From Deltaproteobacteria bacterium (GTDB lineage Bacteria > Myxococcota_A > Polyangia > Polyangiales > JADJMO01), in contig JACPFM010000040.1 of assembly GCA_016182965.1 (NCBI GenBank), forward strand, positions 43,833 to 107,832: a stretch of DNA of 64,000 bases, read 5' to 3'. Both the position numbers and the translations under genes were made by a program. Positions within the stretch are counted from its first letter, which is position 1, and each line of letters begins with the position of its first letter. The notes beneath the pieces are model-generated. The model did not search any database and had not been told where the DNA came from. It saw only the letters and a program-made list of their open reading frames with translations. Below are positions 1 through 64,000 of the stretch, one piece after another.

Positions 1-144
1 GGAGGACCACCGAACCCGCCCGGAGGCGGACCACCCGGAGGACCACCGAACCCGCCCGGAGGCGGACCACCCGGAGGACCACCGAACCCGCCCGGAGGCG
101 GACCACCCGGAGGACCACCGAACCCGCCCGGAGGCGGACCGCCC
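1..144. repeat. 36-bp in-frame tandem repeat, 4 copies
   Basis: Four head-to-tail 36-bp units start at 1, 37, 73 and 109, with one base change in the last, and encode the 12-residue unit GGPPGGPPPGGF on the minus strand. The array continues beyond the left edge. There are no spacers between units, so this is a coding minisatellite, not a CRISPR array. Confidence 0.95.
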
Positions 145-752
145 GGAGGACCACCGAAGCCGGCCGGCGGAGCGCCGGGAGCTGCGGGCGGAGCGCCGGG
201 AGCGCCGAACGACTGCGCGTTCATGCCCTCGGGGGCGACCATGGTGCCCGCGAACTGGTTGGCCGCGCCGGCGCCGCCGGGCGGACCGAACTGCGCGCCA
301 GCGGGCGGACCGGCAGGAGGCGGACCACCGAACCCGGCCGGCGGACCGGCAGGAGGCGGACCACCGAACCCGGCCGGCGGACCGGCGGGCGGAGGCGGAC
401 CACCGAACCCGCCGCTCGGCGAGGCCGGAGGCGGCGCACCTGGAACACCAGGCGCAGCGGGCGGGCCCATGTTCGGTGCCATGCCGACCATCGTTCCCTT
501 GATGTTCGGCTTCGGCGGACCGGCGACCGGCGGCGCACCAGGCGCAGGCGGAGGCGGAGCGCCTGGAACACCAGGCGCAGGCGGAGGCGCGCCGGGCGCA
601 CCAGGGGCAGGCGGACCACCCGCCTGAGGCTGATTCATCATCAGCATCGTCCCCTTGAACTTCGGCGCGGCGCCTCCTTTGAGGTTGAAACCGCACTTCG
701 AGCACGACGCCGACGTATCGGGGTTTTGCGTACCGCAATTCGGGCAGAACAC
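1..752 (-). CDS. Zinc-ribbon, Pro/Gly-repeat protein with GTM motifs (3' end outside window)
   Basis: This gene starts at a GTG (750-752) with a GGGAGG ribosome site eight bases upstream and runs off the left edge, so only about 250 residues are visible. Residues 3-20 form a zinc ribbon (FCPNCG ... CSKCGF, two CxxC knuckles). The rest is a low-complexity Pro/Gly/Ala chain with three copies of a short GTM motif, at residues 34-36 (KFKGTML), 86-88 (NIKGTMV) and 169-171 (FAGTMV). The C-terminal part is made of GGPPGGPPPGGF units. No enzyme motif is seen. Such proteins are common in myxobacteria; a scaffold or phospho-acceptor role is a guess. Long readings of other frames here are shadows, because only this frame begins with a folded domain and a good ribosome site. 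Confidence 0.8.
   Translation of the reverse strand, partial: MFCPNCGTQNPDTSASCSKCGFNLKGGAAPKFKGTMLMMNQPQAGGPPAPGAPGAPPPAPGVPGAPPPPAPGAPPVAGPPKPNIKGTMVGMAPNMGPPAAPGVPGAPPPASPSGGFGGPPPPAGPPAGFGGPPPAGPPAGFGGPPPAGPPAGAQFGPPGGAGAANQFAGTMVAPEGMNAQSFGAPGAPPAAPGAPPAGFGGPPGGPPPGGFGGPPGGPPPGGFGGPPGGPPPGGFGGPPGGPPPGGFGGP
304..413. repeat. Second 36-bp in-frame repeat cluster, about 3 copies
   Basis: Units at 304-339 and 340-375 are identical; a third, with a 3-bp insertion, runs to about 413. They encode a variant of the same Pro/Gly repeat in the zinc-ribbon gene. The whole-codon spacing shows expansion under coding constraint. Confidence 0.9.
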
Positions 753-1070
753 CGCTCGCCTCCCTTGGTGAGCACGCGCGAACGAGATGGACGTAGGCAG
801 TGCCTCTGGCACCGGCCGCCGCGCGGAGCGCGCGTGAGACTACACGTACGGCGCCGCTCTTCACAAGCTCCATCGCGGGTTGCGAAACGTGTGCGTTCCG
901 TGCCCTTTTTTCGGCGGGTTTGCGCGCACTTCCCGCGCTTGACAGTCGACGTGACGCGCCACTAGCGTGCGCCCCGCCCTGCGGCTCGATCGGGGACACG
1001 AACGAGGTGAAGAGAGCCTCGCACGTGCGCTTCGAGCGCTCCGGGCCAGAGCCCAAAGGCCACCTGGACG
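753..1070. other. Divergent intergenic region between zinc-ribbon gene and nuoE
   Basis: This 318-bp gap separates two genes pointing away from each other. It holds the nuoE-side promoter candidate at 939-968 and a short T-run near 906-911. I see no RNA gene and no credible small ORF. Confidence 0.6.
939..968 (+). promoter_or_regulatory. Sigma-70-like promoter for the nuoE operon
   Basis: A perfect -35 box TTGACA (939-944) is followed after 18 bases by TAGCGT (963-968), which matches the -10 consensus at its first two positions and its last. Predicted transcription would start near 975, about 95 bases before nuoE. The -35 is strong and the -10 weak. Confidence 0.5.
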
Positions 1071-1571
1071 ATGCCCTTCGAACCGACACCCGACCTCGCG
1101 CGCGAGATCGACGACATCCTCACGCGCTACCCGAACAAGATGGCCGCCTGCATCCCCACGCTCCACGCGTGTCAGGCGCAGAACGGCTGGTGCTCCGAGG
1201 AGGTCATCGACTTCGTGTCGCGCCGCCTCGACCTGCCCACCGCGCACGTGAAAGGCGTGGTCACCTTCTACACGCTGTTCAACCAGCACCCGGTCGGCAA
1301 GCACCAGGTGTGGGTCTGCCGCACGCTGCCGTGCGCGCTGCGCGGCGGCGAGGATCTCCTCTCGCACTGCGAGAAGCGCCTGGGCATCCACCAGGGCGAG
1401 ACCACCAAAGACGGCCTCGTGACCCTGCGCTCCGCCGAGTGCCTCGCCTCGTGCGGCACCGCGCCGATGCTGCAGGTCGACAAGGACTACCACGAGAACC
1501 TCACCAAGGAGCGCGTGGACGAGATCCTCACGTCGCTCGGCGCGACGTTGCTCGGCGCGACGCTGAAGTGA
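1071..1571 (+). CDS. nuoE: NADH-quinone oxidoreductase subunit E (24 kDa)
   Basis: NuoE is part of the NADH-oxidising arm of respiratory complex I and carries the off-path [2Fe-2S] cluster N1a in a thioredoxin-like fold. All four ligands are visible: C83-x4-C88 (CRTLPC) and C124-x3-C128 (CLASC). At 166 residues it has the usual length. It is first in a run of nuo genes, 10 bp before nuoF. The ribosome site before the ATG is weak, but the N-terminal sequence fits the family. Confidence 0.95.
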   Translation: MPFEPTPDLAREIDDILTRYPNKMAACIPTLHACQAQNGWCSEEVIDFVSRRLDLPTAHVKGVVTFYTLFNQHPVGKHQVWVCRTLPCALRGGEDLLSHCEKRLGIHQGETTKDGLVTLRSAECLASCGTAPMLQVDKDYHENLTKERVDEILTSLGATLLGATLK

Positions 1572-1581
1572 GGGCACCACG

Positions 1582-2910
<1,329 letters not shown>

Positions 2911-2938
2911 TCGCGAACGGTCGGAAGGGGAAGGCGAA

Positions 2939-3532
2939 ATGGCTCAGGCCAACCTGCTCGAACAAATCTACTTCGCGCTCTGCGCGCTGCTCGCCGTCGC
3001 GGGCGCGATCGGGACCGTCGCGTTCCCGAACCCGATCCGCGGGGCGCTCTCGCTCCTGTTCTCGATCGTCGCGATCGCGGGGCTGTACCTCCAGCTCCAC
3101 GCGCCGTTCCTCGCGGCGATCCAGCTGATCGTCTACGCGGGCGCGGTCGTCGTCCTCTTCCTGTTCGTGATCATGCTGATCGGACCGGACGCGGTGCCGC
3201 CGAAGGACTCGCGCGCGCTGGTGGCGCGCGTCGGAGGAGGGGTCGCCGCCACGGCGATCTCGCTCCTGGTCCTGATGGTCCTCGCGAGGAAGACCTTCCC
3301 GCGCATCGCGCCGGCGCAGGCGGAGTTCGGGTCGGTCGAGTCGATCGGCGCGCTCCTCTTCACCGACTACCTCGTGCCGTTCGAGGTCGCCTCCTTCCTC
3401 CTGATGGTGGCGATCGTCGGCGCGGTGGCGGTGGCGCGCGGCAAGCAGCCCGACCCGCAGCTGGCCAAGGGCAAAACGCAAGAGCTGGTCCCGGCCGACG
3501 AGGCCGGGCTCAAGGACCGAGGTGAGCGATGA
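2939..3532 (+). CDS. nuoJ: NADH-quinone oxidoreductase subunit J
   Basis: NuoJ is a membrane-arm subunit with about five transmembrane helices and no cofactor. The 197-residue product shows the family core in its third helix (QLIVYAGAVVVLFLFVIML). The ATG at 2939 follows a purine-rich GAAGGGGAAGG site. Its stop overlaps the nuoK start (ATGA at 3529-3532), indicating translational coupling. The C-terminal tail (Lys/Glu-rich, about 25 residues) is polar. Confidence 0.94.
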   Translation: MAQANLLEQIYFALCALLAVAGAIGTVAFPNPIRGALSLLFSIVAIAGLYLQLHAPFLAAIQLIVYAGAVVVLFLFVIMLIGPDAVPPKDSRALVARVGGGVAATAISLLVLMVLARKTFPRIAPAQAEFGSVESIGALLFTDYLVPFEVASFLLMVAIVGAVAVARGKQPDPQLAKGKTQELVPADEAGLKDRGER

Positions 3533-3834
3533 TCCCGATCCCTGCGTTCCTGGTCCTGGCCGCCGTCCTCTTCGGGATCGGCGCCGTCGGGTTCCTCGTG
3601 CGCCGTAACGTGCTGGTCGCGCTCATGAGCATCGAGCTGATGCTCAACGCGATCAACCTCACGTTCGTCGCCTTCAACCGGGCGTACCCGCACCAGCACA
3701 CCGGTCAGATCACGTCGTTCTTCGTGATCGCGATCGCAGCCGCCGAAGCAGCAGTGGGCCTCGCCATCGTCCTCTCCTTCTTCCGCCTCCGGAAGACCGT
3801 GCGCTCCGACAGCGCCGACCTCCTGAAGAACTGA
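3529..3834 (+). CDS. nuoK: NADH-quinone oxidoreductase subunit K
   Basis: NuoK has three transmembrane helices and two conserved membrane Glu residues used in proton transfer. The product is 101 residues, the typical size. The first membrane Glu is in LMSIELMLNAINL and the second in AIAAAEAAVGLAIVL. The start overlaps the nuoJ stop by four bases; nuoL begins 3 bp downstream. Confidence 0.96.
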   Translation: MIPIPAFLVLAAVLFGIGAVGFLVRRNVLVALMSIELMLNAINLTFVAFNRAYPHQHTGQITSFFVIAIAAAEAAVGLAIVLSFFRLRKTVRSDSADLLKN

Positions 3835-3837
3835 CCG

Positions 3838-6615
3838 ATGGAACACACCTCCCTGTTCGCCAAACCCGACGACTGGTTCCTCCTCGGGATCATCCTCGGC
3901 CTGCCGCTGTACGGAGCGTTCTTCAACGGGGTCTTCGGCAAGCGCTTCGGCCGGAACATCGTGCGCGCCGTGGGCGTGGGCACCGTGGGGCTCAGCTTCC
4001 TCACCGCGGTCTTCACGTTCCTGCAGCTGCACAAGCTCCACCACCACGCCGAGGCCGCCGCCAAGCAGGCGTGGACGGCCGCGCACGCCGGTCAGGCGCT
4101 GCCCGCGGAGCCCCCCGTCGCCCCGAGCAAGCTCTCGTGGCTCGCGTGGAAGTGGATGTCCATGGCGACCGCCGGCGGAGACGGCCGCCTCGGCATCGAC
4201 GTGAAGTTCTCGGTCGACGAGCTCTCCGGCGTGATGATGCTCGTCGTCACCGGCGTCGGCTTCCTCATCCACCTCTACGCGTCGAGCTACATGGCGACGG
4301 ACCCGGGCTACCACCGGTTCTTCGCCTACCTGAACCTCTTCATCTTCTCGATGCTCACGCTGGTCCTCGGCGACAACCTGCCCATCCTCTTCGTCGGGTG
4401 GGAGGGCGTCGGGGCCTGCAGCTACCTCTTGATCGGCTTCTGGTTCGACAAGACCGAGAACGCCGCCGCCGGGCGCAAGGCCTTCATCGCCAACCGCATC
4501 GGCGACGTCGGCATGCTCATCGGCATGCTGCTCATCGGGTACTACGTCGGCGCCCTCGACTGGGACGGCATCAACGCCAACGCCGACCGGCTGCTCGACA
4601 GCTCCGCCCGCATCACCGTCTGGCAGAGCGGCGCCAAGATCATCACCATCAGCGCGGCGACCGCCGCCACGCTCGCGCTCTTCCTCGGGTGCACCGGCAA
4701 GAGCGCGCAGATCCCCCTCTACGTGTGGCTGCCCGACGCGATGGCCGGCCCAACGCCGGTCTCCGCGCTCATCCACGCGGCCACGATGGTCACGAGCGGC
4801 ATCTACCTGATCGCCCGCCTCAACGTGGTGTTCGCGCTCTCGCCGTTCACCATGATGATCGTCGCGATCACCGGCGCGCTCACCGCGCTGTTCGCCGCGA
4901 CCATCGGCCTCGTGCAGAACGACATCAAGAAGGTCCTCGCGTACTCCACCGTCAGCCAGCTCGGGTTCATGTTCCTGGGCGTCGGCGTCGGCGCGTTCGG
5001 CATGGGCTTCTTCCACGTCTTCACGCACGCCTTCTTCAAGGCCTGCTTGTTCCTCGGCGCCGGGTCGGTCATCCACGCGATGCACGCGCGGGTGCACGAC
5101 GACGTCGCGTCGCAGGACATGCGGAACATGGGCGGCATGAAGAAGTACATGCCGTGGACCTACCTGGCGATGGGGGCCTCCACGTTCGCCATCGCCGGCT
5201 TCCCGTTCACCTCCGGGTTCTTCTCGAAGGACGGCATCCTCTTCAAGACCTGGGGCAACGAGGTCCTGCATCCATACGCCGCGACGGCGAAGGCGATGCT
5301 CGCGAGCCCCGAGTGCAAGGCGGCGCCGCAGAGCGCGAAGTGCCAGGCGTTCGCCAACGCGATCCCGCAGTACTTCCACGCGCCGGCGTGGGTCGGCAAG
5401 GTGTTGTTCGTCGTCGGCATCCTCGCCGCGACGATGACCGCCTTCTACATGTTCCGCCTGATGTTCAAGACGTTCTGGGGCGACTTCCGCGGGTGGGCCG
5501 TCGATCCGACGGCGCGCCTGTCGCTCAACCCGTTCGAGAACGTCGAGCCGCTCGACGACGGCGACACCGGCTACGGCCTCGCCATCACGACGCAGGCGCA
5601 CGGTCAGCACCCGCACGGCACCCCCGAGCACGAGGAGACCGACGCGCGCGACCTCATCGAGGGCGATCGCGTCGAAGCGCACGACGTGCACGGCCACGAG
5701 GAGCACGGCGGCCACCACCACGAGGACCTGACCATCCCCGCCGCGCCGCCCGCCGAGGCGCCGTGGCAGATGACCGTCCCGGTGGCGATCCTCGGCGTGC
5801 TCGCGCTCTTCGCGGGTCTCCTCTACGCCGAGCCGCTGCGCATCGAGCCGATGGGGCACTGGCTGTCGCCGGTGTTCGGCAAGGTGGTCGGCAAAACGGT
5901 GACCATGTCCGAGGCCGCGCACCACCTCGAGTGGCCGCTCATGGGCCCGGGCGTGCTCGCCTTCGCGGTCGGCTCCTTCGTCGCCTGGCTCTGGTACGTC
6001 AAGCAGAACGAGGCGACGCCGAAGAAGCTCGCGGCCGAGTGGCCGAAGCTGCACCGCGCCGCCTACAACAAGTGGTACGTCGACGAGATCTACGACGCGA
6101 CCGTCATCGGCGGCGCCGACGCCCTCGCCGACGGCGCCGCGCTCATGGACGCGTGGGTGGTCGACGGCATCATCGCCAAGCTCACCGCGCTCGTCGCCAA
6201 CGGGCTCGGGGCGCTCCTGCGGATGTTCCAGACGGGCGTCGTGCACGTCTACGGAGGCATCCTCGCCATCGGCACGCTCGGGATGTTCCTCTTCTTCGTG
6301 CGGCCGCACCCCGACGCGGCCGTCGCGAAGGAAGGCGACACCTACACGCTCGAGGCCGCACCGGGCATCGGGTACGAGTACAAGTGGGACGTCGACGGTC
6401 AGGGCGACAAGGAGTTCCAGACCGGCGACGGCGCCCTGAAGCGCAGCGTCCAAGTCCCGCTCGACGCGACGAAGAAGGTCACCCTCGAGGTGAAGAACTC
6501 CTTCGGGCGCACCGCGACCCGCACCTTCACGCTGACCAACCCGAAGCCCGCGCCGCTGCCGACCGTCGGCATGCCGGGCGCCGCGCCGCGTCCTCCGACG
6601 ACGGCGGGGCACTGA
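3838..6615 (+). CDS. nuoL: NADH-quinone oxidoreductase subunit L, with His-rich insert and C-terminal Ig/PKD-like extension
   Basis: NuoL is the distal antiporter-like proton-pumping subunit. The core motifs are normal: GWEGVGACSYLLIGFW, PLYVWLPDAMAGPTPVSALIHA and KKVLAYSTVSQLGFM. At 925 residues it is about 270 longer than usual. Residues about 582-643 form a charged insert with 11 His residues in under 50. After the last membrane helix (GILAIGTLGMFLFFV) an extra domain of about 100 residues follows (TYTLEAAPGIGYEYKWDVDG ... TRTFTLTN), whose beta-strand pattern resembles an Ig/PKD fold, and then a Pro-rich end. If the helix count is the usual 16, this domain lies outside the inner membrane. 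The nuoM start is 10 bp downstream. Confidence 0.93.
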   Translation: MEHTSLFAKPDDWFLLGIILGLPLYGAFFNGVFGKRFGRNIVRAVGVGTVGLSFLTAVFTFLQLHKLHHHAEAAAKQAWTAAHAGQALPAEPPVAPSKLSWLAWKWMSMATAGGDGRLGIDVKFSVDELSGVMMLVVTGVGFLIHLYASSYMATDPGYHRFFAYLNLFIFSMLTLVLGDNLPILFVGWEGVGACSYLLIGFWFDKTENAAAGRKAFIANRIGDVGMLIGMLLIGYYVGALDWDGINANADRLLDSSARITVWQSGAKIITISAATAATLALFLGCTGKSAQIPLYVWLPDAMAGPTPVSALIHAATMVTSGIYLIARLNVVFALSPFTMMIVAITGALTALFAATIGLVQNDIKKVLAYSTVSQLGFMFLGVGVGAFGMGFFHVFTHAFFKACLFLGAGSVIHAMHARVHDDVASQDMRNMGGMKKYMPWTYLAMGASTFAIAGFPFTSGFFSKDGILFKTWGNEVLHPYAATAKAMLASPECKAAPQSAKCQAFANAIPQYFHAPAWVGKVLFVVGILAATMTAFYMFRLMFKTFWGDFRGWAVDPTARLSLNPFENVEPLDDGDTGYGLAITTQAHGQHPHGTPEHEETDARDLIEGDRVEAHDVHGHEEHGGHHHEDLTIPAAPPAEAPWQMTVPVAILGVLALFAGLLYAEPLRIEPMGHWLSPVFGKVVGKTVTMSEAAHHLEWPLMGPGVLAFAVGSFVAWLWYVKQNEATPKKLAAEWPKLHRAAYNKWYVDEIYDATVIGGADALADGAALMDAWVVDGIIAKLTALVANGLGALLRMFQTGVVHVYGGILAIGTLGMFLFFVRPHPDAAVAKEGDTYTLEAAPGIGYEYKWDVDGQGDKEFQTGDGALKRSVQVPLDATKKVTLEVKNSFGRTATRTFTLTNPKPAPLPTVGMPGAAPRPPTTAGH

Positions 6616-6625
6616 GGTAGGGACG

Positions 6626-8461
6626 ATGAACACGCAACAGGCAGTCGCCGACAACGCCCACGCGCTCCAGCCGCTCGCCGCGTTCGCCGCCAAGTCTTGG
6701 CCGGTCATCGCCGCCGGCGCCGCCGGCGCGCTGGTGCCCCGGCGCGAGTCGCGCACCGAGCGCTTCTGGTTCGCCGTCGCGGCGGCGCTCACCGTGCTGT
6801 TCGTGATGCTGCTCTGGCCCGACGCCGCCAAGGTCGCCGAAGAGGCGGTCGCGCCGGCGGCGGAGGGTCCGGCCTATCCGCACCTGATCTCCTGGCTGAT
6901 CTTCATCCCGGTCATCGGCTCGGCGGTCGTGCTGTTCACGCCGCGTCAGGCGACGCGCGCGGTGCAGCTCGTCACGATGCTCACGATGGCGGCGGAGCTC
7001 GGGGCCACGGCCCTGCTCTTCAAGGTCCCCATCCAAGAGGGCAAGTGGTGGCTCGAGGAGAGCGTCCAGTGGATCCCCTCGTGGGGCATCAAGTACCACG
7101 TGGCGCTCGACGGCATCAGCTTCTGGCTGATCGTCCTGACCAGCGTGCTCACGCCCGTCGCGGTGTGGGTCTCGTACGGCTCGATCCACACCCGCCTCAA
7201 GGATTTCTCCTTCGCGTTCCTCATGCTGCAGGGGGCGATGGTCGGCTCGCTCGTCGCGATCGATCTCTTCCTCTTCTACGTGATGTGGGAGGCGATGCTC
7301 ATCCCGATGTACGTGCTCATCGGGGTGTGGGGCGGCGTCGATCGCGTCAAGGCGGCGATCAAGTTCTTCCTCTACACGATGGCCGGCAGCATGCTGATGC
7401 TGGTCGCCATCCTGTGGCTGGTGTTCAAGTACAAGTCGCTCGCCGGCACGCCGTCGTTCGACCTCGAGGACCTGCAGCGGCTCGGCCTGCCGCTGGCGGC
7501 GCAGAAGTGGCTCTTCGCCGGCTTCGCGCTCGCGTTCCTCATCAAGGTCCCGATGTTCCCGGTGCACACGTGGTTGCCCGACGCGCACACGCAGGCGCCG
7601 ACGGGCGGCTCGATCATCCTGGCCGCGGTGCTCCTCAAGCTCGGATCGTACGGCTACATCCGGTTCGGCATGGGGCTGTTCCCGCACGCCGCGCACGACG
7701 CGGGCGCCACGCTCGCGGGCGTCGCGGTGGTCGGCGGGATCATCTACGGCGCGCTCTGCGCGTTGAAGCAGAACGACGTCAAGCGCCTGGTCGCCTACTC
7801 GTCGGTCAGCCACCTCGGGTACGTGATGCTCGGCATCTTCGCCTGCAATCCGGCGTCGATGGAGGGCTCCATCCTCCAGATGGTCAACCACGGCATCTCC
7901 ACCGGCGCGCTCTTCCTCCTCGTCGGCGTCATCTACGATCGCCGCCACACGCGCGAGGTCGGCGAGTACGGCGGCATCGCCAAGGTGATGCCCTGGTTCG
8001 CCGCGGTGTGGGTCATCGTCACCTTCTCCTCGATCGGTCTGCCCGGCACCAACGGGTTCATCGGCGAGTGGCTGGTGATCAGCGGCGCGTTCATGTCGCA
8101 CGGCACGCTCGGGCAGTGGGGCCGCTCGCAGGCGATCGGCGCCGCGGTCGGCGTCATCCTCGGCGCGGCCTACATGCTGACCGTCACGCAGAAGGTGTTC
8201 TACGGGCCGCTCGACAACCCGAAGAACAAGCACCTGCCCGACCTCACGCGCCGCGAGTCGATCGCGCTCGCGCCGCTCATCGTGCTGATCTTCGCGATCG
8301 GCCTGTTCCCGCGCGTGTTCACCGAGCCGATGCACGCGAGCGTCGCTCCGTTCATCCAGAGCTTCAACGCGAAGTGGCGCGCGCCTGCGCCGGAGAAACC
8401 GGTGTTGGCCCCAGCCCCTGAACCCGCCGCGGGCGCTGCCGCCGCGAAGCCCGTGGAGTGA
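6626..8461 (+). CDS. nuoM: NADH-quinone oxidoreductase subunit M
   Basis: NuoM is the middle antiporter-like proton-pumping subunit. Recognisable segments are WEAMLIPMYVLIGVWGG, FPVHTWLPDAHTQAPTGGS and KRLVAYSSVSHLGYVMLG. The protein has 611 residues, longer than the usual 500. It carries about 80 extra N-terminal residues with two hydrophobic stretches and an Ala/Pro-rich tail of about 30. The ribosome site GGTAGGG precedes the ATG. nuoN follows at once. Confidence 0.95.
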   Translation: MNTQQAVADNAHALQPLAAFAAKSWPVIAAGAAGALVPRRESRTERFWFAVAAALTVLFVMLLWPDAAKVAEEAVAPAAEGPAYPHLISWLIFIPVIGSAVVLFTPRQATRAVQLVTMLTMAAELGATALLFKVPIQEGKWWLEESVQWIPSWGIKYHVALDGISFWLIVLTSVLTPVAVWVSYGSIHTRLKDFSFAFLMLQGAMVGSLVAIDLFLFYVMWEAMLIPMYVLIGVWGGVDRVKAAIKFFLYTMAGSMLMLVAILWLVFKYKSLAGTPSFDLEDLQRLGLPLAAQKWLFAGFALAFLIKVPMFPVHTWLPDAHTQAPTGGSIILAAVLLKLGSYGYIRFGMGLFPHAAHDAGATLAGVAVVGGIIYGALCALKQNDVKRLVAYSSVSHLGYVMLGIFACNPASMEGSILQMVNHGISTGALFLLVGVIYDRRHTREVGEYGGIAKVMPWFAAVWVIVTFSSIGLPGTNGFIGEWLVISGAFMSHGTLGQWGRSQAIGAAVGVILGAAYMLTVTQKVFYGPLDNPKNKHLPDLTRRESIALAPLIVLIFAIGLFPRVFTEPMHASVAPFIQSFNAKWRAPAPEKPVLAPAPEPAAGAAAAKPVE

Positions 8462-8466
8462 CCACG

Positions 8467-9840
8467 ATGTCCATCTGGTTCGCCCTCTCTCCGCTCCTGA
8501 TCCTCACCTTCGGGGTGCTCGGCCTCATGCTGGCCGACGCGTTCTCGAAGCGTCACAGCGATCTCGCCCTCGGCTCGTTCATCACCTTCTTCGGCGCGGG
8601 CCTCATGGCCATCGGGCTGTGGATCATGGGTGGTGTGCCCGCCGAGGTCGCGGCCAAGGTCGCGCCCTGGATCATCCTCGACAAATTCACGCTGTTCTTC
8701 ACCGCGACGCTCTGCCTCGGCGGAGCGATCTCGTCGCTGCTCGCCGGCGGGTACCTGCCCGAGCACGACCTCGATCGCGGCGAGTTCTACGCGCTGATGC
8801 TCCTGTCGGCGATCGGCGCGGTGCTCCTCGCGGCCGCCGGCGAGATCCTCGCGCTCTTCATCGGGCTCGAGACGATGTCGCTCGGCGTCTACGCGATGAC
8901 CGCGTTCCGCCGCACCAACCCGCGCAGCGCCGAGGGCGCGCTCAAGTACTTCCTCCTCGGGTCGTTCGCGGCGGCGCTCATGCTCTACGGCGGCGCGCTG
9001 CTCTACGGCGCCACCGGCACCACCACGCTGGTCGGCATCCGCGACGCGCTCACCGGCGGGCAGTTCGGCAGCCTGCGCGATCCGTCGCGCCTGCCGACGG
9101 TCGTCCTGTCGATGGTGTTCATCCTGGTCGGGCTCGCGTTCAAGATCTCCGCGGTCCCCTTCCACATGTGGACGCCCGACGCCTACCAGGGCGCGCCCAC
9201 GCCGGCGACCGCGTTCATGTCGGTCGTCGTCAAGGGCGCCGCGCTCGCCACCATGATGCGCGTGATGCTCGTGGCCTTCGGCGACAAGGCGTCGGCCTCG
9301 TGGTCGAGCGGCTGGCCGCCGGTCGTCGCGGGTCTCGCCATCGCGACGATGGTCGTCGCGAACCTCATCGCGATCCGTCAGGAGAACGTCAAGCGCATGC
9401 TCGCGTACTCGAGCATCGCGCACGCGGGCTACCTGCTCGTCGGCCTCGTCGCCGCGTGGGGGCAGGGCGACCCCGCGGTCGCCGCCGAAGGGCGCGCCGC
9501 GCTCCTGTTCTACATCCTCCAGTACACCGTCACGACGGCCGGCGCGTTCGGCGCGCTGATCCTCTGCGGCTCGCGCGGTCGCGAGGCGGTCACCTACGAG
9601 GGCCTCTCCGGCCTCGGTCGGCGCCACCCGGCGGCGGCCCTGGCCGCGTACTACTACCTGCGCGTGCTCGTGCACCTCTACATGCGCGAGCCGGCGCCGG
9701 GCGCGCCGCAGGCGATCCCGATGCGCTCGGGGTACGTCTACGCCGCGCTGCTCATCTCGGCGGCGCTCTTGCTCTACTTCGGCATCATGCCGGGGCGCTC
9801 GCTGGAGATGGCGGTCGCGGCCGCGAAGTCGCTCGGATGA
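8467..9840 (+). CDS. nuoN: NADH-quinone oxidoreductase subunit N, with apparent loss of helices 11-12
   Basis: NuoN is the proximal antiporter-like subunit of complex I. The first 385 residues are normal, with membrane Lys residues in LKYFLLGSF, FKISAVPFHMWTPDAYQGAP and VVVKGAALATMMR. At residues 387-395 (9625-9651) the sequence jumps from HPAAALA straight to AYYYLRV. About 50 residues that other NuoN proteins have here are absent, including the SLAGIPPTxGFxGKF region with the broken-helix Lys (K395 in E. coli). The frame is kept. The ATG at 8467 is chosen over GTG 8458 because GGAG at 8454-8457 spaces well only with the ATG. Could be real or an assembly collapse. Confidence 0.9.
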   Translation: MSIWFALSPLLILTFGVLGLMLADAFSKRHSDLALGSFITFFGAGLMAIGLWIMGGVPAEVAAKVAPWIILDKFTLFFTATLCLGGAISSLLAGGYLPEHDLDRGEFYALMLLSAIGAVLLAAAGEILALFIGLETMSLGVYAMTAFRRTNPRSAEGALKYFLLGSFAAALMLYGGALLYGATGTTTLVGIRDALTGGQFGSLRDPSRLPTVVLSMVFILVGLAFKISAVPFHMWTPDAYQGAPTPATAFMSVVVKGAALATMMRVMLVAFGDKASASWSSGWPPVVAGLAIATMVVANLIAIRQENVKRMLAYSSIAHAGYLLVGLVAAWGQGDPAVAAEGRAALLFYILQYTVTTAGAFGALILCGSRGREAVTYEGLSGLGRRHPAAALAAYYYLRVLVHLYMREPAPGAPQAIPMRSGYVYAALLISAALLLYFGIMPGRSLEMAVAAAKSLG

Positions 9841-10790
9841 AGTCCTCGCTGCTCGTCGTCTGGTCGGCGTCGGCGCCGGCGCTGCTCTTGGCGCTCTCGC
9901 TGGCGATGTCGACGGGCTGCAAGGAGACCCCGCCCAAGCTCGAGGGGCCGCCGATCACGGCCCCGAGCGGCGAGCCGTCCCTCGGCAAGGCGCCGAAGGT
10001 CGTGCCCTCGAGCCCGCCGACCGAGCAAGACAAGTTCCCGCTCTCGGAGGAGCAGATCCAGGCGGTCGTGAACCCCGGCAAGGCCACCGAGTACACGGGG
10101 CCGACCGGGGTCATCGAGGGCATCGTCCGCGTGAAGGGCGATCCGCCGGCGATGCGCGAGTTCGTCCCGCTGCCCAAGGAGTGCGTCGACGCGCCCAAGG
10201 TCCACGCGCCGATGTACCGCGCCGGTCCCAAGGGCGAGCTCGCCGACACGCTCGTCGCGGTCATCGGGTACTCCGGCTTCGTCCGCCCGAGCCGGCAAGA
10301 CAAGCTGGTCACGATCAAGAGCTGCTCGATCGAGCCGACGATCATCGATCTGAACCTCGGCCAGCGGCTGATGGTCGCGAACGGCGACACCGGGCCGTAC
10401 ATGCCGCAGCTCGCCGACAAGGCGCCGGTGCGTCGGCTCGCGCTCCCCGGCATGTCGCCGGTGCCGCTGTTCATCACGAGCCCCGGCGCCTTCGGCCTGA
10501 CCTGGCTCGCCGGCGCGCTGCCGGGCAGCGACGTCCCGAGCGCCACCGTCTTCGTGCTGCCCAACGCGCTGCACACGGTGACCGGGTTCGACGGGGCGTT
10601 CCGCATCACCGGCGTCCCCGTCGGCAAGGCGCGGGTGACCGCGTCGCACCTCGGCATGGGCGAGGCGTTCCGCGACGTCGAGGTGAAAGGCGGGGCGGAG
10701 ACGAAGGTCGAGCTGACGCTCACCTACACCGCGCCGGCGGCACCTTCGGCCTCGGTGAAGCCGTCGGGCTCGGCCAAGCCGATCCACTGA
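9837..10790 (+). CDS. Lipoprotein with carboxypeptidase-regulatory-like beta-sandwich
   Basis: The start overlaps the nuoN stop (ATGA at 9837-9840), so it is probably translated with the nuo genes. A signal peptide ends in a lipobox (MSTGC, Cys28). Residues about 95-300 resemble a cupredoxin-like plus carboxypeptidase-regulatory-like family often seen beside cytochromes: GVIEGIVRVKGDPP, Cys116 (PKECVDAP), Cys163 (IKSCSIEP), then TVTGFDGAFRITGVPVGKARV. The His residues that would make a copper site are not obvious. The C-terminus is Ala/Ser/Pro-rich. Function unknown; an accessory factor of the respiratory chain is an inference from position. Confidence 0.85.
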   Translation: MKSSLLVVWSASAPALLLALSLAMSTGCKETPPKLEGPPITAPSGEPSLGKAPKVVPSSPPTEQDKFPLSEEQIQAVVNPGKATEYTGPTGVIEGIVRVKGDPPAMREFVPLPKECVDAPKVHAPMYRAGPKGELADTLVAVIGYSGFVRPSRQDKLVTIKSCSIEPTIIDLNLGQRLMVANGDTGPYMPQLADKAPVRRLALPGMSPVPLFITSPGAFGLTWLAGALPGSDVPSATVFVLPNALHTVTGFDGAFRITGVPVGKARVTASHLGMGEAFRDVEVKGGAETKVELTLTYTAPAAPSASVKPSGSAKPIH

Positions 10791-10818
10791 GATCGGCCGC
10801 AAGTAGGCGCGGGCGCGC

Positions 10819-10875
10819 GTGTCGACGCGCGTCGCTGTGACATTTGTCAGACGCCCCATCGACGGCGGTCGACAC
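10819..10875. promoter_or_regulatory. Palindromic operator candidates upstream of the heme-copper operon
   Basis: Two dyads lie here. TGACA-TT-TGTCA is a perfect 5-2-5 palindrome at 10838-10849. GTGTCGAC (10819-10826) pairs with GTCGACAC (10868-10875), and the second arm overlaps the -35 candidate of the following promoter. Binding would be expected to affect transcription. The downstream Fe-S Rrf2 regulator is an obvious candidate ligand, but its box is not known here. Confidence 0.4.
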
Positions 10876-10896
10876 GGTCCTGCCGGTCATAATAAT
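10869..10896 (+). promoter_or_regulatory. Promoter of the heme-copper operon; possibly leaderless
   Basis: TCGACA (10869-10874), 16 bases, then AATAAT (10891-10896), each one mismatch from consensus and set in the only AT-rich stretch nearby. Predicted start is near 10903, almost on the ATG at 10905, and no ribosome site precedes that ATG. The mRNA may therefore be leaderless. Confidence 0.45.
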
Positions 10897-10904
10897 GGAC
10901 CTGC

Positions 10905-12383
10905 ATGTCCACTTCTGGCGAACACCGGGCGGCCGTGGGGCTCGAGGTCGCGTGGCAGGACGATCGGGTCCGCGCCCGCGAGTGGATCTTCCTCGCGCTC
11001 GCCTCGCTGTTCCTCGCGGGCGTGCTGGCGACCGGACTCGTGTTCGCGCGCATGCCGGTCTTCGCGACCTGGGTGACCGATCCGGCGTTCTTCAAGCGCT
11101 GCCTCGTGGTCCACGTCGACCTCGCGCTGGTCGTGTGGTTCCACGCGTTCGCCGCGGCGCTCTTCGCGCTCGTGCCGTCGCGGGTGCGCTCGAACCCGAT
11201 CAGCCGCCACGCCTCGGTCCTCGGCGGCGTCGGCGTGGTGATGATGCTCGCGGCCGCCGGGGTGCACGGCGCGCGTCCGGTGCTCGCCAACTACGTCCCG
11301 GTGATCGATCACCCGCTGTACGTCGGCGGCCTCGTCGCGATCGGGCTCGGGCTCGCGGCGACGTTCCTCGATCCGAAGGTGCTGCCGGGGACCGAGCGCG
11401 CGGCGGGCGGGCTCTCGCTGCCGGCGGCTGCGATCGTCGGGCTCCGCGCGTGCGCGGTCGCGGTGCTGCTCGCGCTGCTCACCTTCGCGGCCACGCGGCT
11501 GGTCATCCCGGCCGGCCTCGCGCCGGAGGCGCACTGGGAGATCGTGATGTGGGGCGGGGGCCACGTCCTGCAGTTCGCGAGCGTCGCCGCGATGCTCGCC
11601 GCCTGGACCATCCTCGTCGCGCAGGTGATCGGTCGCGCCGGAGGCGCGCCGGTCTCGCCGATCGAGCGCAAGCACGCGCTCGCGCTGTTCGCGCTCTTGG
11701 TCACGCCGCTCTTCGCGGCGCCGCTCCTGCCGTTCACCGGCGTGACCGGCGCGACGTATCACGTGACCTTCACGCGCCTGATGCAGTTCGGGATCGCGCC
11801 GGCGGTCCTCGGCTACCTCGCGATCCTCGTCCGCTCGGTGCTGCGCGCCCGTCGCGAGGGCGCGCTGCCCGCCGGCGCGCTGTCGAGCGGGGCGTTCCTC
11901 GGCTTCGCCGCGAGCGCCGCGCTCACCCTCGTCGGCTTCGCGCTCGGCGCCTCGATCCGCGGCCCGAACACCACCATCCCGGCGCACTACCACGCGTCGA
12001 TCGGCGCGGTGACCGTCTCGTTCATGGCGCTCACGGTGCCCGTGCTCGAGGCGCTCGGCTTCAAGTCGCCCTCGCGGCGCGTCGCGGCGATCGCGCGGGT
12101 GCAGCCGATGCTGCTCGGCCTCGGACAGCTGGTCTTCGCGATCGGCTTCGCGCTCGCCGGCGCGCACGGCATGCGCCGCAAGGCGTACGGCGGCGAGCAA
12201 GTGATTCGCACGTGGGCCGAGTGGCTCGGCCTCGGTGTGATGGGCGTCGGCGGCCTCGTGGCGGTCGTCGCCGGCGTCCTGTTCCTGATCGTCGTCGGCG
12301 CGATGTGGCGCCGTCGTCTTGTTCCGACTCGTGACCAACGAGGTGACGCATGGCTGCTGGCAAGCACCCACTCCAACGCTTGA
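10905..12383 (+). CDS. Diverged heme-copper oxidase subunit I homologue
   Basis: An integral membrane protein (492 aa, about 12 helices) with the skeleton of heme-copper oxidase subunit I. Candidate ligands are H70 (VHVDLALVVWFHA), H220 (MWGGGHVLQF), H286 (TYHVTF) and H361/H363 (AHYHASIGAVTVSFMAL). The adjacent HH pair that normally completes the CuB site is reduced to Y285-H286, and the residue four after H220 is Phe, not Tyr. It may therefore keep hemes but lack a normal binuclear centre. It resembles cbb3-type subunit I annotations but is far from canonical. It heads an operon whose fourth gene is a second, full subunit I. Role inferred only. Confidence 0.75.
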   Translation: MSTSGEHRAAVGLEVAWQDDRVRAREWIFLALASLFLAGVLATGLVFARMPVFATWVTDPAFFKRCLVVHVDLALVVWFHAFAAALFALVPSRVRSNPISRHASVLGGVGVVMMLAAAGVHGARPVLANYVPVIDHPLYVGGLVAIGLGLAATFLDPKVLPGTERAAGGLSLPAAAIVGLRACAVAVLLALLTFAATRLVIPAGLAPEAHWEIVMWGGGHVLQFASVAAMLAAWTILVAQVIGRAGGAPVSPIERKHALALFALLVTPLFAAPLLPFTGVTGATYHVTFTRLMQFGIAPAVLGYLAILVRSVLRARREGALPAGALSSGAFLGFAASAALTLVGFALGASIRGPNTTIPAHYHASIGAVTVSFMALTVPVLEALGFKSPSRRVAAIARVQPMLLGLGQLVFAIGFALAGAHGMRRKAYGGEQVIRTWAEWLGLGVMGVGGLVAVVAGVLFLIVVGAMWRRRLVPTRDQRGDAWLLASTHSNA

Positions 12384-12493
12384 TGGACAACCCCTGGCTT
12401 CTGTTGGCCCTCGGGATCGTCGTTCCCTTCCTCTCCTACACGCTCTGGGGGTGGTGGGAGATCGCGACGATGCCGCCGGCGCAGCTGCCCTGA
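12350..12493 (+). CDS. 47-residue single-helix membrane peptide of the heme-copper operon
   Basis: A short gene in the -1 frame overlapping the last 34 bases of the preceding gene. GAGG at 12340-12343 sits six bases before the ATG at 12350, which favours this start over the in-frame ATG at 12383. The product has a basic N-terminus (MAAGKHPLQRL), one hydrophobic helix (WLLLALGIVVPFLSYTLW), then WWEIATMPPAQLP. It is placed like CcoQ-type small oxidase subunits and probably stabilises the complex. Confidence 0.75.
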   Translation: MAAGKHPLQRLMDNPWLLLALGIVVPFLSYTLWGWWEIATMPPAQLP

Positions 12494-12508
12494 GAAAGGA
12501 CCCGGCTC

Positions 12509-13033
12509 ATGAGCATCCACGTCCCCGAAGAGACATGGTTCAAGCCGCCGTCGGGCGCAGAGCGCACCTGGATCGGACTCGCCTTGGCCTGGTGCCTCGT
12601 GCTGTCGATCATGATGCCGTACTGGCACTTCAAGGGTAAGCAGAACAGCACCGGCGACTCGTACTCGGTCACGCCGACCGCGTTCGGCGCGCGCGTCGAG
12701 CAGTTCGTGAAGACCAACAAGGTCGGCGAGACGAACGGCATCCCGATCGTCGAGCCGAGCCCCGGCGGCGACGCGTACCTGCAGGCGCAGATGTGGCGTT
12801 GGTACCCGGTCCTCAAGCTGAAGGAGGGGCAGACCTACCGCCTCCACGTGTCGTCGATGGACCTGCAGCACGGCTTCTCGCTGCTGCCGATGAACATGAA
12901 CTTCCAGGTCCTGCCCGGGTACGACCACGTGCTCACCATCACCCCGACGATCAAGGGCGAGTACTCGATCGTCTGCAACGAGTTCTGCGGCATCGGGCAC
13001 CACCTGATGACCGGGAAGATCGTCGTCGAATAG
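12509..13033 (+). CDS. CuA-containing subunit II of a heme-copper oxidoreductase
   Basis: A 174-residue protein with one N-terminal membrane helix (IGLALAWCLVLSIMMPYW) and a cupredoxin domain. The complete CuA set is present: H121 (LQHGFSLLP), C156, C160, H164 and M167 in CNEFCGIGHHLM. It would accept electrons from a c-type cytochrome or cupredoxin outside the membrane and pass them to subunit I. The short form with one helix resembles B-family (ba3-like) subunit II. An AAAGGA ribosome site precedes the ATG. Confidence 0.9.
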   Translation: MSIHVPEETWFKPPSGAERTWIGLALAWCLVLSIMMPYWHFKGKQNSTGDSYSVTPTAFGARVEQFVKTNKVGETNGIPIVEPSPGGDAYLQAQMWRWYPVLKLKEGQTYRLHVSSMDLQHGFSLLPMNMNFQVLPGYDHVLTITPTIKGEYSIVCNEFCGIGHHLMTGKIVVE

Positions 13034-13042
13034 GAGGCTCTG

Positions 13043-14644
13043 ATGTCCACGGCCATTGCCATCGAACCTCCCGCGAGGGAGTCCTCGCCGTCGGGCCTCT
13101 CCGTCGGCAACCACCCCTCGGCAGGCGTACGGACCTGCGAGACGACCGGTCTGCCGGTGTGCCTCACCGCGCAGCAGTTCATCCGACTCAACGCGGTGAT
13201 CGCGGTCGTCGCGCTGCTCGCCGGCGGCGTCGCCGCGCTGCTCGTCGGCCTCACGCGCTGGCCGACGGTCCACCTCCTCGATCCGGTCTGGTACTACCGC
13301 CTGGTCACGTTCCACGGCCTGAACATGCTGATCTTCTGGATCCTGTTCATGGAGATCGGGATCCTCTACTTCGCGGCGACGACGCTGCTGAACACGAGGT
13401 TGTTCTCCAAGAGCCTCGCGTGGACGTCGTTCGCGATGATGCTGTCGGGCGCGGTCCTCGTCGACGTGACCATCTTGCTGGGCAAGGCCGACGTCATGAT
13501 GACGTCGTACGTGCCGCTCAAGGCCCACTCGAACTTCTACCTCGGCATCATCCTCGTCGCGGTCGGTACGCTGATCGGCGTCGGCAACTTCTTCGGGACG
13601 CTGTACATCGCCAAGCGCGACAAGACGTACATCGGATCGGTGCCGCTGGTCGTGTTCGGCGCCACCGCCGCCGCGATCATCGCGGTCGTCACGCTGCTGC
13701 ACGGCGCGATCGTCATGATCCCGACGTGGCTCTGGTCGCTCGACGTGATCAAGCACGTCGACGCCGGCTGGTACCGCCTCATCTGGTGGGGCCTAGGCCA
13801 CCAGTCGCAGCAGGTGAACGTCTGCGCGATGGTGTCGGTCTGGTACATGCTCGGCACGATCACCACCGGCGCCAAGCCGATCAACCAGGCGGTGTGCCGC
13901 GGCGCGTTCGTCCTCTACATCCTCTTCATCAACCTCGCGTCCGCCCACCACCTGCTGGTCGATCCGGGCGTCGGCGCGAGCTGGAAGATCTGGAACACCT
14001 CCTACGCGATGTACCTCGCGGTGCTCGCGTCGATGATCCACGGGTTCACCGTGCCGGCGTCGGTCGAGGTGGCGATGCGCAAGAAGGGCCACAACCGCGG
14101 CCTCTTCGGCTGGCTGGCGGCGGCGCCCTGGAAGAACCCGGGCTTCTCGGCCTTCTTCCTCTCGCTGCTCATCTTCGGGTTCATCGGCGGCATCACCGGC
14201 GTCACGCTGGGCACGCAGCAGATCAACATCCTCGCGCACAACACGCTGCGCATCCCCGGCCACTTCCACTCCACGGTGGTCGGCGGCACCTCGCTCGCGT
14301 TCATGGGCCTCGCGTATTACGTGGTGCCGCTCATCTTCAAGCGCGAGTTCTACGCCCGCGGCCTCGCCCGCATCCAGCCGTACATCTTCGCGGTCGGCAT
14401 CGTGATCATGTCGCTCGGCATGTCGTTCGCCGGCTCGTACGGCGTCCCGCGTCGTCACTGGGACGTCCAGTTCGCCGGCGCGCAGTTCGCTGCGGGCTTC
14501 GGCTCCGGCGCGCACGTGATGCTCGGCATCATGGGCGTCGGCGTCGTGCTCGCGTTCGTCGGTCTGATCACGTTCGTGCTGCTGGTCGTCGCCGCGGTGT
14601 TCTTCGGCAAGAAGATCGAGAACCGCCCGATGACGGCCTGGTGA
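13043..14644 (+). CDS. Heme-copper oxidoreductase subunit I lacking the active-site tyrosine
   Basis: The catalytic subunit (533 aa, 12 or more helices), with AGGAGG before its ATG. All six metal His residues are present: H91 (TFHGLNM), H253 (GLGHQSQQ), H302-H303 (SAHHLL) and H407/H409 (GHFHSTVVGGTS). The residue four after H253, Tyr in A- and B-family oxidases and Glu in cNOR, is Gln257. The C-family Tyr position on helix VII is also not Tyr (Gln by my count back from H302). With a CuA partner and no Tyr it fits the non-canonical NO reductase-like branches better than an oxygen reductase; the assignment to a branch is uncertain. An automatic label of cbb3-type subunit I would be misleading. 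Confidence 0.88.
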   Translation: MSTAIAIEPPARESSPSGLSVGNHPSAGVRTCETTGLPVCLTAQQFIRLNAVIAVVALLAGGVAALLVGLTRWPTVHLLDPVWYYRLVTFHGLNMLIFWILFMEIGILYFAATTLLNTRLFSKSLAWTSFAMMLSGAVLVDVTILLGKADVMMTSYVPLKAHSNFYLGIILVAVGTLIGVGNFFGTLYIAKRDKTYIGSVPLVVFGATAAAIIAVVTLLHGAIVMIPTWLWSLDVIKHVDAGWYRLIWWGLGHQSQQVNVCAMVSVWYMLGTITTGAKPINQAVCRGAFVLYILFINLASAHHLLVDPGVGASWKIWNTSYAMYLAVLASMIHGFTVPASVEVAMRKKGHNRGLFGWLAAAPWKNPGFSAFFLSLLIFGFIGGITGVTLGTQQINILAHNTLRIPGHFHSTVVGGTSLAFMGLAYYVVPLIFKREFYARGLARIQPYIFAVGIVIMSLGMSFAGSYGVPRRHWDVQFAGAQFAAGFGSGAHVMLGIMGVGVVLAFVGLITFVLLVVAAVFFGKKIENRPMTAW

Positions 14645-14655
14645 AGAGGGAAGCC

Positions 14656-14826
14656 ATGGCTCAAGAGAAGAAGCCCGTCGAGGTGTTCCAGAAGGAGCAC
14701 GAGCACGACGAGGACGATCACCACACGCCCGGAACGGTGGTGCTCACGCTCGCGCTGCTCGTGTCGTTCGCGGTCTATTACTTCGCGAACTGGAAGGCGC
14801 TCGCGGACGTCTGGCACGTCCGCTGA
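14656..14826 (+). CDS. 56-residue single-helix membrane peptide
   Basis: The gene starts 11 bp after subunit I, with GAAGAGGGAAG upstream of the ATG. The N-terminal half is charged and His/Asp-rich (HEHDEDDHH); the C-terminal half is one membrane helix (VVLTLALLVSFAVYYF). Its size and place suggest an oxidase small subunit such as subunit IIa or IV. The acidic His cluster could bind metal, but that is speculation. Confidence 0.75.
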   Translation: MAQEKKPVEVFQKEHEHDEDDHHTPGTVVLTLALLVSFAVYYFANWKALADVWHVR

Positions 14827-14831
14827 AGCAA

Positions 14832-15096
14832 GTCGTCAGTCGTCAGTCGTCAGTCGTCAGCCGGGAACGGCGGCGGCTGGCGACTGGGGCTGATGGAGCA
14901 CCGGTCTAGAGTCTAGGGTCTAGAGTCTAGAGTCCGGCGGAGAGCGCCGAGCCAGGCCCGTGCCGGAGCTCCTCCACGATGCGGCGGAGCCGCTCGGAGT
15001 CCTCGCTCGTCCCGAGAACGGCGGCGAGGGCCGACTGTGCTGACGACTGATGACTGATGACTGATGACTGACGACTGACGACTGACGACTGACGAC
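14832..15096. repeat. Facing arrays of 7-bp repeats inside the operon gap
   Basis: The 282-bp space before the sco gene holds four GTCGTCA heptads (14832-14859), four TCTAGAG-type heptads (14904-14931) and eight TGACGAC/TGATGAC heptads (15041-15096). The first and last arrays are complementary and could fold into a hairpin of about 28 bp enclosing 180 nt. No gene is credible here; a short open stretch on the minus strand lacks a start signal. Confidence 0.85.
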
Positions 15097-15108
15097 CGAG
15101 GTGACGTG

Positions 15109-16062
15109 ATGGAATCCGAAGCACGCCGCGACGACTCACGCGTGAACGCCGCAGTCCAGTGGCTGTTCCAGGGGCACCGCGCGCCGGCGTTCATGCTGGC
15201 CCTGGTGCTGCTCTACAAGGCGCTGCTCGTGACGATCCTGCTGTGGCCGCCGTCGACGACGGGGCTCGGCGCGTTCGCCGAGGAGTTCAAGGTCTGGTGC
15301 TTCGGCCTCGATCCCCAGACGGGGAAGATGCAGTCGATGTACGTGTTCGTGATGTTCGCCGAGCCGCTGGTCCTCGGCGGCGCGCTGGTCCTCTTGTGGG
15401 GTCGTCAGATGCTCGGCGTCGCGCGTCGCCGCCCGCTCGCGCTGGTGCCGTCGGTGGCGACGGCCATGATCACCGTGGTGATCGCGTCGGCGGCGTTCGG
15501 CTCGATCCGCACCGGCAAGACGGCGACGCCCGCCGGCGAGCTGCCGTTCCCGGGCGCGGCGATCCGCACCTCGCTGCCGCCGCCGCAGGTCGAGCTCGAG
15601 GATCAGAACGGCGAGCACGTCTCGCTCGACGCGCTGCGCGGCAAGGTGGTGATGCTCACCGGCGTCTACGCCTCGTGCAGCGTCACCTGCCCGATGATCA
15701 TGGCGCAGACGCGCCGCGTGTACTTCGCGCTCACGCCCGAGGAGCGCGCGAACGTGATGGTGATCGCGGTCACCCTCGATCCCGAGCGCGACGATCGCGC
15801 GCGCCGCCTGGAGATGACCAAGGGGCAGGGGCTCGAGAGCACGCCGGGGTTCCGCCTCGTGGGAGGCGAAGCCGCGGCCGTCAACCGCGTGCTCGACGAT
15901 CTCTCGATCGCCCGCAAGCGCGATCCGCAGACCGGCGTCATCGACCACACCAACGTCTTCACGGTCGTCGACAAGAAGGGGCGCGTCGCCTACCGGTTCA
16001 GCCTCGGCAAGCAGCAGGAGAGCTGGATGCAGGCGGCGCTGAAGCAGCTGGCGGTGGAGTGA
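15109..16062 (+). CDS. Membrane-anchored Sco/SenC-family copper chaperone
   Basis: Sco proteins deliver copper to, or reduce the thiols of, the CuA site. The C-terminal thioredoxin-fold domain (residues about 150-317) has C190-x3-C194 (CSVTCP) and the conserved copper His280 (DHTNVF). The first 130 residues are unusual, with three hydrophobic segments rather than one anchor. GAGG at 15098-15101 serves the ATG at 15109; a GTG one codon earlier is possible. It lies between the oxidase genes and the cytochrome b fusion, fitting CuA maturation in this operon. Confidence 0.9.
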   Translation: MESEARRDDSRVNAAVQWLFQGHRAPAFMLALVLLYKALLVTILLWPPSTTGLGAFAEEFKVWCFGLDPQTGKMQSMYVFVMFAEPLVLGGALVLLWGRQMLGVARRRPLALVPSVATAMITVVIASAAFGSIRTGKTATPAGELPFPGAAIRTSLPPPQVELEDQNGEHVSLDALRGKVVMLTGVYASCSVTCPMIMAQTRRVYFALTPEERANVMVIAVTLDPERDDRARRLEMTKGQGLESTPGFRLVGGEAAAVNRVLDDLSIARKRDPQTGVIDHTNVFTVVDKKGRVAYRFSLGKQQESWMQAALKQLAVE

Positions 16063-16067
16063 GCGGC

Positions 16068-18167
16068 ATGCGTCACCTGACGGTGATCCAGGAGCCGCGC
16101 GTCCCGGTCGAGGAGAGCCGGCCCGATCCGAAGCTCCGCGGCGACGGCGCGCTCGCGGCGCTGGAGGTCCCGTTCCTCTGGCTCGACCGCGCGATCGAGC
16201 GGTTGGTGCCCGCGAAGTGGAACCCGCTCGCGCAGACGGGCGCCATCGCGAACGTCACCTTCCTCATCGCCTCGATCTCCGGCGTGCTCCTCTTGATCTG
16301 GTACCGCTCGAGCGTCCACAGCGCGTGGTCGTCGCTCGAGGCGATGCGCGGCTCGTTCCTCGCCCAGCTCACCCGGTCCATCCACCGCTACTCGTCCGAC
16401 GCGTGCATGCTGTTCGTGGTCCTGCACGCGGTGCGGCTCACCGCGGCGCGTCGCTTCTCGGGCGCGCGGTGGCTCGCGTGGGTCACCGGCCTGATCTTGA
16501 TCGGTTCGCTGTGGCTGGTCGGCTGGCTCGGCTACTGGCTCGTGTGGGACGAGGCCGCGCGCCAGGTGGCGATCGGCTCGTCGAAGGTGCTCGACGTGCT
16601 GCCCATCTTCGGCGATCCGATGGGGCGATCGTTCCTCACCGACGGCAGCGTGCACTCGCTGCTGTTCTTCATCGTGTTCTTCCTCCACATGCTGCTGCCG
16701 CTGGCGATGGGCATCGCGCTGTGGCTGCACATCACGCGGCTGAACCGCTCGCGGTTCCTCACGTCGCGGGGCATGGCCGTCGCGATCGTCGCCGCGCTGG
16801 TCGTGCTCTCGATCGTGGCGCCGGCGACCAGCGGCAAGTCGGCCAAGATGCTCGTGTCGCCGAGCGCGGTGTCGCTCGACGCCTTCTACCTCCTGCCCAT
16901 CGCGATCACCGATCGCCTCGGCGGCGGGCTGATCTGGGCGGTCACCCTCCTCGGCGGGATCGTCTCCTTCTCGATCCCGTGGGCGCTCTCGCGCGGGCGC
17001 GCGCCGGTCGCCAAGGTCGATCTCGCCAAGTGCAACGGCTGCACGAACTGCGCGGCCGACTGCCCGTACGACGCCATCACGATGGTGGCGCGGACCGACG
17101 GTCGCGACTTCGCGCGGCAGGCGGTGGTCGACGCGGCGAAGTGCGTCGGCTGCGGCGTCTGCGCCGGATCGTGCGACTCCGCGGGCATCGGCATCCCCGC
17201 CGTGTCGCAGGTCGAGGCGCGCGGGCGCATCGACCGGTGGATCGACGAGGTGATCGCCGACGAGGAGGACGCGCTCGTGGCGTTCGTCTGCCAGCGCTCC
17301 GCGGGCGCCGCGGTGAAGGTCGATCCGGAGAGCGGCCGCTCCGACGCGCTGCCCGGGTACCGCGTCATGCCGGTGGTGTGCACCGGCTGGGTGCACGCGC
17401 TCACCGTCGAGCGCGCGCTCCGTCACGGCGCCAAGGGCGTGCTCCTGGTCGGCTGCGGCCGCGCGGAGCCGCCGACGCGCGAGGGCACCCGCTGGACGCA
17501 CGAACGCATCGAGGGCGCCCGCAAGCCCGCGCTCCGAGCCGACAAGGTCGACGCCGCGCGCGTGCGGCTGCTCGAGCTCGATCGCACGCGGGCTTCGGAG
17601 CTGAACGTCGAGGCCGAGGCGTTCCGCACGGGGGCGCCGAGGGCGAGCAGGGCTCCAGCGCGTGCGCTCCGCGCGATCGCGGCCGTCGGCGTGGCGGCCG
17701 TGCTGTCGGGCGCGACGCTGCTCGGCAGTCGCGTCGGCTACGGCGGCCCGCCCTCGCACGGACCTGAGCTCGTCGTCTCGTTCAAGCACCCCGGCCGCAC
17801 CGGCGAGCACTGCCGCCGCGTCACCGAGGAAGAGAAGGCGAAGATGCCGCCGCACATGCGGCGCGACGAGATCTGCGAGCGCGGCCGCGCCGCCGTCCGC
17901 TTGCGCGTCGAGGTCGACGGGCAGGAGCGCTGGCGGTCGAGCTACGCGCCGCAGGGGCTCCGGGGCGACGGCCCGAGCATCGCCCTCGAGACGCTGGGCA
18001 TCCAAGCGGGCGAGCACCGGGTCGTGGTCTCCCTCGGCGACAGCCACGATCCGAACGAGTGGACCTTCCGCGACGAACGTACGCTCCGCTTCGGCGATCG
18101 CAGCCGAGCGGTGGTCTTGTTCGACCGCGGGACGGGATTCACTTGGGAGACGGGCGAAAGCCCCTAG
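16068..18167 (+). CDS. Cytochrome b - 2x[4Fe-4S] - MvhD/FlpD-like fusion protein
   Basis: A 699-residue fusion. Residues about 60-310 are cytochrome b6-like with two His-x13-His pairs, H106/H120 and H207/H221, enough for two b hemes. Next come two ferredoxin motifs beginning at C322 (CNGCTNCAADCP) and C359 (CVGCGVCAGSC). Residues about 400-520 match the MvhD/FlpD family: FVCQRS (C408), VVCTGW (C438), GAKGVLLVGCG (C463) and RWTHERIE. Several of that family's usual Cys residues are replaced. One more helix (about 545-570) leads to a C-terminal beta-rich domain. FlpD-type modules normally link hydrogenase or formate dehydrogenase to heterodisulfide reductase. Here the fusion could link a quinol or soluble donor to the heme-copper unit (inference). 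Confidence 0.85.
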   Translation: MRHLTVIQEPRVPVEESRPDPKLRGDGALAALEVPFLWLDRAIERLVPAKWNPLAQTGAIANVTFLIASISGVLLLIWYRSSVHSAWSSLEAMRGSFLAQLTRSIHRYSSDACMLFVVLHAVRLTAARRFSGARWLAWVTGLILIGSLWLVGWLGYWLVWDEAARQVAIGSSKVLDVLPIFGDPMGRSFLTDGSVHSLLFFIVFFLHMLLPLAMGIALWLHITRLNRSRFLTSRGMAVAIVAALVVLSIVAPATSGKSAKMLVSPSAVSLDAFYLLPIAITDRLGGGLIWAVTLLGGIVSFSIPWALSRGRAPVAKVDLAKCNGCTNCAADCPYDAITMVARTDGRDFARQAVVDAAKCVGCGVCAGSCDSAGIGIPAVSQVEARGRIDRWIDEVIADEEDALVAFVCQRSAGAAVKVDPESGRSDALPGYRVMPVVCTGWVHALTVERALRHGAKGVLLVGCGRAEPPTREGTRWTHERIEGARKPALRADKVDAARVRLLELDRTRASELNVEAEAFRTGAPRASRAPARALRAIAAVGVAAVLSGATLLGSRVGYGGPPSHGPELVVSFKHPGRTGEHCRRVTEEEKAKMPPHMRRDEICERGRAAVRLRVEVDGQERWRSSYAPQGLRGDGPSIALETLGIQAGEHRVVVSLGDSHDPNEWTFRDERTLRFGDRSRAVVLFDRGTGFTWETGESP

Positions 18168-18181
18168 AATGGAGCGCGCGC

Positions 18182-18697
18182 ATGGATCTCCCGCAGACCA
18201 CTGAGTACGCGTTGCGCGCGCTGGCGCACATCGCCACGCTGCCCGACGGAACGCTCGCGCGCGCCGAGACGGTCTCCAACGAGACCGGCGTCCCGCTGCA
18301 CTACCTGCACAAGATCCTGCGGCGGCTCGCCGGCGCGGGGATCCTCGAGGCGAAGAAGGGGCCGGGCGGCGGGTTCGCGCTCGCCAAGGCGCCGCACCGC
18401 ATCCGCTTCATGGAGATCCTCGAGGCGATGGACTCGCCGATGCCCGACGCCTGCGCGTTCGGGTGGGGCAAGTGCGACGCGAACCACCCGTGCCCGCTGC
18501 ACGGCACCTACAGCGAGTTCAAGAACGCGATGATCGGCTGGGCGTCGAAGACGACGCTCGCCGACGTGCGCGCGTACGCCGCCTCGATCGGCGCCGAGCG
18601 CAACTCCGAGATCCGCCGACTGCCGATGGCCTCACGACCCGGCGCGCGCCCCGGCAAGGCGGTAGACGCGCCGGCCAAGAAGAGGAAGGCGAAATGA
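18182..18697 (+). CDS. Rrf2-family regulator with IscR-type Fe-S ligands
   Basis: A 171-residue winged-helix regulator (TTEYALRALAHIA ... LHKILRRLAGAGIL ... GPGGGF). Cys91, Cys98 and Cys104 are followed by His107 (CPLH), almost the same numbering as the [2Fe-2S] ligands of E. coli IscR (92, 98, 104, 107). The NO sensor NsrR uses three Cys plus Asp8; here residue 8 is Glu. An Fe-S sensor responding to NO, oxygen or iron-sulfur status is likely. It sits inside the operon, 14 bp after the fusion gene and overlapping ctaB, and probably controls it. The C-terminus is Lys/Arg-rich. Confidence 0.9.
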   Translation: MDLPQTTEYALRALAHIATLPDGTLARAETVSNETGVPLHYLHKILRRLAGAGILEAKKGPGGGFALAKAPHRIRFMEILEAMDSPMPDACAFGWGKCDANHPCPLHGTYSEFKNAMIGWASKTTLADVRAYAASIGAERNSEIRRLPMASRPGARPGKAVDAPAKKRKAK

Positions 18698-19605
18698 CCG
18701 CGCCCGCCGAGCAGGCGGTCGAGGCGACGCTGCCGGCGCCGCGGGTGCCGCTCGTGGGGGCGCGGGTCGCGCGCGATCTCGTGGCGCTGTGCAAGCCGCG
18801 GATCACCCTGATGGTCACCGCGACCGGCGTCGCCGGCGCGCTCGTCGCGCAGCAGCGCCCGTCGCTCGGCGGCTGGCTCGGCGCGACGCTCGGCACCGCC
18901 GCCATCGTCGCCGGCGCCAACACCCTCAACATGTGGCTCGAGCGCGAGTCCGACGCGCGCATGGAGCGCACGCGCGATCGCCCGCTCGCCGCGGGGCGGC
19001 TGTCTGCGCGCACCGGCCTCTTGTTCGGGCTCGGCCTGTCGCTCGCGTCGGTGCCGTTGCTCCTCGCCGCCAACGGCCTCGTCGCCGTGCTCGGCCTGGT
19101 CGCGCTGGTCACCTACGTCGCGCTGTACACGCCGATGAAGCGCTTCACGTCGTGGTCGCTGCCGGTCGGCGCGATCGCCGGCGCGATGCCGCCGGCCATG
19201 GGCTACGCGGCGGCGACCGGCACGCTCGACGCGCGCGGCGCGTTCCTGTTCGCCGTGCTGTTCGCGTGGCAGCTGCCGCACTTCATGGCGATCTCGATCG
19301 TGCGCGCCGACGAGTACGCGGCCGCCGGGCTCTCGGTCGGCGCGGCCGGCGCGCGGCTGCGCGTGAACAAGCTCGCGATGGTGGTCACCGCCGTCCTGCT
19401 GCTCCTGACCACGCTGGCGGCGCCGCTGGTCGGCCTCGGCGGGCGCGGGTCGCAGATCGTCTCGGCGATCACCGGGCTCGCGATGGTCGCGCTGTCGGTG
19501 CGCGCCGCGAGGGCGGGGGCGGGCCGGAGCGAGGCGCGCGACGCCTTCGCGTTCACGATGGCGCACCTCGCGATCGTGCTGACGGCGCTCGGGGTCGATC
19601 GGTAA
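18694..19605 (+). CDS. ctaB: Protoheme IX farnesyltransferase (heme O synthase)
   Basis: A UbiA-family membrane prenyltransferase that adds farnesyl to heme B to make heme O. The first Asp motif is present (NMWLERESDARMERTRDRPL), as are YTPMKRFT and WQLPHFMAI. The product has 303 residues and about nine helices, the usual size. The start overlaps the regulator's stop (ATGA at 18694-18697) behind AGAGGAAGG. Its presence suggests the heme-copper enzyme uses heme O or a derivative; no ctaA is seen in the window. Confidence 0.95.
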   Translation: MTAPAEQAVEATLPAPRVPLVGARVARDLVALCKPRITLMVTATGVAGALVAQQRPSLGGWLGATLGTAAIVAGANTLNMWLERESDARMERTRDRPLAAGRLSARTGLLFGLGLSLASVPLLLAANGLVAVLGLVALVTYVALYTPMKRFTSWSLPVGAIAGAMPPAMGYAAATGTLDARGAFLFAVLFAWQLPHFMAISIVRADEYAAAGLSVGAAGARLRVNKLAMVVTAVLLLLTTLAAPLVGLGGRGSQIVSAITGLAMVALSVRAARAGAGRSEARDAFAFTMAHLAIVLTALGVDR

Positions 19606-19674
19606 TCGCCGACGGCATCGCAGACACGTCGTCTTCGGGTCGCCTCGTCGCGCCAGGCGCTCGATGAACGAACC

Positions 19675-19692
19675 GAGACGAAGGAGCGTCTC
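19675..19692. terminator. Weak hairpin between convergent genes
   Basis: GAGACG (19675-19680) pairs with CGTCTC (19687-19692) across a 6-nt loop in the 89-bp space between ctaB and the minus-strand gene. There is no clear T-run, so termination is tentative. Confidence 0.3.
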
Positions 19693-19694
19693 AT

Positions 19695-20255
19695 CTACTC
19701 CAGGCTCGAATGTCCTGCCTGGCCGGCCTCGCGTATTCCCTCCAGGTGAGGACGGCGCTCGCGGATTGCGAGTTCGAGAGCAGCGGCCACGAACTCGGCT
19801 TGACTTCTCCCGATACGCATTACTGATCGAATGCGTCTTCCGCAGTATGTGAATGACACAACACTATCGCGCCGGCCATGCTCGGCCGCAACGTTCTCGA
19901 TCGCAGACACGCGGTATCGGCGGCGGGTCCGCAGCCGAAAGATTGTGTATTCCTGCTCAAGCAGGACATCCGCTGACCGATAACCTTGATCGAGAGGCGT
20001 CAGACGAAACGTCAGCTGACCGAGGCTGTCACGGCCAAGCGCGCAGAGAACCAGGATTCCGACCACATTGATTGCAGCCAGCGCTGGCCAAACGTGCCCA
20101 CGGTATGCGTCTGTTAGGCTGAGCGCGTTGAATCCGAGCCACCAGATCAACGCCAGAGAGAGGCGGAGTATCTTGTAGCGTGGGGCAACCAACAAGCAAA
20201 CGCTCCCGCGTTGCAGCTCGAGAACCACCCCAGCGGGAGCGTGCGCCCGCAACAT
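19695..20255 (-). CDS. Candidate immunity protein: two-helix membrane protein with PH-like domain
   Basis: The ATG at 20253-20255 lies 7 bp after the stop of the RHS gene, on the same strand. The 186-residue product has a hydrophobic hairpin (LSLALIWWLGFNAL and AALAAINVVGILVLCAL), followed by a basic beta-rich region (FRLRTRRRYRVSAIENV). This arrangement recalls small bacterial PH-domain membrane proteins. The region has lower GC than the rest of the window. Position directly behind an RHS tip is where cognate immunity genes lie. No family is recognised, so immunity is an inference. Confidence 0.65.
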   Translation of the reverse strand: MLRAHAPAGVVLELQRGSVCLLVAPRYKILRLSLALIWWLGFNALSLTDAYRGHVWPALAAINVVGILVLCALGRDSLGQLTFRLTPLDQGYRSADVLLEQEYTIFRLRTRRRYRVSAIENVAAEHGRRDSVVSFTYCGRRIRSVMRIGRSQAEFVAAALELAIRERRPHLEGIREAGQAGHSSLE

Positions 20256-20262
20256 GTTGAGC

Positions 20263-23200
20263 TTACTTGCAGGCAATGTACTCCGAGAAGCCATCATCGT
20301 CACTGAAACCGAATCCACCGCTCCAATGGCCGAAGCTGATTCCAAAATACGTGCCTGTTTCGTGGCCAACTTTTCCGCCGAAAGCGCGCGGCAGATCGAA
20401 GCGACCGAAGACAAGACCAATCGGGCCCACCTCAACCGTGCTCTCTAGCAGTCTGATCTTCGCCGTCTCGAGGTGCCATTTGCCATCTCCGCGAACGTCT
20501 CTCTCGTATAGCCCTTCATATCCAGCATACAAGGCCGCTTCGCCAACACCCTTGAGTCCCCCCACCACGCCGGCTGCGGCGATCCCACCTGCGAAAGCGC
20601 CGTTTACCGAATCATATCCGGCGAGACCCACCAACTCTCCCTCGAGCCCCAAGGCCTCAGGGCCCACGTGTTTCGACGCTGCACCCCACGCGTATACCGA
20701 ATAAAGCCCGGTCGGGTCGAGGCGGTTCACCGGATCGTTGCCCGCATACGCGTAGAAATTCGTGGCTCCACCCGCAAAGCCCATGGGCTCCTTCGTCAAC
20801 CACCGCCCGCGCGCCGGATCGTACTCCCGCGCGCCGAAGTGCACGTACTTCGTCGTGCGGTCGTAGAGCCCGCCCGCGAAGCCGAACGGCACCGGCGCAA
20901 AGCCGGGCGCGACGTACTCCCCGACGACCACGCCCCACTCGTTGTAGTCCGTTCGTTGGACGACCGCGCCAGTCGCCGTGTCGACGACGACACGCGGGCT
21001 GCCGAGGTGGTCGGCGAAAATGCGATAGACCTTCCCGCCTTGCAAGACGAGGTCGGGCACGTTCGGACGGCTCGCGAACACGAAGCGCGAGACGAGTGTA
21101 CCGCCCCGATACTCGGCGATTGGGAGCAGGCCGCCGTCTTCGTAGACGTACGCGATGCTGCCCGAAACGCCGCTCTCCTCGCGCAGCACCCGCCGGCCGA
21201 GCGCGTCGTAGCGATAGGTCACCGTGCGTTCGACCCAAGTTGACCAATCGAGTGTGCGCCAGCCTATCAGTTGCCCGTCGGCATCGTACGTGTGGCTGAA
21301 ATCATTCCACCAGTTCCGGACCAGTCGGCCGTCGCGATCGTGAACGAAAGTGTTCGCCGGATCGCTCACGAGCCGATCCTGCGCGTCGTAGGTGTTCCCG
21401 GTGCCGCCGCCCACCGGCACGTCACGGTTGCCGTTGATGTCATAGGAGTAGTTGCGCGTTGCGACCACGGAGCCGGGGCCCTCGTTCAGCCCGGCATTCA
21501 CGATCACGCCCTCGAGCGCGCCGTCATGCCGATACGTGTAGCTGGTCGTCTGGGTACGCTCCGCTAGCCCCGGCACGGCGGCGACGTACTCCGTGAGCCT
21601 CGTGATGCGGCCGCGCGCGTCTCGTTCGTACGTGAAGCCGAGGTAGCGCGTGCCGCTCCTGGTCGCCTCGAGGCCCCACTCGGACACACTCGAGGCGTCG
21701 CGTGCGCCTGCGAGCTCGCCGAAGAGCGACCACGAGAGGTTCTCCCTCGTGCCAGCGACGCTGACGGCGGTCGGCGCACCGTCAGGACGCGGAATTCCGC
21801 CGGTCAGCAGCCGGTCGACCGTGAGCGTTTGGCCGGCGACGGTCGCGGTCTTCAAGAGTCCATCCAGATCGTAGCCGTACGAGACCGTACTCGTGTTCCC
21901 AGCGACATACACGGATTGGGTGTCGAGGCGCAAGCGGCCGTCAAACGTACGGGAGACGGTGGGGTCGATTGTGGCGCCCGAGGACGGCGTGAGGTGAGCC
22001 TCCGTCTGCGTCGGCACGACGCCATCGAACTGGTGCCACGAATACGCCTGCCATGATCCGCCGCGCAGCCGTCCTTGGATGCCCGGGAGGCCGTCCGGTC
22101 CCCATGTCATGTAGTCCATGAAGGATCCAGTACCGCCATCGCTCGACCCGAAGCTCCTTGTTTGCGGACGCATGACCGGTGAGAAGGTCCACGTGTCCTT
22201 TGCCCATGGCTCGCTGCGTGTCAGCTCGCGGAGCTCGAGATCCGCACCCAGAGCGGCCGAGATGCTGGTCGGCTCGGATCCGACCGTTGGTGCGTTGTAC
22301 GCCAGTTTGCCTGACGAGCGGTCGAGCGTGAACGTGTGGAGGGCACTCGTCGTCCCTCCCGTGGCTTGGACGGGCACGACCACCATCGTGGTGCCGTCAG
22401 CAACATGCGTCAGCGTGACCGTGCGTTCGGAGCTACCGTAAGGAGTCGTCACCGTCCGCGGCCGACCGACTTTGTCAGTGGTGATCCGTCCGAGCAATCC
22501 GAGAGGATCGAATGCGCATGCGAGATACCCGGTGGTCGCATCGTACCCAAAGCTGACGCGACGGCAGCCCGCGGGCACCGGCGGAGGCGCGGAGCTGCAG
22601 TCGGCCGCTGGGTGGTCGGGAGTCGTGAGGCTCGGGCAGACGCCCTGTTGAATTGCGGTGATCCGTCCCCGCGCATCGTAACCGAGCCAGAGCTCGTGAT
22701 GTCCCGCGGCGACCACCCGCACGAGCCGGTCCTTCAGGTCGTACTCGACCGCCGTGGTCGCTCCCGATGGCCGCGCAGTGGTGACCCGCGTACCCGACGT
22801 CCCGATCTTCTCGGTCGTCGTGGTCATGCTGCGAGCGCTCGATCCCTCCAGCCAGGACACCGTTTCCGTCAAGTTGGACGCGGTTCCTGGCGCGCTCGCG
22901 TTGGACGGTGACACCGAACGAGCGATGGTGGTGCTGACGATGGGGCTCGAGGGGCTCGGCTTGAAATCGAGCTGCGAAGCGTACGAAGCCACGTGCCCGA
23001 ACCTCGGATCGGAGCTCAACTTGGTGGTCATCGTGGCGTTCGAAGCATACGTCGTCGCCCGAGAGCGGCCGGCAAAGTCCTCCTCCGTCCTGGTGACCTC
23101 GGCCCACATCCCTGTCCCGAGGGTCCTCGTACGAACAAGGTTGCCCGAGCCGTCCGTGCGCAAGTCATACGAAATCTGCTGCCCGGCCCCGGAGGAGACG

Positions 23201-26200
23201 TCCACCCGCCAACCAAGCGGATCGGTCGTCCGGACGAGCGTCTGCGGCGTGCCCGACGCCATCGCGTGGTAGTCGTGCGAAAGGCGACCGTTGCTGTCGT
23301 ACGCGAACTGGTAGCCCGGTCCGGACGTAGCGTTCGCGATCGGGTCGCGGTACTCCCACAGCAGGCCGTTTGGCGAGTACGTGAACGAGGAACTGCGGCC
23401 GACTTCGGGCTCGTCGAATCTCGTGAGATAGTCGCCGGTGAGCGTCAGCTTGGAGACCAGGTTGTCCTGCGATCGGAGCTCGATGCTGCTCGCCGACACG
23501 CGGTTGATTGTCAGGGTATTGTCGCCGGCGTCGACGATGCTCGTGAGCTTGGTGCGATCCACGGGGTCGTGGTTGAACGTCAGCTTCGCGCGTCCGGTGA
23601 AGGCGTCAACCGTCCGCTGGATGACGCCCTTCGTGTCGAACACGTATACTTCGCTGGCGTCGCCGGAGGCTACGAAACGCTCCGAGCCGACAAGGAGGCT
23701 GGACATCCCGTGCGAGACGCGGAGGACGCGGTGCGTTGGATTCGCGGCGCTGTCGCCCAAGTTCACGACGAACAGATCGCCGCGGCTATCGATAGCGATC
23801 GCTGTCGGATCGTGCAGCTTGGCGTCCGCAGCGCGACCCCCATCGAGGATCTCGGTCGGGGGACAGGTGAGCGTTCCACCGACGCCCGCCACGACGCGCA
23901 ACAGCTTGTCACCCTCGAGCCGGTAGACGCGGCAATCGGATGCCATCGTCGACACGAACACGGTTCCGTCGGGCGAGATGGCGATGCGCCGGAATGACAC
24001 CGGGGGGTCGCTTCCGAAGGTCTTGTTTGCGTAGCCGTCAGGGCCGACCCGCCAGATCTGGTTCTGCGTCGCGATGAAAAGGTCACCATTGGCCCGCGCC
24101 GCAACGCCGCCGACGTTCGTCAGCTTCAGCTCGGTTGCCTTCGAGCCGGAGTCCGTTGCGCTGCCGCCGCCGGCGACAGTGCGTACGAGCGGCTTGGGGC
24201 CCGGCGCGATCCGGCGAATACGATCGTCGCCGCCAGCGGCGTCATCGACGAAGTAGATCGTGCCATCAGGCAGCACCGTGATATCGCGCGGAGTCGAAAC
24301 TTCCGAACCCATCGCGGGCCCGTCGCCGCCGATCCCTTTCGTGCCGTCAGGGCTGCCAGCGATCTGCACGAGCCCTGACGCCGAATCGTAGCGATACAGC
24401 CGATACTCCGAGATGGGCGTGAAGTACAGCCGTCCTGCGCCGTCGACGGCGAGGCCGCGTGCATCGTTCGCGAGCACCTGGTGGATGCGGGCGTTCTCGA
24501 ATCCATCGCTGGGGTTGGTCGCGTCGGGTGTGATCTTCCAGATCCCGTCGTAGAAGGTGGCGACATACAGGGAGCGATCCGGGGCCATCGCAAGCGCCTC
24601 AAGCTCGTAGGGCAGCGCCACGGACCGCGCCAGCGCCCCCGTAGTCAGGGTTCCGCTTGCCCCACCGGCCACCGTGAAGATGGACGCGTCCTTCACTTCG
24701 GTGTGAACGACGCCGCCATCCCCCCGGTACAGCGTCTGGCTCTCGACGTCGTAGTAGTGCACCGGGCTGAGCGACCAGCCGCCGAGGCCCTGGATCGAGT
24801 CGACCCAGGTGTCGACCCACGCGTCCAGCTCGCGATAGAGCGTCGCCTCCTTGCGCGTCGAGTCGGCGATGAACGAGATGGCGGGATCCGGCGACATCGC
24901 GGCGGGATCGCCGAATTTCGTTACGCTGAAGTAGCTGCCATCGTAGACGAAGCCGACCTTCACGTGCGCACGCTGGCGACCGTTCAGCACGCGTGCGAAG
25001 GAATCGCGGCCGTCCCAGCGAAAGCGGAACTGATAGTAGGTCCTTGGCCCTTTCACGGGATCGCTAATCACGGCCTCGCTCACGACGCCGGTGAGCAGCC
25101 TCCCTGCAATCGTGGCGGTACCCTCGACGCGCTTCGGCAAGGGACTGGACGGCTTCTCCACGGATGCGACGAACTCGCGCCAGCGCCCGGGCTGGCGTGC
25201 ACTGCTGTAGCGCAGCGAGAACGGCGTGCCGGCGATCGGCAAGACCTCGCCGAGCGTCTGGTTTTCACACTCGATGATCGATCCGGCCCGGCAGCTGGGC
25301 TTCGTCGTGTCGCCGCTGAAGAAGCTGATGAGGCCGGGAGGGAGCGCGCCCGCGATCGCGCGGATGGCGAAGTTCCAGTCGAAGGAGGAGAAGTGCTCGA
25401 CCTCGAACCTCCAGAGCGTGTGCCCGGTACCGGCATCCGCCGAGCCGGTCCAGTAGCGTGCGAGCTCGGTGGCTTCGCCAGGAAGCAACGTCACGCCGCC
25501 CGAAACCGTGGCCTGTCCGCTGCTGTCGACACCGGTGATCGCGATGACTCTTCCGTTGTGCTCCGGCAGCTCCGGAACCCACACGCCGAGCTTCTCGTCG
25601 TACTTGCCGTTCGGGACCTGCACGTCGACACCAACCCCAGCCCAGTTGTCGACGTACAGCACCACCGGTCCGCTGAATCTCACCGTCTTTCGCTCGTGGC
25701 CGTCGAGCGCGAAGGCGGCCGCAAACGTGTAGCCGCTCGATGGCGGCAGCAGTCCTGGCATCGCAGCGGGCCCGCCGGCGCCTACCGTGTACTCGATCGC
25801 CCTGACGGAGAACGTGTCGATCGGCGACATGCCGTCGACGGTCGCTTGCGTCCCCGCGGGGAAGAACGCAGCGAGCCGCCGAGGACCAGTCTCTCCCGGC
25901 GGCGTGACGTCCGGGCCGAGGACGAAGCGGTTGGACGAGTTGATCAACGTCGCGGATCCGGTGATCGGCGTCAGGCGCGCGTCGTCCATCCACGTGTAAT
26001 CGTGAACGCGGGGCACGACACGGCGCTGGATCGGAAGATAGCTGGTGCCGGCCGGGCCCTGGACATCGACGAGCACGGGACCGGTGCCTTTGACCGCGAG
26101 CGCGAAGCTGCCGTCCCACCACGTGGTGGCGCTGCCGTACTCCGGGTGATCGACGATGCTCAGGCGTCCGCACACGACCGGATCGCCATCGCGGGTCTTG

Positions 26201-26844
26201 ATCGAGCCACGAATCACCGCGAGCGCATCGTCGGGGAACGTCGAGGGGTCCAGCGGAGCGCCGTCGTTGGCGCGTTGCGGCGCAGAGCCGCCGTCGAAGA
26301 GCCAGTGATTGGCCGCGGCGAAGTCGGTCGGCGCCTTTGCCAGCGGCGTGGGCGAGACAGAGGTGGCTGCGCCAACGGTGCTTGCTTGCACGGCCGCCCC
26401 GGCTGGCAGGCACTCCGTGCTGCACTCCCACACTTCATCGTAGTCGTTCCACGAGCAGCTTGCGACGCAGGGACGCAACCGGACCTCGTGCCGCGCGCAC
26501 GCGGCATAGCCGGCGAACGTCGCGTTTGCGATCGCGCAAAGACCGTAGGGAGCGGACACGGAGCCACACACGATGGACGGCGTGGCAGCGCCGTCGATGT
26601 ACGCCTCGACGTACTGGGCGCCTGCGAAGTTGCGCGAGAAATCCCAGGAGATCGTGAACGAACTGTCGGTCGCGGCGCTTTGCCAGGCCACGTCGGAGCT
26701 GACGGCGGCCGCCGATTGCCCGGCCTGCGGGTCCGGGGGCGCTCCCCGATCACTCGCACCGCAGGCCAACGGACACACAGCAACGACCACGAGGAGCGTC
26801 AGACGGACGACGTCGGCCCATCGGTAGGAACGCAGCTCACGCAT
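20263..26844 (-). CDS. Very large RHS-repeat lipoprotein with NHL-like region and variable C-terminal tip
   Basis: This 2193-residue protein is exported: the signal peptide ends in a lipobox (PLAC, Cys28). Residues about 30-650 are secreted-type beta domains. A region near 735-1050 repeats NHL/beta-propeller phrases (GLAVDGAGRLYF, IAISPDGTVFV). YD/RHS repeats follow, ending in the RHS core (GAREYDPARGRWLTKEP ... NDPVNRLDPTGLY), where the DPxGL motif marks the self-cleavage point of RHS shells. The last 146 residues are the tip, Gly-rich (SFGHWSGGFGFSDDDG), with no known toxin motif. The tip DNA is near 55% GC. A surface or delivered effector is likely; the tip's activity is unknown. Confidence 0.9.
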   Translation of the reverse strand: MRELRSYRWADVVRLTLLVVVAVCPLACGASDRGAPPDPQAGQSAAAVSSDVAWQSAATDSSFTISWDFSRNFAGAQYVEAYIDGAATPSIVCGSVSAPYGLCAIANATFAGYAACARHEVRLRPCVASCSWNDYDEVWECSTECLPAGAAVQASTVGAATSVSPTPLAKAPTDFAAANHWLFDGGSAPQRANDGAPLDPSTFPDDALAVIRGSIKTRDGDPVVCGRLSIVDHPEYGSATTWWDGSFALAVKGTGPVLVDVQGPAGTSYLPIQRRVVPRVHDYTWMDDARLTPITGSATLINSSNRFVLGPDVTPPGETGPRRLAAFFPAGTQATVDGMSPIDTFSVRAIEYTVGAGGPAAMPGLLPPSSGYTFAAAFALDGHERKTVRFSGPVVLYVDNWAGVGVDVQVPNGKYDEKLGVWVPELPEHNGRVIAITGVDSSGQATVSGGVTLLPGEATELARYWTGSADAGTGHTLWRFEVEHFSSFDWNFAIRAIAGALPPGLISFFSGDTTKPSCRAGSIIECENQTLGEVLPIAGTPFSLRYSSARQPGRWREFVASVEKPSSPLPKRVEGTATIAGRLLTGVVSEAVISDPVKGPRTYYQFRFRWDGRDSFARVLNGRQRAHVKVGFVYDGSYFSVTKFGDPAAMSPDPAISFIADSTRKEATLYRELDAWVDTWVDSIQGLGGWSLSPVHYYDVESQTLYRGDGGVVHTEVKDASIFTVAGGASGTLTTGALARSVALPYELEALAMAPDRSLYVATFYDGIWKITPDATNPSDGFENARIHQVLANDARGLAVDGAGRLYFTPISEYRLYRYDSASGLVQIAGSPDGTKGIGGDGPAMGSEVSTPRDITVLPDGTIYFVDDAAGGDDRIRRIAPGPKPLVRTVAGGGSATDSGSKATELKLTNVGGVAARANGDLFIATQNQIWRVGPDGYANKTFGSDPPVSFRRIAISPDGTVFVSTMASDCRVYRLEGDKLLRVVAGVGGTLTCPPTEILDGGRAADAKLHDPTAIAIDSRGDLFVVNLGDSAANPTHRVLRVSHGMSSLLVGSERFVASGDASEVYVFDTKGVIQRTVDAFTGRAKLTFNHDPVDRTKLTSIVDAGDNTLTINRVSASSIELRSQDNLVSKLTLTGDYLTRFDEPEVGRSSSFTYSPNGLLWEYRDPIANATSGPGYQFAYDSNGRLSHDYHAMASGTPQTLVRTTDPLGWRVDVSSGAGQQISYDLRTDGSGNLVRTRTLGTGMWAEVTRTEEDFAGRSRATTYASNATMTTKLSSDPRFGHVASYASQLDFKPSPSSPIVSTTIARSVSPSNASAPGTASNLTETVSWLEGSSARSMTTTTEKIGTSGTRVTTARPSGATTAVEYDLKDRLVRVVAAGHHELWLGYDARGRITAIQQGVCPSLTTPDHPAADCSSAPPPVPAGCRRVSFGYDATTGYLACAFDPLGLLGRITTDKVGRPRTVTTPYGSSERTVTLTHVADGTTMVVVPVQATGGTTSALHTFTLDRSSGKLAYNAPTVGSEPTSISAALGADLELRELTRSEPWAKDTWTFSPVMRPQTRSFGSSDGGTGSFMDYMTWGPDGLPGIQGRLRGGSWQAYSWHQFDGVVPTQTEAHLTPSSGATIDPTVSRTFDGRLRLDTQSVYVAGNTSTVSYGYDLDGLLKTATVAGQTLTVDRLLTGGIPRPDGAPTAVSVAGTRENLSWSLFGELAGARDASSVSEWGLEATRSGTRYLGFTYERDARGRITRLTEYVAAVPGLAERTQTTSYTYRHDGALEGVIVNAGLNEGPGSVVATRNYSYDINGNRDVPVGGGTGNTYDAQDRLVSDPANTFVHDRDGRLVRNWWNDFSHTYDADGQLIGWRTLDWSTWVERTVTYRYDALGRRVLREESGVSGSIAYVYEDGGLLPIAEYRGGTLVSRFVFASRPNVPDLVLQGGKVYRIFADHLGSPRVVVDTATGAVVQRTDYNEWGVVVGEYVAPGFAPVPFGFAGGLYDRTTKYVHFGAREYDPARGRWLTKEPMGFAGGATNFYAYAGNDPVNRLDPTGLYSVYAWGAASKHVGPEALGLEGELVGLAGYDSVNGAFAGGIAAAGVVGGLKGVGEAALYAGYEGLYERDVRGDGKWHLETAKIRLLESTVEVGPIGLVFGRFDLPRAFGGKVGHETGTYFGISFGHWSGGFGFSDDDGFSEYIACK

Positions 26845-26981
26845 GCCGCGACTCTCTGCTCGACGCGATCGATGATCAACCCGATTCCGTGAGCTGCAGC
26901 GCGAAGCATGTCATTGGTCATTACGAACGGCGAACCGGCCGAGAGCGATCATTCGGTTCGCGACGCGGCACGCGGAGCGCG

Positions 26982-26987
26982 TATAAT
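26982..26987 (+). promoter_or_regulatory. Perfect -10 box before the Kelch lipoprotein gene
   Basis: TATAAT at 26982-26987 is rare in DNA this GC-rich. The -35 is poor (no good TTGACA match 16-18 bases upstream). Transcription would start near 26994, only about three bases before the ATG, so translation may be leaderless; AGGA at 26992-26995 is too close to serve that ATG. Confidence 0.5.
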
Positions 26988-26996
26988 CTCCAGGAA

Positions 26997-29393
26997 ATGT
27001 CGCGTGGAATGCTGGTCACGATTGGTCTCGCCATGGCGTGCTCGGCTCCCGAGCCGGCCCCAGGTGCGTCACCATTCGTCGGAGGTGCCGACGCTCCCGA
27101 TCTCGCTCGGGCACGAGCCTTGCTGGCAGCGCATGGGCTACCGGCGGCTTCCGGCGAGTCGACCATGGCTGCGGGCTCGCGCAGCTCCCGGCTCGGCGAC
27201 CGAGGCCCTGCAATCACGATCGGCGCGTCGGCCGCGGACGGGTTCGGCCTGCGCGAGCCGACCGGCGTTGCGGTCGAGGTTCGTCTCGAGTCGGCGACGC
27301 GGGCGCGCCCAATCGCCGTCGACGGCTGGCTCGTGTTCGCCGACGCGCTGGATGGTCGCCCGGCGTTCGTCCGGGAGACTGGCGACGGTGTCGAGGACTT
27401 CGTCGTGTCGTCGGCGTCGAGCCTCCGATATCGAGTCTCGCTCGGCGACCGTGTCGCCGGGCTACGGCTCGCCTCCGAGACGCTGGAGCTGCTCGACGCG
27501 GAGGGCGTGCCGCGTCTGCGGATGAACCCTCCGTACGTCATCGATGCGCAAGGGCGCCGCCACGCGGCCTCGCTGGATCTCGTGGGCTGCGCCGTCGATC
27601 GCAGCGCCGCGCTGCCGTTCGGTCGCCCGCCGGTGCCTCCGGGCGCGCACGATTGTCGGCTCGTGGTGCAGTGGGAGGCCGCGCTAGCCAAGCCGGTGCT
27701 CGTCGATCCGTCGTGGTCGACGACCGCGTCGATGTCCGTTCGACGCTCTGGGCATGGCGCCGCTGCGCTCGGGGACGACCGTGTGTTGGTAGCAGGCGGC
27801 AATGACGGACCGCTCATCCATTCCTCGGCAGAGGTCTTCGATGGAACGAGCCTCACCTGGGCCAGCGCGGGGTCCATGAGCGGACCTCGCACTGGCGCCG
27901 GGACCATCAAGCTGGCTGGGGGGCGGGTCCTGGTGGCCGGCGGGTTCGGCGCGACGGGCTGGCCGCAGCGGACCGCAGAGGTCTTCGAGGTCGCCACGGG
28001 CTGGCGCGCCGTCGCGTCGATGAACGAGTCGCGGCGCGACTTCGCGATCGCAAACGTCGGATCGCGGGTCCTGGCCGTCGGCCACGGCCATTCAGCCGAG
28101 CTGTTCGACATCGCGACCGAGACCTGGAGCTTCACGGCCAAGCCGCTCCGCCACCGCGCCTTCGGGCAAGCCCACGCCGTCGGCCCGGACACGGCCTTGA
28201 TCTACGGTGGGAGCACGAGCGGCGACACGTCCACCGCAGAGCTGTGGACCGCGGGAACGTGGACGGACGCGGGCTCGACCACCGTACCCGGCGGCGCATC
28301 GCTCACGCTCCCGGGAAACCGCGTGCTCGTCGTCGGAGGGCAAGGACTGAGCACCATGGTGGAGATGTGGTCGCTCGGCGGCGGGTGGAAGAAGATGAAG
28401 GCCCTGCCCCTGGCGATCAGGTGTCCGACCCTGGCACTGCTTCCCGGCGGAGCGGTGTTGGAGGTGGGTGGACAAGGTCCCGCGTACCTCTCGAATGCGA
28501 ACGTCTTCGATCCGGTCGCGGAGACGTGGACCGCCGCTGGCCACCTGAGCCAGCGTCGCGGCTCCGCGGTCGCAGCCACTACCAGCAAGGGCGCGCTCAT
28601 CATCGGGGGCGAGTCCTGGGTCGACGATGCGCAGCGCGCGCTGAGCACCGCCGAGCTGTTCGGGCCCTTCGCGCCCCTCGGCGCCGCCTGCACCGCCGGC
28701 TGGGAGTGCGCGTCCGGCACGTGCGCCGACGGCGTGTGCTGCGACTCCGCGTGCGACGGTCCGTGCGAGTCCTGCACGCTCGAGGCCTCGCGGGGGACCT
28801 GTCGACCGATCGCCGGATCGGCGGTGCACGGCGCGTGCAAGGCCATTGGCGCGCTGCCCTGCGGATCGGCGGCGTGCGACGGCATGGACGGCAAGGCCTG
28901 TCGAAAGCACCCTGGCACCGACACGATATGTCGCGCGCCCGAGTGTCGGGACGGGGTCGCCTGGGCAGCCGGCCGTTGCGACGGCGCGGGCGCGTGCGCG
29001 TCGCCCGCCGCCACGCCGTGCGCTCCGTATCGCTGCGCCGGCGACACGTGCGGCACGTCCTGCACGGAGGATCGGGACTGCGTCGAGGGCTGGGGGTGCG
29101 ATCCGGCGACGCGCCGTTGCCGGCTTTCGCCGCCGGAGCCGACCGATGCCGGCATCTCCGACGCAGCACTCCCCGACGCTGCGGTCGTCGATGCAAGCGA
29201 CGACGGCGGCACGATCCGATACGAATGCGGCTGTCGTGCGACCGGGGTGGGGGCGCGGCCGGGGGTCACGTGGTCGCTCGTCGCCGTGACGCTCGCGACG
29301 ATGGCTCGCCGTCGGCGAAGAGCGCCTCGAGGATCCCGGATCGCGGGGCTTCAGGCTCGGAAATCGTCCTGTTCAGGGCGTGCCGATCGGTGA
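26997..29393 (+). CDS. Kelch-repeat, Cys-rich surface lipoprotein with MYXO-CTERM-like tail
   Basis: A 798-residue exported protein with an N-terminal lipobox (LAMAC, Cys15). Residues about 240-560 contain six Kelch-type blades with recurring VLVAGG and AEVFD phrases. A Cys-rich stretch follows (SGTCADGVCCDSACDGPC ...) of the kind found in many myxobacterial surface proteins. Near the end CGC, a hydrophobic segment (VTWSLVAVTLATMA) and RRRRR resemble a MYXO-CTERM sorting signal, although about 20 residues follow. It is divergent from the RHS gene. A later in-frame ATG at 27009 is a possible start. Binding or adhesion role inferred. Confidence 0.88.
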   Translation: MSRGMLVTIGLAMACSAPEPAPGASPFVGGADAPDLARARALLAAHGLPAASGESTMAAGSRSSRLGDRGPAITIGASAADGFGLREPTGVAVEVRLESATRARPIAVDGWLVFADALDGRPAFVRETGDGVEDFVVSSASSLRYRVSLGDRVAGLRLASETLELLDAEGVPRLRMNPPYVIDAQGRRHAASLDLVGCAVDRSAALPFGRPPVPPGAHDCRLVVQWEAALAKPVLVDPSWSTTASMSVRRSGHGAAALGDDRVLVAGGNDGPLIHSSAEVFDGTSLTWASAGSMSGPRTGAGTIKLAGGRVLVAGGFGATGWPQRTAEVFEVATGWRAVASMNESRRDFAIANVGSRVLAVGHGHSAELFDIATETWSFTAKPLRHRAFGQAHAVGPDTALIYGGSTSGDTSTAELWTAGTWTDAGSTTVPGGASLTLPGNRVLVVGGQGLSTMVEMWSLGGGWKKMKALPLAIRCPTLALLPGGAVLEVGGQGPAYLSNANVFDPVAETWTAAGHLSQRRGSAVAATTSKGALIIGGESWVDDAQRALSTAELFGPFAPLGAACTAGWECASGTCADGVCCDSACDGPCESCTLEASRGTCRPIAGSAVHGACKAIGALPCGSAACDGMDGKACRKHPGTDTICRAPECRDGVAWAAGRCDGAGACASPAATPCAPYRCAGDTCGTSCTEDRDCVEGWGCDPATRRCRLSPPEPTDAGISDAALPDAAVVDASDDGGTIRYECGCRATGVGARPGVTWSLVAVTLATMARRRRRAPRGSRIAGLQARKSSCSGRADR

Positions 29394-29413
29394 CGGGCCG
29401 CCAGATGCGAAGT

Positions 29414-30307
29414 TCAGCCGTCGTCGAACACGTCGGCGAGCCGCGTCGCGACCGCCGCGCGGCGGATCCACGCGTCGAGGCGACTGCGATCGGTGCAGCT
29501 GCGCACGCGCTCGGCCACCGCGGCGTCGACCTCGATGCCGCGTGCGGACAGGATCTCGAGCAGCGCCTCGGCCATGCCCTCCGCGTGCCCCTCGGCGCGC
29601 CCCTCGGCGACGTACCGCTTGGCGAACTCGCTCTGGTATTCGTAGCGGCCCTGCTTCATGAGCTCCTCCAGCGCGGCCCGCGCGGCGCCACCCAGCGCGG
29701 CGAGGACCAGATCAGTGTAGACACGGCGGCGATCGTCGTCGAGCGAGCCGCTGCGCGCGATCGCATCCAGCGCAGGCACGACGATCTGAAGGGCCTCGTC
29801 GTCTTCGCCATGCGCGACGGCGGAGAGCACCGCGAGCTCCACGTTCCCACCACGAGCGGGCGATGCAGCATCGGCTTCGGTGATCCGCGGCACGACCGAG
29901 CGATCGACGACGAACGGACGAAGGACGAATCCCGGCGGACCGATCGCGATGGCGCGCTCGCACCAGCGCGCGATATTGTCGTCGAGCGCGACGATCACGA
30001 GCACGCACGGGCAGCGGAGCTCTCTGCGGAGCAGCGCCAGATAGCACGGCCACGCGTACGTCTTGTCCTCGTCGGGCCCGAGCTGGACCTCGACGACGAT
30101 GCCCAGCGCCGGCCGATCCGCCTGCACGAGAACGACGGCGTCGGCCCCGAGCTCGACGGGACGCACCTGACGCATGGTCTCCGACGCGAGCGCCGCACGC
30201 GCGCCTTCGGGCACCTCGACGCCGAACGCGTCGCGAAGCAGCTCCATCGCCAACGCAGGACGGCTGCGAAACAGCAAGACGAGCGCTTCATGCGTCGGCG
30301 AAGGCAT
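29414..30307 (-). CDS. PD-(D/E)XK nuclease-superfamily protein (Rpn/DUF4351-like)
   Basis: A 297-residue protein of a family abundant in myxobacteria and cyanobacteria. The nuclease-fold core is visible near residues 65-90 (VVLVQADRPALGIVVEVQLGPD), with the E-x-Q variant of the catalytic motif. The C-terminal region carries YVAEGRAEGHAEGMAEALLEIL, as is common in such proteins. Relatives include recombination-promoting nucleases and genes of unknown role often multiplied in a genome. It ends 20 bp from the Kelch gene, tail to tail. Confidence 0.75.
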   Translation of the reverse strand: MPSPTHEALVLLFRSRPALAMELLRDAFGVEVPEGARAALASETMRQVRPVELGADAVVLVQADRPALGIVVEVQLGPDEDKTYAWPCYLALLRRELRCPCVLVIVALDDNIARWCERAIAIGPPGFVLRPFVVDRSVVPRITEADAASPARGGNVELAVLSAVAHGEDDEALQIVVPALDAIARSGSLDDDRRRVYTDLVLAALGGAARAALEELMKQGRYEYQSEFAKRYVAEGRAEGHAEGMAEALLEILSARGIEVDAAVAERVRSCTDRSRLDAWIRRAAVATRLADVFDDG

Positions 30308-30509
30308 CGCGGCCCGCGGCAGAGCACCTCGCGTGCCCCGACCCGATGCCCGATCTCCCCGACGATCTCGCGAGCGCGCCCCGGCGGATCCGGTGGACCG
30401 CCGGCGGACCGCCGGCGGCTCGTCTGCGCGCGAGCTCGCGCCGTGACCGGCCTTCGCGACGCGTGGAGTCGCACGTCCTCGCTCGCTTGTTGCAGCGACT
30501 CGCAGCCGC

Positions 30510-31988
30510 GTGCTCTACGTCTACCTCGTCTACGGCCTGGCGTTCATCGGCGGTGGGCTCGTGCTGGGCCTGCAGACACGCATGCCCACTCGCGCCGCGC
30601 GCACGCCCGCGCTCGCCCTCCTCGCGCTGTTCTGCGTCGTGCACGGCGTGGCCGAGTGGCTCGTGATGGCCGGTGTCATCGAGGAGCTCAGGGGAGCGGC
30701 CGCGCGCGGCGGGATCCTGCGGGACGTCGCGCTCGCCGCCGTCGCCGTGTCCTTCGCGCTGCTCAGCCAGTTCGCGGTCGAGCTCGGGGTGGCGTTTCGA
30801 CGTTGGCCTCGGCTACTCCGCGCGGTGCCCGCCGCGTTGCTCGCCGGGACGACCGGACTCGTCGTATCAGCGCCCGATCGTTGGGGCGCCGAGTGGCGAC
30901 TCGGGGCGGAGGCGGTCGTCCGTTACGTGCTCTGCCTGCCGGCCGGCCTCCTAGCCGCCTCCAACCTCCTCTCGGGCTCGCGCGACCCGCAGGCCGCACC
31001 GCACGGCCGAAGACGAAGGGATCTCCGGTGGGCGGCCGCGGCCCTCGCCGGGTACGCCTTCTTCGCGGGCGCGCTCACGCCGCGCGCGCCGTTCCCACCC
31101 GCCTCGATCCTGAACGCCGAGGGCTTCCGGGCGGTGGTCTCGATCCCCGTGGAGGTGCCTCGCGCGCTGCTGGCGGCTGCGATCGCGTCGCTCCTCTCGG
31201 AGGCGTTCGTCGTCGAGACGCACCGAGAGCAGATCGAGATGGAGCGCCTTCGCGAGGAGTTCATCTCGGTCGTCGCCCACGATCTCCGCAACCCGATCAC
31301 CGTGATCCTCGGCACCGCGAGCCTGCTCGAGCGGCGCGCGGCCGCAGACGATAAAGGCCTGATCGCGCGGCTGCGGAGGAGCGCCCTAACGCTCGATCGG
31401 ATGATCGCCGATCTGCTCGACGCCTCGCGCATCGAGGCGAGCCGCCTCGCGCTCCGGCGCCAGCTCGTCGACCTCGGCGCGCTGGTGCGCGAGGTCGTCG
31501 AGCGATCGAGCGCCACGCTCGGCGGACGTCGCGTGCAGATCGCGGCGCCCGGCGGTGCGCTCGAGGTCGACGCCGATCCGATGCGCCTCGAACAGATCCT
31601 CGTGAACTTGTTGACCAACGCGGCCAAGTACTCCGACGAGGGAACCGACCTTCGGCTCACGATCGAGAAGCGGGCCGACGAGGTGCGCGTCGGCGTCACC
31701 AACCGCGGGCCCGGCATCTCCGCCGAGGACTTGCCGCGCCTGTTCACGCGATTCTTCCGCACGCCCGCCGCTGCGAGAGGGCAGCGACAGGGGCTCGGCC
31801 TCGGCCTGTACATCGCGCGCGGGTTGGTGGAGGCGCACGGAGGACGCCTCTGGGCAGAGTCGAGCGAGCGCCTCCGCGAGACCACGTTCCGCTTCGCGCT
31901 GCCCCTCTCGACGAGCCGCGCGCCCGAGGCGGCCTTTCGACGGGGCGCCCGCGCCATCGTCCGCGACTCCCGCCCGAGCGGAGCGTAG
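30510..31988 (+). CDS. Orphan membrane sensor histidine kinase
   Basis: A 492-residue kinase. About 210 N-terminal residues form six or seven helices, a possible membrane ligand sensor. The dimerisation domain holds the phospho-acceptor H257 (VVAHDLRNP). The ATPase domain has an N box (ILVNLLTNAAKYSDEG), a G1 box with the common NRGPGI variant, and a G2 box (GLGLGLYIARGLVEAHGG). The start is a GTG without a good ribosome site. No response regulator lies nearby. Confidence 0.92.
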   Translation: MLYVYLVYGLAFIGGGLVLGLQTRMPTRAARTPALALLALFCVVHGVAEWLVMAGVIEELRGAAARGGILRDVALAAVAVSFALLSQFAVELGVAFRRWPRLLRAVPAALLAGTTGLVVSAPDRWGAEWRLGAEAVVRYVLCLPAGLLAASNLLSGSRDPQAAPHGRRRRDLRWAAAALAGYAFFAGALTPRAPFPPASILNAEGFRAVVSIPVEVPRALLAAAIASLLSEAFVVETHREQIEMERLREEFISVVAHDLRNPITVILGTASLLERRAAADDKGLIARLRRSALTLDRMIADLLDASRIEASRLALRRQLVDLGALVREVVERSSATLGGRRVQIAAPGGALEVDADPMRLEQILVNLLTNAAKYSDEGTDLRLTIEKRADEVRVGVTNRGPGISAEDLPRLFTRFFRTPAAARGQRQGLGLGLYIARGLVEAHGGRLWAESSERLRETTFRFALPLSTSRAPEAAFRRGARAIVRDSRPSGA

Positions 31989-32024
31989 GGCGCTCGGTGC
32001 GCCGTGCTGGAGCTCGCGCTCGCT

Positions 32025-32059
32025 TTGACGCGATCTTGCTGACGCGATAACAACATCGC
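32025..32059 (+). promoter_or_regulatory. Promoter and operator of the vapBC pair
   Basis: TTGACG (32025-32030), 17 bases, then TAACAA (32048-32053). Two signals for self-regulation overlap it: a 9-bp direct repeat TGACGCGAT at 32026-32034 and 32040-32048, and an inverted repeat GCGAT-N6-ATCGC at 32044-32059 that touches the ATG. Antitoxins with N-terminal DNA-binding domains bind such sites. Confidence 0.6.
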
Positions 32060-32326
32060 ATGGCGAAGCTGAGACGCACCGGGAGAAGAGAGACCTTCAG
32101 CGTGTCCGTCTCCCCAGAGACGAAGGAGCGGCTTCGCAGGGCGGCCGACCGCGCCTTCGGCGGAAACGTCTCGGCGGTGATCGAGGCCATCGCGCTCGAG
32201 GCCGATCGCCAGGGCGCGCTCGAGTGGTTGCTCGATCGCGCGCCATCCGTGTCCGACGCCGCCTTCGAGGACTTCCTGCGCGAGATGTCTGGCCGCAAGC
32301 GCCGTCGTGCGAAGCGGGCGGCATGA
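32060..32326 (+). CDS. vapB: VapB-type ribbon-helix-helix antitoxin
   Basis: An 88-residue protein. Residues 12-50 fit a ribbon-helix-helix domain (RETFSVSVSPETKERLRRAADRAF, then NVSAVIEAIALEA). The C-terminal half (LEWLLDRAPSVSDAAFEDFLREM) would wrap the toxin. Its stop overlaps the start of the PIN-domain gene (ATGA at 32323-32326). It is expected to neutralise the toxin and, with it, repress its own promoter. Confidence 0.85.
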   Translation: MAKLRRTGRRETFSVSVSPETKERLRRAADRAFGGNVSAVIEAIALEADRQGALEWLLDRAPSVSDAAFEDFLREMSGRKRRRAKRAA

Positions 32327-32715
32327 TCGCCGTGACGCTCGACACCGGCGCCTTGATCGCCATCGAGCGAAGACGCGAGCGCGGCGCGATGCTTCTGCGC
32401 GCAGCGTTCGAACACCGTGCCCGCCTGCTGACGATCACGCCCGTCATCGCGGAGTGGTGGCGCGGCCGCACCGACGTCCGTGATCGGATCAAGACGGCGA
32501 TCACAGTCGTGCCCTTCCCGCTCGTCGCCGCCGAGGCCGCAGGTCTCGCGCTTGCCGGCGTACGGCGCGAGCCGGAGCGCGCGCGGCTCGCCGTCGACGC
32601 GATGGTGATGGGCCTTGCTGCCACCCTCGGCGGCGGCGTCGTCTACACCAGCGACGTCGACGATCTGGAGCGTCTGTCGGCGCACTTCCCGGGCGTGCGA
32701 ATTCTCGCCGTGTGA
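32323..32715 (+). CDS. vapC: VapC-type PIN-domain toxin
   Basis: A 130-residue PIN ribonuclease. The four acidic active-site residues are in place: D7 (LDTGALIA), E44 (VIAEWW), D92 (AVDAMVMG) and D111 (TSDVDDL). VapC toxins cut tRNA or rRNA with Mg2+ when the antitoxin is lost. It is coupled to the antitoxin gene by a 4-bp overlap. Confidence 0.92.
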   Translation: MIAVTLDTGALIAIERRRERGAMLLRAAFEHRARLLTITPVIAEWWRGRTDVRDRIKTAITVVPFPLVAAEAAGLALAGVRREPERARLAVDAMVMGLAATLGGGVVYTSDVDDLERLSAHFPGVRILAV

Positions 32716-32845
32716 TCAGGTCGACTCACTGGACGATCGCGACACCTCCACCGCGATCGCTCGCCGGCCGCCTCGATGGCCTCACGTACGGGGCGGGTTC
32801 CGGCCACGCGTGCTCGACGATCGCCGCGTCTGCTACGCTCTGCCC

Positions 32846-33709
32846 ATGTCCAACGCGCGCCCGTCGACGCCCGGCTGGCAGCTCGACCCGGCCGATCCGC
32901 GCGCGCCATCGCGCGAGGTGTGGGCGGCGCTGTCGCCCGAGGCGCGCGCCGCCGTCGTCGACGCGTTGCCCTCCGAGCTCGATCCCGGGCTCGGCGTCGC
33001 GCCGCCCGAAGGCGACGAGCACTTCGAAGCGTCGGTACGGCCGCTGGGAGCGCTCCGTCGGTGGTTCGACAAGCTCGGACGCCGCGTCTACGTCGGCACG
33101 AACCTCCCCGTCTTCTACCCGGCCGAGCGCGTCTTCGCGCCCGACCTGATCGCGGTCGTCGACGTCGAGCCCGGCCCTCGCAGGCGCTGGGTCGTCGAGT
33201 CGGAGGGCAAGGGGCTCGATCTTGCGCTCGAGGTGCACGTCTCGGGAGAGTGGCGCAAGGACTTCGTCGACAACGTGGAGCGCTACGCGCTGCTCGGCAT
33301 CCGCGAGTACTTCGCGTTCAACGTCACGAGCGGCGTGCTCGTGGGCTACCGACTGGAAGAGGCCTCGCAGCGCTACGCGCCGCTCGCCGCCGGGCCCGAC
33401 GGTCTGCGCTCGGAGGTGCTCGGGCTCGACCTGCTCGCCGTCGGCGGCCGCATCCGGTTCTTCCACGCGGGCGCCCGCGTGCCGGAGCTCGACGAGCTGA
33501 TCGAGCGTCTCGAGTCGGCGATGACGGAGGTGCTCGCGCGCGTCCGCGAGCTCGAGGCGCGCCTCGAAGAGGAGCAAGCGGCCAAGGAGCAGGAGCGAGC
33601 GGCCAAGGAGCAGGAGCGAGCGGCCAAAGAGCAGGAGCGCGCGGCCAGGGAGGCTGCCGAGGCGGAGGTCCTGCGGCTGCGCGCCGAGCTCGCGAAGCTG
33701 AAGGGCTGA
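32846..33709 (+). CDS. Uma2-family (DUF820) endonuclease-like protein with coiled-coil tail
   Basis: A 287-residue protein. The PD-(D/E)XK fold of Uma2 proteins is seen in VFAPDLIAVVDV and LALEVHVSGEWRKDFVDNVERYALLGIREYF. The tail (residues about 210-285) is a coiled coil with three exact AKEQERA heptads, encoded by a 21-bp tandem repeat near 33590-33650. The role of the family is not established. A 130-bp gap without visible signals separates it from vapC. Confidence 0.85.
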   Translation: MSNARPSTPGWQLDPADPRAPSREVWAALSPEARAAVVDALPSELDPGLGVAPPEGDEHFEASVRPLGALRRWFDKLGRRVYVGTNLPVFYPAERVFAPDLIAVVDVEPGPRRRWVVESEGKGLDLALEVHVSGEWRKDFVDNVERYALLGIREYFAFNVTSGVLVGYRLEEASQRYAPLAAGPDGLRSEVLGLDLLAVGGRIRFFHAGARVPELDELIERLESAMTEVLARVRELEARLEEEQAAKEQERAAKEQERAAKEQERAAREAAEAEVLRLRAELAKLKG

Positions 33710-33785
33710 CGGCCAAGCCTCGCCGGCGCCGCTATTTCGTCGCCTCCGCCACGCTCCGCGCGCGAAAGAACAGCCCGCAAAAGCC

Positions 33786-33840
33786 ATCAGTCGCCAGCCA
33801 CCTCGCGGCGACTGACGACTGACGACTGACGACTGACGAC
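33786..33840. terminator. Hairpin plus 7-bp repeat array between convergent genes
   Basis: CAGTCGCC (33787-33794) pairs with GGCGACTG (33807-33814), and four TGACGAC heptads follow (33813-33840). The region lies between two genes that end facing each other, so termination in both directions is plausible. The heptad is the same as in the 15041-15096 array. Confidence 0.5.
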
Positions 33841-33842
33841 TC

Positions 33843-35696
<1,854 letters not shown>

Positions 35697-35791
35697 GGGG
35701 AGCCTCCTCTTGTTCTCGAAGGTGCTGCAGCACCCGGGGGCTGGCGGCCCGAAGGTCCGCCGCTCACTGAATCGCCATTCATTCTGGTAGC

Positions 35792-37024
35792 ATGTCGATG
35801 CGGCGCGTCAAACGCTCTCTGCGGGAGCATATTACGTCGGACATTTTCCCGCCCGGGCGCGGTTTCGGTATCGCCGTCCGCATGGCGAGCTCCGGCGGGG
35901 TCCAGGTGGCGGGCGAGGCGATCGAGGTCGTGTGCGGGCAGCTCCTGTTCGTGGGCTTCGACGGCACCGAGCTGCCTCGGCCGTTGGCGGAGGCGTTCGG
36001 GCGCGGCCATCGGGGCGGGGCGATCCTCTTCAAGCGGAACGTCGCGCGGCGTCACGTGGAAGCCCCCGACGAGGTCGACCTGCTGCAAGTGGCCGAGCTG
36101 AACGCCGCGATCGTCGCCGCCGCGCCGAGCTCGCTCCCGCCGGTCATCGGCGTCGACCAGGAGGGCGGCCGCGTGAAGCGCCTCGGCCCGCCGGTCCTCC
36201 AGGTGCCGCCGATGCGCTCGTTCGGCGACAAGGACCCGGCGGTGGTCGAGCAGATCGCCAAGGCGGTGGGCGAGGAGCTCGCGGCGCTCGGGTTCTCCAT
36301 GAGCTTCGCGCCGGTGCTCGACGTCGACAGCAACCCGAACAACCCGGTGATCGGCGATCGGTCGTTCGCGCGCGATCCGGAGGCGGTCGCCCGCCTCGGC
36401 ATCGCGTACGCCCGCGGCCTCGCGCGCGCGTCGGTGCTCGCCTGCGGCAAGCACTTCCCGGGGCACGGCGACACCGAGGAGGACTCGCACCTGTCGCTCC
36501 CGCGCGTGCGGCACGATCGGGCGCGCATCGACGCGATCGAGCTCGCGCCCTTCCGCGAGGCGATGGCCGCCGGCGTGCTGCCGTCGATCATGACCGCGCA
36601 CGTGATCTTCGACGCGATCGACCCCGACGCGCCGGCGACGCTCTCGACCAGGGCGATGCAGCGGCTGCTTCGTGAAGAGCTTCGCTACGACGGGGTGTGC
36701 ATCAGCGACGATCTGTTCATGAAGGGCGTCTCGCCCTCGGGCGGGGCCGACGCCTCGGAGGTCGCCCGCGCCGGAGTACGCGCGATCGAGGCCGGCTGCG
36801 ACATGCTGCTGGTCTGCCACGCGGGACCCGCCGCCGACGCGTGCCACGCGGCGCTGGTCGCGCGCGCCCGAGAGGACGCGGCGTTCGAGGCGCGCGCGCG
36901 CGAGGCGTTCGCGCGCGGCCTCGCGATGCGCGCGCGCGTGGCTCCGCGCCCGATCGTCGACGTGGCCGAGCTCCGACGTCGCGTCGGCGCGCAGACCCTG
37001 ACGTCGATCGTCTGCGGGTGCTGA
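35792..37024 (+). CDS. nagZ: Beta-N-acetylhexosaminidase, family GH3
   Basis: NagZ removes GlcNAc from muropeptides in cell-wall recycling. The signature KHFPGHGDTEEDSH begins at K220, GVDQEGGRVKR is upstream, and the nucleophile is Asp306 in ISDDLFM. The longest reading has 410 residues. The ATG at 35882 (380 aa) would match the usual start better, since the first 30 residues are basic and unlike the family; neither has a clear ribosome site. The protein has no signal peptide, in line with a cytoplasmic enzyme. Confidence 0.93.
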   Translation: MSMRRVKRSLREHITSDIFPPGRGFGIAVRMASSGGVQVAGEAIEVVCGQLLFVGFDGTELPRPLAEAFGRGHRGGAILFKRNVARRHVEAPDEVDLLQVAELNAAIVAAAPSSLPPVIGVDQEGGRVKRLGPPVLQVPPMRSFGDKDPAVVEQIAKAVGEELAALGFSMSFAPVLDVDSNPNNPVIGDRSFARDPEAVARLGIAYARGLARASVLACGKHFPGHGDTEEDSHLSLPRVRHDRARIDAIELAPFREAMAAGVLPSIMTAHVIFDAIDPDAPATLSTRAMQRLLREELRYDGVCISDDLFMKGVSPSGGADASEVARAGVRAIEAGCDMLLVCHAGPAADACHAALVARAREDAAFEARAREAFARGLAMRARVAPRPIVDVAELRRRVGAQTLTSIVCGC

Positions 37025-37031
37025 GGTCGGG

Positions 37032-37919
37032 TCAGCGCGCGGTCGCGAAGCAGCGGAAGCCGACGCCCGGGTACGCCGCCGACGCGGCGGTGCGGCGCGA
37101 GCCGGCCTGGAAGGTGGTCGGATCGGCGGGATCGAACGCGGAGCCGCCGCGGAACACGAACGTCGTGCCCGTGGCCTCGGTCGAGGTCCACTCCCACACG
37201 TTGCCGGCGAGATCGAAGAGGCCGTCGCGCGCGCCGCTCGGGAACGCGCCCACCGCGCACGTGCCGGCCGGGCGGCTCGGCCACGTCGCCTCGGTGTCGT
37301 GCTTCGTCTTGCCCTGCCAGCACAGTCGCTCGGGATCGTCGGCCGCGAGCGGCGCCGCGTTGCCCCACGGGAACGCGTAGCCGAGCGGTCCGCCGCGCGC
37401 GACCCACTCCCACTCGTCCTCGGTCGGGAGCCGCTTGCCCTGCGAGGCGCAGAAGGCCTTCGCCTGACCGATGTCGACGCAGTTGATCGGATCGGCGTCG
37501 CGCCCGGACTGCCCGTGGTTGCAGAACGTCTTGTTCGGCGGCGCGGTGCAGGCGCCGCGCAAGACGCACGCGCGGTAGGCGGACTCGGTGACCTCGGTGG
37601 GGTCGACGCAGAGGCCGTCGACGCGCACGATGCCGCCGGTCGGCCGCCCCACCGGCACGAAGCCGCCGCCGGCGACGAACACCATGCCGCTCGGGCACTG
37701 CGACGGCGCGTCGGCCGGCGCGTCGACGCCGGCGTCGCACGGGCCCTCGCATGCGCCCTTCTCGTAGTCGGACACGCCGGTCACGTAGATGCAGCCGCCC
37801 GACCACGTGAGCGCCGCCGCGGCGACCCACGCGCGCCCGAACGAACGCAGCTCAGAAGCGACCGGTGAGGCCAAAACCGTCGAGCGAAGCGTACGGCACC
37901 ACGCGAGCAGCGGCGACAT
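37032..37919 (-). CDS. Lipoprotein with formylglycine-generating-enzyme (SUMF1/PvdO-like) domain
   Basis: A 295-residue exported protein. A hydrophobic segment ends in a lipobox (SGGC). From residue about 80 the FGE-sulfatase fold is clear: MVFVAGGGF, RLPTEDEWEWVARGG, DLAGNVWEWTS, FRGGSAFD and GFRCFA. In myxobacteria such lipoproteins are common, and few are true sulfatase activators. The ATG at 37919 gives a long N-terminus overlapping the upstream gene by 68 bp; an internal TTG could be the real start. It is the last gene of a kinase operon. Confidence 0.88.
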   Translation of the reverse strand: MSPLLAWCRTLRSTVLASPVASELRSFGRAWVAAAALTWSGGCIYVTGVSDYEKGACEGPCDAGVDAPADAPSQCPSGMVFVAGGGFVPVGRPTGGIVRVDGLCVDPTEVTESAYRACVLRGACTAPPNKTFCNHGQSGRDADPINCVDIGQAKAFCASQGKRLPTEDEWEWVARGGPLGYAFPWGNAAPLAADDPERLCWQGKTKHDTEATWPSRPAGTCAVGAFPSGARDGLFDLAGNVWEWTSTEATGTTFVFRGGSAFDPADPTTFQAGSRRTAASAAYPGVGFRCFATAR

Positions 37920-38823
37920 CCTTTTTCGTCGGCTCGCTGAACACGCCGACCACGAAGAGCGTCGCGCCGACGGCCGCGACGCCGAAGCCGATCGTGGAGA
38001 CCGTGGCCCAGCGGCGGGTCGCGTCGAGATCGTCGTGGCGCGACGGCGGGCACACGCCTCCGCTGCAGCCGTCGCGCACGTCGGAGGCGCTGGAGAGCGC
38101 GAGCACGCCGGCGCCGGCGCCGACCACGAGGCCGACGCCGGCGGCGATGCCGGACACCCAGCGCACCGTCCTCGGCCACGAGCTCGCGGGCGCGACGACC
38201 GTCGCGGGCGGCGGCGGAGCGACCACGGACGTCGTCGTCGTCGTCGTCTTGGGAACCTCGATGGTCACCACGCGATCGCGCTCGCCCTCGACGGCGATGA
38301 CGGTGACGCTCGCGTCGGTCTTGGCGCGCACGGCGACGACGTGCTTGCCGGGATCGACGGCGATCGGCGCGGGCAGGGAGCCGACGTCGATCGCGCGCCC
38401 GTCGATCGAGGCGGACTCGATCGGCTCGTCGGCGGTCACCTTGATCAAGAGCGTGGGGATCCGCGCGTCGAGCTCGAGCGCGAGCTTCTTCGCCTCGTCG
38501 CGCGCCGAGACGCTCTTGGCCGACTCGCCGGGCTTCTTCTCGATGCCCTCGACCGAGCGATAGAGCCGGCGTGCCTCGACGAGGTGACCGAGCATCGCGT
38601 GCGTGCGCGCGAGCTCCAGGGTCGTGATCGGCGTGGGCGCGAGATCGTAGGCGCGCGTGAAGCGCTCGAGCGCCGCCGCGGTCTTGCCTGCGTCGCGCAG
38701 CTCCTTGCCCTCGGTGAAGAGGATCTTCGCGGCCTCTTTCTCGGCCTCGGTGGGCTCCGCGATCGCCGCGCCGACCACCGCGAGGAGCGCCAACGAGAGG
38801 GCGATGGAGAGCGCGCGCTTCAC
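37852..38823 (-). CDS. Exported TPR/PEGA-like protein with two C-terminal membrane helices
   Basis: The start GTG overlaps the kinase stop (GTGA). The 323-residue product has a signal peptide (LSIALSLALLAVVGAAIA), a short TPR region (AAKILFTEGKELRDAGKTAAALERF), a PEGA-like beta domain (ESASIDGRAIDVG ... PGKHVVAVRAKT), a Thr-run linker, and two hydrophobic helices (WVSGIAAGVGLVVGAGAGVLAL and STIGFGVAAVGATLFVVGVF). Such proteins often sit beside Ser/Thr kinase genes in myxobacteria and may be partners or substrates. Confidence 0.85.
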   Translation of the reverse strand: MKRALSIALSLALLAVVGAAIAEPTEAEKEAAKILFTEGKELRDAGKTAAALERFTRAYDLAPTPITTLELARTHAMLGHLVEARRLYRSVEGIEKKPGESAKSVSARDEAKKLALELDARIPTLLIKVTADEPIESASIDGRAIDVGSLPAPIAVDPGKHVVAVRAKTDASVTVIAVEGERDRVVTIEVPKTTTTTTSVVAPPPPATVVAPASSWPRTVRWVSGIAAGVGLVVGAGAGVLALSSASDVRDGCSGGVCPPSRHDDLDATRRWATVSTIGFGVAAVGATLFVVGVFSEPTKKDVAAARVVPYASLDGFGLTGRF

Positions 38824-40334
38824 TCGATGTCCTCGAGCTTCTTGGCCGTCGGCGCGGTGCTCGCGCTCGTCGCGGCGGGCGGCTTCTTCGTCACGGAGGT
38901 CGAGGTCGGCTTCGCCGTGCTGGAAGCCTTTGGCGTCGCCTTCGTCGCCGTCGTCGCCGTCGCCGCCGTATCGGTCGTGATGGCGGGCGCAGGGCTGCTC
39001 GCCGCCTGCGCGGGCGCGGCGTCGTTCGCGGCGGGGCCCGCGGCCGGAGTGGCCACGTCGGTGACCGGCGGCGGGGGCGCCGCCGACGCGCTGCCCGCGT
39101 CTTTGGCCGGCTCGTGCCCGCGCGAACCGACGAACAGCGAGGTGGCGCCGGCGGCGAGGACCGCGAACGCCACGCTCCACATCGCGATCGACCGCGCGTT
39201 CGAGCGCGGCGGCGCCGGCGCCGGCGCGGGGGCGCTGGAGTCGCGGACCTGCTTGGAGATCGGGCTCTCGGTCGGCAGCCGCTCGGCGCGCGGCAGCTCG
39301 GGCGCCGACGGTCGGGTCGCCTGCTCGTCGATCTGCAGGCGCCCGGAGGCGAGCGTGACGTCGCTGACGGCCGCGTCGGGTTTTTCGCGCACGGTGAGCG
39401 TGAGGTCGACGGGGTGTCGCCCGACCTGCCGGATCGGCAGGAAGTACCGCTGCGTCGGCTCGACGCCCTGCGACTCGTAGATCACGCGCACGACGTTCTC
39501 GAAATCGTCGGCCAACGTCAGGGCGGAGTCGTAGCGCTCGTTGCGATCGATCGCCCACGCCTTGGCGAAGAAGGCGTCGAGCGCCTCGGCGGCCCCCACG
39601 GTGAGCTCGGGGAACCCCTCGGACGCGCGCGGCATGCCGCGGGTGTGGAGGCGGACGCCGATCGCGGCGGCGTTCTCCTCGGTCAGCGGCCGGCGACCGA
39701 CGAGCATCTCGTAGACGACCACCGCGACCGACCAGAGATCGGCGCGGTGATCGAGATCGCGCGCGCCGAGCAGCTGCTCGGGCGCCATGTACACGGGGGT
39801 GCCGGTGACGCTGCCGCTCTTGGTGGCGGTCGAGGCGTCGCCGACCGTCTTGGCCACGCCGAAGTCGAGCAGCTTCACGAAGCGCTCCGGCGTGCCGACG
39901 TCGCAGAGGAAGATGTTCGCCGGCTTGACGTCGCGGTGGATGAGGCCGCGCGCGTGGGCGCGCGCGAGCGCGCGGCAGACCTGCGTCACGATGGTCGCCG
40001 CCTCGCGCAGCACGAGCCGCCCGTTCGCCGCCAGGTGACGCGCGAGGTCCTCGCCCTCGAGCAGCTCCATGACGATGAAGGGCACGCCGTCGGCCGTGAC
40101 GCCGTGGTCGAAGGTCTGCGCGACGTGCGGGCTCTTGACCTGCGCCGCGGCCTCGGCCTCGCGCGAGAAGCGCTCGCGCGCGTCGGAGTCGTGCTCGCTC
40201 CCGGCGAGGATGAACTTGACGGCGACCTGCGTCTTGAGCGCGAGGTGTTCGCCGATCCACACGGCCCCCATGCCCCCGGCACCGATCGGGCGTACCAGAC
40301 GCACCTGCGGTGTTACGTGCTCGCCCTCCCGCAT
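38820..40334 (-). CDS. Membrane-anchored Ser/Thr protein kinase (PknB-like)
   Basis: A 504-residue Hanks-type kinase. Glycine loop GAGGMG (18-23), Lys40 (VAVKF), HRDVKPAN with catalytic Asp135, DFG with Asp157, and MAPEQ are all intact, so it should be active. A membrane helix (IAMWSVAFAVLAAGATSLFVG) follows near residue 390. The outside part is a disordered Ala/Thr/Pro/Lys chain with no folded sensor. It overlaps the next gene by four bases, forming a three-gene operon with a TPR/PEGA protein and an FGE-like lipoprotein. Confidence 0.94.
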   Translation of the reverse strand: MREGEHVTPQVRLVRPIGAGGMGAVWIGEHLALKTQVAVKFILAGSEHDSDARERFSREAEAAAQVKSPHVAQTFDHGVTADGVPFIVMELLEGEDLARHLAANGRLVLREAATIVTQVCRALARAHARGLIHRDVKPANIFLCDVGTPERFVKLLDFGVAKTVGDASTATKSGSVTGTPVYMAPEQLLGARDLDHRADLWSVAVVVYEMLVGRRPLTEENAAAIGVRLHTRGMPRASEGFPELTVGAAEALDAFFAKAWAIDRNERYDSALTLADDFENVVRVIYESQGVEPTQRYFLPIRQVGRHPVDLTLTVREKPDAAVSDVTLASGRLQIDEQATRPSAPELPRAERLPTESPISKQVRDSSAPAPAPAPPRSNARSIAMWSVAFAVLAAGATSLFVGSRGHEPAKDAGSASAAPPPPVTDVATPAAGPAANDAAPAQAASSPAPAITTDTAATATTATKATPKASSTAKPTSTSVTKKPPAATSASTAPTAKKLEDIE

Positions 40335-40399
40335 AGCCGCTTTGGAGATACCACTCGCGCCGCGGCGCGGCAAAACGCACGGGGCGAGCGGAGGACGAA

Positions 40400-42268
40400 T
40401 CAGAGCTTCTTGACGAGCCGCCCCCCGACGGGCGCCGGAACGGGTGAGCTCGCCCTGAGATAATCGATGAGGATGGTCGTGAGCGGGTCGAGGGTGGGCG
40501 AGGGCACCGTCTCGACGAGCATCGAGTAGCCGTCGCCGCCCGCATTGATGAAGTCGACCGTCGCTAGGGAGAGCTCCTTCGGGTCGTCCTTCAGGATCAC
40601 AGTGCCGTCGTTCAGGGTCACCGACACCACGCGCGACAGGGCCGCGGCGGCCGGGTCGTAGACGACCTTGAACCCGGCGATCTGGGGGAAGCCGCCCATC
40701 GCGGCCGGCAAGGCCGAGAAGCCGTGCTCGAGCGCCGCCCACAGGACGCTGCCCCTGATCTTCCGCACGACCACGTCGTTGCCGTACGGGTGGAGGCTGA
40801 AGATGTCTCCGACGACCAGGTCGTAGGGCGGGCCGACGGCGTAGCCGACCGCGTTGCGGCGGAGCGTCGTGTCGGCCGGCGCGTAGGTCGACGGCAGGCC
40901 GTTGCGGAGGCCTCCGCCGTGGACGATGGCGATCTTCGCGCCGAAGGGCGCGCACCTCGCGAGCAGGGCGTCGGCGACGAGATCGCCGAGCGGCGTCTCG
41001 CCGATGCGCTCGATCTGCGGCGTGCCGCCGCGTTTGTATTCCTGGTCGATGACCGCGAGCTTCTGGTCGAACTTCTCGGGCAGCGCCTTGCGGTACGGCT
41101 CGAGGACCGCCTCGGCCGCCGGATCGGGTGCCATCACGACCTTCTGGCAGGCGCCCGCGACGCAGCTGAAGCTCGTGTCGGGGCAGGCCGTCGACGGACA
41201 GCTGATCACGCACTTGCCGCTCGTGCAGGTGCCGCTCGCGCACTCGGACGGCAAGGTGCACGACCCGCCGGCCGGCAGGACCGCGGTGATCGTGCCGACC
41301 GCCTCCTTGTTGACGGCCGACTTCGAGACCACCGCGCCGTCGACGATCTTCACCTTCACCACGGCGTAGCCGCGGCCGCGTTTGCGGTTCTGCACGACGA
41401 GGGCGCCGTTGATCGTGGCGTTCACCCGGACGTCGGTGTGATCGGCCACGAAGACGTCGACGCCGGTGATGCCCTTCGCGAGGTCGACGATGTCACCGGA
41501 CGGGTTGCCGCTGGCGTCGACGCCGTCGGCCCCCGCGTGCACGAGCACGACGACGAGGCTCGCGCCGGCGGCGCGGGCGGCGCGCGCGGCCTCGTTGGCC
41601 GCGGCGATCGGCTCCTGGATGCCGATCGACCCGAATTTCCCGGGAAACTGCATGCTCAGGAGCTCGGGCGCGCTGAGCCCGAGGAAGGCGACCTTCGGCT
41701 TCGGCGCGGTCTTCCCGACCTCGGTGATCCAGTAGGGCACGACCACCTTCGGCCCGAGCTCGGCGCCGACGTTGGTGAGGTTCGACGAGACGAACGTGTA
41801 GCTCGCCTTCTCGATCAGCTTGCGGAGACCGGCGATGCCCCAGTGGAAGTTGTGGTTGCCGAACGTCGTCGCCTTCAGCCCGAGGAACTCGAGGGCCTTG
41901 ATCGCGGGCTCGTCCTCGAACGCCGACGACAGCACCGGCGTGGCGCCGAACTCGTCGCCGCCGGTGACCAACAGCACGTCGTCCGTGGTCGCCGCGCGCT
42001 CGGCCTTGAAATACGACGAGAGCGTGGCGAAGCCGCCGTACGAGGTCGTGGCGACCGCGTCGGTGACGGTGAGCGGGTCGAGCTGCCCCTGCCAGGTGGT
42101 GAGGGTCAGCAGGGTGAGGTCCGCCGTGCCCTCGGGCTTCACCGAGGTCTCGGGCGCAGCGTCGACCGCAGCATCTCCCGACGGCGTCGCCGGGGTATCG
42201 GGCGAAGACGAACCGCAGCCGACGGCGGCGACCGCCGCGGCGATCGTGAAGGTAAGCGAGCGAAGCAC
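40400..42268 (-). CDS. 5'-nucleotidase/UshA-like lipoprotein with degenerate metal motif and Cys-rich insert
   Basis: A 622-residue protein starting at GTG 42268. The signal peptide ends in a lipobox (AVGC). The metallophosphatase domain keeps VTGGDEFG, FGNHNFHWG, VLVHAGAD and ADHTDV. However, the first motif, D-x-H in the family, reads TLTTWQGQLDP near residues 56-60, so two metal ligands are missing. The C-terminal nucleotidase domain is intact (GGGLRNGLP, FINAGGDGYSML). Between the domains, residues about 335-373 form a Cys-rich insert (ECASGTCTSGKC) like those of myxobacterial surface proteins. Activity is doubtful; it may bind nucleotides. Confidence 0.87.
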   Translation of the reverse strand: MLRSLTFTIAAAVAAVGCGSSSPDTPATPSGDAAVDAAPETSVKPEGTADLTLLTLTTWQGQLDPLTVTDAVATTSYGGFATLSSYFKAERAATTDDVLLVTGGDEFGATPVLSSAFEDEPAIKALEFLGLKATTFGNHNFHWGIAGLRKLIEKASYTFVSSNLTNVGAELGPKVVVPYWITEVGKTAPKPKVAFLGLSAPELLSMQFPGKFGSIGIQEPIAAANEAARAARAAGASLVVVLVHAGADGVDASGNPSGDIVDLAKGITGVDVFVADHTDVRVNATINGALVVQNRKRGRGYAVVKVKIVDGAVVSKSAVNKEAVGTITAVLPAGGSCTLPSECASGTCTSGKCVISCPSTACPDTSFSCVAGACQKVVMAPDPAAEAVLEPYRKALPEKFDQKLAVIDQEYKRGGTPQIERIGETPLGDLVADALLARCAPFGAKIAIVHGGGLRNGLPSTYAPADTTLRRNAVGYAVGPPYDLVVGDIFSLHPYGNDVVVRKIRGSVLWAALEHGFSALPAAMGGFPQIAGFKVVYDPAAAALSRVVSVTLNDGTVILKDDPKELSLATVDFINAGGDGYSMLVETVPSPTLDPLTTILIDYLRASSPVPAPVGGRLVKKL

Positions 42269-42395
42269 CTTTCGAGCAGACCGCGCTCGCGCGCGAACGT
42301 CAACGCGGTGAATCGGCGCACACCGTGTGCGGGCGTCGAGGAAGCCCGATGACGGTCCGATCTCGGACAGCAGCGCTGCGCTTGCCGCGCAGGTT

Positions 42396-42484
42396 GGTCG
42401 AAGGTCGAGGGTCGAGGGTCGAGAGTCGAAGCAGACGCGCTTTCTTGGGCTTCCTCGGACCTTCGACGTTCGACCTCCGACCGA
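42396..42484. repeat. Inverted pair of GGTCGAG-type 7-bp arrays
   Basis: Five heptads (GGTCGAA, GGTCGAG three times, AGTCGAA) span 42396-42430. On the opposite strand, 42456-42484 reads as four related heptads (GGTCGGA, GGTCGAA, CGTCGAA, GGTCCGA). The arms face each other across about 26 nt and can form a long imperfect hairpin. The layout matches the 14832-15096 arrays, with a different heptad. Confidence 0.8.
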
Positions 42485-42540
42485 CATTGCGGGCCCGACG
42501 GAAGCACGGTGTCCGACCATCGAGACCGCTGATCCCGGGC

Positions 42541-42571
42541 TCTCTCGTCTCTCTCTCTCTGTCTCTCTCTC
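42541..42571. repeat. TC-dinucleotide microsatellite
   Basis: A 31-nt tract of TCTC broken by two G residues, immediately downstream of the TPR gene on its strand, where it reads as GA repeats. It is not coding. Confidence 0.9.
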
Positions 42572-42578
42572 GACTGAA

Positions 42579-43247
42579 TCACCCGCCGCGGCGCGCGACC
42601 GAGGCGAGCGACTTGCGCAGCGGATCGCCGAGGCGCCGGCCGCCGAGGACCGGATCGACGTCCCCGACGAAGACCCCGAGCGCGCGCGCTTGCACCGACG
42701 CCTCCTTGGCCAGGGCGTCGTCTCCCTTGGCGTGCGCGATGGCGAGCACGCGGCGCCACGCGGCCAGCTCTGCCGCCTGCATGTGCAGCTCACGCGCGAG
42801 CGCGATCGCCTCGCGCGCGATCGACAGCTCGCGCGGCGAAGAGGTGGGCCCCTCGAGCAGCGCTGCCCGCCGGAGATCGTCGGACGCCTCGAGGCCCCGC
42901 CCGCGCAGCCGGCGCACGCGCGCGCGCCCGAGATAGAGCTCGACCGCGCCGGGCACGCGCGAGACGCCCATGTCGAACACCACCTCGGCCTCGAGCAGCT
43001 CGTTGCGCTTGGCGCGGAGCGACGCGAGGCGCAGGTAGGCCTTCTCGTTGGTCGGGTCGAGCGCGAGCGCGTCGGCGTAGCGCTTGAGCGCGGCGAGCTC
43101 GTCGCCCTCCGCCTCGCGCGCCTCGCCCTGTTGCACGAGGAGCGCCGACGAGGACGACGGCGAAGCCCAGCACGACTTGCGACGCGCCGGGGCCGCCGCG
43201 GTCGCGAGGAGCGCGATCGTCAGGAGCGCGGCCGTACGGAGACGCAT
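42579..43247 (-). CDS. Small exported TPR protein
   Basis: A 222-residue product with a short signal peptide (TAALLTIALLATAAAPA). TPR helices fill the rest: LVQQGEAREAEGDELAALKRYADALALDPTNEKAYLRLASL and a less regular second half. It lies 22 bp behind murJ on the same strand and is the last gene of the cell-wall operon. TPRs mediate protein contacts; no partner is evident. Confidence 0.85.
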   Translation of the reverse strand: MRLRTAALLTIALLATAAAPARRKSCWASPSSSSALLVQQGEAREAEGDELAALKRYADALALDPTNEKAYLRLASLRAKRNELLEAEVVFDMGVSRVPGAVELYLGRARVRRLRGRGLEASDDLRRAALLEGPTSSPRELSIAREAIALARELHMQAAELAAWRRVLAIAHAKGDDALAKEASVQARALGVFVGDVDPVLGGRRLGDPLRKSLASVARRGG

Positions 43248-43269
43248 CGTGGGTGCAGTCTATAGCGGC

Positions 43270-44895
43270 TCACGCGGCGCGCCGGCGGCGCAGACGGCGG
43301 CGAAGGCCGGCCACGATCTCGGCCTGCTCCTCGTTGCCGAAGAGCCGGCCGAGCGCGAGGTACGCGATCGCGAAGACGACGGCGCCGACGGCGGCCGGGA
43401 TCAGCCCGCCGATCGCGCGCATGCCGGACAGCGGCCGCACCGCGAGCGCCGCGCCGAAGCCGAGCGCGGCCGCGCCGATCGCCGCCGCGCCCGCGGTGAC
43501 CAGCGATTTGCCGATCATCGACCATCGCAGCTCCGGGAGCCGCTGACGCAGCAGCATCATCAGCAGCGCCATCTGCACGATCGAGGAGCCGGTCACCGCG
43601 GCGGAGACGCCGACGTGGCCCCACGGACCGCGCAGCGACAGCGCGATCGCGACGAACGCGAGCAGGTCGATGCCGCTGATCCACACCGGCGTCTTGGTGT
43701 CGCCGAGCGCGTAGTAGAGCGGGACCAGCTGGCGCACCATCGCGACGACGACCACGCCGAGGCCCTGCACGACGAGCGCCGCCGTGGTGCCGTCGACGCT
43801 CGCCTGATCGAACGCGCCGCGCGCGAACACCGCGACGACGATCGGGCGCGCGAGGCCGACGAGCAGCGCGGTCGCCGGCAGCCCCACCCACAGCGCGAGG
43901 CGGAAGGCGTGCGCCGCGGTGCTCGCGACCTCGGCGCGATCGCCCTTGGCGACCAGCCGCGCGAGCGAGGGCAGGGTGGCCGTCGCCAGCGCCAGCGAGA
44001 AGATCCCCTGCGGGAAATCGCAGAGCCGCTGCGCGTAGTAGAACCAGGAGTTCGCGCCCTCGCCGGCCTGCGAGAGGAACCGGCGCGAGAGCACCAGATC
44101 GATCTCGTAGATCATCAGGCCGAGCGTCATCGGCGCGATGCGCTTGACCACCTCGCGCAGCCGCGGATCGGAGAAGTCGAGGCCGAGCGGCGCGGTGAAC
44201 CCGGCGCGGCGCAGGTCGGGCATCTGCGCCCACACCTGCAAGAGGCCTCCGACCAGCGCGCCGACGGCGAGCGCGTACAGCGGGTCGAAGCCGTGCCGCG
44301 CGAGCACCGGCGCGAGGGCGATCGCGCAGACGATCATCGCGACGTTGAGCAGCGCCGGCGCGAACGCGGCCACGCCGAACCGCTTGCGCGTCTGCAGGGC
44401 GCCGGCGCCGAGCGCGGCGAGGCCCATGAACAGGAGGTAGGGGAACACCGCGCGCGTGACGGCGACGGTGCGCTCGAACGCGCCCGGTCGCGCGTGGAAC
44501 CCGGCGGCGAACAGCTCGCAGAGCCACGGCGCCGCGGCGACGCCGAGCACGCACGTGCCGATCAGCACGACCCACATCGCGCCGCGCAGGTTGGCGTAGA
44601 AGCGCTCGGCCGCGGTCGGGCCCTCCTCCTGCTCGACCTTCGCGAGCACCGGCACGAACGAGCTGGCCAGCGCCCCCTCCGCGAGCAGCTGGCGGAGCGC
44701 GTTCGGGATGGTGAACGCCACGAAGAACAGGTCGGTGGCGGCGCGCGGGAAGAAGGCGGCGAGCACCAGATCGCGCCCGAGGCCGAGCACGCGCGACACC
44801 AGCGTGCCGGCGCCCACGAGCCCCGCGCGCCCTGCGATCGCGCGTCGCTCCGCCGGACCGCCCTCCTTCTTGTCGGTCTCGGCGGCTGCGTTCAT
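43270..44895 (-). CDS. murJ: Lipid II flippase MurJ
   Basis: MurJ moves lipid II across the inner membrane for peptidoglycan synthesis. The 541-residue product has about 14 helices and family segments: GLVGAGTLVSRVLGLGRD, FFVAFTIPNALRQLLAEGALASSFVPV, and YYALGDTKTPVW. Basic residues of the central cavity are present. It starts one base after the stop of the L,D-transpeptidase gene, which supports a shared cell-wall operon. The C-terminus is Arg-rich. Confidence 0.95.
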   Translation of the reverse strand: MNAAAETDKKEGGPAERRAIAGRAGLVGAGTLVSRVLGLGRDLVLAAFFPRAATDLFFVAFTIPNALRQLLAEGALASSFVPVLAKVEQEEGPTAAERFYANLRGAMWVVLIGTCVLGVAAAPWLCELFAAGFHARPGAFERTVAVTRAVFPYLLFMGLAALGAGALQTRKRFGVAAFAPALLNVAMIVCAIALAPVLARHGFDPLYALAVGALVGGLLQVWAQMPDLRRAGFTAPLGLDFSDPRLREVVKRIAPMTLGLMIYEIDLVLSRRFLSQAGEGANSWFYYAQRLCDFPQGIFSLALATATLPSLARLVAKGDRAEVASTAAHAFRLALWVGLPATALLVGLARPIVVAVFARGAFDQASVDGTTAALVVQGLGVVVVAMVRQLVPLYYALGDTKTPVWISGIDLLAFVAIALSLRGPWGHVGVSAAVTGSSIVQMALLMMLLRQRLPELRWSMIGKSLVTAGAAAIGAAALGFGAALAVRPLSGMRAIGGLIPAAVGAVVFAIAYLALGRLFGNEEQAEIVAGLRRRLRRRRAA

Positions 44896-44896
44896 G

Positions 44897-46696
44897 TCAC
44901 GGGTGCGTGATCACGCGCGTGCCGGGGTGCGCGTCGTCGGCCCACACCGCGTGCCACCCGGGCGGCACCTGCGGCTCGCTCCACATGAACACGCGCTTGG
45001 CGTCGGCGGGCGAGAGGTTCACGCAGCCGTGGCTGCGCACGCGACCGAACTGGTCGTGCCAGAACGCGCCGTGGAGCGCGTACGAGCCTTGGAAGTACTG
45101 GATGTAGGGGACGTCGTCGATCGAGTACAGCTCGCCGGCCGAGTCGCCGTCCATCGTGGCGGCGACGTGCTTCTCGCGCACGCGGAAGGTGCCCTGCACG
45201 GTGGCGAAGGGCGCCTTGGGCGAGACGCCGTCCTTGCCGGCCGAGATCAGCGTCGCGTACACCGGCTTGTCGCCCTCGTACGCGACGAGCGTCTCGCTCT
45301 TGATCGCGATGTCGATCCACTTCTCGCCCGGCTTCAGGTCGCCCGGCGGCGCGGCCTTCTCGGCCTTGTTGACGTCGTTGGCGCGCACCCAGCGGCCGTC
45401 GGCGGTCGGGATGTACGTGAAGCCGCCGGACTTGATCTCCTCGTAGCCCGGCGCGTCGGAGGCGAGCAGGCGGATGGGCGTCTGCTTCTTGAAGCGATCC
45501 TTCGCGCCGAAGACCTTCTTGTCCTTCGTCTCGTAGATGCCCGCTTCCTTGATCAGCGACCAGCCGATGGGGAGCTGCCAGTCGGTGCCGAGCTCGACGC
45601 CCTTGAACTCCGGCGCCTTGATCATCGACACCGCGTCGGCGGGCGCCACGAGGCCCATCGTGGTGCGGTGCCAGGTGCGGTTGTTCCAGGTGAAGGTGCG
45701 ATCGATCGAGATGGCGAAGCCCTTGGCCATGCGACGCGCGACCAGGCCCTCTGACTCCATCGTGTCCTTGAGGCTGATCGAGCCCTTTCCGGCGTCGCTC
45801 AGCCACCACGGGGCGCCGGCGTCCTCGATCGCGGCGGTCAGCGCGGCGCCCGCGTCGCTGCCAGCGGCAGCGCCCGCAGCGCCCAGGTCCTTGGCCGCGG
45901 CGTTGCCGCCGGTCGGATCGGCGTAGGGATCGTCCTCCTCGGCCTTCTTCTTCTCGACCTTCTCGACCTTGGGGGCCGGGCGCGTCCACGGCTCGTGCTC
46001 CATCCACTGCTTGGGCGTCGGCACCTTGCGGTAGAGCGGCGCGCCGTTGCGCCAGGTGAAGCCGTACTTGTAGGGGAGCAGATCGTCGAAGCTCGGCGGC
46101 GCGGTGGCCAGGCGCACGTTGGGCGCCTCGAGGTTGAGCGAGCCGCCGCCCTTCTCGAGGCAGACGAAGCCGCGCGGCTCGACGGCGACCCAGCCCTCCT
46201 TGCAGCTCGGCGAGCGCGTGCGCTTGACGGCCTCGCCGGGCACCGCGCCCTTGAGCGGGACCTTCGCGCCGGCGCGCAGGTACCCGATGCGCGGCGAGCT
46301 GTAGTCGGGCTTCTCGAAGACGTGCGTCATGAAGTGCGCGGCGCCGAGGAGCACCACGTCTCTCGGCGCGCCGCTCCCTTTGTGATCGGCGTCGCGATCG
46401 TCGACGAACGCGTCGGCCGGGATCGCGATCAGATTGTTGCCGCCGCCGTCGCTCGGATCGATCAGCCCGAAGGTCTGCGGCTTCAGCGCGGGATCGGCCG
46501 CACCTGGCGCGACCGCGCTGCCGGCGGTGACCGGCGGCTGCGGCGGCTCGCCCGGCTTGCCGCACGCGCCGAGGGCGGCCCAGGCACCGCCCATTCCCAC
46601 GAGCAGGGCGAGGATCGGGAACAGCAGCGACGGGCGCTCCGGTGCGCGGCGCGCGTGCTGAGGGCGCTCCTCGGGCTCCTTGCGCATCTTGCCCAT
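44897..46696 (-). CDS. Membrane-anchored L,D-transpeptidase (YkuD) with SH3-like region
   Basis: This enzyme makes 3-3 cross-links in peptidoglycan or attaches proteins to it. The YkuD site is complete: YALHGAFWHDQFGRVRSHGCVNL, with catalytic Cys558. One membrane helix near the N-terminus (LLFPILALLVGMGGAWAAL) leads to ACGK, which could be a lipobox. An SH3-like segment follows (VFEKPDYSSPRIGYLRAGAKV). The 599-residue length from the ATG at 46696 is large for the family. In-frame GTG codons up to 63 bp upstream are alternative starts. Confidence 0.92.
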   Translation of the reverse strand: MGKMRKEPEERPQHARRAPERPSLLFPILALLVGMGGAWAALGACGKPGEPPQPPVTAGSAVAPGAADPALKPQTFGLIDPSDGGGNNLIAIPADAFVDDRDADHKGSGAPRDVVLLGAAHFMTHVFEKPDYSSPRIGYLRAGAKVPLKGAVPGEAVKRTRSPSCKEGWVAVEPRGFVCLEKGGGSLNLEAPNVRLATAPPSFDDLLPYKYGFTWRNGAPLYRKVPTPKQWMEHEPWTRPAPKVEKVEKKKAEEDDPYADPTGGNAAAKDLGAAGAAAGSDAGAALTAAIEDAGAPWWLSDAGKGSISLKDTMESEGLVARRMAKGFAISIDRTFTWNNRTWHRTTMGLVAPADAVSMIKAPEFKGVELGTDWQLPIGWSLIKEAGIYETKDKKVFGAKDRFKKQTPIRLLASDAPGYEEIKSGGFTYIPTADGRWVRANDVNKAEKAAPPGDLKPGEKWIDIAIKSETLVAYEGDKPVYATLISAGKDGVSPKAPFATVQGTFRVREKHVAATMDGDSAGELYSIDDVPYIQYFQGSYALHGAFWHDQFGRVRSHGCVNLSPADAKRVFMWSEPQVPPGWHAVWADDAHPGTRVITHP

Positions 46697-47051
46697 GAGG
46701 CGCTTTTCGGGTCGGGGCTTGGGGGGCACGGTGGACACGTGGGCCTTAGCGCGAACTGCGAGCGGCGGGCCAACTCCGAGGCGCGGGGGATCGGCCGCGG
46801 AGACCGGGGTTCTAGCGCGGAACGTCCGGTAAGCACGCCTCCGGCCACCCACACGCACGCCTCCGGCCACCCACACGCACGCCTCCGGCCACCCACACGC
46901 ACGCCTCCGGCCACCCACACGCACGCCTCCGGCGTGACACACACCGCAGGCGCCCGGCGTGACACGGATGCTACCGATGGGCTCGGTCGAGCCTCGTTTC
47001 GCGCGGATCGGCGATGGCACCGACGCACCCCGGGCGCTACCTTCGCCGCGG
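46697..47051. other. Divergent gap with 22-bp minisatellite
   Basis: A 355-bp gap between a minus- and a plus-strand gene. The middle holds the 22-bp tandem array; the rest shows no RNA gene. Reading frames through it give only repeated, shifting Cys/Trp/Gly words, as expected for a unit not divisible by three. Confidence 0.65.
46833..46942. repeat. 22-bp tandem repeat (minisatellite), 4 copies plus a diverged fifth
   Basis: Four identical 22-bp units beginning GCACGCCTCC start at 46833, 46855, 46877 and 46899; a fifth at 46921 diverges after 13 bases. Units abut with no spacers. A 22-bp period is close to two helical turns, so one face of the DNA would display the same sequence. Confidence 0.95.
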
Positions 47052-48951
47052 ATGGGCGAACCGCGGGAGGCGTCCGAGACCCTGCGGCGGCGGATCGCCG
47101 CCCCGGCGCCGCTGGTCTGGGCGCTCGTCGCCGACACCAACCGGTTCGATCGCGCCGCTGGCCTCGCCGCCGGCACCTACCGCTTCCAGGAGCAGCCCGA
47201 CGGCTCGCGCGAGCGCGTGGCGAGCGCGCGTCAGAGCGGCTTCACGATCGAGTGGATCGAGCCCGCCTATGACTGGCTCGAGGGGCGTTTCGTCCGGGGC
47301 GCGCGGCGCTTCACCTCCGGGCCGGCCAAGGCCGGAGGGTTCTCCGTCGAGCTGTCGCCCGATCCCGAGGCGCCCGACGCGGCGACGATCGTCGAGGCGC
47401 GCGCGTGGGTCGCGGGCGAAGGCCTCCTCGGATCGGTGGCGCGCGCCATCATGCGCCCGAAGTTCCGCGCCGCGCTCCGCGAGTACCTCGCGTCGATCGA
47501 GGACGTGCTCTCGCGCGCGCACGTCGACTATGCGTGGGGCAACGAGCCTCCGGCGTCCGCGGCCGCCGAACCGCGAGGGCGAGCTGTCGTTCCGCGCTCG
47601 GCGCTTCGCCTCGGCGCCGGTCGAGCCGGCGATCCGCGACCGGCTGCTCGAGCTGCTTCGCACGCGCCCCGACGAGGAGGTCGCCTCGATCCGACCGTTC
47701 GAGGTGGCGCGCGCGTGGGGCGAAGGTCGCCGCGAGGTCCTCCGGGCCTTCCTGCACGCGGCGCGCGCCGGGCTCGTCGAGCTGCAGTGGCAGATCAACT
47801 GCCCGACGTGCCGCGTCGGCGCGTCGACCGCCCGCACGCTCTCCGAGGTCGAGCGCCGCGCCCACTGCGAGGCGTGCGACATCGACTACGACGCCGATTT
47901 CGGCGAGCACGTCGAGGCGATGTTCCGCATCAGCCCCTCGATCCGGCAGGTCGACACGGCCGTCTACTGCGCGAGCTCGCCGTGGTTCCGGCCGCACGTC
48001 TTCGGCCAGCTCACCGTCCCCGCCGGCGAGACGGTCACCCGCGCGTGCGCGCTGCCTCCCGGGTCGCTGCTGCTGCGGACGCTCGGCCACGGCCGACGGG
48101 GAACGCTCGCGAACGAGAGGCACGCGCCGAAGACGCTGCGGGTGCGCATCGACGACCGGGCGCTCGCGGTCGAAGCGGAGGGCGAGGTCCCCCTCGGCCG
48201 CGACACCGAGATCGTCATCGAGAGCCGCGTCGGCCGGTCCGAGCTCCTCTTGATCGAGCGCACCGGGTGGAGCGCCGACATCGTGCTCGGCAGCGTCATC
48301 GCGACGTTCCCCGATTTCCTCGACCTGTTCGCGACCGAGGCGCCGGCGTCCGGCGTCGAGCTGTCGGTCTCCTCGCTCACGCTCCTCTTCTCCGATCTGA
48401 CCGGCTCCACGGCGCTGTACGAGCGCGTCGGCGACGCGCGCGCGTTCGCGATCGTCGAGCAGCACTTCCGCGACATGGAGCGCGCGATCGCCGCCCACGG
48501 CGGGGCGATCGTGAAGACCATGGGCGACGCGGTCATGGCGACGTTCGGCTCGCCCGCCGACGCGATGCGCGCCGCCTCCGACATGGTCGAGGCGTGCGAG
48601 CGCGCGCACGGCGACCTAGGGCTCGGCGTGAAGGTCGGGCTCCACGAGGGGCCGTGCCTCGCGGTGCGCGCCAACGAGAAGCTCGACTTCTTCGGCACCA
48701 CCGTGAACGTCGCCGCGCGGCTGCAAGCGCAGGCGCACGGCAGCGAGATCGTCATCGCCGAGTCGCTGCTGTCGCACCCCGAGGTCGCGGCCCAGGTCGA
48801 GGGTCGCCCGACGCGCAGCTTCGAGGCGGCGCTCAAGGGCATCCGCGAGGTCCAACGGCTCGTGGGGGTGGACGCATCGCGCCGCGGCGCGCGCGAGGCC
48901 GTCGGGCGCGCCTCGGGGACGCGAGGTCCGGCAGAGAGCGAGGTCGCATGA
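47052..48951 (+). pseudogene. Adenylate/guanylate cyclase with SRPBCC and DUF5939-like domains, split by a frameshift
   Basis: Two pieces of one family lie in different frames. From ATG 47052 the first frame encodes an SRPBCC-like domain (AAPAPLVWALVADTNRFDRAAG ...) up to VDYAWGNEPPASAA near 47565. From about 47570 the next frame encodes the rest: FARRF-type linker, a DUF5939-like zinc segment (CPTCRVG, CEACDIDYD) and a class III cyclase domain (LLFSDLTGSTALYERVGD, KTMGDAVMATF) ending at 48951. A one-base shift near 47550-47585 joins them. Either the gene is broken or the read has an indel. If intact, it would make cAMP or cGMP in the cytoplasm. Confidence 0.8.
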
Positions 48952-49334
48952 TCCGGCTGCTGCACGAGGACGCGTGGTTCCGCGTCGAGCACAACCCGTC
49001 CGACGCGGTGTTCCGGGCCGCGCGTTCGGGCGCGCCGTTCCCGGATCCGCAGACGGCCGACCGGGCGTTCTCCGCCCTCGACGCCGCGCTGACGACCGTG
49101 CCCCGCGGCGCGCGGCTGCTGCTCGACCTCCGCGACTGGGCCCCGCGCGACGACGAAGAGCTCGAGGCCATGGTCGAGCGCGTGCGCGATCGGGTGTTCG
49201 CACGGTTCGAACGGGTGGCGGTGCTGGTGCGCGCCGCCGTCGGCAAACGGCACGTCCAGCGAAGGATCGAGGGCCAGCCCGCGGCGGCGATCTTCGACGA
49301 CGAAGACCGCGCGATGGACCACCTGCTCGCCTGA
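48948..49334 (+). CDS. Small conserved-looking protein, STAS/SpoIIAA-like pattern
   Basis: The ATG overlaps the cyclase stop (ATGA at 48948-48951), so the two were translated together. The 128-residue product alternates beta and alpha segments (RLLLDLRDWAPRDDEELEAMVERVRDRV, RVAVLVRAAVGKRHVQR) in a way that recalls SpoIIAA/STAS-like folds. No catalytic motif is seen. A partner of the cyclase is an inference from coupling. Confidence 0.7.
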   Translation: MIRLLHEDAWFRVEHNPSDAVFRAARSGAPFPDPQTADRAFSALDAALTTVPRGARLLLDLRDWAPRDDEELEAMVERVRDRVFARFERVAVLVRAAVGKRHVQRRIEGQPAAAIFDDEDRAMDHLLA

Positions 49335-49394
49335 GGGCGAGACCACCTCGTCAGACGACTTGCCGCCCGGGGCGCGCAAAGCGAACGGGCGCGC

Positions 49395-52346
49395 ATGGCG
49401 ACGGAGGGTGAGCCCGTGGGCGGGGCAGGGCAGAAGAGCGAGTGGAAGCGGGCGGCGCGCAACACGGCGCTCGTGCTGCTGCCGTTGCTCCTCGCGTGGC
49501 TGTGGGTCTTCCTCACGTCGCGGGGGCCGGTGCGCTTCGAGGGCGGGCTCGAGCTCGTCGAGGCGGCCATCCCGGAGGAGGCGCCGATCGGCGGGACCCT
49601 GCCCATCGACCTGCGCTACCGCGCGACCCAGCCGCTGCTGCCCGAGCAGTCGATCTTCCTCCACCTCGAGGCGGTCGGAGAGCACGCCGATCGCAACTGC
49701 CGCATGGTCGCCGACCGCGCGGCGCCCTCGGGGCTGAGCACTGGCTTCGCGGCCGGCGCGGTCGTCACCCACCACGTCGACGTCGCGGTGCCCGCCAGCT
49801 GTCGCGACTCGGAGTTCCGCGTGCTCACCGGCGTGTGGAACACGCGCGACGGCGAGCGCCTGAAGATCGTCGATCCGCGGTCGCTCGACGAGCGGCTGCA
49901 CGTCGCCGACGTCGAGATCGCGGCCGACGCGACGCCGAGCGCCGAGAAGCGCGCGCTCTCCGGCGCCGCGATCAAGCGCAACGCGCGCCTCGCGCTGGCG
50001 ACACCGTTCGCGAGGTGGGGCCTCGCCGCGGTGGTCGGCGCGGCGCTCGCGGCGCTGCTCGCGCGCCGCGTCTCCGAGAAGCCGGACGAGCACTTCGCCG
50101 ATCTGCCCGCGCCGCTGCGCTGGGTCGCGCTGCTGCTCCCGACGATCCTGCTCGTCCTCGGCATCCTCGTGGTGCTCGAGTTCGTGAAGGACGACGCGTA
50201 CATCTCGTTCCGCTACGCGCACAACCTGGTCAAGGGCAAGGGGCTGGTCTTCAACCCCGGCGATCGGCTCGAGGGGTACACGAACTTCCTGTGGACCTTG
50301 TTGATGGTCCCCTTCGAGGCGCTCGGATGGGACCTCTTCCAGGTCTGCGAGTTCCTCGGCACCGGCTTCTCGATCGCGGTGATCGCGACGATGCTCACCG
50401 TCGCCGCCCGCTGGGATCACGCCCGCAAGGACCTCTCCTTCGCGTGGGGCGCGACGTGGCTCGCCACCTCGTCGAGCTGGGTCCTCTGGGCCAAGAGCGG
50501 CCTCGAGCAGTCGCTGGCGGCGCTGCTCCCGCTGGTGAGCGCGGCGCTGCTGTGGAAGATCGCCGAGGACTGGTCCCAGTCCGAGGGGCGCGCCGACCCG
50601 AACGAGCGCGACGCGATCGCCAGGCGCGCGCTCCTGTCCGGAGTGGTGATGGGCCTCGGGTGCATGACGCGCCCCGAGATCCACTTGATCGCGGTGATCG
50701 TCGGCACGCCGCTCCTGGTCGACGCCGTTCGACGTCGCGCGATCCCGCGGCACGCGCTCGCCTGGGCCGGCGGCGTGCTGCTGCTCACCGTGCCCTTCCA
50801 CCTGTTCCGCTACGGCTACTACCACTCGTGGCTGCCCAACACCTTCTACGTGAAGACGGGCAAGGGCTCGATGATCTGGCGCGCGGGGCTCGATCAGCTC
50901 CGCGACATGTTCGCGTTCAACAACCTCGGGTGGGTGCTGCCGTTCGTTCCGTTCGCGTTCGTCACGCGCAAGCGGCTGGTGCCGAAGCTGGTCGCGCTCG
51001 CCATCAGCGTCGCCTTCATGGGCTACCTCGTGAAGGTCGGCGTCGACGAGATGCAGTGGTTCCGCCTCTACCTGCCGGCGCTGCCGTTCCTGCTCCTCCT
51101 CGCCGGGCTCGGGATGCGCAACCTGCTCGACGCGGCGGTGAGCCTGCTCGCGAAGAAGGACGACAAGAGCGCGATGTGGATCGCCGCGGCGCTCGGCTGG
51201 TCGGTCGTCCTCTACGCCGGGTCACGCAACTTCCAGTTCACGCACCGCGAGCTGCACGGCTTCGACGGGCACGGCGATCTCTCGGGCATGTACCACCCCG
51301 ATCTCGGCAAGTTCATCACGCGGCACGAGCGCCCGGGCGGCCTCGTCGCCTTCCAGGACATGGGGTCGACGCCCTACCACGCGCCGGACATCAACTTCCT
51401 CGACTTCATCGGGCTGACCGAGGGCACGGTGGCGCGCGCGCGCCACGCGCACGGCCTGCACGCGTTCGTCTCGACCGAGGGCGCGGCGAAGCGGCAGTAC
51501 GACGCCGAGATGCGCGACTACTTCTGGAAGCGCAACCCCGAGTGGGCGATCCTCACGGTGTACACGCCCCGCGAGCTCGAGGGCGTCATCGCCGCGCGCT
51601 TCGACGCCGATCCGACGCCGGCGGCGATCGGCACCGCGTTCCACAACAACAGCTACCAGTTCGGGATCTGGGGCGATCAGCGGTTCCAGGAGCGCTACGT
51701 GCACGTGCGCACGTGGCAACGCTCGCGCGGGTACTACCTCGCGCTGTTTCGTCGCAAGGACCTCTGGGAGCAGCTCCCGCGCGAGGTCGTGCTCGACGCG
51801 CCGCCTTCGGATCTGAGCGGTCCCAAGGCGACGTTCACCTCGCCGGCCGGCGCGATCGAGCTGCTCGGCGCGAAGCTCGAAGGCACGGTGAAGGGCTCCG
51901 AGGGGCTCCCCGCGACCCTCGAGCGCCACGAGATGTTCATCGACACGTGGTGGAAGGTTCCCGGCGCGCTGCCCAAGGACGTCACCTTCTTCGTGCACGT
52001 CACGCGGCAGAACTTCCAGGCGCCGCTCGATCACGTTCCGGGCGACTCGATGTACCCGGCCGACCGTTGGCGCCCCGGCGACATCGTCGAGGACCGCGTG
52101 CTGTTCCAGCTGCCGCTCAACATGCGGCCCGGCAAGTACGACGTGTACTTCGGCATCTACCGTCGATCGACCGGCGAGCGCTACCCGATCCAGGGCGGCC
52201 CCGCCGACGGTCGGCTGCTCATCGGCAGCTTCGAGGTCAAGCGGCTCTACCCGGTGATCCACCAGCTCATCCCGCCGACGAACGTCGACGTGATGCGCAA
52301 GTACCCCGACCGCATCGTCGACCACCATCGCGCCGAGGGCCAGTAG
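49395..52346 (+). CDS. GT-C-type membrane glycosyltransferase (AftB-like)
   Basis: A 983-residue membrane enzyme expected to use a lipid-linked sugar donor outside the membrane. The signature lies in the first large loop: [19 protein letters not shown] with Asp266-Asp267, then [15 protein letters not shown]. This wording is typical of mycobacterial AftB-like arabinofuranosyltransferases and their many bacterial relatives. About 12 helices follow, then a long soluble C-terminal domain. An extra N-terminal beta-rich region (residues about 50-190) precedes the first core helix. Acceptor unknown. Confidence 0.83.
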
Positions 52347-52359
52347 CGGAGACAGCGGC

Positions 52360-53409
52360 TCACGCCTCCTCGTCGGGCGCGCCGCCGGCCCTGGCGAGAT
52401 CCTCCTGCTTCACCTTGCTGATGTCGAAGCGCGCGGCGCGATCGCGCATCTGCTCGAGGACCTGCTCGGCGGGCGGCAGGTCGCCCTTGATCCAGCGCAG
52501 CGGGTTGATGCGCGCGACGACGAACGACCGGAGGTAGGGGCTCGTCAGCCCGCGCTCCTTCAGCTTGGCGACCGCCGCGGCGACCTTCGCCTCGAGATCG
52601 AGCGTGAGCTTGGCGCGGCGCTCGTGGACGGCGATCGCCTCGCGGATCGGCCCCGACGAGAACTGCTCCACGCGACGCAGGATCGGGTGGTAGGCGCCGC
52701 CCGCGAAGCGCGGCTCCCGCTCGTAGCAGACACCGAGCGTCACCAGCGCCGGGTCCTCGAGGTAAAACGAGAACCCCTCCTCGGGGCGCGACGCGTCCTC
52801 GTCGAGCAGGCCGCGGTAGATGCGAATGACCTCGAGCGAGCGCTCCTTCAGGTTGTGCGCCTTCTCGGTGTTCAGCGCGAGGATCTGCCAGGCGATCTCG
52901 CGATCGGGGATCACGAGCGCGGTGATCGCCTTGGCGCCGAGCCGCTGCATGGCCGCGAGGCGGTGGCGGCCGTTGGGCGTCCAGAAGCCGCCCTCGGGCG
53001 CGGTGATCGCGATGAGCGGATCGAGGAAGCGCCCCGTCTTCTGGATGACCTCGGCGAGCCGCTTGTGATGGGTCTCCGACAGATCGCGCTGGAAGGGCGT
53101 CGGCGCGACCTTGTCGATCGGCAGCACCGCGACGACCGTCGGGTGACCGCCGAGCGGCTCGATGTACGAGCCGACCACGACGCCGCCCTCGATCTGGATA
53201 CGCTCGACGAGCTCGGTCACGTCCTCGCGCGCCTCGCCCTGCGCAGGCAGCTCGGCGCGCGCGTCGCGCGTCGCGGGCGCGACGCAGGCCTGCGGATCGA
53301 GGCCGGTCGTCCCCGCCTCGACCTTGCGCGGCGTCTTGCGACGGGCAGGGGCGCGCGCCGTCGTGGCCTTCGTCGTGGCCTCGAGCTTCGCCTTCTTCTT
53401 CGCGGCCAT
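52360..53409 (-). CDS. ParB N-terminal-domain protein, not a partition ParB
   Basis: A 349-residue protein with a Lys/Ala/Thr-rich N-terminus (MAAKKKAKLEATTKAT) and a ParB/Srx-like domain (residues about 105-190): VLPIDKVAPTPFQRDLSE and PNGRHRLAAMQRLGAKAITALVI. That region gives a CTPase-type or nuclease-type fold in relatives. The centromere-binding helix-turn-helix of true ParB is not seen. Not near an origin or parA. Convergent with the glycosyltransferase gene, 13 bp apart. Confidence 0.78.
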   Translation of the reverse strand: MAAKKKAKLEATTKATTARAPARRKTPRKVEAGTTGLDPQACVAPATRDARAELPAQGEAREDVTELVERIQIEGGVVVGSYIEPLGGHPTVVAVLPIDKVAPTPFQRDLSETHHKRLAEVIQKTGRFLDPLIAITAPEGGFWTPNGRHRLAAMQRLGAKAITALVIPDREIAWQILALNTEKAHNLKERSLEVIRIYRGLLDEDASRPEEGFSFYLEDPALVTLGVCYEREPRFAGGAYHPILRRVEQFSSGPIREAIAVHERRAKLTLDLEAKVAAAVAKLKERGLTSPYLRSFVVARINPLRWIKGDLPPAEQVLEQMRDRAARFDISKVKQEDLARAGGAPDEEA

Positions 53410-53482
53410 GGAGGAGGAGGATGCCAGATTCCGATCGGAGTCTCGCGTAACCGCACGCCCGCGCAGCGCATCTGCCGGCCGC

Positions 53483-53941
<459 letters not shown>

Positions 53942-54011
53942 GCCCGCCCGGGCCCGAAGCCGCGGTGAGCCCGCTCGCCGTGGCCATTCGATCGGCGTAG
54001 CCTGGGGGTCG

Positions 54012-54593
54012 ATGCCTGCGTGGTACCGCATCGAGGACGACGGACGTACCGGCAGGTGGTTTCTCGGCGATCCGCACGACGCACGCGGCCACTCGCTCGA
54101 GCCATGCGTGTTCACGGCCGGGGCGCCCGTGCAGGTCGCCGAGCCGGTGACGCTCGCGATCAAGCAGAAGGGCTTCCCCGTCGACGTGTCGCTCGCCGCG
54201 TTCGACACCCCGGTCGTCACCCGCCGCGTGGGCGCGCTGCTCGAGACGCTCGCGCCCGATGACGTGCAGCGCGTGCGCGCGCGCATCGACGGGCTGCACG
54301 TCGAGGTCGACATCCTCGTCGTGCGTCACATCGAGCCCTGCCTCGACCAGCGCCGCTCCAGGGTCGAGCCCGACTGCGTCGACCTGCTGACCATCGCGCC
54401 CGAGCGCACGAGCGGTCGCGCGATCTTCCGCGTCGAGGGCTGCGAGACGGCGATCGTCGTCGTCGACCGCGTGGTCCAGGCGCTGGCCGCCGCGCAGGTC
54501 GTCGGGATGCACTTCGAGCGGGTGTTCCCGCCGCCCGATCTGCCGCCGGACCTGCCCGATCGGCTGCGGCCGCCGGGGCGTCGCTGGTCGTAG
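54012..54593 (+). CDS. imm11 (DUF1629)-like protein
   Basis: A 193-residue protein with features of the Imm11/DUF1629 family: KGFPVDVSLAAFDTPVVTRRVGALLETLAPDDVQRV, and a late IFRVEGCETAIVVVDRVVQALAAAQVVGMHFERV. Family members are annotated as immunity proteins but are often found alone in myxobacteria. No toxin gene adjoins it here, so the role is open. A small GC-rich palindrome in the 70-bp upstream gap is unremarkable. Confidence 0.7.
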   Translation: MPAWYRIEDDGRTGRWFLGDPHDARGHSLEPCVFTAGAPVQVAEPVTLAIKQKGFPVDVSLAAFDTPVVTRRVGALLETLAPDDVQRVRARIDGLHVEVDILVVRHIEPCLDQRRSRVEPDCVDLLTIAPERTSGRAIFRVEGCETAIVVVDRVVQALAAAQVVGMHFERVFPPPDLPPDLPDRLRPPGRRWS

Positions 54594-54596
54594 CCG

Positions 54597-55397
54597 TCAG
54601 CCGAGCAGCACGAGCCCGTAGTCGCCGACGACGCGGAACCCGAGCGCCTCGTACGCGCGCTGGGCGGCGACGTTGTCGTGGCCGGTGAAGAGGACGGCGC
54701 GCGTCACGCCCTCGGCGCGCGCGTCGAGCAGCTGCCCGGCGACGGCGGCCCGCGCCAGCCCGCGACGGCGCAGCGACGGCGTGGTGTAGACGCCGCCGAG
54801 CTGCACCGTGTCGGGCAGGTGCGCGTTGTAGCCGGTGAAGGCGAGGATGACCTCGGACTCGACCAGCACCCAGCCGATGCGCGCTCCGACGAGCCGCTCC
54901 ATGTCCCGGCGCGACGTCGCGAGGAGCGCCTCGCCCGGCTTCGCGCCGAGCGTCTCGACCGAGTAGTCGTGGCGGATGCGCGCGAGGACGTCGAGATCGT
55001 CGAGCGTCGCGCGACGACAGATCACGCGGGCCGACGCCAGCGCCTCGGGAACGCGGAGCTGCTCGAGATCGAGCGCGTACAGGATCTCCGGATCGGCCTT
55101 CGCGGCGCGCGCGAGATCGACCTCGAACACCGAGGCCGCCGCGACGACCTGCGACCACGGACCGAGCAGCCCCCGCACCGGCCGCCCCGACCGCGCGGCT
55201 GCCTCGCGGCACACGTCCCCCGCGTCTTGCGCCTGCTCCGGCGCTTGCGACGGTGTCTGCAGGATCATGTTCCCGTTCCACGCGTGCGCCGCGACCGCGG
55301 TGACCGCGCCGTCGCGGAAGCACCCGACGTACGTCGCCTGGTACGGCTGGCCATGATCGACGAGCCCGGCGTTCCGCGCGTTGGAGCGCAAGATCAT
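54597..55397 (-). CDS. GNAT-family acetyltransferase
   Basis: A 266-residue protein. The C-terminal half is a GNAT domain: LGGVYTTPSLRRRGLARAAVAGQLLDARAEG with the acetyl-CoA loop, then NVAAQRAYEALGFRVVGDYGLVLL. The N-terminal half (MILRSNARNAGL ... VAAHAWNGNMILQ) is a companion domain of the same family. In-frame codons continue upstream of the ATG into the duplicated element at 55410, which may have altered the native start. Substrate unknown. Confidence 0.88.
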   Translation of the reverse strand: MILRSNARNAGLVDHGQPYQATYVGCFRDGAVTAVAAHAWNGNMILQTPSQAPEQAQDAGDVCREAAARSGRPVRGLLGPWSQVVAAASVFEVDLARAAKADPEILYALDLEQLRVPEALASARVICRRATLDDLDVLARIRHDYSVETLGAKPGEALLATSRRDMERLVGARIGWVLVESEVILAFTGYNAHLPDTVQLGGVYTTPSLRRRGLARAAVAGQLLDARAEGVTRAVLFTGHDNVAAQRAYEALGFRVVGDYGLVLLG

Positions 55398-55409
55398 CGA
55401 CGTGTCGGC

Positions 55410-55470
55410 TTCTGTACGAGTCCGCAGAGCCGGACGCGAAGCGTCCGAGCGGAGCGGACGGCGTACAGAA
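55410..55470. repeat. 61-bp palindromic element, copy 1
   Basis: Ends TTCTGTAC (55410-55417) and GTACAGAA (55463-55470) are perfect 8-bp inverted repeats. A nested hairpin GGACGC-GAA-GCGTCC lies inside. The shape suggests a small mobile repeat or a structured RNA. Confidence 0.85.
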
Positions 55471-55495
55471 ATGGCAGAAGCCTCGACAAAGGAAC

Positions 55496-55516
55496 AAGGG
55501 CCCCGAAGGGGCCCTT
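55496..55516. terminator. GGGCCCC hairpin, copy 1
   Basis: AAGGGCCCC (55496-55504) pairs perfectly with GGGGCCCTT (55508-55516) across GAA. It is the counterpart of the tRNA terminator in the first unit of the duplication and now stands behind a tRNA remnant. The upstream A-run that would give a T-tail on the minus strand is shorter. Confidence 0.55.
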
Positions 55517-55519
55517 CCG

Positions 55520-55546
55520 TTCAATAGTCGGGGCGAGAGGATTCGA
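55520..55546 (-). other. Truncated 3' end of tRNA-Pro (duplication remnant)
   Basis: 27 bp identical to 55660-55686, covering the tRNA 3' flank, the acceptor 3' strand and part of the T-arm. The rest of the tRNA is absent, so it cannot be functional. A direct repeat of a tRNA 3' end is also what an integrated element leaves behind. Confidence 0.85.
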
Positions 55547-55550
55547 CCTT

Positions 55551-55612
55551 TTCTGTACGGAGTCCGTGGAGCCGGACGCGAAGCGTCCGAGCGGAGCGGA
55601 CGGAGTACAGAA
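55551..55612. repeat. 62-bp palindromic element, copy 2
   Basis: A second copy with the same terminal repeats (55551-55558 and 55605-55612) and the same nested hairpin, with a few base changes in the arms. It lies 141 bp downstream of copy 1, inside the second unit of the local duplication. Confidence 0.85.
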
Positions 55613-55633
55613 ATGGCAGAAGCCTCGAGGAAC

Positions 55634-55657
55634 GAAAAAGGGCCCGTGAGGGCCCTT
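55634..55657 (-). terminator. Rho-independent terminator of tRNA-Pro
   Basis: AAGGGCCC (55638-55645) pairs with GGGCCCTT (55650-55657) across a 4-nt loop. Read on the minus strand the stem is followed by TTTTTC. It lies about 10 bp beyond the tRNA 3' end. Confidence 0.85.
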
Positions 55658-55667
55658 CTTTCAATAG

Positions 55668-55741
55668 TCGGGGCGAGAGGATTCGAACCTCCGACTCCTC
55701 GGTCCCGAACCGAGTGCGCTACCAGGCTGCGCTACGCCCCG
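55668..55741 (-). tRNA. tRNA-Pro (anticodon CGG)
   Basis: 74 nt with a full cloverleaf. The acceptor stem CGGGGCG/CGCCCCG is perfect, the anticodon stem CTCGG/CCGAG carries loop TTCGGGA with anticodon CGG (complement of 55705-55707), and the T-loop is GGTTCGAATCC. It reads CCG codons, frequent in this genome. The CCA end is not encoded. Confidence 0.95.
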
Positions 55742-55770
55742 AGTCCGTCACTCTTGGTGACGGGGCGCGC

Positions 55771-55799
55771 ACCCTCGCATCCGCACGGTGCCTTGTCAA
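55771..55799 (-). promoter_or_regulatory. Promoter candidate for tRNA-Pro
   Basis: A perfect TTGACA lies on the minus strand (55794-55799), followed after 17 bases by GAGGGT (55771-55776), a poor -10. Start would fall about 25 bases before the tRNA. Confidence 0.4.
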
Positions 55800-55839
55800 C
55801 ACCCTTCCGAACGGCCGATGAGCCCGGCCTCGGGGGCGC

Positions 55840-55868
55840 TTGCACAGCGTCGGTTCCTGTGGCATCTT
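55840..55868 (+). promoter_or_regulatory. Promoter candidate for rpsU
   Basis: TTGCAC (55840-55845), 17 bases, then CATCTT (55863-55868). Both boxes are partial matches to the sigma-70 consensus. The leader would be about 55 nt. Confidence 0.35.
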
Positions 55869-55930
55869 CCCGCCCCCTTTCCGGCCCCCTTTGCGCGGCC
55901 GCGTCACGAAGAACAGGAGATCGATTCCCG

Positions 55931-56161
55931 ATGCCGTCGGAAGCCGTGCAGTGCAAGCCCCTCGAAGTCATCGTCGGTGATCGCGGCGTCGAGCGCGCCA
56001 TCAAGCAGCTCAAGCGCAAGCTCGCCGCCGAGGGCGTCCTCCGTGAGCTCAAGCTCCGCCGGCACCACATGAAGCCGTCGGTCAAGCTCCGCAAGAAGAT
56101 GGCCGAGGCCGCGCGCCGCCGTCGCAAGCGCACGAAGATGGACGCCGGTCCCGCCGTCTGA
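55931..56161 (+). CDS. rpsU: 30S ribosomal protein bS21
   Basis: A 76-residue basic protein of the small subunit, near the anti-Shine-Dalgarno end of 16S rRNA. Family sequence is clear: VERAIKQLKRKLAAEGVLRELKLRRH, then KKMAEAARRRRKRTK. AGGAG at 55916-55920 precedes the ATG by ten bases. It is a single-gene unit with its own terminator. Confidence 0.96.
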   Translation: MPSEAVQCKPLEVIVGDRGVERAIKQLKRKLAAEGVLRELKLRRHHMKPSVKLRKKMAEAARRRRKRTKMDAGPAV

Positions 56162-56181
56162 ATCGACGACGCTTCGCAGAG

Positions 56182-56212
56182 GGCCCGCCGCTCGGTGGGC
56201 CTTCGTGTTTTT
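56182..56212 (+). terminator. Rho-independent terminator of rpsU
   Basis: GGCCCGCC (56182-56189) pairs with GGTGGGCC (56194-56201), one mismatch, followed by TTCGTGTTTTT to 56212. It begins about 20 bp after the rpsU stop. Confidence 0.85.
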
Positions 56213-56230
56213 GTCGCACCGCCGCGACGC

Positions 56231-57184
56231 TCACGTCGTCGCCACCAAGGCGGTCTCGCCGATCGGCTGTCGCCGCGCCCCCCAGCGATCGTGCATCCAG
56301 ATCCAGCGCTCGGGCTCGCGCGCGATCGCGCGCTCGACGTGCTCGGTCATCGCCCGCGTGAGCGACAGGACCTCCTCCTCGGTCGGCCGCGCGCGCTCCG
56401 CCGCGCCGCGCACCTGCTCGACGACGATCCCTTCGCGCGTCGCGAACGCCGCGACCACCGGCGCCCCGGTGCGCAAGGCGAGGCGCGCGGGACCGGTCGG
56501 CGTCCACGCGGGCGCGCCGAAGAAGGGCAGCGGCGCCGCGGCGACGCGCGTGTTCAGATCGACGAGGAACCCGGCGATCTCGTTCGCCCGCAACGCGCGC
56601 AGGAGCGCCCGCGGCGTCCCCGGCGCGTCGCGGTCGAGCGCGCGCACGCCGCGCGATCGACGGAGCGGCGCGTGCAGCAGGTCCTCGAGCCGCGGGTCGT
56701 AGCTCACGCGCACCGGCGTGGTCAGCGGGAAGCCCTCGGCCACGAGCGCGGCGGCGAGCCGCTCCCACGGACCGAGGTGCGCCGTGATCAGCACGACGCC
56801 GCGGCCGCAGGCGCGCGCCGCGTCGAGCACCTCGCGCGCGCCCGGCGCGAACGACAGTCGAACCGGCTCGTCGGCGCGCAAGAGCGCGATGGTGTCGCCC
56901 AGCAACGCGCCGAGCTCGTCGTACGCGCGACGCGCGAGCGCCCGCGCACCGGCCGGCGAGCGCTCGGGGAACGCGCGCGAGACGTTGGCGATCGAGAGCG
57001 CTCGCACACTCGGCGCAAGCACCCATGCCAGGGCGCCGAGCGCGCGACCCACCGCGACGAGCGCGCTCCGCGGCAGGCTCCGTGCGACGGCCAACGCGAC
57101 CACGACGAGCGCGTAGATGACGTCGTTCTTCGCGCGTTGGCCGCGCGACCAGCGGGCGCGCACCTCGGCCACGGCCGCGCTCAC
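56231..57184 (-). CDS. Lipid A biosynthesis lauroyl-type acyltransferase (LpxL/HtrB family)
   Basis: A membrane-bound acyltransferase of outer-membrane lipid synthesis, 317 residues. The HX4E motif is His136-Glu141 (TAHLGPWE), with a conserved FGAPAWTPTGPARLALRTGAPVV downstream. The GTG start at 57184 overlaps the stop of the preceding small lipoprotein gene (GTGA). The N-terminal membrane helix (VIYALVVVALAVARSL) fits. Whether it acts on lipid A or another lipid is unknown. Confidence 0.87.
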   Translation of the reverse strand: MSAAVAEVRARWSRGQRAKNDVIYALVVVALAVARSLPRSALVAVGRALGALAWVLAPSVRALSIANVSRAFPERSPAGARALARRAYDELGALLGDTIALLRADEPVRLSFAPGAREVLDAARACGRGVVLITAHLGPWERLAAALVAEGFPLTTPVRVSYDPRLEDLLHAPLRRSRGVRALDRDAPGTPRALLRALRANEIAGFLVDLNTRVAAAPLPFFGAPAWTPTGPARLALRTGAPVVAAFATREGIVVEQVRGAAERARPTEEEVLSLTRAMTEHVERAIAREPERWIWMHDRWGARRQPIGETALVATT

Positions 57185-57516
57185 GGCGGACACTCGCAGA
57201 ACGCCGCGACGTGGGTTCTCGCCTTGCCTTCGCGGCGTTCTGCGTCTTCGCACGAGGTGGTGCGCGGCGAGCACAGCTGCACGCGCGCCCGCACCATTTT
57301 TGCTAGCCCCGCGCACGCCGCGGCGCAGTCCGAGCCGGCGACGTCGACGATGCGCTCGCCTTCGTCGAGCGCCGCGCGCGCCTTCGGATCGGCGATCGGC
57401 GTGGCGATCACCGACGGCTGCACGGCGGCCGACCGAGGCTTGCCGGCGCCGCAAGCCGTCATCGTCAACGCCAAGGTGAGGACCAGACACCGCATCGCGC
57501 GGTCTCGGAATCGCAT
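57181..57516 (-). CDS. Small Cys-containing lipoprotein
   Basis: A 111-residue product with a signal peptide and lipobox (LTMTAC). The mature part has several Cys (SDCAAACAGLAKM, LCSPRTTSCEDAE, FCECPP) that could form disulfides outside the inner membrane. It overlaps the acyltransferase start by four bases. An internal ATG at 57495 would give a shorter, more typical signal. No family recognised. Confidence 0.72.
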   Translation of the reverse strand: MRFRDRAMRCLVLTLALTMTACGAGKPRSAAVQPSVIATPIADPKARAALDEGERIVDVAGSDCAAACAGLAKMVRARVQLCSPRTTSCEDAERREGKARTHVAAFCECPP

Positions 57517-57755
57517 GCGGGCGATGCGGCGTCGAGCGCTCGGTCGATCCCGTGTCCCAAAGCGATCCGCGAGCGGTCAGCGATGCGGGCGGACGGAATC
57601 GGATGGGTGAATCCCGGAGCAACTTCGCTCGTCCACGGTCCGTCCCCCGAGTACACTGCGCTCGTCGCGTCGGGGAGACCCCCGCTTCTTCACCATCCAC
57701 CCTTACCTCGCGGCCCCGATCGACGTGCGGGTCGGAAATCCCAAGGAGGCTTCGT

Positions 57756-59054
57756 ATGCGGTATCGCAAGCAGATTCGTGCCCTCGGCGCCCTCGGCGCG
57801 CTCGCCGGCGCCATCGCACTTCTTCCGGACTGCTCGGCGGCCGACGCCATCGCCAACGCCGCCCAGGGATGCGACGGCGTCGAGGCGAAGACCCGCGCCT
57901 CCATCGTCGCGTTCAACGAAGCGGCCGCCGCCCTCGAGGCCGCCGCCGCCAAGGTCGCCAAGCAGTGGACCGACGTCTGCAATGCGATCAACGCCGATCT
58001 CGGCCTCGACACGACGCAGACCCAGCCCGACAAGGCGTGCGCCGTCACGGCCGCGCGCATCAGCGCGGCGGCCAAGAAGGGCGTGACGATTTCGCTCGAC
58101 GTCGCCTACGAGTGCAAGGTCGACGCCTCCCTCCAGGCGAAGTGCGACGCGAACTGCTACGCCGCGGCGAGCTGCGACGTCGAGGCCAAGTGCGAGCCGG
58201 GCAAGCTCGCGGTCGAGTGCAACGGCTCCTGCTCGGGCAGCTGCGCGGTCACCGCGCCCGATTTCGCGTGCACCGGCGCCTGCGAGGGCAGCTGCACCGT
58301 CGACGTCAGCGCGGCGTGCTCCGCGACCTGCGAGGGCTCCTGCGAGGGCAAGTGGGAAGGCAGCTGCGACGCCGGCTGCTCGCTCAACTTCTCCGGTAGC
58401 TGCGGCGGCGTGTGCGACGGCAAGTGCGACGGCACCGCCACCACCGCGGGCGGCAGCGCCGGCAACTGCAAGGGCAAGTGCGAGGGCAAGTGCTCGGCGA
58501 CCGCCAGCGGCTCCTGCGACGCGACCTGCTCGGCCGCGTTCCGCGGCACCTGCACCGGCACCTGCAAGGGCGGCTGCGTGACGAAGAACAACTCCTCGTG
58601 CACCGGCAAGTGCGACGGCACCTGCACCTACACCCCGGGCAGCGCGACCTGCAGCGGCACCTGCCGTGGCACGTGCTCGGCCGAGGTCGCGCCGCCGCGC
58701 TGCGAAGGCAAGCTCGACTGCCAGGTCGACGCGAACTGCTCCGCGTCGTGCGAGTCCAAGGCCGAGGCCTCCGCGACCTGCGGCGGCTACGCGAACTGGG
58801 TCGTCGACGGCGACGCCGCGCTCTACGCCGCGCTCAAGAAGAACGCGCCGGCGCTCGGCGCCGCGGTCAACGGCACGCTGCAGATCTCCGGCAAGGCCGT
58901 CGATGCGGTCATCGCGTTCGGCAAGTCGCTCGACGCGTCGGCGGCTGCCGCGATCTGCGCCGCGGGCGGCATCAAGGCCAGCGTGGCCGCGAGCGCGAAC
59001 ATCTCGGTGTCGGTCAGCGCCAGCGCGAGCATCTCCGGCTCGACGAAGGGCTGA
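57756..59054 (+). CDS. Extremely Cys-rich secreted repeat protein
   Basis: A 432-residue protein with a basic signal peptide (MRYRKQIRALGALGALAGAIALL) and AAGGAGG upstream. I count 43 Cys, of which 37 lie between residues about 128 and 341 in irregular CxGxC, CEGSC, CDGKCDG and CTGTC repeats rich in Gly, Ser, Thr and Lys. The flanking N- and C-terminal parts are Ala-rich helices. Such density suggests heavy disulfide bonding in a coat, fibre or metal-binding layer. LPDC near residue 26 is a poor lipobox. Function unknown. Confidence 0.85.
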   Translation: MRYRKQIRALGALGALAGAIALLPDCSAADAIANAAQGCDGVEAKTRASIVAFNEAAAALEAAAAKVAKQWTDVCNAINADLGLDTTQTQPDKACAVTAARISAAAKKGVTISLDVAYECKVDASLQAKCDANCYAAASCDVEAKCEPGKLAVECNGSCSGSCAVTAPDFACTGACEGSCTVDVSAACSATCEGSCEGKWEGSCDAGCSLNFSGSCGGVCDGKCDGTATTAGGSAGNCKGKCEGKCSATASGSCDATCSAAFRGTCTGTCKGGCVTKNNSSCTGKCDGTCTYTPGSATCSGTCRGTCSAEVAPPRCEGKLDCQVDANCSASCESKAEASATCGGYANWVVDGDAALYAALKKNAPALGAAVNGTLQISGKAVDAVIAFGKSLDASAAAAICAAGGIKASVAASANISVSVSASASISGSTKG

Positions 59055-59070
59055 TCGGTCGCGTCACGAG

Positions 59071-59102
59071 GACGGCGCCTTCCCGCGAGGGAGGGCGCCG
59101 TC
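59071..59102. terminator. Strong bidirectional hairpin
   Basis: GACGGCGCC (59071-59079) pairs with GGCGCCGTC (59094-59102); the loop itself pairs (TCCC/GGGA), giving a stem of about 13 bp. It sits 16 bp past the Cys-rich gene and before the end of the convergent TerB-like gene. The T-run is weak. Confidence 0.7.
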
Positions 59103-59132
59103 GTCCATTTCAGCGTCGAGGACGCTGCACGC

Positions 59133-59537
59133 TCAGTCGAGCAGCTGCAGGTACTTCTTCGCGCGCTCGGTGCTCGCCGCGTCGATCGAGCGCTTCTCCT
59201 CGTCGCTCAGCCGCAGGTGCTTGGCGAGCTCGTCGAGGAACTCGCGCTCCTTCTCGTGCTGCGAGCCGTCGACCCACGTGAGCAGCACGGCGTGCGAGAA
59301 GAGGATGCGGCGATCGTCGGCGGAGAGGTCCTTCAGAGGGATGTCGTCGATCTTGCGCGGCGTCTTCGCGTAGGTGCGGAGATCGTTCGCCTCGGTTTCG
59401 GTCGCGCCGAACGCGGCCAGGAGGCCGTCCAGCGCCTGCGCCTCGGCGTCGGCAAACTCGCCGTCGGCCCAAGCCACGGCGACGAGACCCTTCAGGATGG
59501 CGGCGTTCTGCTCGTGCATACCTCGTGCGTATCGCAT
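59133..59537 (-). CDS. TerB-like protein
   Basis: A 134-residue helical acidic protein with the TerB pattern: LVAVAWADGEFADAEAQALDGLLAAFG, and later LLTWVDGSQHEKEREFLDELAKHL, each with an acidic helix pair like those that bind metal in TerB. Linked to tellurite and stress responses in other bacteria; here it stands alone. A second ATG at 59519 is possible. Confidence 0.82.
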   Translation of the reverse strand: MRYARGMHEQNAAILKGLVAVAWADGEFADAEAQALDGLLAAFGATETEANDLRTYAKTPRKIDDIPLKDLSADDRRILFSHAVLLTWVDGSQHEKEREFLDELAKHLRLSDEEKRSIDAASTERAKKYLQLLD

Positions 59538-59603
59538 GAGGCGGCGACGCGGAAGGGGGTGCCGCGTCCTTGCTTGCGGCGTCGGGTCACGGCAGCTGGA
59601 CGT

Positions 59604-60653
59604 TCACGGCATCTGCGGTGCCGCCGCGCGCAGCAGCCGGCGCAGCCGCGGGTCGAGCGCGTCGAGCGGCGGCGCGCCCGAGAGCAGACGCTCGAACGGC
59701 CCGGTGGCCGAGAGCGTCATCCAGAAGAGGACGGGGCCGGAGACCCGGCGCGTGCGCGCCTCCTCGACGGCCGCTGCGAAGGTCTTCGCCGTGTAGGTCG
59801 GGTCGAGGGTCAGGCCGTCGCGCGCCGCCAGCATGGTCGCCGCCTCGCCCTCCGGCGTCGGGCTCCCATAACCGTGGCCGAGGTAGGCGCGCACCACGCG
59901 CAGCGACTGCGACAGGCGGGTGATCGCCGCCCGCGTCAGCGGCGCCTTCATGCGGCGACGGATCGCGAGCGCCAGCGACAGGGTGTGCGCCGCCGATCCG
60001 AACGGCGGATCGACCACCTGCACGGCCACGAGCTCCACCGGCGGCGCGCCGCCGGACCCGACGAGCAGCCCCGCCTGTTCGAGGCCGACGAGCAGCCCCG
60101 CGGCGGTGCCGCCGCTGCCGAGGGCGACGACGACGGAGGCCGGGCGCGGCAGCTCGCCGCGCGCGATTTGCTCGGCGAGCTCGAGGCCGGCGTCGACGAA
60201 GCCGAGCGAGCCCGTCACCGACGACCCGCCCGGCGGGATGAGGTACGCGCCTCGCCGCATGCGGCGCGCGACCGCGAGCGGGACGGCCGCGAACGAGCCG
60301 ACCGGGTAGGCGGTGTAGCCGAGCGTCGCGCCGACGCGCGCGACCTTCTCGGCGTGCGGCGTGTCGGTTTGTGGCGCGAGGATCGCGTCGACCTCGAAGC
60401 CCTCGGCGCGACCGAAGATGGCGGTGGCGAGGACGTGGTGGCTGCCGATGGCGCCGATGGTGACCACGCGCCGGGCCCCGCGCGCCTTCGCCTCTTCGAG
60501 CAGACGCTCGAGCTTGCGGACCTTGTTGCCGCCGTACACGTCGCTGGTGAGGTCGTCGCGCTTGGCCAGCAGCGCGCCGCGCGGCAGCCCGGCGGCTGCC
60601 GCTGCGTGCGTGAGCTCGGTGACGGGCGTCGGGTAGCGGCCGAGGTGCGGCAC
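59604..60653 (-). CDS. PLP-dependent D-cysteine desulfhydrase / ACC deaminase family enzyme
   Basis: A 349-residue fold-type II PLP enzyme. The cofactor Lys44 is in YGGNKVRKLE, preceded by AKRDDLTSDV, and the phosphate loop is near VVALGSGGTAAGLLVGLE. Family members break D-cysteine to pyruvate, H2S and ammonia, or act on 1-aminocyclopropane-1-carboxylate; the two cannot be told apart here. Cytoplasmic. Divergent from hisG. Confidence 0.85.
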   Translation of the reverse strand: MPHLGRYPTPVTELTHAAAAAGLPRGALLAKRDDLTSDVYGGNKVRKLERLLEEAKARGARRVVTIGAIGSHHVLATAIFGRAEGFEVDAILAPQTDTPHAEKVARVGATLGYTAYPVGSFAAVPLAVARRMRRGAYLIPPGGSSVTGSLGFVDAGLELAEQIARGELPRPASVVVALGSGGTAAGLLVGLEQAGLLVGSGGAPPVELVAVQVVDPPFGSAAHTLSLALAIRRRMKAPLTRAAITRLSQSLRVVRAYLGHGYGSPTPEGEAATMLAARDGLTLDPTYTAKTFAAAVEEARTRRVSGPVLFWMTLSATGPFERLLSGAPPLDALDPRLRRLLRAAAPQMP

Positions 60654-60713
60654 TGCCCGGGGATGCTACCAAACGTCGCGACCGCGCGCGCCGCTCGTGG
60701 TACACGCGCGATC

Positions 60714-61340
60714 GTGACGCGGCCGATCACCATCGCGGTCCCCAAGGGGCGCGTGCTCAAGGCGCTGGTCCCCGTGCTCGCGCGGCTCGGCATCGACTCC
60801 ACCGCCGTCCTCGGCGACGGCGACGATCGCCGCCTGATCCGCGATCTCCCGCAGATCGGCTGGCGGTTGCTCCTGCTCAAGCCCGACGACGTGCCCACCT
60901 ACGTCGAGTACGGCGCGGCCGATCTCGGCGTGTGCGGCCGCGACGTACTCCTCGAGCGGGGCTTCGATCTGTACCAGCCCGTCGATCTCGGCATCGGCAA
61001 GTGCCGCATGGTCGTCGCGATGCGCACCTCGGTCACCACGCTGCCCGATCCGCCGCGCATCGCCACCAAGTACCCCCGCATCGCCTCCGCCCACTTCGCG
61101 AGCCGCGGCGTGCAGGCCGAGGTCGTCTTCGTGCAAGGCTCCGTCGAGCTCGCGCCGCTCACCGGCCTCGCCGACGCGATCGTCGATCTCGTCGAGACGG
61201 GCGAGACGCTACGCCAGAACGATCTCGAGGTGCGCGAGGTCGTGGCCGAGATCTCCAGCGTCCTGGTGGCCAACCGCGCCGCCTTCAAGCTGCTCGGCGC
61301 GCGCGCGACCGAGGTCGTCGACGCGTTCAGAGCGCGCTGA
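60714..61340 (+). CDS. hisG: ATP phosphoribosyltransferase, short form
   Basis: HisG carries out the first step of histidine synthesis. The 208-residue product is the short form, which needs the HisZ regulatory subunit. Motifs include IAVPKGRVLKALVPVL, EYGAADLGVCGRDVLLE and the PRPP loop LAPLTGLADAIVDLVETGETLR. The start is a GTG. No other his gene or hisZ is in the window. The 3' end overlaps pcp by 14 bp, tail to tail. Confidence 0.94.
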   Translation: MTRPITIAVPKGRVLKALVPVLARLGIDSTAVLGDGDDRRLIRDLPQIGWRLLLLKPDDVPTYVEYGAADLGVCGRDVLLERGFDLYQPVDLGIGKCRMVVAMRTSVTTLPDPPRIATKYPRIASAHFASRGVQAEVVFVQGSVELAPLTGLADAIVDLVETGETLRQNDLEVREVVAEISSVLVANRAAFKLLGARATEVVDAFRAR

Positions 61341-61893
61341 GGGCAGCCTCGACCGCCGCCACGTGCTCGTCGAACGCGCGCTCGCAGCGCGGCGGCGCGT
61401 GCGTGTGGCGATCGGCGGGCAGGTGGAGGAACCCCGCGCGGGTGCTCGTCTCGCGCAAGTGGAAGAGCGTCGCGTACAGCAGGTGGTTGCACACGTACGC
61501 CCCGGCGGAGCCCGAGAGCCGCGCGGCGAGCCCCGCGGAGGCGAGGGCGCCCTGCACGCGCGCGACGTCGATCGTCACCGGCAGCACCTCGGGCCCGCCA
61601 TCGACGATCGGCCCGCGCCGCTGCGCCCCGTCGACGTCGGCGATGCGCGCCTCGTCGCGGTTCCTGCCCTGCGTCTCGACGTGCACGGCCTGGGCGGACT
61701 CCGCGACCCCCAGCATCAGGACGACGTCGAACTCGTCGGCGCCGAGCGCTTCGCGCATGCCGCGGGCCGCGCGCGCGAAGGACGTCGGGAGCGCCAACGT
61801 GACCACCCGAGGCGCGAAGTGCCGCGCCAAGCGCTCGCTCGGGTTCGACGCGACGTCGCCGAACGGTCCGAAGCCGGTCAAGAGGACGCGCAC
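61327..61893 (-). CDS. pcp: Pyroglutamyl-peptidase I
   Basis: A cysteine peptidase that removes N-terminal pyroglutamate. The 188-residue product begins with LLTGFGPFGDVASNPS. Catalytic residues expected are a Glu in HVETQGRNRDEARIAD, Cys135 in GAYVCNHLLY and His157 in GFLHLPAD. Slightly shorter than the usual 200-215 residues. Cytoplasmic. Convergent with hisG. Confidence 0.9.
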   Translation of the reverse strand: MRVLLTGFGPFGDVASNPSERLARHFAPRVVTLALPTSFARAARGMREALGADEFDVVLMLGVAESAQAVHVETQGRNRDEARIADVDGAQRRGPIVDGGPEVLPVTIDVARVQGALASAGLAARLSGSAGAYVCNHLLYATLFHLRETSTRAGFLHLPADRHTHAPPRCERAFDEHVAAVEAALSAL

Positions 61894-61901
61894 GTCGCGG
61901 C

Positions 61902-63257
61902 CTAGACGAGGACGTAGTCGTCGGCGCTGGTGGCCTCTTGCGCGATGACGCTGGTGGTCTCCTCGTCGCGCTTGACCGCGAGCTCGTAGAGCTGCGCGAG
62001 GAGCGACGGGTGCGCCCGGAGGACCTCCTGGAACACCGACCCCGCGAGGTGCAGCGTGACCGTCGGGTGCACCGCGACGACGTTCGCGTTGGCGGCGCGA
62101 CGGAGGATCATGGCGACCTCACCGACGACGTCGCCGGCGCCGAGCGACGCGATGACCAGCCGCTCGCCGGCCTCCTCGGCGATCACCTCGACCTTGCCGG
62201 ACGCGATGAGGTGCAGGCCGGAGTGCGTCTCGCCCTTGCGGATGAGCATCTCGCCCTCCTCGAAGGTGCGGGTCTCGAAGCGCGAGACCAGATCGCCGCG
62301 CTCGGCCGGATCGACCGCGCCGAGGATGGGCGAGGTGCGCACGAGGTTCTGCAGCATGCGCTCGCGGCAGAAGGTCGCGAGCTGCTCACCGACCTCGGGC
62401 GCGCGGGCGGCGACCGCCTCGAGCGCCTCGACCGGCGCGGCGAGCACCAGCGACGGACGCGTGGCCACGACGCTCGCCGCGCGCGGGGAGCGCGAGACCA
62501 GGGCCATCTCGCCGAAGACCTGGCCGTTCTGCAGTCGCGCGAGCACCACCGGCTCGCCCTCGGAGCCCGTGCGGCGCACCTCGAGATCGCCGCGGGCGAC
62601 GATGAACGCCTCGGTGCCGGGCGAGCCCTCCTCGATGAGCATGCCTCCGGCCGGGGCCACGCGCACCTCGAACGCCTCGATGAGCAGGCGGAGCCCCTTG
62701 CGCGACAGCTCGGAGAAGAGCGGGAGGCGCGGCACCATCGGCGAGGGCGACGAGTCGCGCATGGCCTCGCGCATCGGCGCGACGGCCTGCCGGAGGATCT
62801 CGACGGCCTTGTTGAGGAGCGCCGGCCCCATGATCAACGACGACAGCGGCTGCAGATCGCCGCCCTTGGGCGGCGGAGGCGGGGCGACGTGGCCGTCCTC
62901 GTCGAGGCGCTCGGAGCGCGCATGGAACGCGTCGGCGACCGCGTCGAAGCTCTTCGCGGCGTCGACCCCGAGCTTCTTCAGCGCGACGCAGGCCGCGACC
63001 GCGAGCGGCAGGAGGCCGGCGTCGATGGCGCGCGCGACGCAGATCTCGAGGCCCTCGCGCGCCGGCTCCCTGCGGCCGAGCTCGGCCAGGAGCTCCGCCA
63101 CCAGGAGCAGCGCCGAGGGAAGCTCGGGCTCCGCTTGCAGCGCGGCGGCCGCCCACCGGAGCGCCGTCTCGGTCTCGCCGGCCAGGCGCAGCGTGAGCGC
63201 GCGATCGATCGGCGTTTCACCGGCGTGCAGGCCCGGCAGCGCAGGAGGAGAGGACAT
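61902..63257 (-). CDS. Protein with helical N-terminus and two cyclic-nucleotide-binding domains
   Basis: A 451-residue protein. Residues 15-110 are TPR-like helices. Two cNMP domains follow: the first at about 180-300 (GQVFGEMALVSRSPRAASVVA), the second at about 310-430 (GDVVGEVAMILRRAANANVVAV). The first has a near-complete phosphate-binding cassette (FGE-AL-PR-A); the second lacks the Arg-Ala pairing at its end and may not bind ligand. There is no DNA-binding or kinase domain, so it is probably an adaptor. The next gene upstream is rimK-like. Confidence 0.87.
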   Translation of the reverse strand: MSSPPALPGLHAGETPIDRALTLRLAGETETALRWAAAALQAEPELPSALLLVAELLAELGRREPAREGLEICVARAIDAGLLPLAVAACVALKKLGVDAAKSFDAVADAFHARSERLDEDGHVAPPPPPKGGDLQPLSSLIMGPALLNKAVEILRQAVAPMREAMRDSSPSPMVPRLPLFSELSRKGLRLLIEAFEVRVAPAGGMLIEEGSPGTEAFIVARGDLEVRRTGSEGEPVVLARLQNGQVFGEMALVSRSPRAASVVATRPSLVLAAPVEALEAVAARAPEVGEQLATFCRERMLQNLVRTSPILGAVDPAERGDLVSRFETRTFEEGEMLIRKGETHSGLHLIASGKVEVIAEEAGERLVIASLGAGDVVGEVAMILRRAANANVVAVHPTVTLHLAGSVFQEVLRAHPSLLAQLYELAVKRDEETTSVIAQEATSADDYVLV

Positions 63258-63295
63258 GGCGGCGCAAGGCTATCACGCAACGCGGGAGGGAAAAC

Positions 63296-64000
63296 TCAGG
63301 CGATGCGGCGGGCGCGGCGCTCCGCCTCGATCACGGCGTCGCCCGACCGCTTCTTGCGACGTCGTTCGACGTACCGCTCGGCGCGCTGGATGATCTTGTC
63401 GGCGACGTCGATGTTCGTCGATCGCTCGATGCCCTCGAGGCCGGGCGACGAGTTGATCTCGAGGATCTTCGGGCCGCTCGCGCTCTCGAGCATGTCGACG
63501 CCGGCGACCTCGAGGCCCATGACCTTGGTCGCCGCGACGGCGGCGCGCGCGTAGACCGGGTCGAGGTGCACGCGGTGGCCGGCGCCGCCGCGGTGGAGGT
63601 TCGAGCGGAACTCGCCGGCCTTGGCCGAGCGTCGCATCGCCGCGACCACCCGGCCGCCGACCACGAACGCGCGCACGTCGCGCCCCTTGGCCTCGGCGAT
63701 GTACTGCTGGACGACGATCTCCTGGCCCATGCCCCAGAGGGTCTCGAGCAACGACGACACCGCCTGGCGCGTCTCGGCGATCATCACGCCGATGCCCTGC
63801 GTTCCCTGCTGCAGCTTCACGATCACCGGGGTGCCGCCGACCAGCTCGAGCATCAGGTCGAGGTCCTTCGGCGTGCGCGCGCAGACGGTGATCGGGACGT
63901 CGATGTCCTTCTTGGTGAGCAGCTGCATGGCCCGCAGCTTGTCGCGCGAGCGCGCGATGGCGACCGCGCCGTTGAGGCACGGCACGCCCATCATCTCGAA
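63296..64000 (-). CDS. rimK: RimK-like ATP-grasp glutamate ligase (5' end outside window)
   Basis: The C-terminal 234 residues are visible; the gene enters from the right edge. MMGVPCLNGAVAIARSRDKLRAMQLL, the ATP-grasp segments VIVKLQQGTQGIGVMIAE and VVQQYIAEAKGRDVRAFVVGG, and the Mg2+ site DMLESASGPKILEINSSPGLEGIE are those of RimK, which adds Glu to ribosomal protein S6 or makes poly-Glu. The C-terminus is longer and very basic. A tetrahydromethanopterin/coenzyme F420-type ligase is a less likely alternative. Confidence 0.87.
   Translation of the reverse strand, partial: FEMMGVPCLNGAVAIARSRDKLRAMQLLTKKDIDVPITVCARTPKDLDLMLELVGGTPVIVKLQQGTQGIGVMIAETRQAVSSLLETLWGMGQEIVVQQYIAEAKGRDVRAFVVGGRVVAAMRRSAKAGEFRSNLHRGGAGHRVHLDPVYARAAVAATKVMGLEVAGVDMLESASGPKILEINSSPGLEGIERSTNIDVADKIIQRAERYVERRRKKRSGDAVIEAERRARRIA

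Follow-up and report, generated by a model that had tools for sequence, protein, structure and literature searches.

Nine genes running in one direction between positions 10905 and 19605 of a 64,000-nucleotide stretch of DNA from a deltaproteobacterium (the window, that is, the whole stretch analysed) raise the question of whether a heme-copper enzyme without its active-site tyrosine, encoded beside a second, diverged subunit I and a cytochrome b fusion protein, belongs to an undescribed respiratory system, as an earlier note on this DNA had claimed. The claim provisionally stands for the unusual part of the operon, the CuB-less P0001 and P0007, and not for the catalytic core, which is most likely of the eNOR type. 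Provisionally, the new part is limited to these two extra membrane proteins. As a whole, the operon likely encodes an eNOR-type nitric oxide reductase (NOR) with a dedicated electron-input module.

Operon organization and recurrence

All nine claimed open reading frames (P0001 to P0009) were found on the plus strand. The order of P0001 to P0007 is kept in 80 named loci from Myxococcota, Verrucomicrobiota, Balneolota, Planctomycetota, Calditrichota and Spirochaetota, and this conservation across dozens of loci in at least six phyla both answers the earlier question of whether the gene set recurs and rules out a chance cluster. A survey of 290 genomes from the host's class gave the same 12 carriers for P0001, P0004 and P0007. 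Cultured carriers include Fodinibius halophilus 2W32 and Pelagicoccus sp. SDUM812005.

Two of the genes encode one-helix peptides. P0002 (47 aa, 12350-12493) keeps its place in the order across homologous loci, and similar peptides are encoded 5′ of subunit II in the eNOR loci of Defluviimonas, Thermomicrobium and Thermus; it is likely the equivalent of subunit IIa. The order of small peptide, subunit II and subunit I is that of the T. thermophilus ba3 genes. P0005 (56 aa, 14656-14826) was seen in 80/80 named loci, with YYFANW...L.D.W invariant. The repeat-filled gap of 282 bp that follows it was confirmed at 14827-15108, but its content, by repeat analysis a dispersed inverted heptamer-repeat element, has 834 exact 21-mer matches genome-wide (0 in the reversed control). 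As the element is dispersed, the gap is not specific to the operon; it is no part of the system and was ruled out as a regulatory element.

Three further genes encode maturation and control proteins. P0006 (15109-16062) is a Sco/SenC copper chaperone (SCO1-SenC, 2.5e-16) with a membrane-bound N-terminal part and conserved C190, C194, H280 and N-terminal C64; wherever a locus extends far enough to hold it, it was found (70/70). P0009 (18694-19605) exceeds the TIGR01473 cut-off (228.6 bits) and is, as claimed, the heme O synthase CtaB. P0008 (18182-18697), previously called IscR-type, is an Rrf2-family regulator that retains the Fe-S ligands C91/C98/C104 and H107, but its sequence does not bear out the more specific naming: its IscR (50.5 bits) and NsrR (48.4 bits) scores are both below cut-off, and only that of the Rrf2 superfamily is passed. 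P0008 occurs in 36/91 loci, often divergently encoded 5′ of P0001. A possible Crp/Fnr/Dnr-type box, GTGACATTTGTCAG (10837-10850, plus strand), lies 5′ of P0001 and matches the TTGAY-N4-RTCAA consensus at 8/10 positions, which alone is not significant; a perfect box is found in 22 of the 75 homologous upstream regions (0.0 expected).

Catalytic subunit and substrate

P0004 (13043-14644) matches Pfam COX1 (E 2e-63), and its best PDB matches make the B-family ba3 cytochrome c oxidase of T. thermophilus its closest solved structure and sequence. All six metal ligands are conserved (H91, H253, H302, H303, H407, H409), and the ba3 K-path residues Y248, S309 and T315 correspond, matched by eye, to the invariant Y268, S330 and T336; for eNOR, a single proton channel is predicted. 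Unlike ba3, P0004 has a Gln at the site of the oxidase Tyr, bearing out the claim of a missing tyrosine: Q257 aligns to the ba3 Tyr and is invariant in 91 homologs, as is the helix VI motif H-x-[SA]-Q-Q-[VI]-N. A subunit I with Gln in the place of its active-site Tyr is a mark of eNOR (PMC8756737), a B-family nitric oxide reductase (Hemp & Gennis 2008; Murali et al. 2024, as cited in PMC8756737 and PMC11388526).

In our tree, whose rows do not include the published eNOR references, P0004 falls with the Gln-bearing subunits of Thermus, Thermomicrobium and Defluviimonas, which are also its nearest relatives outside its own clade, and apart from Tyr-bearing B-family rows; it does not lie inside an ordinary B- or C-family oxidase clade. 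P0004 also carries the signature of a described family, and the suggestion that the catalytic part is of an undescribed type is not supported. On the Gln signature and the Thermus relatives, P0004 is most likely an eNOR-type member. As in eNOR, this B-family-like subunit I with its Gln and full metal ligands is directly preceded by a CuA subunit II, here P0003 (12509-13033), which matches COX2 (Pfam) and CoxB and has all CuA ligands (conserved C156-x-E158-x-C160-x3-H164-x2-M167 and H121).

The substrate NO is independently indicated, because carriers have nirK or nirS, the host has no other NOR, and nirK and NO-repair genes are neighbors of many copies of the operon. Within the host's class, nirK or nirS is present in 11/12 carriers and 32/278 non-carriers (Fisher 2e-9, a test that ignores kinship), and nosZ in 10/12 and 56/278, respectively. 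Carriers sampled from the other loci have a nirK match in 18/31 cases and a cytochrome d1 match in 7/31. Genes flanking the 80 loci include nirK (11), the NO-repair gene RIC (10) and Crp/Fnr (12); of the two Thermus loci, one includes a gene annotated as nitrite reductase, and Rrf2 and DUF542 genes lie beside both. The host genome encodes nirS and two nosZ, and its four COX1 genes comprise one NOR candidate (P0004), two A-family oxidases and one cbb3, with no NOR besides P0004. An Opitutales isolate in which eNOR is the only NOR uses nitrite in respiration and forms N2O from it at a ratio of about 2:1 (PMC13274419).

Could P0004 instead be a micro-oxic oxygen reductase that has dispensed with the cross-linked Tyr? 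Its B-family relatives are oxidases and it retains all oxidase metal ligands, but Gln is invariant at the oxidase Tyr site, the operon is accompanied by nirK/nirS, nosZ, RIC and Dnr-type boxes, and the host already has the A-family and cbb3 oxidases. We regard an oxygen reductase as very improbable and reject it on the eNOR signature and the nir/nosZ/RIC context. The same evidence favors NO, as claimed, over O2 as the probable substrate, and judged by family signature and genome context the operon product is very probably a nitric oxide reductase (NO to N2O).

The CuB-less paralog and the cytochrome b/Fe-S/FlpD protein

The eNOR systems described in the cited work provisionally differ from the conserved seven-gene core found here, which adds two proteins, a subunit I without CuB and the cytochrome b/Fe-S/FlpD fusion. 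The first, P0001 (492 aa, 10905-12383), had been called a diverged subunit I; it gives no match to Pfam COX1 but can be aligned to subunit I of T. thermophilus ba3, its closest solved fold (AlphaFold model, pLDDT 90.6). Its alignment and conserved residues mark P0001 as a relative of B-family subunit I. Chance matches to DciA and TrbF (E 0.17 and 0.055) were its only library matches. H70, H220, H361 and H363 are invariant; H70, H361 and H363 are the low-spin and high-spin heme ligands. The helix VII His-His pair of CuB, present in ba3, is absent in 78/78 true members, leaving H220 of helix VI as the sole CuB ligand. Lacking the three CuB histidines, P0001 is therefore a relative and not a functional heme-copper site, and an ordinary second oxidase was ruled out. 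It is missing from 5/65 loci with room for it and from the Defluviimonas, Thermus and Thermomicrobium loci; absent from some eNOR loci, it is therefore not required for eNOR. A plasmid search gave no P0001 match, and the tree did not fix its position.

The most likely role of P0001 would be that of a partner to P0004 or P0007 which conducts electrons through heme alone, although we assign this role only tentatively, at slightly less than even confidence. It is less probable that P0001 has lost heme binding and serves assembly or structure without a redox role: loss of CuB, absence from some loci and divergence far faster than that of P0004 would fit this reading, but all or almost all members retain the heme ligands (three), the His of helix VI and the R425/K426 pair.

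P0007 (16068-18167) consists of a cytochrome b6, subunit-IV-like helices, two [4Fe-4S] sites, FlpD, a TM segment and a C-terminal beta domain, in agreement with the cytochrome b/2x[4Fe-4S]/FlpD (MvhD-like) fusion that had been claimed. Like cytochrome b6f, it has a four-helix b6-type cytochrome b (E 1.4e-31 against cytochrome b6), with four invariant His (H106, H120, H207, H221) for two bis-His b hemes, followed by a part whose top PDB match is b6f subunit IV, a match that is weak alone (E 0.046). The PEWY site reads D-x-W-Y, its Asp invariant and the PEWY Glu replaced. None of the eight Fe-S Cys varies, and only 62/80 rows have the whole FlpD Cys triad. Every locus that extends far enough to include P0007 has it (62/62). 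The topology of the cytochrome b and the positive charge close to the membrane suggest that the Fe-S part lies on the inner face. Hydrogenase and Hdr genes were not found nearby, ruling out P0007 as part of either system. No link between FlpD, a cytochrome b and a NOR was found in the literature beyond PMC8756737, where one cytochrome b6/FlpD protein appears in an unrelated table.

The only plasmid match to P0007 lies within the eNOR operon of Defluviimonas sp. SAOS-178 (NZ_CP156080). This operon shares the small peptide, CuA subunit II, QQxN subunit I, Sco, heme O synthase and cytochrome b/2x[4Fe-4S]/FlpD protein, and differs in lacking P0001, in encoding the P0007 C-terminal domain as a separate gene and in an extra hemerythrin.

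Proposed electron supply to the probable NO reductase

Reduction of NO by this operon is well supported; the routing of electrons is proposed here by inference. P0003, P0004 and two small subunits (P0002, P0005) would convert NO to N2O, as their family signature and genome context suggest, using low-spin heme, high-spin heme, CuB and the Gln replacing Tyr in P0004. P0006 would load the CuA of P0003, P0009 would supply heme O, and P0008 with Crp/Fnr-type control may turn the operon on with NO or low oxygen. The b6/subunit-IV-like part of P0007 would oxidize menaquinol at an outer-face Qo-like site and pass electrons toward CuA, with the inner-face [4Fe-4S] pair connecting to a cytoplasmic partner. 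We moderately favor P0007 as an electron donor to the NO reductase; that quinol is the main source is plausible, falling a little short of an even call. A single membrane complex of the eNOR subunit, its copper-less paralog and b6-type P0007, drawing on quinol or cytoplasmic electrons without complex III or cytochrome c, and possibly bifurcating, is a doubtful extension of this scheme.

Electrons might run the other way through P0007, from a cytoplasmic reductant via FlpD/Fe-S and the b hemes to the quinone pool or CuA, while cytochrome c or cupredoxins would supply the eNOR. FlpD usually takes electrons in the cytoplasm and passes them to Fe-S proteins, and the suggested inner-face position and the eight invariant Cys of the Fe-S part agree with such a direction. 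The conserved core has no flavin, NADH or ferredoxin-oxidizing partner gene, however, and the conserved subunit-IV-like Qo region with its invariant Asp argues for outer-face quinone chemistry, making reversed flow unlikely. Still less probable is a P0007 that bifurcates menaquinol electrons between CuA/NO and a branch through bL, bH and the [4Fe-4S] pair to a cytoplasmic acceptor, such that NO respiration drives formation of a low-potential reductant. NO is a very strong oxidant, P0007 joins b6 and subunit-IV-like parts to n-side Fe-S clusters, and bifurcation has been proposed for another N-oxide reaction, that of the anammox b6-like Rieske/cytochrome b complexes with an NAD(P) oxidoreductase, which resemble P0007 in having an n-side redox module (PMC12954380). 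Unlike b6f and these anammox complexes, the P0007 system has no multiheme c domain and no Rieske iron-sulfur protein in the operon or conserved core, and its n-side 2x[4Fe-4S]+FlpD module lies on the same chain and is encoded with an NO reductase. The missing Rieske protein speaks against bifurcation, as do the replaced PEWY Glu and the lack of a conserved cytoplasmic acceptor in the operon.

The eNOR-type reductase with its own electron input thus remains our preferred reading, and the recurrence of P0001 and P0007 suggests direct electron feeding to NO. In denitrification, N2O arises at the step of NO reduction, and annotation routinely labels eNOR genes as cytochrome c oxidases. If our reading is correct, the operon would show an electron supply route of eNOR, the heme-copper superfamily would gain a heme-only member kept across many phyla, and P0001 and P0007 would serve as gene markers for telling this type of eNOR and oxidases apart in metagenomes.

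Operon content and recurrence across genomes

The earlier note's reading of nine genes on a single strand with overlaps or short gaps was confirmed (P0001-P0009, window 10905-19605, + strand). Pfam names a CuA subunit II (P0003), COX1 (P0004), Sco (P0006), a cytochrome b + 2x[4Fe-4S] + FlpD fusion (P0007), Rrf2 (P0008) and UbiA/CtaB (P0009), with no meaningful match on the subunit I paralog P0001 or the small peptides P0002 and P0005. Just upstream, on the same strand and named by inspection, lie complex I genes nuoE, F, J, L, M and N (window 1071-9840), followed by a lipoprotein with a carboxypeptidase-regulatory domain (window 9843-10790). Window 20263-26844 (minus strand) encodes a protein of 2193 aa that combines a teneurin-type YD-shell with NHL and TTR-like domains.

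A dispersed heptamer element fills the 282-bp gap within the operon (window 14827-15108); exact 21-mer matches to it number 427 in forward and 407 in reverse orientation in the 9.6-Mb host genome and zero in a reversed control. The (AGTCGTC)n arrays of this element occur as inverted pairs here and at window 33810-33841, with hundreds of copies genome-wide; folding of the operon copy is much more favorable than that of shuffled sequences (z -6.3).

Of the gene set that the earlier note asked to be tested for recurrence, seven genes (P0001-P0007) do recur in other genomes in the same order. Scanning 84,980 species genomes turned up 182 P0004 relatives, and we compared the best 80 of these loci, which span Myxococcota, Verrucomicrobiota, Balneolota/Rhodothermota, Planctomycetota, Calditrichota and Spirochaetota. 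These loci keep the order P0001-P0002-P0003-P0004-P0005-P0006-P0007; counting only those whose contig extends far enough, P0006 was seen in 70/70, P0007 in 62/62 and P0001 in 60/65. Five loci with room (L056, L068, L077, L092, L094) carry the eNOR/P0007 operon without P0001. Within the host's class, P0004 relatives are found in only 12 of 290 genomes; P0007 occurs in the same 12 and no others, and P0001 in these 12 plus one stand-alone copy.

Catalytic subunit P0004 and its paralog P0001

P0004 is closest to ba3 oxidase and keeps all ligands of the low-spin heme, high-spin heme and CuB. Helix VI of its family reads H-x-[SA]-Q-Q-[VI]-N, placing Gln, the defining eNOR mark (PMC8756737), at the cross-linked Tyr of oxidases. 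Plasmid-borne relatives from Thermus, Thermomicrobium and Defluviimonas share this motif (48-53% identity, versus 28-34% for Tyr-bearing B-family oxidases). In a tree, the Gln group together with P0001 splits from the Tyr-bearing rows (support 99/97); once the A- and C-family outgroups are dropped, a single group holds the Gln rows (76/84). The Thermus plasmid proteins (L109, 8983-10665; L110, 7983-9668) have GHFK in helix X, with Lys at the low-spin heme His site of other families.

The best solved relative of P0001 is ba3 subunit I, both by family profile (E 6e-8) and by structural match of its AlphaFold model (pLDDT 90.6); its long branch makes its place in the trees tentative. Four His are invariant in the family: H70, H361 and H363, which match heme ligands, and H220 of helix VI. 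R425 and K/R426 are conserved as well. None of the true P0001 members has the His-His pair of helix VII, a count that leaves aside eight P0004 rows. With the heme ligands kept and this pair gone, P0001 is expected to hold two hemes but to lack CuB. A stand-alone P0001-like gene (L131, about 1505-2835, minus strand) lies in a genome without P0004 and has no adjoining eNOR; the short gene upstream of it is cupredoxin-like by eye.

Sco and the cytochrome b fusion

The N-terminal part of the Sco protein P0006 (window 15109-16062) has roughly three membrane helices, and Cys64, which lies outside the Sco domain, is invariant. Residues 31-223 of P0007 resemble cytochrome b6 (1.4e-31), with four invariant heme His. 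When the following 93 residues were used as the sole query against the complete PDB, the three best matches were all to b6f subunit IV and all weak (E 0.046-0.23); PEWY aligns there to D-x-W-Y, whose Asp is invariant. All eight [4Fe-4S] Cys are invariant, and 62/80 rows have the full FlpD Cys triad; charge distribution places the Fe-S/FlpD part on the inner side of the membrane and the C-terminal beta domain on the outer side. The only P0007 match among 72,556 plasmids is in the Defluviimonas eNOR operon.

Denitrification context and proposed electron supply

The 12 class carriers of P0004, from 8 genera and 5 families, are enriched in denitrification genes by raw counts that ignore kinship: nirK or nirS is found in 11/12 versus 32/278 non-carriers (Fisher 2e-9), and nosZ in 10/12 versus 56/278. 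The host encodes nirS and two nosZ. Since its other three COX1 genes are one cbb3 and two A-family (the second, on contig C151, assigned from COX1 score only), P0004 is the only NOR candidate in this 91%-complete assembly. The fetched flanks of the best 80/182 loci contain copper nitrite reductase (11), RIC (10), Crp/Fnr regulators (12) and cytochrome d1 proteins (4), and a perfect Dnr/Fnr-type box precedes P0001 in 22/75 loci (0.0 expected). An Opitutales isolate with eNOR as its only annotated NOR converts nitrite to N2O by respiration, in a ratio close to 2:1 (PMC13274419).

Electron bifurcation has been proposed for anammox b6-like complexes (PMC12954380); on that model the operon could bifurcate as well, a reading we regard as improbable. 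We favor direct delivery, in which P0007 would pass electrons, perhaps from quinol, to the enzyme, with P0001 as a putative heme conduit and expression that may respond to NO or low oxygen. The operon is conserved, and its main subunit bears the eNOR signature in a denitrification context; the enzyme that it encodes most likely reduces NO.
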